Positions 1 to 39,809 of a DNA stretch of 39,809 bases are shown here, piece by piece. Where the stretch lies: NCBI GenBank assembly GCA_029250665.1, contig JAQXEV010000118.1, positions 1 to 39,809 on the forward strand, in the 5' to 3' direction. This stretch comes from Candidatus Thalassarchaeaceae archaeon (GTDB lineage: Archaea; Thermoplasmatota; Poseidoniia; Poseidoniales; Thalassarchaeaceae). The notes beneath the pieces are model-generated. The model did not search any database. It was not told the origin of the DNA and saw only the letters and a list, made by a program, of their open reading frames with translations. The translations under genes and the position numbers were made by a program. Each line of letters begins with the position of its first letter. Position 1 is the stretch's first letter.

Positions 1-1191
1 GGAGGGCCACCTCCAACACTGACTGGTTGGGAGGAATCATACCGCGACCTAACTGGTTTTGACGAGGTGAGTGGACTGGATGGAAGCGGTGTGCTCGTGT
101 GCGTAGTCGACTCGGGAATCGAGATGGATCACCCCGACCTCAGGCACCTTACTCTAGCAGGATGGTTGGATGTAATCGATGGCCGAGATGCGCCCTACGA
201 CGATGAAGGCCATGGAACTGCGATGGCGGGTATCATCGTCGCGCAGGACGGTTTGAGAGGTAATGCTCAGGGCGTTGAACTGCTGGTGGCGAAGGCAATC
301 GATGACGAAGGTAGCGGAAGTGATGAAGGAATTGCGGAAGCGGTGAATTGGTGTGTTGATGAACAAGCAGATATCATTTCACTGAGCCTTGGCGGCGAGG
401 GTGGAATAGGATTCGCTGGAATTACAACCGATGAACTCGAGGAAGCCGTTCAAGATGCATTGGATATGGGTGTATTTGTCGTCGCCGCGGCAGGAAACGA
501 TGGTCAGGATGACGACGGCGATGTCTCTTCTCCCGGTTCGGTCGCCGATGTCATTTGTGTTGGCGGGGCGACCCGCCTTGGCAATGTATGGAGCGGCAGT
601 TCCGAAGGAGATAACAATGGAAGAATTTGGCCGCCGATGCTTCCTCGATCAGACCCCGATAAGAAGCCGGAAGTCTTGGCTCCGGGGGCTGAAGTGCCGG
701 TATTGATGGCTGGTGGCAGCGGCGACGGTTCATGGTGGGGATGGGCTAGCGGAACCTCTGCTGCTACGGCTTGGGTTTCTGGTGGCCTAGCATTGATTCT
801 CGAAGCCCATCCTGAATTGCAAAGAGAAGGGGCTTCAGGTGGGTCGGGAGCAATCGATTTGGTGAAGGAAGCATTGAGAGATAATTCACAGATGGATAAT
901 GGTCAAGATGACCATGACGACCACTTCGGTTACGGAATTTTACGCATTGATTTGATGCTTGAAGCGCTCGGGAATAATTCCTCTGCTCCGAATGCGGTCG
1001 GAGAAATAGTTTCGAGTTCTGCAGACTCATCCGGTTCTGAGCAGATTGGAATGAATTCAGATGATTATCAGGCGGAACGAAGGAAGACTCCGAGTGTTCC
1101 GCCTGTCAATTCGACGAAGGCGGCAGAATGTTCCGTATCGACGCTTCGGACGAATTCTATCCAACGATTGAACGAAGCGACGACCTGTTGA
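1..1191 (+). CDS. Subtilisin-like serine protease (S8), 5'-truncated
   Basis: The reading frame is open from the first base, so the start lies upstream of the window; the GTG at 67 sits inside the catalytic domain and is not the true start. Numbering from base 1, the S8 triad is intact: Asp37 in VVDSGIEMDHPDL, His71 in GHGTAMAG and Ser253 in GTSAAT, with the oxyanion-hole Asn166 in AAAGND. The catalytic fold ends near FGYGILRIDLMLEAL (about base 970), followed by a low-complexity Ser/Asn-rich tail of about 70 residues. Subtilases of this type in archaea are normally exported and degrade extracellular protein; the signal peptide would lie outside the window. The last 124 bases overlap the convergent methyltransferase-like gene in antisense. 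Family assignment is firm; localisation is inference. Confidence 0.93.
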   Translation, partial: GGPPPTLTGWEESYRDLTGFDEVSGLDGSGVLVCVVDSGIEMDHPDLRHLTLAGWLDVIDGRDAPYDDEGHGTAMAGIIVAQDGLRGNAQGVELLVAKAIDDEGSGSDEGIAEAVNWCVDEQADIISLSLGGEGGIGFAGITTDELEEAVQDALDMGVFVVAAAGNDGQDDDGDVSSPGSVADVICVGGATRLGNVWSGSSEGDNNGRIWPPMLPRSDPDKKPEVLAPGAEVPVLMAGGSGDGSWWGWASGTSAATAWVSGGLALILEAHPELQREGASGGSGAIDLVKEALRDNSQMDNGQDDHDDHFGYGILRIDLMLEALGNNSSAPNAVGEIVSSSADSSGSEQIGMNSDDYQAERRKTPSVPPVNSTKAAECSVSTLRTNSIQRLNEATTC

Positions 1192-1862
1192 GCAGAGGTC
1201 ATCTCTTCCCCTTGACTTGCTTCTCCAACATCTCCAGTAGGCACCTGAGGTTCGAGTGCCATGAGCATTCCACCTGGAGCCAGCAGGTCAAATGCTGCCG
1301 CTGCCGCTTGAGCACGATCAAGCTCTGGAAGATCGATGATAACCAGATCTATTGGTTGAGGTAGCGGTGCAGTTCTCGCGGCGTCCGGTAGGGCTGCGCC
1401 AGCCGCGTTCCAAGACTGTGTCTCAGCGGCAATTTCAGTCCAATTACGAGTGATTACTTGAGCCCAAGATGAGGCATCATATCTGCGTAGCAATCTATCG
1501 ATTATTACTCCAAACTTACCACCCTCTTCGATGATGCGAACGGTTTCCGGACGGTTAGTCGACGCCGATTCCTCAGAGGCTGGGTCGCCGCACCAGAGAT
1601 CCATCATCCAGGCGCTCAGATGACCAATTCCACCGCCGACTATGACAACGTTGCGAGCAGGCACGCGACCCGCGATATCTCGGATTCTTGTGCGAACAGA
1701 ACGAGTCAGGGGTCGCAGATCCATGTGGATCATCTGCTCGCCAATCGCAGCAGCGATTTCAGGCTCCTCGGAATCTCTGGATTCGTCCTCGCCGAGGAGC
1801 CGCTCAAACATCTCCCTCTGTGACATCGTCGGAAGGCCCAATCCACCGCCGATATCACTCAT
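1068..1862 (-). CDS. SAM-dependent methyltransferase-like protein
   Basis: A 264-residue protein with a Rossmann-like layout: a glycine-rich first strand (NVVIVGGGIGHLSAW), a second strand followed by a helix (VRIIEEGGKFGVIIDRLLRRY), and a later strand IDLVIIDLPELD with LLAPGGMLMALEP, resembling motifs I to IV of class I methyltransferases. The substrate cannot be read. The ATG at 1862 is preferred because GAGG lies about 7 bases upstream; an in-frame ATG at 1895 adds 11 residues, and anything longer would run into the divergent zinc-finger gene. The 3' end overlaps the protease gene in antisense, but the C-terminus (VELTGGTLGVFLR) looks like a genuine closing strand. It could also be a non-catalytic Rossmann protein. 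The neighbours do not reveal the pathway. Confidence 0.65.
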   Translation of the reverse strand: MSDIGGGLGLPTMSQREMFERLLGEDESRDSEEPEIAAAIGEQMIHMDLRPLTRSVRTRIRDIAGRVPARNVVIVGGGIGHLSAWMMDLWCGDPASEESASTNRPETVRIIEEGGKFGVIIDRLLRRYDASSWAQVITRNWTEIAAETQSWNAAGAALPDAARTAPLPQPIDLVIIDLPELDRAQAAAAAFDLLAPGGMLMALEPQVPTGDVGEASQGEEMTSAQQVVASFNRWIEFVRSVDTEHSAAFVELTGGTLGVFLRSA

Positions 1863-1940
1863 GAGCCAGCCTCGGGTGGTCCTCTCTTGAACCATCCCAC
1901 GTGCGGATGGCTTCAAGAGGAGTAGGCCTGCCGCCGAGTC

Positions 1941-2624
1941 GTGACAGATGCTCTTGACGAGGATGATTCGGTCGATGTCGCCGAGTGCGGCAGCTGTGGC
2001 CAATTGACCGAGCACGCCGTCCTGCGTAGGCAAGCAAAGGGCGAGGGCGAGGACGTTCTGGTGCAGTGCGTAGACTGTCAGGAAGTCCAAACTCTACACC
2101 TTCGTCCAGGAAAACCTGTGAACATCACCTCGATTCTCTCAGACGGAGCCGATAGTCGCACAGATTCCGTCGAGGCAGACGAAGACGAGAAGATCTCGGT
2201 TGGGGATGTTTTCGAACATGATGAAATCCTCTACAAAATCACTCGACTCGATAATTCCGAAAATCGCCCTAAGAATATCATGAGCGCGAGAGATATCTCA
2301 ACGCTCTGGGCAGTTCGCTGTGACAAGGCTGTTGTTCGTTTGACAATGACCGATGGTGAGGATAGTCGTTCCAAGAGTATCGAATGCTCTCCTGAGGATG
2401 TCTTCTCATGTGGTTCGATTATGGAAGTCGATGGTGAGCGATGGCGCATTCGTGCCATCCACACAGGTAGAGGAAGAACTCTGCACGGCAAGCGCTCGGC
2501 TATCGACATCAAGCGAGTATACCTTCACCCTCCTTACGGGCGAGTTCGTGGTGAAGACCGTCGAGGAAATCGTGATCAGCGCGATGGTCACAGTGATGAC
2601 CGCCGTAGAGACCGTCACCAGTGA
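1941..2624 (+). CDS. HVO_0476-type zinc-finger protein
   Basis: A 227-residue protein starting at GTG 1941. It begins with an acidic stretch, then a zinc ribbon made of CGSC (residues 16-19) and CVDC (43-46), and a beta-rich body with two similar halves (VGDVFEHDEILYKITRLD near 75 and PEDVFSCGSIMEVDGERWRIRAI near 150). It ends in a highly charged Arg/Asp tail of about 30 residues. The architecture matches the archaeal family annotated as HVO_0476 zinc-finger protein, of unknown function and possibly nucleic-acid binding. It is divergent from the methyltransferase-like gene and converges with proline dehydrogenase, leaving only 3 bases between their stops. No clear Shine-Dalgarno precedes the GTG, so the start is less certain than the family. 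Confidence 0.75.
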   Translation: MTDALDEDDSVDVAECGSCGQLTEHAVLRRQAKGEGEDVLVQCVDCQEVQTLHLRPGKPVNITSILSDGADSRTDSVEADEDEKISVGDVFEHDEILYKITRLDNSENRPKNIMSARDISTLWAVRCDKAVVRLTMTDGEDSRSKSIECSPEDVFSCGSIMEVDGERWRIRAIHTGRGRTLHGKRSAIDIKRVYLHPPYGRVRGEDRRGNRDQRDGHSDDRRRDRHQ

Positions 2625-2627
2625 TGA

Positions 2628-3602
2628 TTAGCGGCGATTTGTCCAAGGCATGATTATGCTCTTGGCGATGTGCCATGCGACGTCGGGGTTTTCGCGCAGT
2701 CGGCGCATGCTGTACTCGTACCAGCGGCTCCCGTATGGGATGTAGACGCGAGTCCGGTGACCTTGTGATGCGAGCCTACGGCGGATGTTTCCGCGGACTC
2801 CGAGAAGCATTTGGAATTCATATCCGGGGCCCTTGCCATTGCGTAGAGAGCCCCCTACTTCTCCCGATTCGTTAGTGACTGGCCCCAGACCTCTCTCGCT
2901 CAGGGCGGCCAATGAATGATTGATGACAGGCATATCGTGAGATGCGATTGCTGTGTACGAACCGGCGTCGAGTAATTGGTCAATCGCTCGGTTCGTCGCC
3001 TCAACTATCTGGTGATAGCCGGTATGCGCAATGTCCTCCGATTCTAGGTAAATTCCCTTGCAAATACGCACATCAGAGGCGTTAGCGAGTTTTTCAGACA
3101 AGTTTGCGATGTCCTCTCCGGTACGGAATAATCTGGCTTGCAAAACAGTGCCGATATTGGTCAGTTCTCTCTCGTGCATGGTGGTGACTAGGTCGATGGT
3201 GGGTTGAGTAACTCTGTGATCTTCCATGTCGAGGCGAACGAAGATATCGTTCTCAGCAGCTTTCCTAGTGATGCGCTCGATATTTGCAACCGCTGCTGAT
3301 TGGTCGATGAGCAATCCAAAAGCCGTTGGTTTCAACGAGATATTTGCGTCGAGCCCTTCTGCAACTATCGCGTCTAATACTCGCGCGTATTCTTCGACGA
3401 AGAAATCTGCTTCAGCCAGTGACGTGATTTCTTCGCCGAGTACATCGACAGTGAAGCATGCACCCTGTGCACTAATTTGACGCATCACGACTAGTGCACT
3501 TTCGAGGTCTGGACCGGCAACATAGCGGTTGGCGACCCATCGAATAATGAATTTTGGAGTGATGGGCATCATCAGCATGATGACACGGCCGAAGACGCCC
3601 AT
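2628..3602 (-). CDS. Proline dehydrogenase (FAD-dependent, monofunctional)
   Basis: A 324-residue proline dehydrogenase, which oxidises L-proline to pyrroline-5-carboxylate using FAD and passes electrons to the membrane quinone pool. Family landmarks are present: SLKPTAFGL (Lys91), FVRLDMEDHR (Asp125), the region VRICKGIYLE (178-187), EFQMLLGV (262-269), and the substrate-binding end YIPYGSRWYEYSMRRLREN (287-305) with the paired arginines. The length suits a monofunctional bacterial or archaeal PRODH rather than PutA; no P5C dehydrogenase is in the window. The ATG at 3602 follows an AGGT motif. It lies 37 bases downstream of dtdA on the same strand and is probably co-transcribed with it. Low-level similarity to other TIM-barrel flavoenzymes is possible, but the C-terminal motif makes PRODH secure. 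Confidence 0.93.
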   Translation of the reverse strand: MGVFGRVIMLMMPITPKFIIRWVANRYVAGPDLESALVVMRQISAQGACFTVDVLGEEITSLAEADFFVEEYARVLDAIVAEGLDANISLKPTAFGLLIDQSAAVANIERITRKAAENDIFVRLDMEDHRVTQPTIDLVTTMHERELTNIGTVLQARLFRTGEDIANLSEKLANASDVRICKGIYLESEDIAHTGYHQIVEATNRAIDQLLDAGSYTAIASHDMPVINHSLAALSERGLGPVTNESGEVGGSLRNGKGPGYEFQMLLGVRGNIRRRLASQGHRTRVYIPYGSRWYEYSMRRLRENPDVAWHIAKSIIMPWTNRR

Positions 3603-3639
3603 GCTGACCTGCGGGTGACGGGAGCACTTTCACGGTTGC

Positions 3640-4572
3640 TCAAGGGATGAACTCGCGCCCGCGGCGAACTTCAACTCCGAGACTGGCTAATTCTTCAGCG
3701 ATTGCAGTGCGTTGCCAACCCTTGAACGACTTGCGGTCTAGATGGGCAAAGACCCTTCCTCCAGGGAATGCTTGACGGGTTTTCTCAACCGCTTCACGCA
3801 GACTGTGTCTCCAAGGGCCAGTGGGGTCCTGATCCGTCTGCTCATCGAAAACCAGAGCGTAATTTGCTATCAGGTGGCCGAATGGTAGGTCGCTGCGGAT
3901 TATGACATCACTATGACGCGGCGCATAATGGCCACCACCGAACCCAATCATCACCTCACCCTCTCCTTGCCACTCGCCCTCCGGGGTTGAAGATTCTAAG
4001 CCAAGAACGCGGGATATCACTCGCGCCCAGAGGGCCGAGGCATCCGTTCGAATCCATTCAGATTCTTTCGAGCCAATTTCGAGGTAGAGTGTTGGAGTCG
4101 TAAGCACCGGGCCGTGGTGGGTGGTCTCAAGGCTGACATCAAATTCCTCCGCGAGAGAAGATGCTTCAGTTTCTTCGCGGAGGGCTCTGTAGATTGCTGC
4201 GAAGCGAGGAGAAGGAGGTACTGCTGTCCCCTTCACTCCTCCAGCAAACCCTACTTCGCCATGAGGAATTTCACCGGGAACTCCGATAGCATGGACGGTC
4301 AGCGAAGGTATGCCGCTCTTGGCTGCGTGGCGAGAAAGCACGAGCACTTCGTCGACTGCTTGGCCGGTCGCCTCGGCGTGAATCGCATCTATTTGGTCGG
4401 CGTGGATATGCAATTGGTCGATGATCAGAAGGTGGACTTCACGGTTCGAATGGCGACGAAGAACACCGTGTTTGAGAACCTCCTGCGGCGACCAGCCATC
4501 TAATTCGGAGACAGCGTCGTATAGGTTAACCGAGGCGCTGTCGGCCGATGAGGCGAGCAGCAGCGTGAGCAT
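3640..4572 (-). CDS. dtdA: D-aminoacyl-tRNA deacylase (archaeal DtdA/DTD2)
   Basis: A 310-residue archaeal/plant-type D-aminoacyl-tRNA deacylase. It hydrolyses D-amino acids mis-attached to tRNA and so keeps translation homochiral. Conserved blocks are visible: LSRHAAKSGIPSLTVHAIG (79-97, the Ser-Arg-His and His-x-x-Gly elements), HHGP (152-155) and GGGHYAPRH (212-220), which are characteristic metal/substrate-site signatures of DTD2. Length and motif order are as expected for the family. The ATG at 4572 leaves about 100 bases to the divergent gene at 4676. Proline dehydrogenase follows on the same strand after 37 bases, a pairing that may reflect handling of amino acids from degraded protein (inference). 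Confidence 0.95.
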   Translation of the reverse strand: MLTLLLASSADSASVNLYDAVSELDGWSPQEVLKHGVLRRHSNREVHLLIIDQLHIHADQIDAIHAEATGQAVDEVLVLSRHAAKSGIPSLTVHAIGVPGEIPHGEVGFAGGVKGTAVPPSPRFAAIYRALREETEASSLAEEFDVSLETTHHGPVLTTPTLYLEIGSKESEWIRTDASALWARVISRVLGLESSTPEGEWQGEGEVMIGFGGGHYAPRHSDVIIRSDLPFGHLIANYALVFDEQTDQDPTGPWRHSLREAVEKTRQAFPGGRVFAHLDRKSFKGWQRTAIAEELASLGVEVRRGREFIP

Positions 4573-4675
4573 GTTAGACGCTGCGAGCCTTGCACCTTGA
4601 AATCATCCGAAGTCGAGTCCAAGGGCTCGACCTTCGACACCACAGGTTCAAACACCGGAGCGAACAGGTAGAGGT

Positions 4676-5575
4676 GTGCAGAGAATCATTCCGTTCACAC
4701 CTGCTCGAGTCGACGACTCCGATGACAAACACATCGTTGTCGGCACCCTCGGAGAATTGGCCAAAATCAGTGCCAATGGGGAACTAGCAAGCAAAGTCAC
4801 GACACCTTTCCCATCAGGGATCTCCTGCTCGACCGCATTCGAAGGGGCTTGGTTAGGAATATGGGTCGAGCCTGAGATGAGGCTGGCGAGGATGGCCAGC
4901 CTCGATATCGAAGCAGATTGGCAAGACGGCGCAACCCGAAGTGCCTTGCGAACCTCGGACGATCCGACTTTAGTCCACCCTGCTGAAGCCATTTGGTCGC
5001 GCGCCCTCGATGCAGAACCCACTGCAGTCTGCCAAGTCGAAGGCGGGTTCTGCTTCGCTCTTCGCAGTCGTGGAGTCTACCGTATGGATGTCGAAGCGAA
5101 GGAAATTTGGCGTGCCAGCCTGCCAAGTGTAATCGATGGAAAACGACGAGGGCAAGAAACTGCAATCTCGATGTCGGTTTCGGAAGAAATACTCCAGATT
5201 TGGTTCGACAATGGACTCGTCGTCGATTTGTCGATGGAAGATGGTCGCGAGCTCGATAGACGAAATCTTCGAGTCGGCGAGCGAATTGAAGCAGTATTCC
5301 ACTCACAGAATGAACATCTGCTCGCCCTATCAACAGGCGGAATTGCCAGAACTGATTCAGAACAGGTTCTCGAATCCCATCCGACATCCGGACCTGTGAT
5401 GGCAGCTAGGTATCAGGACGGAGCCTGGGAATTTACCGGATGGAGAATCGATGGACGCCTCTTTGAAGGAACACTCAAAATTTCGAAGCGATCAGAAATC
5501 GGAGTGGGATTCGTTGGCCAGCGAGTGCTAACCAATGATGGCACGCTGGCCGATTTCCCATTCACTCGTTCTTGA
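4676..5575 (+). CDS. Hypothetical protein, probably beta-propeller-like
   Basis: A 299-residue protein of no recognised family. GTG 4676 is the only start codon between an upstream in-frame stop at 4598 and the body of the gene, and GAGG lies directly before it. The sequence alternates short hydrophobic strands with turns in a repeating pattern ([72 protein letters not shown]), suggesting a WD/PQQ-like propeller. There is no signal peptide or membrane segment, so it is probably cytoplasmic. It converges on rps27ae, overlapping its stop by 14 bases. Protein-protein docking is typical for propellers, but the partner is not evident. Confidence 0.7.
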
Positions 5576-5729
5576 CAGTGTGGCCACACTTGCCACAGGT
5601 TTTGCGGTCAGCGTGGATACCGAGGAAGACACCGGGACCACAAGTTGGGCAGGTCTCACCGCGGACAAGTTCTTCGCCCTCGATAGTGTACTTCGACCAC
5701 TTCGCATTAGCGTTAGGATTGTCTGACAT
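5562..5729 (-). CDS. rps27ae: Ribosomal protein S27ae (eS31)
   Basis: A 55-residue gene. Reading back from the ATG at 5729 gives MSDNPNAN, then [15 protein letters not shown], then a four-Cys zinc ribbon: CPTCGPG and, 14 residues on, CGKCGHT, ending in VKNE before TGA. The Cys spacing, the [19 protein letters not shown] core and the size all match archaeal S27ae of the small ribosomal subunit. Its ATG overlaps the stop of rps24e in a TGATG arrangement, so the two are translationally coupled. The short N-terminal extension before the zinc ribbon is normal for archaea, which lack the ubiquitin fusion of eukaryotes. Confidence 0.95.
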
Positions 5730-6031
5730 CACTCATCGCCCCCTTTTGGCTTTGGGTTGAGCTTCGCGTGCCTCTTGTGCACATACTCCGGCTCTAGGGT
5801 AGCGGCTTCTGAATCGCCGTAAATCAGAGCAATTCCAGTCGTCTGCGGGCGGCCGTAGCGGGTGCTGACATCCTTAACGAAAGTCAATTCCTTCTTCGAT
5901 CCCGGCTCGGCCTTGGCTGCAGCAGCAACCATCTCTGCGAGTGTCGGTGTGGATCCGGTCGAATGCTCCCAGCGGAAGCGGAGTTCGACACGGTTCAGCA
6001 ATGGATTTTCTTTTCTCTCAATTATCTCCAT
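5729..6031 (-). CDS. rps24e: Ribosomal protein S24e (eS24)
   Basis: A 100-residue protein matching archaeal S24e throughout: N-terminal [19 protein letters not shown], the central [12 protein letters not shown] helix, [23 protein letters not shown], and the C-terminal [12 protein letters not shown]. It belongs to the 30S subunit. GGAGGAAT lies 6 bases before the ATG at 6031, a strong Shine-Dalgarno. It sits 13 bases after spt4 and its stop overlaps the start of rps27ae. In many euryarchaea a DUF359 (GTP-dependent dephospho-CoA kinase) gene lies between spt4 and rps24e; here there is no room for one. Confidence 0.96.
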
Positions 6032-6044
6032 ACAGATTCCTCCT

Positions 6045-6263
6045 TCAGCGGATATTTACCTTCAGCGCGTACGACCCAGGGCTGTCTATATTCAGTCGCT
6101 GTGCGACCTCGGATCGTTTTGGGTGCAGGATTACCACATATCCGGACCAGTCGGTTGTAACTGGGGCGGATGGGCAATGCATGCACTGGACTGGATCGTT
6201 CTTTTTCTCTGGATCGGGCAGAATGCGATTGCACTCGCCGCAGGCGAAGGGCTTCTTTGCCAT
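6045..6263 (-). CDS. spt4: Transcription elongation factor Spt4 (RpoE'')
   Basis: A 72-residue Spt4. It carries a zinc finger (CGEC at 8-11 and CMHC near 27-30) followed by the family signature TTDWSGYVVILHPKRSEVA and the C-terminal PGSYALKV. Spt4 pairs with Spt5/NusG and clamps RNA polymerase for processive elongation; the spt5 gene is not in the window. GAGGTG precedes the ATG at 6263. It starts 2 bases after the rpoE1 stop, the standard archaeal rpoE1-spt4 order. Size and motifs leave little doubt. Confidence 0.96.
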   Translation of the reverse strand: MAKKPFACGECNRILPDPEKKNDPVQCMHCPSAPVTTDWSGYVVILHPKRSEVAQRLNIDSPGSYALKVNIR

Positions 6264-6265
6264 CT

Positions 6266-6814
6266 TCAGTCACCTCGAGTCAACCAATCGTGAGCGCCCA
6301 ATCCTGACATCTTGCAGTTTAGGCCAATCTTGCTTGAACGAGGGTCGTTTTGGTTGATCGCCTTTGAGACGATGCGAGAGCGGACGAAGGAACCTTCTTC
6401 GATGTGCTTTCCAGATTGGGCCCCTTCGATACGACGAATTCCCATATTGACTTGAACGGGTTCGTCGAGAATCTGCGACTTGTGAAGCAGAGCCTCAATT
6501 GGACCGATACGCACGAAGGCGCCATACTCGGAGATTTCTGACACAGCGCCATCGACAACTTCGTTGGCATCCATGGTGAAGTGGAGCGCCTTGAAGCGGA
6601 CTCGCTGATAGATCGCTCCATCCCCGTGAATTATCTTGCCGCGGCCAACGGTTTCGTGGTTGAAAGTCAGCAAAGTGTAATTCTCATCTTCATCGAATCG
6701 ACCCTCGAAAGCGGCGTGAGCCAACTCATCGATGTGGTCCTCGAGCTTTCGGTCCTTGCGGATGTATTCCGCAGGGATACGGATGGTGTCCTCCATGGTC
6801 ACAAGACTGTACAT
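6266..6814 (-). CDS. rpoE1: RNA polymerase subunit E' (Rpb7/RpoE1)
   Basis: A 182-residue Rpb7 homologue forming the polymerase stalk with Rpb4/RpoF. The N-terminal tip domain (MYSLVTMEDTIRIPAEYI through TFNHETVGRGKIIHGDGAIYQRVRFKALHF) is followed by an S1/OB fold (VVDGAVSEISEYGAFVRIGPIEALLHKSQI) and a C-terminal segment with SKIGLNCKMSGLG. The ATG at 6814 is chosen over an in-frame TTG at 6829 because the intervening bases form a GGAGGAGAAGGA ribosome-binding site. It is the first gene of the rpoE1-spt4-rps24e-rps27ae unit. A TATA-like CTTATAC lies at 6940-6947 on the upstream side, which would give a leader of about 100 bases containing the hairpin at 6841-6858. Confidence 0.95.
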   Translation of the reverse strand: MYSLVTMEDTIRIPAEYIRKDRKLEDHIDELAHAAFEGRFDEDENYTLLTFNHETVGRGKIIHGDGAIYQRVRFKALHFTMDANEVVDGAVSEISEYGAFVRIGPIEALLHKSQILDEPVQVNMGIRRIEGAQSGKHIEEGSFVRSRIVSKAINQNDPRSSKIGLNCKMSGLGAHDWLTRGD

Positions 6815-6826
6815 TTCCTTCTCCTC
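6815..6826 (-). promoter_or_regulatory. Ribosome-binding site of rpoE1
   Basis: The purine run GGAGGAGAAGGA directly precedes the ATG at 6814 on the minus strand. It decides the start against the in-frame TTG at 6829, which would place this run inside the coding region. Confidence 0.7.
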
Positions 6827-6840
6827 CAATCGCCGGACCG

Positions 6841-6858
6841 CTCCGAGTTCAGTCGGAG
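6841..6858 (-). other. Hairpin in the rpoE1 leader
   Basis: CTCCGA and TCGGAG form a perfect 6-bp stem around a 6-base loop, 27 bases upstream of the rpoE1 start codon. If transcription starts near the TATA-like element at 6940-6947, the hairpin lies in the 5' UTR. A role is unproven. Confidence 0.35.
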
Positions 6859-7001
6859 GAAAGGCAGGTTAACCCTCCCGTCCCTCATCGGCTGTGCCTC
6901 AAGAGGAGAGGTCCGTGCGATTCGCCGACCTGCGCCCCTCGTATAAGCGCAACGGATGAGGATATGCCCCTGTAAATCGGTCGGCAATAGTGAAAGTCTG
7001 C

Positions 7002-7018
7002 TCAGACCGTAGGTCTGA
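7002..7018 (+). promoter_or_regulatory. Perfect inverted repeat upstream of the 1883-residue surface protein
   Basis: TCAGACC-GTA-GGTCTGA is a perfect 7-bp inverted repeat with a 3-base centre, 54 bases before the ATG at 7073. It could be an operator or an RNA hairpin. A similar repeat with the same CCGTAGG core lies directly before the other giant surface gene (37234-37248). Confidence 0.5.
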
Positions 7019-7072
7019 TTGATAGTATGGCCCGAACGTTCAAGTGGCTCGGAAAGGGCAACTTCGCCTCTG

Positions 7073-10000
7073 ATGAGCATGCGGTCTGCTGATTTCGGAA
7101 GGTTCGGCGAGCAAAAAGCAGTGCTTGCCGTTACCTGTTTGTTGCTGTTATCCATCTCGCCGATGATGTATGCTTCCGATAATGGTAGCCAATCTCTGAC
7201 CCAATTAGATGAGTCAAAAGCATTCACCGGAATCATCGAACCTTGGTCTGATGGGGAGCAACCTTGGCCTCAACCAGGCCGCCTCGCTCAAAGGACCTCG
7301 GTCGGACCAGCACACTCTCCTGATGGAGGCGCTGGAAGCGGTTCTCCTGCTGATGCTGTGGAACTGGCATCGGTTGTCGACCCGGTTGTGAATTGGGTCT
7401 ACGGGTCGTACTCCATCGGAACTGATGCGCTCGGCACCCCAGTGGCTGATCTCAGCGGACAAATCGATACCGAAGATGCAGCAGCCGAGCGCTGCGGTGG
7501 AGATTCTCTCTTCACGATTATCATTCAGACGGTTGCTGTTGGCGGTAACGACCACAGTGTGATGCGGATTGTCGAAGGTGAGGATGCTGATCTTGCTTGG
7601 GAGGTCGACTTGGGCGCGACTGAGATTGTCAAGGCATCTCCTGTCGTCGTTGACCTTGATGACGACGGAAGTCAGGAAGTCATCGTCGTTTACGATGCGG
7701 CCGGCACGATGTACGTTGATGCTTACTCTCCTCAATTGCAATGCTCGGTGACCGGTTGGTCATCTGGCGGATCGAAGAGCGGGGAATTGCTCTGGACCTA
7801 CAGCGATGATTCTCTGCGAATTAGTAGTAGCGAGGGACCTTACACCTCATCTTTGTTCGGTGGCCATAATCCCACCACCCAGCCACTTCTGGCCGACTTG
7901 GATCTCGATGGTGATGCCGAATTGGTTTTGGCCGCCATCGATGAGATTAGCGATAATCCAGTCGTCGTCGCACTTCCTCTTGCTGCGAATGGCGCTCCGA
8001 CCCCAATTTGGGAGTCGACTCTACAGGATGGAAGCCATCCTTCAGATCCGGCATTCGCGCAGGTTGATGATGAGACTGGCTACGTTCTGTTGACTACTAC
8101 CCTGGCTTCAAGCGGAGCGATGTGGGTTTGGAAATTGGACTCAGAGACTGGTGATCAGAAATGGGGCGGTCTGAGTCTGTCGAATCTTGACGGAGATTCA
8201 GATGTCCCGCACATTCGCTTACCTGGCCCTATTGTAGCTAATCTCGATTCGGATAGCACTCCTGAGATGATTATCACCATCCCGACAGATGCAGATGGTT
8301 CGAGTTCGGTCGATGGCGCCGAGTACCGCGGCCTCGAAATCGATGATGGTAGTGAAATTTGGTCATTCGAGGCGGTCAATGGCTACGCCGACGCCCCTCC
8401 TCTTGCAGTTGATACCGATGACGACGATGTAATCGATAGAGTCTGCTGGGTCTCATGGTATCAAGAGACGACAGCAAGACACGGGCACGCTGGGTGTCAC
8501 GATGTCTCTGGGAACAACCCTCAGCTAGATTGGCACCACGACCTTGAGCAATCGAGCGGCGCGCCGAACGATGAGATTGCTGTGGCGCAACCTGTCTGGA
8601 TGGATATCGATGGAAATGGTGCACCCGAGTTGCTAGTTGCATATGGGCGCACATTGTGGGCTTGGGACGGCGATACCGGGACTCAAGCGGCAATTAATGA
8701 CAATTGGAATGACGAGGTCGAGGTCAACCATCGAACTTGGTCGTCACCTGCTCTGGCAGATATCGATGGCGACGCAACCCTCGACATCATTCTCGGCGAT
8801 ACTGTCGTCTCGACTGCAGTTGCAGATGTTAGACCGCTGCTTGACGGGCGCGCGATTGAATTCAATCCGAGCGCACCCAACCCTGGCGAGGAAGTGACGG
8901 TAACCGCCTTCTTTGAGAACGCGGGAACGGCGGAAGTCGACCGAGCTGTAGATGCAATTCTCTATGCAGACGGTGTCGAAATCGCCCGCCACAGAGCAGA
9001 TACACTCGAGCCGACCGATCCTACGGGTTCTGCCGGCTTCGAATCATTCTCTGTCGATTGGTCGGGAGCACTTGGAGAGTACGAATTTGAACTGGTTCTC
9101 GACCCTTACCAGAATGTCACTCAATCACGCTACGATAACGACGAGCAGGTGACAAGCCTGACAATTGTTCCACCGTATAATGCAACATTCGAAATGCCGA
9201 CCAATCCGGTCAGAGTCAATCCAGGTGATTCAACTCTGAGTCAGCCGACCGTTCGTTCAACCGGACGATTGGCTGGCATCTGGAGCCTCAATGTTGACGC
9301 ATCCGCTTTACCGCAAGGCTGGACTTGGAGCGATGAGACCCCGGGAGGAATATCATCCATCGAGATAGGAACGGATGCAACATGGATGCCTTCTCTGTGG
9401 ATTCATGCACCAACCAACGCAGCCGGCTCAGACGCAGGCTACCTATCCCTAACCCTGACACTTGACGAAGATACAAACGTCAGCGCATCTGGAGTACTAC
9501 CTGTTGAAGCAAATCGAACAAGGGGTCTGTCTATCAGAGGGCCATCAGGCACCACGGGTAGCACAGGCTACGGTCTGATTGGCGACTCAGCAAAGGCTTG
9601 GCTCATCGTCGAAAATCTCGGCAATGCCGATGAGAACTCGATTTCGATGTTCTGGGACAGTACCGCTTGGGATTCAGCCGAGAATAGTCTCGCACTTTAC
9701 GACGAAGATGGAAATGAAATTCCAGCCCTACGCCTCAATGCAGGCGAGCAACGGATTGTCACAGCAAGGCTCGGAGTACCATCCGATGCGGGTCTCGCTG
9801 ACAGCGTCTCGACCCCTCTGACTATGTGCGTAGGAAGTGGAGAGGAGGAGACCTGTCAAACCGTGCAACTAGAATTCATTGCATCTGGCACCATCACCGA
9901 AACCGCTCATCAGTTGAGCATGCCGGAGAGCACACTCGAATGGACAGTTACCGCCGACCTCCCAGCCTCAAATGGAATTCTCGATTGGAAGATATCAGAG

Positions 10001-12724
10001 GCTGGCATGGGCATCGAAAATTGGCTCTGGTCCGCCTCTGGAGCACTTTCGATCTCCGGTGATGACATTACCCTATCTGGGATTCCAGGCTCGAGAGTCA
10101 GCGGAACCCTGTCACTCGAACTCCCTGTGGATTCGCCACCTGCCTACCACGCATTCTCGGATGCAAGCAGTCTCGGAGCTGATCATTCCCTCAGACTCTC
10201 AGTTGAGGTTCTACAGATTTACCGAGCCTCACTTACACTCATCTCCCCTACCGACTCACCACATATGGTTGAGGTCGAGGAAGCAATCCCGACCACCGTC
10301 CGTCTCTACAATCCTGGCAACGGCGAGGACACCTACACCATGTCACACACACTAATCCTCGATGACAACCTCGCCGAAGACCCAGGTGTCCAAGTCACCT
10401 TCAGTAGCGAGGAGATTACTCTGAGCGCCGGCAGCCTACGGACCCTCCCCGTCGAGGTTGTCCTTCCAGACACAACGCCGGCAAGAACTCCGGTTAACAT
10501 CGAAATCACCATGACTAGCGAGGGTGACAGTTCCATATCTTCGACAATTACCCTCACCCTTGAAGCACGTCAGGATCACCGCTGGGAAATTGAACTATCA
10601 GCCCAAGAAACCTCCGTAGAAGACAGAACCTTTGCAGTTAATCCTGGCGACTCATTCATCGTGGAAATTTCTGCCACAAACATTGGTAATCTTCACGATG
10701 ATATCGAAATTGCAGCTTCTGGCATCATAACGCCCGAAGGAACTGATACAGCGACAGATTGGGTCATAGTCGGTGATGCAGAGACATCAGTCGCTGTCAA
10801 TGCCAGCACCTATCTCGAATTAATCATCGAAGTTCCTGAAGGTGCTTGGAACGGAACCACATACGAGGTAAGTGGTACGGCCACCGCCTTCGATGTAGAA
10901 GTGGCTTCATTCTCATTCACAATCGAAGTTGCACATGTGGCTGGATGGACGGCTGTTGCAGCCGATGCAGACCTAGAGATCGACCCCTCGGGGTCGACGG
11001 TTTCACTGAGTATCATCCAGCAGGGCAATGCCCCGACTAGGCCTTACGCGTCTGTTTACGTGACAGGAGAGACAGGGTGGGTTGTCGAAGCGCCAGAGAA
11101 CCTACCAACTCTCGAACCGGGCAACACTGCTCCACTCGACCTCGAAATAACACCGCCTGAAACCGCAAGACACGGACGGACTGTCGAACTTCACATTAAA
11201 CTCAGAGAAGGGGATGGAAGCAGCGAGGCAACCATCACTCTACCACTGCGAGTTGCTGTCATCCACGAGTTCTCACTCGTGGGATTAGGGAATTGGATAG
11301 TCTCCAATGACGGCGGGTACCCTCACGCAGAATTGCAAAACCTCGGCAATGCGCCCACAACGATTTCACTCGAAGTCCTCAGCCTACCGCAGGGTTGGAC
11401 GGTCTCTGGACGAACACATGTTGTAATCGGAGTCGGAGAAGTCACGGGAGTCCCTCTCGAAGTTATTCCTGATTCAGAATGGGATGGATCTTCGAGAACG
11501 ATTCGGATTTTAGCTCAGGATGAGGCGGGGAATCAGCGTGAAATTTCTCTCGATACTCAGTATGAGGATCACTCATGGGCTTCCTCGCCGATTATCGTCG
11601 CAGTAGAGGGCGATAGCGCTCTTCTTGGAATTCACGGCACCTCTCCCGCATCGGAAGTGATGGATGATGCACAATTCAACCTTGATTGGGACTTGCAAGG
11701 GGGTTGGGTTTGGCAGGCGGTTTCTAACGGAGTCGGAACTCAATTGACGGTTGATTCAGACTCCGTTTTACCTTACAGCGCTTACGTCATCGAGCCATCG
11801 AGTCGTTTTGCTACATGCACTATCGATGGCTCGGCGGTTTCGGTCGATGCCGAATGCCAAGTTGGTAATGGCACCGAATCCTTCGCATTCACAGTTATGC
11901 TCATCGACGATGAAGGGTCGATGTTGGATTCTCACGATGGTTTCGTTGCAGCGAATACGACCTCGGATCAGATTAATCTGAGTGCGTCCACTTGGAATCC
12001 GAGTCCGGGAATGAGGACGCTGACTATTCGATTGCTTGATGAGCGCGGAGCCCTCGTCGCTTCGGCCGAGCGAGATTTCGAGATTCGTCGAACCGATTGG
12101 AATGTTGGACTCGTTGGCTTGGAGATCGAAGGGGAGGGTGCTTCTCAGAAGATCAAGGTCCTGACCAAGAGAGAGTATCATCACCTACTCACCGATGCTG
12201 ATTGCAGCATCGAGGTGACTGCTGGATCACACAGTGCAATTCACTCAATCGATGTGACGGGAATATATCCTCCAGAACCTAAGTTGGACCGACCAGATGT
12301 GGAGGATGGAACTGAGATGATTGTGACCATCCAATGCCTATTCCCTTGGGATGAAGATTCTGACTCGAGCGATGATGAGGCTCGATTGATTCTCTCGGGT
12401 GGTTCGATTGAATCTGGTGATGGATTCGAATGGGGGACAGCGCTCGGTTCGGCTGGCTTGGTCATCGTTCTAGCCCTGACTCTGACTTGGATTCTCTACA
12501 ACCAGCGGGAGCGCCGCAAATTGTTAGAGATGACCGAGTCGGTGATTCAGAAAAAGAGTAAGCGAAAGACCCCCGAATTACCGGAAGTGCCCCCGCCTGT
12601 AGCTGAACCTTCAGTAGCAGCCCCTCCACCCGTGATCGAAACGACTGAGGAAGTCCCAGAAATCGAAGAGAGGAACCTGGACGAGTTCGAGAACAGGTTC
12701 AAGCGTCTGACCGGTGGCGAGTGA
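7073..12724 (+). CDS. Giant surface protein: FG-GAP-like repeats, CARDB/Ig-like domains, C-terminal anchor
   Basis: An 1883-residue protein. The ATG at 7073 (or 7079) gives a proper signal peptide with hydrophobic core KAVLAVTCLLLLSISPMMYA; an upstream TTG at 7019 would bury it. Residues about 190-580 contain at least five FG-GAP/VCBS-like elements, such as VVDLDDDGSQEVIVVYD, ADLDLDGDAELVLAAID, MDIDGNGAPELLVAYG and ADIDGDATLDIILGD, suggesting a calcium-binding propeller. A CARDB-like domain follows (about 596-700), then a long run of Ig-like or NEW3-like domains with recurring phrases such as LGNAPTTISLEV and PQGWTVSG. A single membrane helix lies at about 1790-1810, followed by a 70-residue Pro/Glu-rich cytoplasmic tail. 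It is probably a cell-surface adhesin or binding protein; the ligand is unknown. Its TGA overlaps an alternative GTG of the next gene. Confidence 0.88.
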   Translation: MSMRSADFGRFGEQKAVLAVTCLLLLSISPMMYASDNGSQSLTQLDESKAFTGIIEPWSDGEQPWPQPGRLAQRTSVGPAHSPDGGAGSGSPADAVELASVVDPVVNWVYGSYSIGTDALGTPVADLSGQIDTEDAAAERCGGDSLFTIIIQTVAVGGNDHSVMRIVEGEDADLAWEVDLGATEIVKASPVVVDLDDDGSQEVIVVYDAAGTMYVDAYSPQLQCSVTGWSSGGSKSGELLWTYSDDSLRISSSEGPYTSSLFGGHNPTTQPLLADLDLDGDAELVLAAIDEISDNPVVVALPLAANGAPTPIWESTLQDGSHPSDPAFAQVDDETGYVLLTTTLASSGAMWVWKLDSETGDQKWGGLSLSNLDGDSDVPHIRLPGPIVANLDSDSTPEMIITIPTDADGSSSVDGAEYRGLEIDDGSEIWSFEAVNGYADAPPLAVDTDDDDVIDRVCWVSWYQETTARHGHAGCHDVSGNNPQLDWHHDLEQSSGAPNDEIAVAQPVWMDIDGNGAPELLVAYGRTLWAWDGDTGTQAAINDNWNDEVEVNHRTWSSPALADIDGDATLDIILGDTVVSTAVADVRPLLDGRAIEFNPSAPNPGEEVTVTAFFENAGTAEVDRAVDAILYADGVEIARHRADTLEPTDPTGSAGFESFSVDWSGALGEYEFELVLDPYQNVTQSRYDNDEQVTSLTIVPPYNATFEMPTNPVRVNPGDSTLSQPTVRSTGRLAGIWSLNVDASALPQGWTWSDETPGGISSIEIGTDATWMPSLWIHAPTNAAGSDAGYLSLTLTLDEDTNVSASGVLPVEANRTRGLSIRGPSGTTGSTGYGLIGDSAKAWLIVENLGNADENSISMFWDSTAWDSAENSLALYDEDGNEIPALRLNAGEQRIVTARLGVPSDAGLADSVSTPLTMCVGSGEEETCQTVQLEFIASGTITETAHQLSMPESTLEWTVTADLPASNGILDWKISEAGMGIENWLWSASGALSISGDDITLSGIPGSRVSGTLSLELPVDSPPAYHAFSDASSLGADHSLRLSVEVLQIYRASLTLISPTDSPHMVEVEEAIPTTVRLYNPGNGEDTYTMSHTLILDDNLAEDPGVQVTFSSEEITLSAGSLRTLPVEVVLPDTTPARTPVNIEITMTSEGDSSISSTITLTLEARQDHRWEIELSAQETSVEDRTFAVNPGDSFIVEISATNIGNLHDDIEIAASGIITPEGTDTATDWVIVGDAETSVAVNASTYLELIIEVPEGAWNGTTYEVSGTATAFDVEVASFSFTIEVAHVAGWTAVAADADLEIDPSGSTVSLSIIQQGNAPTRPYASVYVTGETGWVVEAPENLPTLEPGNTAPLDLEITPPETARHGRTVELHIKLREGDGSSEATITLPLRVAVIHEFSLVGLGNWIVSNDGGYPHAELQNLGNAPTTISLEVLSLPQGWTVSGRTHVVIGVGEVTGVPLEVIPDSEWDGSSRTIRILAQDEAGNQREISLDTQYEDHSWASSPIIVAVEGDSALLGIHGTSPASEVMDDAQFNLDWDLQGGWVWQAVSNGVGTQLTVDSDSVLPYSAYVIEPSSRFATCTIDGSAVSVDAECQVGNGTESFAFTVMLIDDEGSMLDSHDGFVAANTTSDQINLSASTWNPSPGMRTLTIRLLDERGALVASAERDFEIRRTDWNVGLVGLEIEGEGASQKIKVLTKREYHHLLTDADCSIEVTAGSHSAIHSIDVTGIYPPEPKLDRPDVEDGTEMIVTIQCLFPWDEDSDSSDDEARLILSGGSIESGDGFEWGTALGSAGLVIVLALTLTWILYNQRERRKLLEMTESVIQKKSKRKTPELPEVPPPVAEPSVAAPPPVIETTEEVPEIEERNLDEFENRFKRLTGGE

Positions 12725-12741
12725 CCGCCGAAGGTGGTCCT

Positions 12742-13365
12742 ATGAGTCGCTACATACCCCCCAGCCCATTCTACACATTCGAGCCATTGCGCCACGATCC
12801 TCTAGATATGATTCCGCTGATTCAAGCCTCACAGGGTGGCGACCATTCAGAGATTAAGGCGGTCGAGGAAATTCCCGCATCAATTCTCTCACTTGAGGAG
12901 GGAGAGAAGCCAGAACTCGACCCAGCGATGATGCTATTCCTGACCTGCGTAGCTTGGAAGAAAGATGGCGGGATTCCTGAACCGCTGGATAAGGGAGTGT
13001 CTCGTGAGCGCCTTGGAAGATTCCCAATCGAGGGTGGTGATGCGCTCGCTTATCTTCTGGACAATACCATCGAGAAGGCTCAGGACGGATTGCATGACCT
13101 TCTCGCAAAATTAGCACTCGGCTTCAACGAGGAATACCTCGGCGAAGGAGGGTTCTCTCATGGGGCAGGAGGTCTCGAGTTACGTGGTTGGCTCGACGTG
13201 AAAGAGGTCGTCATTCTGCGTCGAGTAATTCAGCGAGGTAAGTGGTCTGTCGACCCCCAAGAGCCGCTAGATGGCGGGGTTGCAGATGCCTTCCGTCATC
13301 TGACGATTATTCTGCGAGGCGCCGAAAAAAGGCGCTGTGGCCTCTTGATGCGAAGGCATGCTTGA
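12742..13365 (+). CDS. Hypothetical protein downstream of the surface protein
   Basis: A 207-residue protein of no recognised family. The ATG at 12742 is preceded by AAGGTGG; an in-frame GTG at 12721 overlapping the previous stop would add 7 residues. It has no signal peptide or membrane segment. The middle (DPAMMLFLTCVAWKK, DALAYLLDNTIEKAQDGLHDLLAKLALGF) and the end (VKEVVILRRVIQRGK, VADAFRHLTIILRGAEKRR) look helical, and the C-terminus is basic. The 17-base gap suggests co-transcription with the surface-protein gene, so a cytoplasmic role connected with that protein's tail is conceivable, but nothing in the sequence proves it. Confidence 0.7.
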   Translation: MSRYIPPSPFYTFEPLRHDPLDMIPLIQASQGGDHSEIKAVEEIPASILSLEEGEKPELDPAMMLFLTCVAWKKDGGIPEPLDKGVSRERLGRFPIEGGDALAYLLDNTIEKAQDGLHDLLAKLALGFNEEYLGEGGFSHGAGGLELRGWLDVKEVVILRRVIQRGKWSVDPQEPLDGGVADAFRHLTIILRGAEKRRCGLLMRRHA

Positions 13366-13400
13366 ATCGTAGTGAATCGTTCTGCCCGCTTAGTTTCTCT

Positions 13401-14147
13401 TCAAACAAGTCGGAGAGCGTACAATTCGTCATAGATTGGACGAACCTCATCGTGAATCGCTTGGTGAGCAGAGGAGAGTTCGCCTTCGCGGGCTCGATAC
13501 TCTGCAAATTCAGTGGAGTCCCAAACCGCATCATACCAATGCTTGGCCCAGATGCCGTCGCATTGCTTCGGGCCGGATTGCCAAGATAGCATCGCTGAAT
13601 CATAGGGTATGCGAAGAGCGTGACACAATTTGAAGAGCATCGCATTTGGGTCGCGTAGGACGTCTCGCGAGTCAACAATTAGTGGGTTGACGCCGGATTC
13701 TTTGACTCGCTCGACCAGCCTCGCTTGTTGTGGTAGTCCTGTGGCCCAAGCATCGATCGCATCTGTTTTCTTTGCGAGGGAAAGGAGGACCTCGCGCGGG
13801 TCACGAATTAGGAAGCAAGTAGTCATCGAGTTGATCCAGTCAAGTTCCATTCCTTCGGTGATGTGGTGACACATATGTTTCTGGTACCAAATCTTCGAGC
13901 CGTCGGTTGGGTTTCCACCAAGATTCCGGACGACGGCTCGCCAATCGCCCTCGCCATTTTCTATTACTTCACTCGCACCAGCGTGCTGTATTCCGGTCGC
14001 TGCAAGATAGTGGGCGTAAAGCGGCTCATCTGAGCAAAATGTATCGGCGCGGCTATCGAATGAGTACATCATCGCGGTTGAGATATTGCGCGGACCCGAC
14101 CACATTGCAATGTGCTTAACTTGGCTCAACTCAACCACCGCACTCAC
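13401..14147 (-). CDS. Sulfotransferase-like P-loop protein
   Basis: A 248-residue protein with sulfotransferase-type landmarks: an N-terminal strand and PAPS-loop-like segment AMWSGPRNISTAMMYSF (14-30), the acidic DEPLYAHYL (40-48), and the later strand plus conserved Arg in TCFLIRDPREVLLSL (near 109-123). Such enzymes move sulfate from PAPS to an acceptor, though several members of this divergent group have no assigned reaction. It is the last gene of the purC - aminotransferase - sulfotransferase unit and overlaps the aminotransferase stop by 17 bases. From memory, plant branched-chain aminotransferase-like proteins carry a domain beginning with a very similar W-S-x-P-R-x-x-S-T motif fused to a class IV aminotransferase, so the two products here probably act together (inference). 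Confidence 0.75.
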   Translation of the reverse strand: MSAVVELSQVKHIAMWSGPRNISTAMMYSFDSRADTFCSDEPLYAHYLAATGIQHAGASEVIENGEGDWRAVVRNLGGNPTDGSKIWYQKHMCHHITEGMELDWINSMTTCFLIRDPREVLLSLAKKTDAIDAWATGLPQQARLVERVKESGVNPLIVDSRDVLRDPNAMLFKLCHALRIPYDSAMLSWQSGPKQCDGIWAKHWYDAVWDSTEFAEYRAREGELSSAHQAIHDEVRPIYDELYALRLV

Positions 14148-15063
14148 TTCGAATCATCTCGATGTAGAGGTTCTGCAAACGCTCAGCCATCGGTCCGCGT
14201 CGCCCACTACTCATCGGCTCGCCATCATACTCAACAACCGGAGTCAAACCAGCAAAAGTTCCTGTGACGAAAGCCTCGTCGGCAGTTCGAACATCTTCGA
14301 TTGTGAAATCCTTCTCGAAACTCGGGATTGCGTTGGCCTCACAGAGGTCAAGGATTTTTCGACGGGTGATGCCGTCGAGGCAGAATTCACCCGTCGAAGT
14401 CCAAACTTCTCCATCTCTGACGATGAAGAAATGTGTTGAATTGCAAGTCGCTACATTTCCATTCGGGTCGAGCATCAAACCTTCATCGCCACCCTTTCGG
14501 CCAGCATCGAGGCAGCCTGCTATGCAATTGTGCTTAGACAGGCTGTTGATTCGTGGGTCCTGCGCATTCTGTGGTCCACGAATGATGTCAACTGTGACCA
14601 AACTGATACCGTCGATTGCGCGTTGTGGGTTCGCCTCCTTGTATTCCGGGATGATAACAATTGTAGGAGGTCCCGCCACAACCCACGGCGCTTGGTAGGG
14701 AGTTGGTTTGAGGCCACGAGTAATAATCAAGCGAATGTGGACTTGGTCGTGCATCTGGTTAGCACTCACAACCTCTCGAATCCGCGCGAGCATAGTATCT
14801 CGGGAAATTGGAATCTCCAACCCGATGACCTCCGCCCCATGCCAAAGCCGATCTAGATGGTCATCGATGAAAACCAGGACATCCTCGTGTAGACGAAATG
14901 CCTCCCAAACACCATCTCCGAGCAAGAAGCCGGCATCCATCACCGAGACCTTTGCATCTGGACGCCGAAACAACTCACCGTCAATTGAAATCCAAACATC
15001 GGCATTGCGAGGGTCGTCGACGTATTCGTGAGTGCCCACAGCAGACCCTAGGGGCACCAACAT
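14131..15063 (-). CDS. Class IV (fold-type IV) PLP aminotransferase-like protein
   Basis: A 310-residue protein of the branched-chain / D-amino acid aminotransferase fold. Seen are the N-terminal block VSVMDAGFLLGDGVWEAFRL, the PLP lysine Lys177 in NSLSKHNC, LDPNGNVATCNSTHFFIV (199-215), and the closing FVTGTFAGLTPVVEYDG. In the family the segment after GNV normally holds a Glu that contacts the pyridine nitrogen of PLP; here that position is Thr206. It may therefore be a divergent aminotransferase or a lyase-type member and should not be called IlvE on this evidence. It starts 1 base before the purC stop region ends and overlaps the sulfotransferase-like gene by 17 bases, implying a single transcript and coupled translation. 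Confidence 0.85.
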   Translation of the reverse strand: MLVPLGSAVGTHEYVDDPRNADVWISIDGELFRRPDAKVSVMDAGFLLGDGVWEAFRLHEDVLVFIDDHLDRLWHGAEVIGLEIPISRDTMLARIREVVSANQMHDQVHIRLIITRGLKPTPYQAPWVVAGPPTIVIIPEYKEANPQRAIDGISLVTVDIIRGPQNAQDPRINSLSKHNCIAGCLDAGRKGGDEGLMLDPNGNVATCNSTHFFIVRDGEVWTSTGEFCLDGITRRKILDLCEANAIPSFEKDFTIEDVRTADEAFVTGTFAGLTPVVEYDGEPMSSGRRGPMAERLQNLYIEMIRSECGG

Positions 15064-15064
15064 T

Positions 15065-15976
15065 TCAGAATGTCTGACCGGTCAACCGCTCATACATATC
15101 AGCATAAAGAGCCGAAGTCTGGTCAATTATCTCCTGCGGCAAAGCAGGAATCGGAGGCTCCTCAGTACCTGTCTGACGAGCTTCATACAACTCTGCGTGA
15201 TGACCGGTTCCTAGGTAATGTCCACGAACGAATTCCTTCGACAATTGTACAATCTCACCATTTGCGTATGACTCAGCATCCCACCAACGATCTTCATCCA
15301 GCGTGCCGAATGAATCGACAAGCACCGGTACACGGCCAGCGCCAAGAGCGAATTCCTTCTTCCCATCGACGTGAATCAGACCACGTGCACCAGCCTCTAC
15401 CTCGATGATTTCATCGACCTTGACAGCAATGTCGAGAATCGCATCGAACTCTTCGCCAGTCAAATTTGAAATTTCCAAAGCCTCTTCGCGTTCGAGCAAA
15501 CGATCGAACTTCTCGAACTTTGTAGAAACCTCAAGGTACGGTTTCGGCAGTTTCACGCCCTGTTCCAACTCTGTGCCCGGTTCAAACCCGAACTCTTCTG
15601 CTGGCGCATCCCCTCGAGCATACCTACGCCAGCCACTACCAGCCAGATAATGCCTGCAAATGACCTCAAGAGGAACAAACACATTTTCTCTGTCCTTTGC
15701 AATAGCACCAGGTTCTCGGACCACGTCGAATCGTCGTGCTAACACGCGGTCCGGCGCGTTCATCTCGATTACATGCGTATCACAGATGCCCGCCTCCTCA
15801 ACCAATTGGAACCAATGACAGGAAGTGCGGTTGAGGGATTCACCCTTTCGAGGTATGAGGCTTGGGATGATTTGATCGAAGACAGATATTTGGTCAGTAT
15901 AGCGAAATTCGATGATATTGGGATCATCCGTGCTCCATACCTGTTTCACTTTGCCATGGTAAATCATCTCGCCCAT
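15065..15976 (-). CDS. purC: Phosphoribosylaminoimidazole-succinocarboxamide synthase (SAICAR synthetase)
   Basis: A 303-residue SAICAR synthetase joining CAIR and aspartate with ATP in purine synthesis. Recognisable segments are YHGKVKQVWSTDDPNIIEFRYTDQISVFDQ at the N-terminus (nucleotide site), NAPDRVLARRFDVVREPGAI, VPLEVICRHYLAGSGWRRY, GLIHVDGKKEFALG and the C-terminal VLVDSFGTLDEDRWW. The ATG at 15976 follows AGGGGCGAT; a further upstream ATG at 16009 would add 11 residues with no family match. It heads a minus-strand operon with the aminotransferase-like and sulfotransferase-like genes (1 base between the first two). Its upstream region is shared with the divergent ABC importer, including the 16-bp palindrome at 16085-16100. 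The length is on the long side for bacterial PurC but normal for the yeast-like form. Confidence 0.95.
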   Translation of the reverse strand: MGEMIYHGKVKQVWSTDDPNIIEFRYTDQISVFDQIIPSLIPRKGESLNRTSCHWFQLVEEAGICDTHVIEMNAPDRVLARRFDVVREPGAIAKDRENVFVPLEVICRHYLAGSGWRRYARGDAPAEEFGFEPGTELEQGVKLPKPYLEVSTKFEKFDRLLEREEALEISNLTGEEFDAILDIAVKVDEIIEVEAGARGLIHVDGKKEFALGAGRVPVLVDSFGTLDEDRWWDAESYANGEIVQLSKEFVRGHYLGTGHHAELYEARQTGTEEPPIPALPQEIIDQTSALYADMYERLTGQTF

Positions 15977-16084
15977 ATCGCCCCTGCCGTGCCAGCCGCC
16001 GATGAACATTGCTGATGCTCAAATTCAATTTGTGATGTGGGATTTGAGAATTTGATTACCTTTGACGCTCCGTATGAGCAGGAA

Positions 16085-16100
16085 TTCTCACATGTGAGAA
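16085..16100. promoter_or_regulatory. 16-bp perfect palindrome, probable operator
   Basis: TTCTCACATGTGAGAA is a perfect 16-base palindrome in the 178-base space between the divergent purC and ABC-importer genes. It ends 27 bases upstream of the TATA-like element at 16127-16131. A dimeric regulator site is the simplest reading; the regulator is unknown. Confidence 0.65.
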
Positions 16101-16116
16101 AGGTACGATGCAACGC

Positions 16117-16155
16117 GGGTCGAGTCTATATCCGGACTTCGACCCGTCTGACTCG
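16117..16155 (+). promoter_or_regulatory. TATA-type promoter inside an inverted repeat, probably leaderless
   Basis: CTATATCC has its TATAT at 16127-16131, centred 26 bases before the GTG at 16155, the spacing expected when archaeal transcription starts at the start codon itself. The element lies between the arms GGGTCGAGTC (16117-16126) and GACTTCGACCC (16135-16145), an inverted repeat with one bulged base. No Shine-Dalgarno is present, which fits a leaderless transcript. Confidence 0.6.
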
Positions 16156-18209
16156 TGACGACTACACGTCCCGGTATCGAGAGGATATTCTCTTGGTCGG
16201 CTCTCGATGAAAAGTCGAGGGTTGCTATTCTTGTCACCATTTTTCTTGTCGTCTCGATTACTCCCGCTGTCGGTCAGAGTATCGAGACGGGATGGCAAGT
16301 CGTCGATTCAGGTACTGATGCTGATCTGAACGCGGCAGTGACTCATGGTGAATCTGTTTGGGCCTTCGGAGATTCAGGGACTGTTCTATTGAGTGAGGAT
16401 GGAGGGGTGTCCTGGGTGATTCAGGAAACTCTGGGAGATTCCGACCTAATCGCCGCGGATTCATTCGATGATTCAATAGCAGTTCTTGCCTCAGATGGTT
16501 TGGTCTATCTTATGGTGGGGCTGAATGCCGATTGGCAGACTCTTGATTCTAGTCGGACGGACATGAGAAGTCTGGCTGTGACTGGGGGCGAATCGCTGGT
16601 GTTAGTTGGAGATTCAGGTATTATTCTAGAGTATTCAAGTGGGACCTGGGCCGAGCGCACCAGCGTCTTCGACAAAAATCTGAATGATGTTTCTTTCCGT
16701 GATGATTTGAATGGATTTGCCGTCGGAGACGAGGGTATGATTCTCGCAACAACCGATGGAGGTTTGTCATGGGATTACCGTGAAACTCCATCCGGAGCAG
16801 AGGATTCTACACTAGTCTCCGTTGAATACTTCAATCCATACCGAATGTTCGCTGTCAGCGATTCGGGGCAGATTCTCTATTCCACTTCTGTAGGTGGCTT
16901 CGAGTGGCATTTGAGGGAAATTGAATCGATGGGATACAATACATCTCTAGGAGCATCACTTACCTCTCTAAACGTGGTCTCATCATCTAAGATTCTCTTC
17001 GCAGGAGAAGATGGATTCCTCGGTTTGAGTCTTGATCAAGGACTCAATGTTGAGGATAACATTCTGCCGGAAGGCGTGAGCACTTCATTCAATGATCACG
17101 CCATGTTCGATTACTTGGCCGGAATCGTCGTTGGTGATGGAGGTGTCATCCTCTACACCGAATCCGCGGGTGAGAACGACCGCGTTGGATTCGAGATTCC
17201 AGATTACAATGACTTCGGTGAATTCGTTGAATACGCCGATGAGATGCTAATAGGTGGATTCATCGCCACTGTGAAGGTAGTCCTCTTCGGAATTCTGTTC
17301 GGCTTCCTCATAGGAGTTATCCTAGCGATGATGAAGACCGCTCCAACCTCTTTCAAGAATCTCTTCGAAGGCGTTCAATTACCCATTGTCAAAGGCATAG
17401 GAGGGGTCCTCTCTGTTACTTCGGTGGTGCTCATTTACACGGGAGGTAGTAGATTCGGAGACCTCGGACTTGAGGGATTGGAGTACATTTTCACGCCGGT
17501 TGGCGACCCAGAAGGTTTCGCAATGTTTGCACTCGGAATCGGTTTGTTGGCCTTGGGAATTCAATTCATTCTTGCAGATTTGAAACTCTCTGGGCCTCTA
17601 TTCAAGGTACGCCCACTAAACACCCTCGCGACGATCTACACCGATTTCTTTAGGAATACTCCTTTGATTGTCCAATTCTTCTTCATCCACTTCGGGTTAA
17701 GTTTGGGAATGAGGTTACAGCAAATCTTCGAGGGGGCATTCGGAGATGCTGGTTTGGACGGCCTCGACTACTTCTTCTATGGAGATCGCACTTTCCTGAG
17801 TGCAATTTTCACGCTCGGACTCAACTCTGGCGCATACCAGTGTGAGACAATCCGAGGGGCAATTGCGGCTATTCCAAGTGGTCAGATGGAAGCAGGACGG
17901 AGTATTGGGTTGACATATCTTGGAACAATGAAGTTGGTAATTATGCCACAGGCAATTAGGATCTGTATTCCACCTATTGGGAATGAAATGGTCAATCTAG
18001 TGTTGAATTCGTCTCTAGCGATGGTCATCGGATATTCTGAACTCTCCCGACAAGGTAAGCTGATGGTAGCGACCACCTTCCAGATTTTCTCAGCATGGGG
18101 CTTGGTGATGATATCCTACTTTGTTGTGACTTGGACTCTAGCGATGCTGTTGAGGCGTCTTGAGGACTGGTCGCGAATACCGGGTTTGGGAATTTCAGGA
18201 GGTTCGTGA
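16155..18209 (+). CDS. Polar amino-acid ABC permease fused to an N-terminal Ycf48-like beta-propeller
   Basis: A 684-residue fusion. A signal anchor (AILVTIFLVVSITPAVG, about 24-40) leads into an extracytoplasmic domain (about 45-350) built of repeated Asp-box/Ycf48-type units: VWAFGDSGTVLLSEDGGVSW, LVLVGDSGIILEYSSGTW, GFAVGDEGMILATTDGGLSW, GIVVGDGGVILYTESAG. From about 362 it is a HisM/GlnP-type permease: TM1 ATVKVVLFGILFGFLIG, an insertion with two further hydrophobic segments (about 414-431 and 457-476), FFRNTPLIVQFFF (498-510), and the ATPase-contacting EAGRSIGLTYLGTMKLVIMPQAIR (about 579-602). It presumably imports polar amino acids such as glutamate with the adjacent ATPase. No solute-binding protein gene is in the window, so the propeller may replace it. 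The start codon is GTG. Confidence 0.88.
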   Translation: MTTTRPGIERIFSWSALDEKSRVAILVTIFLVVSITPAVGQSIETGWQVVDSGTDADLNAAVTHGESVWAFGDSGTVLLSEDGGVSWVIQETLGDSDLIAADSFDDSIAVLASDGLVYLMVGLNADWQTLDSSRTDMRSLAVTGGESLVLVGDSGIILEYSSGTWAERTSVFDKNLNDVSFRDDLNGFAVGDEGMILATTDGGLSWDYRETPSGAEDSTLVSVEYFNPYRMFAVSDSGQILYSTSVGGFEWHLREIESMGYNTSLGASLTSLNVVSSSKILFAGEDGFLGLSLDQGLNVEDNILPEGVSTSFNDHAMFDYLAGIVVGDGGVILYTESAGENDRVGFEIPDYNDFGEFVEYADEMLIGGFIATVKVVLFGILFGFLIGVILAMMKTAPTSFKNLFEGVQLPIVKGIGGVLSVTSVVLIYTGGSRFGDLGLEGLEYIFTPVGDPEGFAMFALGIGLLALGIQFILADLKLSGPLFKVRPLNTLATIYTDFFRNTPLIVQFFFIHFGLSLGMRLQQIFEGAFGDAGLDGLDYFFYGDRTFLSAIFTLGLNSGAYQCETIRGAIAAIPSGQMEAGRSIGLTYLGTMKLVIMPQAIRICIPPIGNEMVNLVLNSSLAMVIGYSELSRQGKLMVATTFQIFSAWGLVMISYFVVTWTLAMLLRRLEDWSRIPGLGISGGS

Positions 18210-18953
18210 ATGTCACAAGTCGTTCTCTCAATTCGCGACCTGCACAAAATCTACGCAGGCGGAGTTCACGCCGTTCGAGGAGTCTCCTTCGATGTACATG
18301 AGGGTGAGTCGGTCGCGATCATCGGTTCGTCTGGCTCGGGTAAGTCGACTGTACTGCGTTGCATCAATCGTTTGATTGAGCCGACCGACGGTGCGATTCT
18401 ACTACGCGATAAACAGATTAACACGCCCAGTGCTGATGTTAACGAGGTTCGCAGCAGAATCGGCATGGTTTTCCAATCCTTCGAGTTATTTTCTCACCTG
18501 AAGGTCCTCGATAACGTGACTCTCGGGCTAAGGCACGTTCGTGGGATGAGCAAAGAGGAGGCGAATGAGGTGGCTCTCGAAGTACTTGGGCGAGTCGATA
18601 TGCTTGAGCGAGTTGATGCTTATCCAGGAAATCTCTCAGGTGGGCAAAAGCAGCGAGTCGCTATCGCTCGCGCGCTAGCGATGAAGCCTGAGGTGATTCT
18701 CTTCGATGAGCCGACCAGCGCGCTCGACCCCGAGCTCATTGGATCGGTGCTGCAAACCATTCGTGGGCTTGCCGATGAAGGAATGACGATGGTTATCGTC
18801 ACTCATGAAATCAATTTCGCGAGAGATGTAGCAGATCGCATCGTCTACATGGATCATGGACAGGTAGCAGAGGAAGGGCCTTCCTCAATTGTCAATGAAC
18901 CGAAATCCGATCGATTGAAGAAATTCCTTTCGTCGATTAACGAAGAGCACTGA
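18210..18953 (+). CDS. Polar amino-acid ABC transporter ATPase (GlnQ/HisP type)
   Basis: A 247-residue ABC ATPase immediately after the permease stop, with no gap. The motifs are complete: Walker A GSSGSGKST (39-47), Q-loop VFQSFELF, signature LSGGQKQRVAIARAL (about 140-154), Walker B VILFDEPTSALDPE, and the H-loop VIVTHEINFARDVADRI. The sequence is typical of the PAAT family of polar amino-acid importers. It powers the propeller-permease product. A hairpin with a T-run follows at 18964-18982, and gdhA converges from the other side; uptake of glutamate or a similar amino acid feeding GdhA is a reasonable inference. Confidence 0.95.
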   Translation: MSQVVLSIRDLHKIYAGGVHAVRGVSFDVHEGESVAIIGSSGSGKSTVLRCINRLIEPTDGAILLRDKQINTPSADVNEVRSRIGMVFQSFELFSHLKVLDNVTLGLRHVRGMSKEEANEVALEVLGRVDMLERVDAYPGNLSGGQKQRVAIARALAMKPEVILFDEPTSALDPELIGSVLQTIRGLADEGMTMVIVTHEINFARDVADRIVYMDHGQVAEEGPSSIVNEPKSDRLKKFLSSINEEH

Positions 18954-18963
18954 TTAAAATCAA

Positions 18964-18982
18964 CGTCTGTATTTTTCAGACG
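18964..18982 (+). terminator. Hairpin terminator between glnQ-like gene and gdhA
   Basis: CGTCTG (18964-18969) and CAGACG (18977-18982) make a perfect 6-bp stem around TATTTTT. It lies in the 43-base gap between convergent genes and could stop transcription from either side. Confidence 0.55.
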
Positions 18983-18996
18983 GTTCGAATTTCTAC

Positions 18997-21817
<2,821 letters not shown>

Positions 21818-21927
21818 ACCCAACCCTGCGCGGCTGCGAGAGGCCCATCCGCCTTCAACTGAACTATGTCGGCGAGAAAACGGCAAATCTCTAAATCAAT
21901 GAATTCTGGGCAAGTTCCCTCATCCTG

Positions 21928-21958
21928 TGTATTTCATTTGTATTTCAATTGCATTACA
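21928..21958 (+). promoter_or_regulatory. Three direct repeats phased at 11 bp, probable ribbon-helix-helix operator
   Basis: TGTATTTCA starts at 21928 and 21939, and TGCATTACA (two mismatches) at 21950, each exactly 11 bases after the last. The array ends next to a TATA-like ATTTAAG (21958-21964) and 44 bases before the GTG of a ribbon-helix-helix gene. Tandem half-sites on one face of the helix are how this regulator class binds DNA. Confidence 0.6.
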
Positions 21959-21988
21959 TTTAAGACCCCCCAGCCTACTTGCAGACTC

Positions 21989-21998
21989 AGGAGGAAGG
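21989..21998 (+). promoter_or_regulatory. Ribosome-binding site of the ribbon-helix-helix gene
   Basis: AGGAGGAAGG lies 4 bases before GTG 22003 and selects that codon over the in-frame TTG at 21979. Confidence 0.65.
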
Positions 21999-22002
21999 CG
22001 GA

Positions 22003-22368
22003 GTGACAGGTCAAAGCCCGATGGTATCGCTTAGGATTCCAGAAGACCACTTGCTCGAACTCGAGCGCAGGGTTGGGTTCGATGGTATGCGAAACCGGTC
22101 CGATGTGATCCGTGAAGCCATCAGGCGTTACCTTGCCACACCAGCCATTCCCTCCGGCACCCGCGTCGAGGTCGACCTCGGTCCGGACCTCAGCGCTCGC
22201 CTGGAAGACTTCTGTCGAATCCACGGCGAGATGCCTGATGTCGTTCTGAGATACGCGGCGCGCGAACACATCGCGCGCGCATCGGCTGACGACGCGACGG
22301 TCGATGCGGCGCTGCGCAAGCGGCTAGACGAGCTTCGTGCTCGCTTCGACGAATCGGCCGGACAATAA
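22003..22368 (+). CDS. Ribbon-helix-helix (CopG-like) transcriptional regulator
   Basis: A 121-residue protein. Residues about 7-42 form a ribbon-helix-helix DNA-binding domain: the strand MVSLRIP, helix EDHLLELERRVGF, and second helix NRSDVIREAIRRYLA. The remaining 80 residues form a second helical domain (VDLGPDLSARLEDFCRIHGEMPDVVLRYAAREHIARA) that itself resembles a weak repeat of the same fold, and a charged C-terminus. It starts at GTG 22003 behind a strong AGGAGGAAGG. Three 11-bp-phased repeats upstream suggest that it regulates itself and perhaps the divergent HD gene. Whether it is a stand-alone regulator or an antitoxin partner of the next small gene is open. Confidence 0.85.
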   Translation: MTGQSPMVSLRIPEDHLLELERRVGFDGMRNRSDVIREAIRRYLATPAIPSGTRVEVDLGPDLSARLEDFCRIHGEMPDVVLRYAAREHIARASADDATVDAALRKRLDELRARFDESAGQ

Positions 22369-22378
22369 GGTGAGAGAC

Positions 22379-22603
22379 ATGGGTGAGAATGGGATGCACT
22401 CGAACTCCGCGGGGGGGCGACCTAGTCGCCCCTCTGCACCACACCACTCCAAGGCAGTCCTGACCATCGGATTCAGTGCACTGCAACGCCGTGCGCGCCT
22501 TTCCAATGCGATTGGATACAGCGCGGCAGAGGCTCCTCGTCCTGAGCGCCCCGACCTATCACCACGCAGTCGCCACCACGATCTCGAAAAGCGAGATAAC
22601 TGA
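22379..22603 (+). CDS. Possible small basic protein
   Basis: A 74-residue frame starting at ATG 22379, 10 bases after the regulator stop, with GGTGAGAG before it. The ends are rich in Pro, Arg, Ser and His and look disordered; the centre (SKAVLTIGFSALQRRARLSNAIGYSAAE) could form one amphipathic helix. No family is recognised. Position, ribosome-binding site and a hairpin shortly after its stop support it; the biased composition and lack of any known homologue argue for caution. It could be a regulator partner, a toxin-like product or non-coding. Confidence 0.45.
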   Translation: MGENGMHSNSAGGRPSRPSAPHHSKAVLTIGFSALQRRARLSNAIGYSAAEAPRPERPDLSPRSRHHDLEKRDN

Positions 22604-22620
22604 AAATCAACACACACACC

Positions 22621-22643
22621 GTCCCGCCCTTTTCGGGCGGGAC
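22621..22643. terminator. Strong GC-rich hairpin after the regulator unit
   Basis: GTCCCGCCC and GGGCGGGAC form a perfect 9-bp stem with a TTTTC loop, 18 bases after the small gene's stop. No T-tract follows, so it is not a classical terminator; it may act as a 3'-end stabiliser or a structured RNA. Confidence 0.5.
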
Positions 22644-22726
22644 ACCCTTCTCCGACACCCTGATACAGCTATGTTCGCCTGATTGATTAGGCTGAACCTT
22701 GATGGGGAAGAGCCGAATCATCAATC

Positions 22727-25639
22727 ATGGCCGTGGGCATCTCGGACCTCGCGAGATTCGAGAGGTTGACTCCATTTCGTGTCCGAGACGTGCTCCTTGT
22801 CGCCAGCCCGTTCGACCATTATCTACTCGAAGAATCGGGATATCTCGCCGAAATCATGCGTCAGGAGTACTCGGACCTCAACCTCTCACAGGCGCCGCGG
22901 ATGATTCACAGTCCTCAAGCCCGCGACGCCCTTGAACTCCTGCGAACTAGAAATTTCGACCTCGTCATTACGATGGCGAGGGTTGGTGTCATGGATGCAT
23001 ATGCATTTGGTCGTGAAGCGAAACGCATTCATGCTGATCTCCCAGTAGTCATGCTGAGCCACAATACGCGAGAATTAGCAACCTTGCACGCGGGTGACGG
23101 CATAGACCGAATTTTTGTTTGGACCGGTGATAGTCGCATTCTGCTCTCGATTTGCAAACTTATCGAAGATGAGAGAAATGTCGCTAATGATGTCAAAAAT
23201 GCTGACGTGCAAGTGATTCTACTCGTCGAGGACAGTCGACGATTCTACTCCGCCTACCTGCCATTACTCTACACTCAACTCGTTAACCAGACAATGCGCT
23301 TAATGGGAGAAGGTGGCAATCTGCATGAGAGAGTTCTGAGACTGCGCGCCCGTGCGAAAATTCTCTTGGCAAGCGATTACCAAACCGCACAGGAACTCGT
23401 CGACAAATATCATCGTAATATCATTGGAGTTTTCACCGATGGAAAATTTCCCGACACGGTCGATGGAAGAGATAATGCTGGCTTGAAATTAGTCAAATAT
23501 GCTCGAGCAGGACATTCGAATCTGCCAATTCTATTTCAATCAAAAAATATTGAGTTGAAGGAAGATGCTGAGGCGCTTGGCGTCAGATTCGTTCACAAAG
23601 AGGATTCTCAATTGTACGGCCGGATTGCTGAATTTATGCTTGAAGAGATGAGTTTTGGAGATTTCGTATTCAAATTACCAGACGGAAAAGAAATCGGCCG
23701 AGCTTCGACTCTGAGGGAACTGACAAAGTTGCTAAAGGAGGCCCCAATTGAATCCGTAGTTCACCATGCCCAGCGTAATCATTTCTCACATTGGCTTCGT
23801 ACTCGAACCGAATTCACTCTCGCTGCTCGGATTCGCCCGCTCACACTCTCTGACTTCGATACCACAGAAGAGATTCGCGAATTCATCCTCGACTCGATTC
23901 AATCACATGTTCTGCAGATCCGCAGTAGGACGATTCGAGACCACAATGCTGAGAATCTGGAAACAGGATTTCAACGAATTGGCAGAGGCAGTCTTGGCGG
24001 CAAAGGCCGGGGTCTCGCCTTCTTCTTCACACGGATGCCGGACCTCGGGTTGGAAGGTGAATTCCCCGAGGTCAAATTCATCATTCCGAATTCGGTTGTG
24101 CTTTCTACGGATGTCTTCGGGGAATTCATTGAGCAAAACAATTTGTCACGCTTCGCACATGAGGCGTTTGAAGATGCTGAGGTCGATGCTGCATTCCTCG
24201 ATGGAGAACTGAACGAGAAAGTTCGTAATGATTTGACTGCAATTGTTTCGCGCTTAAGGAGGCCGCTGGCGATTCGCTCTTCGAGCCTGCTCGAGGATGC
24301 GAGTCATCAGCCATTCGCAGGAGTCTACTCCACTCATATGCTGGCGAATGATCACATTGATCTCGATGTGCGATTGGCTCGCTTGGAGGAGGCAATCAAA
24401 CTGGTTTATGCCTCAACATATCACAAGGGGGCGAAGGCATACGTCGCCGCCACCCCCTCGAATATCGAGGATGAACGTATGGCCGTGGTCATTCAAGAAT
24501 TAGTCGGGCGCGAGGTCAATGGGCGATTTTATCCGCATATTTCCGGAGCTGCCCGTTCGCGCAATCATTACCCAGTCGCCCCGCTGAAGGCTGAGGATGG
24601 GATAGCTGCGGTTTGCATCGGCCTCGGTCGCCAAGTCGCATCGGGTGAGAAGTGTCTGAGATTCAGTCCGGGGCAACCAAAAAGGATTCACCAATTCCAC
24701 AGCACTGAATCGATGCTAGATACTTCTCAGACGAGCTTCTGGGCGATACCGATGGGAGCATCTGAGAAGCCAGTATCGCCCGATGAGGCTGCAAACCTTG
24801 TCAATCTGAGTTTGAAGGATGCGGAGAGTGATGGGAGACTCGGCTTGGTCGGCTCGACCTACATCATGGCCGATGACAGGATTGTCGACTCGGTGAAGGC
24901 AGATGGAGGCCCCCGAATCGTGACCTTTGCACCGATTCTCAAACACAAGCGTGTCCCGCTAGCTGGAATTTTACATCATGTTTTGACCCGGTGTGAAGCA
25001 TATTTGAATTCACCAATAGAAATTGAATTCGCTTTCATCCTCGATGAGAAGACGGATACACAAATCTTTGCTCTCCTCCAAGTCCGACCTATCCTTGAGG
25101 AATCGGTCGACATCGACATCGATATGAGCGAGGTTGACCGCAGCCGAGCGATCTGTATGTCAAGACACTCGCTCGGCAACGGAGTAATCGATGACATCAG
25201 AGATGTCGTTTACATTCATCCCAACCGCCTCGATAGAATGAGGACAAGCAATCTCACAGACCACATCGAGGCAATCGACGCCAAACTGCGAGCTGCTGGA
25301 CGCCCATATCTGCTGATAGGACCTGGGCGTTGGGGTTCTTCAGACCCATCTCTGGGAGTGCCGGTTTCGTGGGAACAAATTCGTGGAGCGAAAGCCATCA
25401 TCGAAGTGCCAATGTCAGACATCCATGTCGAACCCAGCCAAGGCACCCACTTCTTCCAAAACATAGTCACTTTCAACATTGGATATCTGACGATTACAGA
25501 CGAGGATATGCTGGATTTCGATTGGTTGGACAACGTTGACAGTGAGGAAGAAATCGGCCCGCTGCGTCACATCGGACTCGCCTCTCCGCTGAAAGTTGTA
25601 CTCGACAGCAGAGATTCGGAAGCAATCATTCTCAGATGA
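22727..25639 (+). CDS. Tandem receiver-like domains fused to a PPDK/PEP-synthase N-terminal (ATP-grasp) domain
   Basis: A 970-residue protein in three parts. Residues 17-152 resemble a response-regulator receiver but lack the acidic pair, and the phosphoacceptor position is Met83. Residues 162-308 are a second receiver with its key residues in place: Glu168/Asp169 in LLVEDS, Asp238 in FTDGKFP, Lys291 in RFVHKED. The rest is a pyruvate-phosphate-dikinase N-terminal domain: GGKGRGLAFF, PLAIRSSSLLEDASHQPFAGVY, IVIQELVGRE-like segment, FALLQVRPI, then LIGPGRWGSSDPSLGVP and DPSQGTHFFQN-like VEPSQGTHFFQN. The swivelling phosphohistidine domain and PEP TIM barrel are absent, so it is not a PEP synthase. 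Similar proteins are remembered from Bacteroidetes. It probably acts as a phospho-regulated ATP-dependent enzyme; the reaction is unknown. Confidence 0.85.
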   Translation: MAVGISDLARFERLTPFRVRDVLLVASPFDHYLLEESGYLAEIMRQEYSDLNLSQAPRMIHSPQARDALELLRTRNFDLVITMARVGVMDAYAFGREAKRIHADLPVVMLSHNTRELATLHAGDGIDRIFVWTGDSRILLSICKLIEDERNVANDVKNADVQVILLVEDSRRFYSAYLPLLYTQLVNQTMRLMGEGGNLHERVLRLRARAKILLASDYQTAQELVDKYHRNIIGVFTDGKFPDTVDGRDNAGLKLVKYARAGHSNLPILFQSKNIELKEDAEALGVRFVHKEDSQLYGRIAEFMLEEMSFGDFVFKLPDGKEIGRASTLRELTKLLKEAPIESVVHHAQRNHFSHWLRTRTEFTLAARIRPLTLSDFDTTEEIREFILDSIQSHVLQIRSRTIRDHNAENLETGFQRIGRGSLGGKGRGLAFFFTRMPDLGLEGEFPEVKFIIPNSVVLSTDVFGEFIEQNNLSRFAHEAFEDAEVDAAFLDGELNEKVRNDLTAIVSRLRRPLAIRSSSLLEDASHQPFAGVYSTHMLANDHIDLDVRLARLEEAIKLVYASTYHKGAKAYVAATPSNIEDERMAVVIQELVGREVNGRFYPHISGAARSRNHYPVAPLKAEDGIAAVCIGLGRQVASGEKCLRFSPGQPKRIHQFHSTESMLDTSQTSFWAIPMGASEKPVSPDEAANLVNLSLKDAESDGRLGLVGSTYIMADDRIVDSVKADGGPRIVTFAPILKHKRVPLAGILHHVLTRCEAYLNSPIEIEFAFILDEKTDTQIFALLQVRPILEESVDIDIDMSEVDRSRAICMSRHSLGNGVIDDIRDVVYIHPNRLDRMRTSNLTDHIEAIDAKLRAAGRPYLLIGPGRWGSSDPSLGVPVSWEQIRGAKAIIEVPMSDIHVEPSQGTHFFQNIVTFNIGYLTITDEDMLDFDWLDNVDSEEEIGPLRHIGLASPLKVVLDSRDSEAIILR

Positions 25640-25732
25640 TGCACGCGTACGATGAATCTCTGAGAGTAACATAGACATCAGGGCTGTGACTGAGCCAATC
25701 TTCTTGGGCGGTCTATCGGCAGGACAGATTCC

Positions 25733-27745
25733 ATGACCGCCGAGGCAGCCGATTCCTCCCTGAGATACTTCGCCCACGGCGAGGTGCGAGAATCTCAGGC
25801 TGAGATGGTAGAAGATGGCTTTGAGGTGCTTCTATCCGACGGTTTTCTGATGGCCTCAGCACCAACTGGCATCGGAAAGACGGCTGCGGCTCTCGCCAGT
25901 GCAATCTCGGTTCAACGTTCCTCAGCTGACAACATCCGAATCCTATTCCTGACTGGTAGGCAATCTCAGCATCGCATCGTTGTCGAAACCGCGAAACAAA
26001 TCAATAAGCGGATGGAAGGAGGCGAGCCGCTATTGCGAGTTGTCGATTTAATTGGCCGAGAGGGGATGTGTCAAAATGTCGAACGAATCAGTGGTCGATG
26101 TGATTGCGAAGATCAACTCGACTCCTCAATGAGAGAGGAATTACGTGGTGATATCCGCTCACAGATGTGGCGCTCACCGATGCATGTTGACGACATGATT
26201 GGTGCCAGTCGTCGAATTCACCTCTGTCCATGGGCAACTGCGCGCGAGGCTGCCAAGAGTTGTGACATTCTAGTCTGCGATTACAATCACATCTTCATCG
26301 ACAGTGTCAGAGAAGCATCTCTTCCTGCTATGGGAATAGAATTGGAGAATGTTATTCTAATCGTTGATGAGGCCCACAATCTCCCTGATAGAATTCGTAA
26401 TGGGATGGAGCGTCGGATCATCTCGAAGACCTTTCGCGACGCTCGATTCGAGGTTCAAGAGCACCTTGAGAAAGAGATAGAGAGGGCAGCAGCTAGGAAT
26501 GAAGAAACCGATTTGGGTGAAATGGAATGGGCCGAGAGATCTCTCAAGCGTCTACAATCTGAAATGCCTCGCTGGTTCTCTGCTTGCGAGAAGGAATTAG
26601 CCCGATCTAAGGATGATGACATGAGAATTGATACAAAGGAGTTATTGCAGGAAATGGAGGCCATCCTAAACGAATCTCTCGATGAAGCACCTAGTGCAAG
26701 ACACACCACTCTCAAGCGATTAGTCACTCAACTGTACACGGTTCGTGTCGATCTTGATGAGGAAGATGAAGATGAGAAGGAAACAAGTTGCGAGAGACTC
26801 GGTGCTTTCATCTCGACCTGTGGGCAATACGAGGAATCGCCGGCTCTTGTTCTCGTCTTCGACAAGTTGCTCGACGAGCCTCGGGTACGATCCTTTCTAC
26901 TCGACCCAGGAGTGGTCGCAGAAGCCCTGTTCAAAGCCTCCCGAGGCGCTATTCTGATGTCGGGGACTCTCTCTCCGCCAGAGATGTATCGAGATCTCCT
27001 GAGGCTTCCTGAGGAACGTGGAGTTTTAGCCAAGGAATACGATTCACCATTCCTCTCTGAACGCCGACCAGTTCTCATCGCCCAGAATACAACCTCGCGC
27101 TATACCGAACGCGGCGAGGGGAATACAAACAATATTCGCGACCATATCATCGAAGTGATTCGAAACACTCCCGGTCACATCGCACTCTTCGCGCAGAGTT
27201 ATGCCATGCTCGACACGGTTCTCGATGATTATCGATGGGTCCCTTGGGGCGTCCGTGTCGAAAAGGAGACTGCTCGAATGTCAAAGCGTCAAGTTGGGAA
27301 CCTCATCGAAAATCTGTATCGGAAACGCCGCACTAATGATCGCGTTCTACTTTGTGGGGTTCTCTCCGGAAAACTTGCAGAAGGGGTAGATTATCCCGAG
27401 AATATACTCGATGCCGTAATCTGCATTGGTCTGCCTGTCCCACCTCCTAGCGCACGCCAGAAGGCCTTGACCGATTATTGCGAGGACCGATTCGGCTCGC
27501 ATGCTGCTCGCCGCTATTCAAGCCATCAACCTGCGGTGAACAGCGTTCTACAAGCGATTGGTCGGCCAATCAGAAAGGCCGAGGATAGAGCCCTGGTTGT
27601 AATCCTCGAGAAGAGAATGAAGGAGAGGCCGTATCGCTTCTGCCTCCCTTCAAGTCTACAGGTAATGAAATCACAAGATTCAGCCCGAACCGCTCGTGTT
27701 GCAAAACGCTTCTTCGAGCGCTTTCCAGACCCTGCGATTGAGTGA
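25733..27745 (+). CDS. XPD/Rad3-family (DinG-like) ATP-dependent DNA helicase
   Basis: A 670-residue superfamily 2 helicase. Walker A is APTGIGKTAAAL (43-54); the DEAH box is VDEAHNLPDR (211-220). Between them Cys113, Cys123, Cys125 and Cys165 (in LCPWATAREAA) are placed as ligands of the iron-sulfur cluster typical of XPD; Cys177 and Cys182 are additional. The C-terminal motor has ILMSGTLSPPEMYRD, LLCGVLSGKLAEGVDYPEN and the motif VI segment QAIGRPIRKAEDRALVVILEKR. A charged helical insert rich in Glu (about 235-360) corresponds to the arch domain. Family members unwind DNA 5' to 3' in repair. The ATG at 25733 follows GGCAGGA. A small hypothetical gene lies 51 bases downstream. Confidence 0.93.
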   Translation: MTAEAADSSLRYFAHGEVRESQAEMVEDGFEVLLSDGFLMASAPTGIGKTAAALASAISVQRSSADNIRILFLTGRQSQHRIVVETAKQINKRMEGGEPLLRVVDLIGREGMCQNVERISGRCDCEDQLDSSMREELRGDIRSQMWRSPMHVDDMIGASRRIHLCPWATAREAAKSCDILVCDYNHIFIDSVREASLPAMGIELENVILIVDEAHNLPDRIRNGMERRIISKTFRDARFEVQEHLEKEIERAAARNEETDLGEMEWAERSLKRLQSEMPRWFSACEKELARSKDDDMRIDTKELLQEMEAILNESLDEAPSARHTTLKRLVTQLYTVRVDLDEEDEDEKETSCERLGAFISTCGQYEESPALVLVFDKLLDEPRVRSFLLDPGVVAEALFKASRGAILMSGTLSPPEMYRDLLRLPEERGVLAKEYDSPFLSERRPVLIAQNTTSRYTERGEGNTNNIRDHIIEVIRNTPGHIALFAQSYAMLDTVLDDYRWVPWGVRVEKETARMSKRQVGNLIENLYRKRRTNDRVLLCGVLSGKLAEGVDYPENILDAVICIGLPVPPPSARQKALTDYCEDRFGSHAARRYSSHQPAVNSVLQAIGRPIRKAEDRALVVILEKRMKERPYRFCLPSSLQVMKSQDSARTARVAKRFFERFPDPAIE

Positions 27746-27796
27746 TTAGGAGTCAATGGATTCATCCGAGATGGTTTGTTGGAGGGGACGAGAGCG

Positions 27797-28258
27797 ATGT
27801 GGGAAAGAGTCGATATCGAGGGAATCGAGAACTTGAGGAGGTCCTCAGCTGAGGATGCTGAACATGGATTAGATGTGAGTGCTGAATCGATGCATCAACT
27901 CTTCCTCGCTGACTTGCCTCACCTCGATTCAGTAAGGCGCAATCACGGAAATGTCGTGGAAACGGCATCTGTGAACATCGAGAGCTCGATTGCGGCGGCT
28001 CGTTCTTTTGAAACTCCGAATATTTCGTTTGACGAACTCGACGACATATCAGCTCGAGCCGGATTCGATATCACTCTCGAGACCGATGCTCTCACCGATT
28101 TGATGGTGAGCACGAGCATCGGAGATGGCCGAAGATTGGTTCGCGTTATCGCCCCAGAGAGATTCGGTGGCTTGGTCCACACTCTCTCAATGCCACCTTC
28201 ATTAGCCATAGATTCGGTAGTGCTAGATGGAGAAATCCTTCGCTTGAAATTCGATTAA
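27797..28258 (+). CDS. Hypothetical protein downstream of the XPD-like helicase
   Basis: A 153-residue acidic protein with no secure family. The ATG at 27797 is preceded by GGAGGGG (27781-27787); an in-frame TTG at 27776 is less likely. The first half is helical and rich in Glu and Ser; the second half has short strands, and the end (VRVIAPERFGGLVHTLSMPP through SVVLDGEILRLKF) resembles the closing strands of an Hsp20/CS-type beta sandwich. That resemblance is weak and by eye only. It is co-directional with the helicase gene and ends 4 bases before a hairpin facing the convergent giant gene. Confidence 0.7.
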   Translation: MWERVDIEGIENLRRSSAEDAEHGLDVSAESMHQLFLADLPHLDSVRRNHGNVVETASVNIESSIAAARSFETPNISFDELDDISARAGFDITLETDALTDLMVSTSIGDGRRLVRVIAPERFGGLVHTLSMPPSLAIDSVVLDGEILRLKFD

Positions 28259-28261
28259 ATT

Positions 28262-28281
28262 CGTTCTGGCCTTGCAGAACG
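28262..28281. terminator. Hairpin between convergent genes
   Basis: CGTTCTG (28262-28268) and CAGAACG (28275-28281) form a perfect 7-bp stem with a 6-base loop in the 30-base gap between the hypothetical gene and the giant surface-protein gene. It could serve both directions; T-runs are weak. Confidence 0.5.
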
Positions 28282-28288
28282 CGTAACA

Positions 28289-31200
28289 TCACGCAGCGGC
28301 TTCAGCTAAATCGTAGGAATCCCTCTCTGGGACTTCCTGCAAATCATCGATCTCTTGCAGAACCATGGACAAAGCATGCTGGGCGTTTTGTCGGTGTCCA
28401 TCGCCCAGCCGGTGAGAAGAGTATCTTGCTTCCTCAAAGATTCTGTCGAGAGCGACTAGAGCCTCCTCACTAATCGGTAAGGCCTTGCGAATAGCCATCT
28501 CAAACTCCCTGACTGTCTCGAAGTCCCTTCGTAGGAATCCGTGCCGCATCAGAATGTTACAGAGGCTCTCATAGCAATTGAAGATGGCTTCGCGGATTTC
28601 ATCGCCTGCTGCGAGGAGTTCCGCAGTATAGCTGAAGATTCCGGCCAACTCCTCGAGTGCAGCTTGTCGGCGCTTCCTCAGTGAGAGAGCCAGTCCAGCC
28701 ACGGTACCGAGTATGAGCGCAGCACCAATCAAGGCGATTATTTGCCAGAATGTTAACAGTGGAGCTGGGTCTTCGTAAGTCATCTGGATTCCACCGTGTT
28801 CATTGGCTAACCAAAATCGGTCAGCCGGACTGATCAATTGTGAATCCGTCTGGAATATGAGTGAGAGTTCGCCCCATCGAGACATCTCATAGAATGATGG
28901 TTGATCATGAATTACGAATTCGTAATCCATGACTCCATTCACATCTGTAAGCTTCACATTCTGGAAGTGGATCATAGAGCTGTTGACAAGTCGGGCAACT
29001 ATTGAAATTCCCTCCACTGGAAGACCTGTGTCGGTCGCTGTCACACTAATGGTTCCGTTGATTCTGCGTTGTTCTTCCTTGATGTGTTGAGCATCTGGGT
29101 TGAAAGTGAATGTAACCGGAACTCGGATATTCACGATGTGTTCGATTTCAGCCGCGTTAAGATATCGATCGACATCGGCGAGCGCAGCAAGAGACAGCGA
29201 TAGTTCGCCAGGTGGCATTGTTGATCGAGCAGGTGAGCGTAGGTCGAAATGCCCAGTCGAATCATCCCACATCACAGTCGAACTCTCAGCAGCACCATTC
29301 CAGACTAGAACAACATCCATCTCTTCGATGACATTGCCTTCGCCTCCGACCTCAACAATTCGGCCGACAACTTCGATGTTGTAGGCGTCATTCGAGCGGA
29401 TGATGATGTCAGTTTGCCAAAGCACCTCGATGACCACATCCGCTCGCGCAAATACAGTCATGTTGTACTCTATAGGGAGATAGAACGTCTGGCCTTCAAA
29501 GAGGAAGCGAATGTCATGACCGCCGCGAGCAATAAGATATCCAATCGAGTGGTCGAACATGAAATTACCATCGTGACCGGTAGTCATCCTGTGAATCTCT
29601 TCCCCATCGAGTGTAACTACGATTTCTCGCCCGACCAAACCAGGTGCTCCGGGCGTGTCAGAATCGAATAGTCGCCCGCTGAAATTCCATTTCTCGCCGC
29701 GCGTCACAGAGACATCGTCAACCTGAAGATTCATTCCCGTATGGTAAGCAATGGTCAGATTCCCTTCGACGCTTCCCGGACGGTGGTAACCTTGTGCAGG
29801 TGCAGAGATAGTGATTGTGTGGAATCCAACGTCGAGGAAGTCAGAGATCACCCAATTGTAAGCCCAATCACCATTCTCATCGGTGGTTGTTATGCCAATC
29901 AAAGTTCCATCGATGAATATCTCGATTGAATGGTTCGCGAGCCAACCTTGAGGCAGGTTGTCTCGAACGGTTCCTCGCAGCCTCATTTCATCGCCGACTG
30001 CATGGGCTGCTGGAGGCTCCAAGGAGACGATTGCCGGACCGAAGACAGTGAACACAGTGGTTGAATTCGATGGGAGGATGAACTCTTCTCCAGCGAATGT
30101 GATTTTGACCAAACGAGGTCCAAGCTCCATATCAGGAGGTATCGGCACATAGATGCTGAAAGTGCCATTCTCAGTGACCTGCAATCCTGTGAGGAATTGG
30201 TTGTTCATCGTCACCTCAAGGTACCTATCGCCCAAAGTTCGCCCGGCTCCATCGGTAAGCATTCCCTCTATCAGGAGTAGCTCATTCCTATCCACCTCCC
30301 CTGGTGGTGTGGTCAGGACTACCTGCGATGTCTGAGTGACGTTGAATTCCTCAATTGTGCTCGACGGGAGGTAATACTCAGGATTTAGTGAGTCGCCTTG
30401 ACCCATTGGGTCGACCCAAGTGAAGCCTCCGAGGAATTTCGCAGTCACGGTGTGCGCACCGTAGTCAGAATCCAGTGGAATATTGTATGTGACTGACCAA
30501 ATCCCATCTGATGCGTTCGAATGTGTTGTGTATGTTGAACCAACATCGACACCGTCTATCCAGATGTGAATGATGCCTCCAGAAACTAAGCCGCTGTCAG
30601 TAAGAGTTTGACCATGCTCATCGAGCAGAGTTCCGGTGAATGTGATACTCTCTCCAGCAATCATCGAACCGGACATCTCTGTAATCTCCAACACAGTTGG
30701 TGCCAGAACTATGACTCGTGTCCAAGTCAAATCTCCTTCAAGTCCTGTCGTACCGTTGATACCAGCGAATTCAGCCGTAATCAGCATCGGGCCTTGAATT
30801 CTGAGGGAATCGACGGGGATAGTTAGTGTCGCCCGCCCATCAACATCAGTAGGTATCGTCTGCATGTGGATGCCATCAACGAGAATATCGACATTCGCGT
30901 TTCCAACGAGTTGTCCTGCGTTATCGATTAATGAGATGTTGACGCTAACGTCGTCGCCGCGAATGACCCTGCGGTCGGGATCTAGGTCGGCTGGATCGAC
31001 GATTGTAATCAGCGAATAACCACGGCTATCGAACAAGCCTGTTCCACTGCTGGAACTGTAGTAGTTGACAGATGGAGTATAACTCGCAGTGAGGTTGTGG
31101 GTTCCTCGTGGGAATGAGAGACCAAGCGTCACAATTGCGTTCCAAGATCCATTTGGATTTACGGCTCCTCCAACGACTTGGAAGCCAGAGTCGGAGCCAT

Positions 31201-34200
31201 CTATCTCGAAAGTCAGGAAGGCTACGATAGAGGAACCCGATCTGTCCATGATACCTGTGCCGTTACTCGACTGTAGAGTTCCACTCACATTGAACGACTC
31301 TCCTGCCACCGGATTCTCAGTCACCTCAGAGACGTTGAGCACGGTTGGTGAACGCACGATTATCTGATTCATCACGGTGGTCGTCGAATGTAATGTCGAC
31401 GAACCGTTGAACATCAGGGTAATTCCGATTTGACCCAATGGGTGGTCATGAGGCACGTTGAAGGAGAAATTTGCCATTCCATCGCCACCAGTAATGACCT
31501 CCCCAATCCACGTGTCATGGAATTTAGCCGCGACTGTCATTCCACCCAATCGTTTGTCGTTATCCGAATACTCGGTGAGACGTGCCCCGAAGTTCACAGA
31601 AGAACCTCTATCGACTATGGTTTGGATAATCGGTGTCCTATCCATGAAACGCGTCACACCGCGCACGAGAATAGAGGCGTTACCGGTGCCCGTCAGGTAG
31701 AACGGAGTAGTGCCGTTAATCACGCTGACAACCACTGTCTTAGTGCCGCTGGAAATTCCATCGCCACGTGGGTCAGTTGGTACGGAGACGGTGAATGAAC
31801 CGTTATTGGACGTAGTATGGCTCGTAACCAGCGTCTCACTTGTATCGTTTAGGAAGAAGACCTCGATTGCCATCGGCCCCTCAACGGATCTATTGTTGTC
31901 GAATCCATCAAGCACATGACCTGAGATTGTGAATGCTTGTCCAGCCGTAACCTCTGCCGGAATCGAATCGATTGCAACCAAGCTGTTGACTTGAACAGTG
32001 AGATTGACGAAGGTCTCATTTCCAACCCAGCGACCAGCGTTTGCGACCGTCAGATTGTCAGTCAGGTCATCTGGGGCATGAACTCTCAAATCGTAGAATC
32101 CAGGGGCCGTATTAGCGAGTAAATTCGGATTAAATCTGGCAACTCCATCGACATCAGTCACCGTGCTGTCGATGACTGTCTGGTTCGCCCCGCCCCAGTC
32201 GAACCAAAGGTCGACATTGGCATTAGGAACTAAGGAACCGTCAGCCTTGTCGGTCACGGTGGCGTTGAGAATAAATGTTGTTCCCGCGACGACGATAATC
32301 GAAGAGGGCTCTGCCTCAACGACGAACTCGCTCTGTACTCCAAGTGGGACACGAACGGCGTCGCTCACAGTGAAGTATGGTCCAGGAGACGTTGCTCCGT
32401 TCTCGAAGTTGAGAACGAATCGTAACATGTAGACGGACGACGGTAGATCATCGGGTACGGTGAATGTGTAGTTGTATTCGCCCGTAGTCTCATTGATCCA
32501 TCCATCCGCCAATCTGTGGATAATTGGAGGAGCAGGGTTTCCATCAGGCCCGGGTGGCAGATCGGATGGTTCCTCAAGTTGAATCACAATGGATGAGTTA
32601 TTACCGATTATAGAGGTCAGATGGATGACATCTTGAGCAATACCAGAGACCCAGTTTGTAGTTCCTCTCGGTGTCCAATCCGAGCCGAGCGTGACAGTGA
32701 CATTTGACCGTCCTTGAATACGAATCTGATCTTGCACAGTTGCAGGTCGGAGCCAAGTTGAGCCTGTGAAATTCATCTCCCAGGTGTAATCTCCCGCGAT
32801 CATATCCCATTGGGGAGTCCAAACCACAGTGTATCTTCCCGATGAAGGATCCGTCGTGTTCCAGACCTGCGTGCCATTGAAATCAACAGTATACGAACCA
32901 GGGAAATCTGCTACAGAAGAGCCAGTGTGATCGGATAATTGCACTTCGATTGCAGCAAGATGTCCGCGAGTGGTTGGATTCAGGATATAATCGAATTCGA
33001 CGTAAGATCGGATTCCATAAGTCTCAGGGAAATTCTCCTCATCGGCTGCGAATAGACCATCTGCAGCATAAGTGAATTTTACTTCAATCTCGCCGGATGG
33101 TATTGTAACTGAAGATTCGTCGAATAACCATGACAACGAGAATTGACCAGGAACCGAAGTCCAATTACTCTCATTCAGAGACCAAGTCGTTAGAGTAGTG
33201 TAGGGTCCATTGGTTCCTGTCCTGCGAACTTGGAAGGTTAGTGTGCCATTGAGTGACTCAGGAATAGGTCCCCGACTGACTGCAGTTCCATTGATGAAGA
33301 CGAGTTCGTTGATGTCGAGGATGCTGATATTGGAATCAATACCCTCGAGAGTAACGGTGAGATTAGGAGATGGTGTGATGTTAAAATTGAAGGACATTGT
33401 TGTTGGACGTAGATGATACTCAGGATTCGTGAGATTGTTTTTGTCCTCTTGATGCCATCCAAGGAATGCGAGACTCGCATTGATAAATCCGAGCGGTTCG
33501 CTCTCAGAAATTGGAACATTGAATTCGTAATAGCCACCTGAACCGACATCAGCGATTAGATTCACAGGACCATCCTCGACCGTCGTATAGTTGAGGAGAA
33601 CTTGGAGGGTATCGAGGAGAGCAGGATCGGTCTGTGGTGCATTGAACCATTCGAGCAAACCGGTAACGGTGGTATTCACTCCGGCGCCGAGCATCGGTTC
33701 AGATGTTGGTGTGGGACTAGTAATTGAGAGATTGACATCATCGGTGATGTTAATCATCCACGGGAATGAGATACCCTGTATGCCTACGTAACCCAGTGTA
33801 TGAGTTAGAAGGACCAGAGATCCATATCCTGGTTGAATCATTTCTGAGGGGGCCCCATCGAATGAGAAGAAACCGCTTGCATTCGTCGTCACGGTGCCGA
33901 TTAGGTGATTCTCAGTCGCGGCTCCGCCGGGAACATTAGATGTGTCATTCGAAGGAACAAGGTAGAGATCGAGTGTTATTCCTTCGACGACGCTAGCATT
34001 GCTTGAGAATTGAAGAGTACCATTCAGAGTTATGTTTCCTGAGGAATAATCTCTCTCATAGGAATCTGGTGACCAAGTCTCGTTGACGACCTCGACAACA
34101 GACATCTCTGGACAAGCTTCGAATGGAATCCATCCGAGGTCGAGTTCACCTTGATTAGCATTGGTTTGGAGATGGACTTCAACCCACCATGAGAAGTCGT

Positions 34201-37200
34201 AACCATAGACTTCGAAGCCATTGTCTACCCATGTTCCTCCCGAGAATCCCGTGACCTTTCTAGTCGGCAGGTCAAGTGCCCTGAGCATAGCTGCGAATAT
34301 GGTCGCGTACTCGTCACAGTCTCCCTCGCGCACCTCCTCTAGAATCCACAAGGTTGTGTCTGTCAGTAGTTGTGTAGATGCTGAGTCACTTCTATTCGAA
34401 CCAGCGTGATTCCGTAAGAATGTCGTGGTGTTATTCCCATTGATGAGGAATTGTTGGATAGCCGTCACTTGGTCCCAAGCTGAAGTCCATCCAGTCTCAT
34501 TTACCACTTCCCAAGCGATGCGAGAGATATTCTCCGACGACTCAATCTTTCCGAGATCCTTAGCGTAGGAGCTATTCTGGAATCCGGTGGTGTTGTCCTT
34601 GATTACATCAGTCATAGTCACCTGAGTTGCAGTGACATAGAGATTAGTTACAATCGAAGAATCGATGAGGACGTCACGTGTATAATTAGAGAAATTCATT
34701 CCCACATCAACATCAATCCAATCTGTGTAATTGACCGCATTGTAAGGCGCGATGAGTTCGTCACCAGGGTAGAGAATGCCATTATTTCGGTAGGCTAGTT
34801 CCCAACCATAGAGGGCCGAGTCGTCCCAGAAGTCTTGGTGAGCGACACCCTGCATTGTTGACCAACTAGGGAAAATTGGTGTATAGCCAACGAGGCTAGT
34901 GTTGACACCCCAAGAAACTCCTGTGTACGCATCATAGGTGTGCCAACGCCAGTAATGCGTGATGTTGTAATCAATGCCAACAGAGGTGTTCTCAGCGAAG
35001 AAATACAACATATTCGCCTGAATATCATCCGACGCATCCCATGGATTCATTTGTGCATCCGCACAGTCATCATCCCAGAATGCGGGGGGACATTCGTCCC
35101 CATCTGGAATCCCACCACCATCGGTATCAGGATCACGCCAATCTGTTCCAATCTCTTGCTCAATGGTGTCAGGGATTCCGTCTCCATCGGTATCCAACGG
35201 ATTCATGTCGTCATCTGGATTATTCTGTGGATTCGTACCATCGAGATACTCTTGGAAGTCAGTTACTCCACCATTATCGGAGTCAGTGTTATTCCACAGG
35301 GTAGTGTAGTTGTCCAGTGTCATATTGCCGCCGCCGATACCGAACATCAATGGACAACCAGTATTATTCTCGAACCAATTGTTCAGACCATCTCCATCGG
35401 AATCAGCGAGATTGTTGCATGGTTCCATCGGGTCAGTTCCATTGATTACCTCATTGAGATCGCTGACGCTATCTCCATCAGAGTCTGTCATGTTCGGTAA
35501 GGAAATGAATCCCCAAGACCCGAGGGCTTCTTCCCAATCGGCCAAGCCATCTCCATCACTATCCTTGTAATCGTCGTCACAATGAGCTTCATTGGCGGTT
35601 CCAAGAGCTGGGTCCCAGCACCATGAGCCGTTCAAAACTACGATGAATATCGCCCCTGTCGGCATGTCATTATCCACACCCATGAGCGTATTACCAAGGA
35701 TTGAAGAATAGGAAAACGGCATTCTGCTACCATTAGGTGATTCGAACCAAGCCATCGGTTCTCCGTTCTGCCTCCAGTCGATTGGTGTGGGATCCAATTT
35801 CGTGGTATTATTCACCGTTAGGGAGTTATCAGAGGGGTCCCAGACAACGATATCGAGGTATAATTCGTAAGTCGATGTACACGGATCCGTTGCATGGGCT
35901 GGAGTCAATTCGATGCCGTCTTCGATGCCCCCACCATCGGTATCGGAATTATTCCACTGAGTACACGTCGCATTTTCTTCCCAATTTTGTATACCGTCAC
36001 CATCAAGGTCGCCAGCATCTTCGATTCGCGTCGGATCGGTTTCATTGAGATCAACAACGCCATTGAAGTTCGTATCCTCCTCTCCGTCGTCGAATTGGTC
36101 ACCGTCAGTATTGTTGTTTCGCGGGTCTGAAGCCTGTGGCGGATTGCCATAGGAACCATTGACTTCGACACCGTCTGAGATTCCATCACCGTCGGTATCG
36201 ATATGCGTCGGATCGGTCAGTAGCACCAAAGCCTCGTAGGAATCGTTCAGACCATCTCCGTCGGTGTCGTTATTGTGAGGATCAGTGTAAGTCACACCGT
36301 CGACCTCGGCAGTGAATAACTGACATCCACCAGGCCCTATATTCTGGACTGGATTACAAGGAGATTCTGTGCTCGTCCTATTGTCCGGACCGGGCCTCCA
36401 ATATTGACGAGGCGGTTGAACCGAACCATTGCGAGTACTCCATGCCGGATTGACATATTCGTATAGATTCATCAATCCGTCATCATCAGGATCTCCAGTT
36501 GTTCCATCATCTCCGGAATTCGATGTCGGGTCAAGATTGTTTGCAACTTCCCAACCGTCGGGCATTCCATCTCCATCGGTATCCCAGCCGTTCGGATCCT
36601 CGTCGGTTGAATTGTCACCATCATCATCATCGGTAGCGCAATCGGCATCTCCGTCGAAGTCACCGTCCCAATTGTCAACCAATCCATCATGGTCATCGTC
36701 GAAGTTATTGAAACAAAGATTACCGACAGGATCCTCGTCAGCCCCATCGGAATTCAATCCCTGAATAAGTTGCATAGCGCTCTCCTCATCCCAATTGCTG
36801 ACGGGAACCGTCCCATTCCACCAAACGCCGTTATCCAATTCGTTCGGAGTTGAGGCCGAATCCCAATTCGAAGGAATTCCGTATTGGTATTCATTTAGAT
36901 TAGTCAGAGAGTCTCCGTCCGGATCGCCCGTCGAGCCATTGATTCCAGTCGCAGATAGTGGATTAAGACCGTATTGCCATTCCCAGCCATCTGGAAGTCC
37001 ATCGTTATCCGAATCCCAATCCTGCGGCTGGGTGCCGATGTAATACTCCAGACCGTATGGCAATCCATCACCATCATTATCTGTCGAACCCATCACTTCC
37101 CAAGTTGCAAATTCGATTGCAGAGTACGATGTTAACAACATCAAGAGACTGAAGAGAATAGCTGAACGCTCCTTGCGTCGAGCGATTCGAGCATAATTCC

Positions 37201-37228
37201 CCTTCTCATCGACGTACAAGATGCACAC
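28289..37228 (-). CDS. Giant surface protein: thrombospondin type-3 repeats, transglutaminase-like domain, Ig-like repeats, DUF4129-like tail
   Basis: A 2979-residue protein starting at GTG 37228 behind GGTAGGGA. A signal segment (ILFSLLMLLTSYSAIEFA) is followed by about 15 calcium-binding thrombospondin type-3 motifs (DTDGDGMPDGWE and variants, about 50-720). A transglutaminase-like domain follows, with Cys971 in EGDCDEYATIFAAMLRALDL; the usual catalytic His of HAWVEV is Ser1013 (SWWVEV) and the usual Asp is Glu1037 (GWIPFE). Then come about 1700 residues of Ig-like domains with many N-x-S/T sequons, a membrane helix (about 2825-2850), and a cytoplasmic helical tail (about 2862-2963) like DUF4129, which often accompanies transglutaminase domains. 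It is probably a cell-surface fibre or adhesin; the enzymatic status is doubtful. Confidence 0.88.
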   Translation of the reverse strand: MCILYVDEKGNYARIARRKERSAILFSLLMLLTSYSAIEFATWEVMGSTDNDGDGLPYGLEYYIGTQPQDWDSDNDGLPDGWEWQYGLNPLSATGINGSTGDPDGDSLTNLNEYQYGIPSNWDSASTPNELDNGVWWNGTVPVSNWDEESAMQLIQGLNSDGADEDPVGNLCFNNFDDDHDGLVDNWDGDFDGDADCATDDDDGDNSTDEDPNGWDTDGDGMPDGWEVANNLDPTSNSGDDGTTGDPDDDGLMNLYEYVNPAWSTRNGSVQPPRQYWRPGPDNRTSTESPCNPVQNIGPGGCQLFTAEVDGVTYTDPHNNDTDGDGLNDSYEALVLLTDPTHIDTDGDGISDGVEVNGSYGNPPQASDPRNNNTDGDQFDDGEEDTNFNGVVDLNETDPTRIEDAGDLDGDGIQNWEENATCTQWNNSDTDGGGIEDGIELTPAHATDPCTSTYELYLDIVVWDPSDNSLTVNNTTKLDPTPIDWRQNGEPMAWFESPNGSRMPFSYSSILGNTLMGVDNDMPTGAIFIVVLNGSWCWDPALGTANEAHCDDDYKDSDGDGLADWEEALGSWGFISLPNMTDSDGDSVSDLNEVINGTDPMEPCNNLADSDGDGLNNWFENNTGCPLMFGIGGGNMTLDNYTTLWNNTDSDNGGVTDFQEYLDGTNPQNNPDDDMNPLDTDGDGIPDTIEQEIGTDWRDPDTDGGGIPDGDECPPAFWDDDCADAQMNPWDASDDIQANMLYFFAENTSVGIDYNITHYWRWHTYDAYTGVSWGVNTSLVGYTPIFPSWSTMQGVAHQDFWDDSALYGWELAYRNNGILYPGDELIAPYNAVNYTDWIDVDVGMNFSNYTRDVLIDSSIVTNLYVTATQVTMTDVIKDNTTGFQNSSYAKDLGKIESSENISRIAWEVVNETGWTSAWDQVTAIQQFLINGNNTTTFLRNHAGSNRSDSASTQLLTDTTLWILEEVREGDCDEYATIFAAMLRALDLPTRKVTGFSGGTWVDNGFEVYGYDFSWWVEVHLQTNANQGELDLGWIPFEACPEMSVVEVVNETWSPDSYERDYSSGNITLNGTLQFSSNASVVEGITLDLYLVPSNDTSNVPGGAATENHLIGTVTTNASGFFSFDGAPSEMIQPGYGSLVLLTHTLGYVGIQGISFPWMINITDDVNLSITSPTPTSEPMLGAGVNTTVTGLLEWFNAPQTDPALLDTLQVLLNYTTVEDGPVNLIADVGSGGYYEFNVPISESEPLGFINASLAFLGWHQEDKNNLTNPEYHLRPTTMSFNFNITPSPNLTVTLEGIDSNISILDINELVFINGTAVSRGPIPESLNGTLTFQVRRTGTNGPYTTLTTWSLNESNWTSVPGQFSLSWLFDESSVTIPSGEIEVKFTYAADGLFAADEENFPETYGIRSYVEFDYILNPTTRGHLAAIEVQLSDHTGSSVADFPGSYTVDFNGTQVWNTTDPSSGRYTVVWTPQWDMIAGDYTWEMNFTGSTWLRPATVQDQIRIQGRSNVTVTLGSDWTPRGTTNWVSGIAQDVIHLTSIIGNNSSIVIQLEEPSDLPPGPDGNPAPPIIHRLADGWINETTGEYNYTFTVPDDLPSSVYMLRFVLNFENGATSPGPYFTVSDAVRVPLGVQSEFVVEAEPSSIIVVAGTTFILNATVTDKADGSLVPNANVDLWFDWGGANQTVIDSTVTDVDGVARFNPNLLANTAPGFYDLRVHAPDDLTDNLTVANAGRWVGNETFVNLTVQVNSLVAIDSIPAEVTAGQAFTISGHVLDGFDNNRSVEGPMAIEVFFLNDTSETLVTSHTTSNNGSFTVSVPTDPRGDGISSGTKTVVVSVINGTTPFYLTGTGNASILVRGVTRFMDRTPIIQTIVDRGSSVNFGARLTEYSDNDKRLGGMTVAAKFHDTWIGEVITGGDGMANFSFNVPHDHPLGQIGITLMFNGSSTLHSTTTVMNQIIVRSPTVLNVSEVTENPVAGESFNVSGTLQSSNGTGIMDRSGSSIVAFLTFEIDGSDSGFQVVGGAVNPNGSWNAIVTLGLSFPRGTHNLTASYTPSVNYYSSSSGTGLFDSRGYSLITIVDPADLDPDRRVIRGDDVSVNISLIDNAGQLVGNANVDILVDGIHMQTIPTDVDGRATLTIPVDSLRIQGPMLITAEFAGINGTTGLEGDLTWTRVIVLAPTVLEITEMSGSMIAGESITFTGTLLDEHGQTLTDSGLVSGGIIHIWIDGVDVGSTYTTHSNASDGIWSVTYNIPLDSDYGAHTVTAKFLGGFTWVDPMGQGDSLNPEYYLPSSTIEEFNVTQTSQVVLTTPPGEVDRNELLLIEGMLTDGAGRTLGDRYLEVTMNNQFLTGLQVTENGTFSIYVPIPPDMELGPRLVKITFAGEEFILPSNSTTVFTVFGPAIVSLEPPAAHAVGDEMRLRGTVRDNLPQGWLANHSIEIFIDGTLIGITTTDENGDWAYNWVISDFLDVGFHTITISAPAQGYHRPGSVEGNLTIAYHTGMNLQVDDVSVTRGEKWNFSGRLFDSDTPGAPGLVGREIVVTLDGEEIHRMTTGHDGNFMFDHSIGYLIARGGHDIRFLFEGQTFYLPIEYNMTVFARADVVIEVLWQTDIIIRSNDAYNIEVVGRIVEVGGEGNVIEEMDVVLVWNGAAESSTVMWDDSTGHFDLRSPARSTMPPGELSLSLAALADVDRYLNAAEIEHIVNIRVPVTFTFNPDAQHIKEEQRRINGTISVTATDTGLPVEGISIVARLVNSSMIHFQNVKLTDVNGVMDYEFVIHDQPSFYEMSRWGELSLIFQTDSQLISPADRFWLANEHGGIQMTYEDPAPLLTFWQIIALIGAALILGTVAGLALSLRKRRQAALEELAGIFSYTAELLAAGDEIREAIFNCYESLCNILMRHGFLRRDFETVREFEMAIRKALPISEEALVALDRIFEEARYSSHRLGDGHRQNAQHALSMVLQEIDDLQEVPERDSYDLAEAAA
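35070..37090 (-). repeat. Degenerate DNA repeats encoding thrombospondin type-3 motifs
   Basis: On the plus strand the phrase CCATCTCCATCGGTATC and variants recurs (for example near 35179, 35388, 35549, 36184, 36252 and 36565). These are the reverse complements of codons for DTDGDG-type motifs. Irregular spacing and divergent flanks show that it is protein-level repetition, not a recent DNA array. Confidence 0.75.
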
Positions 37229-37233
37229 TCCCT

Positions 37234-37248
37234 ACCGCCTACGGCGGT
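37234..37248 (-). promoter_or_regulatory. Perfect inverted repeat just before the 2979-residue surface protein
   Basis: On the minus strand ACCGCC-GTA-GGCGGT ends 5 bases before the GTG at 37228 and abuts its ribosome-binding purines. As RNA it would form a 6-bp stem with a 3-base loop next to the ribosome-binding site; as DNA it could be an operator. Confidence 0.5.
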
Positions 37249-37303
37249 TCATACGGGTCTTAAGCGGAATGGAGCGCCGTTCGGACGTTGCTCAGGTGGA
37301 CTC

Positions 37304-39809
37304 TCAGATGAGTTCGATGTCATCATCGTCGTAAACCATCTCATCTGGCTCTTCTTCCTCAGTCACTGGAGCAGGGATATCTTCATCCTCGTCCTCATCA
37401 TCTTCTTCCTCATCTTTCATCGCTTCAAGAAGCGCTAGGTGGGCTGCCCATTTCCTACGGTTCATCCTGCTCTGGATTCCTCCGAAGACCAATAGGATGG
37501 CAACCACCATGACGATGAGAGACGAAGCTCTCGGGTTGGTAATTTCATTCAGCAGCCGATCGAAGATGGCATCAATTCCGACGACTAATGTGACCTTCTC
37601 CTCAGCGGTGAAATCCTCCGGCCAGCTCTGATCTGTATCATGCGGCTCTGCAGTCACAGTGACTACGACCTGATCGCCGTTATTGGCCGAGGCTGGAACC
37701 GAGACTTCGAGGTGGAAAGTGACTTCTTCGAAAGCGTCGAGTTCGATAAGTCGAGAGCCAGTTGGACCGCCGATATCGACAGTCCACCCAGTAGCTCCGA
37801 CGGCCTCGGCATCAAGGAGGACGATTAGAGGGCTGTTGCCTTTGTTGCGGACCTTGAGTTGGAAGTCGTAATCCTCGCCTGGAGCGAGTTTCCTATTCGA
37901 GGTGACTTGGACAATTTCAAGGTCCGGTTCGTCTGCATCGACTTCGAAAACCATTGGGAGATCGAAGTAACGTGGATTGGAATCAGAGGTCTCCTCAATT
38001 ATTCTGAGATATACTGTGTGATTACCGACGACGACTTGATTGGTTAGAGTGACAACGACGAAGATTTCAGTATAATCTCCAGGACCTAGCGACACTGTAG
38101 GCAGGGCTGAGCCGTTCTCGTCGAGGATACGATAATTCCACTGCCCATAGGCCGCGTTGCGATCAGTATTCTCTGCGAGGCTGGCAGGATTGACAATCCT
38201 CCATTGTGAAGCGGATGCACCGCTGGTCATACTATTGGTTATACGCGCGCGGAGGTTGACTTCTGGATCAGAGAGAGATGAACAGAGAGAGACCTGAATG
38301 TGACCGAGTGGTGTGCCATCACAGTCCTGAGAGACCTCCGCGCGGATTCCAAAGGTGCGCTGGACAGTGAACTCCACAGTAGTCCTCAGTGAGGCGTTTC
38401 CAGTACTAATCACCTCAAGCTCGATCATTCCGATGTCAGGATCTTCTCGGTCGGCAGATGGTTTGACATTGAAGCGCAGAACCTGAGTTGAATGGCGCTC
38501 TAGAGAGGGGACGTGGAATGTGCCATCTCCATCATCTTCGAGAATTCTCTCACCAGTGTCATTATCGTAAATCTGGATGATGGCTTTTGAGCGTTTGAGG
38601 ACGTCGACACGGAATGTATCTGTGTCAAATCCAGTGTTGAAAATCTCAAGCAAGAAAGTAGTGAATTGATTGTCCTCGACGTATCGAGGAATTGTCTCGT
38701 CTATGTCGCCGGGACGGCTAGAGTTTGCGATTGGGACTTCGTGATCCTCGTCCCACACCGATACATCGGGTGGCTGGTAAACTTCGAGCTTCTCCAAATC
38801 GAGAGTGAGCAGGTCTTGGTGGACCACAGTTTGCACTCCTTCGATAGTCGCTTCTGCCACCGCCCTAATCTCAATCTTGTCAGGAGTTCCTGTCAAATCA
38901 TCAGGGGCAGTGATGGTTAGAATCGGATTGAGGATGTCTCCACCTGAATTCAGAGTGTAACCACCGGGGGAATCAAACTCAACCAACCAAGCGCTACCAA
39001 GATTGGTGAGCAACTCGAGTTCGACTGTCATCGATTTTGTGGAATCTCCGCGATGGACGAGTTGCAGCGGCACTGGAGTCGTCTCTGAAGGAGCCACATA
39101 CTCTACGGTTCGATCCTCGCGGTGATTGATTGCGACTCCCCACTGCTTCATCTCAACAGGATCGTGCTCGACGAGGAAGGCATTACCTTGCACGTCGGTG
39201 ATTTCGAGTTCAACGCTATACTCTCCAGATGGCAATCCACTCGGATATGTCCACGTGTATGCACCAAAAATTCCTTGACTAGTGTCGCGGATGCCGTCGT
39301 CGTCAGAAGAAACTTCGTGATCAACGCGATAATTTCCATCTGGGTCGCGCATCAAAAGGCGGACCGAATCCATGTCGTCACGCCCAAAGGCGCTCTTGAC
39401 ATCGAAGGAGAACTGCATGGTTCGGTCAGCTAGAACATCGTTTGGATACCATTCGAGCTCGACGCCATCGGCTAGTTCAGCGCCGTCGCGTTGCAAGATG
39501 ACTTCGCTCTCGGCAATGGCATTGGATTCAACCTCTAACTGAGAGTAACGATTGCTTTCCCCATCGATTTCATTCCACGCAACCTCAGCCTCACAACTGC
39601 TTCCGAAAGGACCGCCGCTGCTCTCGCAACCGGTCATTTCAGCGGAAATTTCAACAGTAAATTCCTTACCATCCTCGACCTCAAAACCTTCCTCATCATC
39701 GTCGAGGATGACCTCAAAGAGTTCATGATCGAAATTACATGAATTCGTAATTCCTGGATTGCATGCATCAGCCTCCCATGATTCGGAACCTACTGTATTG
39801 CCGTTGGCG
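37304..39809 (-). CDS. Large membrane-anchored surface protein, 5'-truncated
   Basis: The frame stays open to the last base of the window, so the N-terminus is missing; 834 residues are visible, and the ATG at 39637 is internal. The visible part begins with a Cys-containing acidic segment, then beta-sandwich domains of the Ig/NEW3 type (FSFDVKSAFGRDDMDSV, PSGEYSVELEITDVQG, LRFNVKPSADREDPDIG, DYDFQLKVRNKGNSPLIVLLDAE). One membrane helix (SSLIVMVVAILLVFGGI, about 37470-37535) is followed by a short basic stretch and a very acidic cytoplasmic tail of Glu/Asp runs. The overall plan matches the 1883-residue protein. It precedes the 2979-residue gene on the same strand with a 75-base gap and may be expressed with it. 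Confidence 0.85.
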   Translation of the reverse strand, partial: ANGNTVGSESWEADACNPGITNSCNFDHELFEVILDDDEEGFEVEDGKEFTVEISAEMTGCESSGGPFGSSCEAEVAWNEIDGESNRYSQLEVESNAIAESEVILQRDGAELADGVELEWYPNDVLADRTMQFSFDVKSAFGRDDMDSVRLLMRDPDGNYRVDHEVSSDDDGIRDTSQGIFGAYTWTYPSGLPSGEYSVELEITDVQGNAFLVEHDPVEMKQWGVAINHREDRTVEYVAPSETTPVPLQLVHRGDSTKSMTVELELLTNLGSAWLVEFDSPGGYTLNSGGDILNPILTITAPDDLTGTPDKIEIRAVAEATIEGVQTVVHQDLLTLDLEKLEVYQPPDVSVWDEDHEVPIANSSRPGDIDETIPRYVEDNQFTTFLLEIFNTGFDTDTFRVDVLKRSKAIIQIYDNDTGERILEDDGDGTFHVPSLERHSTQVLRFNVKPSADREDPDIGMIELEVISTGNASLRTTVEFTVQRTFGIRAEVSQDCDGTPLGHIQVSLCSSLSDPEVNLRARITNSMTSGASASQWRIVNPASLAENTDRNAAYGQWNYRILDENGSALPTVSLGPGDYTEIFVVVTLTNQVVVGNHTVYLRIIEETSDSNPRYFDLPMVFEVDADEPDLEIVQVTSNRKLAPGEDYDFQLKVRNKGNSPLIVLLDAEAVGATGWTVDIGGPTGSRLIELDAFEEVTFHLEVSVPASANNGDQVVVTVTAEPHDTDQSWPEDFTAEEKVTLVVGIDAIFDRLLNEITNPRASSLIVMVVAILLVFGGIQSRMNRRKWAAHLALLEAMKDEEEDDEDEDEDIPAPVTEEEEPDEMVYDDDDIELI

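Follow-up and report, generated by a model that had tools for sequence, protein, structure and literature searches.

Three short boxes spaced exactly 11 bp apart, found in front of the gene for a ribbon-helix-helix (RHH) protein in a Marine Group II (Thalassarchaeaceae) archaeon, very probably constitute the autoregulatory operator of that gene, and their occupancy most likely lowers the activity of its promoter. The predicted operator appears real, conserved and gene-specific, and would be ordinary in kind, as an instance of RHH autoregulation; the probable single-chain architecture of the regulator would be unusual. Our analysis is centered on a window of 39,809 nucleotides, the whole stretch of DNA under study, and extends to the genome from which it derives and to the genomes of its relatives.

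The RHH regulator gene (22003..22368, + strand) encodes a 121-aa product from a GTG start codon, which is matched by the Pfam RHH_1 model with a score over its cut-off (E = 3e-5). Direct reading of the sequence and pattern search agree in placing the boxes TGTATTTCA, TGTATTTCA and TGCATTACA at positions 21928, 21939 and 21950, bearing out the sequence-only reading, which had described three repeats exactly 11 bp apart reaching up to a TATA-like element. Exact matches to TGYATTWCA in the 39.8-kb window are confined to these candidate operator boxes (21928-21936, 21939-21947 and 21950-21958), all of them on the + strand, with box 1 starting 75 bp 5′ of the GTG start at 22003. Neither a double nor a triple array was observed in any of 300 dinucleotide shuffles of the window or 5000 of the intergenic region. 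Each 9-bp box is a near-palindrome of the form TGTA-W-T(T/A)CA. The TATA-like element TTTAAGAC (21959..21966, + strand), which takes the form TTAAKA or TTATAT in relatives, abuts box 3, and a Shine-Dalgarno-like AGGAGGA of the RHH gene follows at 21989..21995 (+ strand), associated with a block (21984-21994) that shows an identity of 0.89 within the genus. No match above threshold to a known RNA element was obtained in Rfam.

Boxes 1 and 2 read forward, and box 3 is annotated on the opposite strand. In most relatives the third box reads TGCAATACA (complement TGTATTGCA), and the centre T found in the window is a minority variant, A occupying that position in 22 of 27 loci. Because the form prevalent among relatives reverses the orientation of boxes 1 and 2, the array is, from its aligned letters, better described as forward-forward-reverse than as three direct repeats. 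Since box 3 abuts the TATA-like element, its spacing and the general layout of archaeal promoters would place it at the position expected for TFB recognition (BRE).

Conservation of the array tracks the regulator. An RHH orthologue is present in 54 of 59 relatives, with a GTG or ATG start codon at the matching place in nearly all of them, and all 27 Thalassarchaeaceae loci examined (16 from the same genus and 11 from other genera) carry the array 72-77 bp 5′ of the start codon, each matching 22-27 of the 27 consensus letters. Within the genus, column identity, measured on the commonest letter, averages 0.90 for the array, 0.55 for the DNA immediately preceding it and 0.80 for the TATA/leader segment; the corresponding values for the family are 0.87, 0.47 and 0.68. 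In the first two boxes, TG, T6 and the closing CA are nearly invariant across the 27 loci (26/27, 27/27 and 27/27 in box 1; 27/27 for each in box 2), and box 3 displays a fixed TG, T6 and A7 (the latter two in 27/27) with slight variation in its last two letters. Wherever the family retains the regulator, the alignment reveals the repeats as the best conserved stretch of the intergenic region, in line with the operator initially proposed from the letters of the window. The sister family usually presents a diverged array, in which gaps of 10, 12 and 22 bp are preferred, and phase is therefore kept though single spacings drift. In this family and in the most diverged members of the source family, a box pair was detected in 24 of 27 upstream regions at a level equalled by at most 3 of 100 shuffles, and the upstream regions of five RHH genes (G018, G028, G030, G051 and G052) are too diverged for the strict two-box pattern.

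The array also appears to be unique. We scanned genomes by pattern search using a two-box pattern with one mismatch and, subsequently, a stricter letter set with two mismatches, and under both settings the sole match in the genome of the window was the array itself; the scan for further TGYATTWCA arrays suggested by the sequence-only reading yielded none. Fourteen of the 15 extra two-box sites examined in sister genomes fall inside open reading frames and the remaining one on a bacterial-looking contig; recurring weak two-box matches in the genus likewise fall within coding regions. A regulon of the RHH protein was hence rejected, the scans with one and two mismatches having uncovered no conserved second promoter site. 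The contig carrying the only non-coding extra match examined (G010:C79, L219) contains bacterial-looking genes and is probably assembly contamination. In the five genomes with no detectable RHH gene (G003, G013, G019, G029 and G043), the one-mismatch scan returned no two-box match, an absence that constitutes weak evidence in two of them because they are only 65-74% complete.

The RHH protein is likely a tandem RHH, with two modules in one chain as in the F-plasmid TraY, according to a profile match and the single-sequence structure model. Module 1 (residues 7-45; 22021..22137, + strand) follows a strand-helix-helix order and matches NikR. The probable module 2 (residues 53-92; 22159..22278, + strand) follows the same order, and residues 53-108 yield a profile match to the solved CopG-family regulator 6iya (E = 6e-4) extending from the first strand through both helices; this module also weakly matches a RelB-like antitoxin model. 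The single-sequence model (mean pLDDT 57.5) assigns the secondary structure E7-11 H14-24 H30-44 E54-58 H60-74 H78-92, and the alignment-based model shows moderate confidence, with its strands not formed. Fold searches gave non-significant E-values, many of the weak matches of the alignment-based model being RHH proteins, and Arc and CopG-DNA were among the folds weakly matched; hhalign comparison of module 1 against module 2 was not significant. TAL repeats returned by a PDB search with module 2 alone were judged to be a short helix-repeat artefact. The NCBIfam models scoring nearest to the protein are aCcr1 (NF053762) and CdrS (NF058555), and membership in either family was rejected (27.4 bits vs. 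a cut-off of 60, and 22.7 bits vs. a cut-off of 100); none of the 116 genomes of the phylum exceeded the aCcr1 cut-off. An apparent in-frame insertion in the G001 orthologue was discarded as a run of N. Separately, an open frame of ~539 aa at locus L227 (G000:C38, ~20577-22190) was seen to join an N-terminal RHH-like domain, in frame, to a class II fumarase (Lyase_1, FumaraseC_C), with frames of the same length and an RHH match occurring in G002-G004.

The RHH gene is followed after 10 bp by a small conserved ORF (22379..22603, + strand) encoding 74 aa with the core GFxGLRxRAxLSNAVGY, with an in-frame GTG at 22370 as a possible alternative. Its reading frame is conserved order-wide, for instance behind the RHH orthologues at L085 and L071, with a third-codon-position bias of 12.6 vs. 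6.8 and 5.4 differences, and it matched no family in Pfam, NCBIfam or PADLOC and none significantly in PHROGs. Unusual conservation also marks the DNA where this ORF begins (GGATGGGATGCAC in many relatives, followed by a G-rich hairpin). A DinG/XPD-type helicase gene (25733..27745, + strand) is syntenic downstream of the RHH gene in nearly all lineages of both families (f1 and f2), with a PPDK_N-domain gene (22727-25639) inserted between the small ORF and the helicase in the window and in some other f1 lineages. Between the small ORF and this inserted gene lies a perfect, terminator-like G+C-rich stem, GTCCCGCCC TTTTC GGGCGGGAC (22623-22645). Elsewhere, the window holds an open reading frame of 2979 aa (28289-37228, − strand) and another of 1901 aa (7019-12724). 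On the other side of the RHH gene, a conserved protein of ~150 aa (PSRGLYLYLRTL...ITDDEA...), with no Pfam match, replaces on the opposite strand the HD phosphohydrolase of the window in the sister family and in the f1 genera g2 and g4 (L071, L074, L066 and similar).

We infer that the RHH protein itself binds the boxes, and that binding is cooperative. Three RHH units would line up next to one another along roughly the same face of the DNA, as set by the 11-bp pitch, with one unit per 9-bp near-palindromic box; each unit would be a dimer, or a single chain if both RHH modules pair with each other. The unit on box 3 would cover the place of TFB beside the TATA box, and plentiful protein would keep the boxes occupied and the promoter switched down. 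Because box 3 occupies the expected site of the TFB element, the operator is probably repressive, negative autoregulation being the simplest reading of its sign.

An activating site, through which the RHH protein would stimulate its own promoter from a position immediately 5′ of the BRE, is an unlikely alternative to this repressive scheme: boxes 1 and 2 do lie upstream of the BRE/TATA, in a position that could also serve activation, and most binding of CdrS in Haloferax falls 41-110 nt ahead of start sites, its loss lowering some targets (PMC8406309), but the direct contact between box 3 and the TATA-like element would leave no room for TFB alongside. It is very improbable that the boxes are instead bound by another regulator, the RHH gene being merely regulated. 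Adjacency by itself does not establish autoregulation, yet the array is found only at this gene and is missing from genomes that lack it, its boxes share the paired-TGTA geometry seen in RHH operators such as that of RelB (PMC2812701), and the genome of the window was found to encode no stand-alone RHH_1 protein other than the product of this gene.

The array could also be read as an operator shared with the divergent HD phosphohydrolase gene (20504..21817, − strand), the HD-domain product of which distantly resembles dGTPases. The sequence-only reading had suggested such joint control, and the window indeed shows both genes diverging from a 185-bp gap, an adjacency that most of the family shares. 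In five genomes (G020, G023, G028, G030 and G033), however, the HD gene lies kilobases from the RHH gene, where the boxes nonetheless remain (clear in genera g7 and g4, weak in g2). Paired boxes at the HD promoters of these genomes score no better than background (best pair 7.0 down to −2.8). Moreover, the divergent neighbour in the sister family is a different protein with no Pfam match, and conservation is poor in the part of the intergenic region nearest the HD gene. Since the array stays in place when its upstream neighbour differs, it belongs to the RHH gene, rendering a shared operator quite improbable. Control of the HD gene as the main role of the array, which does not follow that gene, was rejected; a side effect on HD expression may occur where both genes are adjacent. 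The original proposal of an operator for the RHH gene, which is conserved with the regulator and unique in the genome, is hence supported, and its extension to the HD gene is not. Least probable among the alternatives is that the RHH gene and the small ORF form a toxin-antitoxin module, with the array as its usual operator. Such a module would be consistent with the layout, which combines an RHH gene, an array in its promoter and a short ORF 10 bp past its stop codon, and with the resemblance of module 2 to solved CopG-family regulators and, weakly, to a RelB-like antitoxin model. Against it, the locus is single-copy and vertically inherited, in order-wide synteny with the helicase; no mobility or patchy distribution was seen, the orthologue being present in 54 of 59 relatives, and no recognisable toxin was found, the small ORF lacking any significant family match.

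The autoregulatory operator favored here has partial counterparts in several characterized systems. The operators of P22 Arc, CopG and MetJ comprise helically phased RHH sites that differ from the array in sequence, box number and spacing. RelB, an RHH repressor, binds the hexads [A/T]TGT[A/C]A with its dimers on one DNA face (PMC2812701). As in RelB/relO of E. coli, an RHH protein is predicted here to bind at its own promoter to tandem near-palindromic boxes on one helix face, and the relO hexad boxes TTGTAATTACAA have TTGTAATTCAA / TTGTATTTCAA as their equivalents in the array (PMC2812701). relO consists of two 12-bp boxes, the array of three spaced at 11 bp; RelB belongs to a toxin-antitoxin system, whereas no toxin was recognised here, and it has one RHH per chain, where the protein described here probably has two. 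F-plasmid TraY comprises the whole RHH dimer fold in a single chain, and three of its molecules bind as a train at three sites, two direct and one inverted (PMC12117103). The forward-forward-reverse order of the array would correspond by analogy to this arrangement, although TraY acts at oriT in the conjugation relaxosome and the array is a predicted promoter operator. Among archaeal RHH transcription factors, a class to which the protein is predicted to belong, CdrS of haloarchaea and aCcr1 of Sulfolobales provide further references. CdrS occupies 18 sites in the genome, and its gene is transcribed together with ftsZ2 (PMC8406309, PMC7439475), unlike the regulator analyzed here, for which only one site was detectable and whose gene has no ftsZ neighbour. 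The haloarchaeal RHH regulator CdrL has one reproducible chromosomal binding site, beside its own gene (PMC7439475), resembling the single, here predicted, genomic site adjoining the RHH gene. CdrL differs in its zinc-ribbon tail, its action on cdrS-ftsZ2 and its restriction to haloarchaea.

Knowledge of how Marine Group II archaea, an uncultured group, regulate their genes is very limited. The results put forward a predicted regulator-operator pair, with base-level predictions, that is conserved in one family and traceable into its sister family, and that is small enough for in vitro work, involving one small protein and one 100-bp DNA. A broader reading, which we consider doubtful, would have an order-wide module in which a single-chain double-RHH protein occupies one genomic site as a forward-forward-reverse train of three molecules, converging on the geometry of TraY and setting the expression of the small protein and the DinG/XPD-type helicase. 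The order-wide link to the helicase and the small protein suggests that the circuit guards a conserved function.
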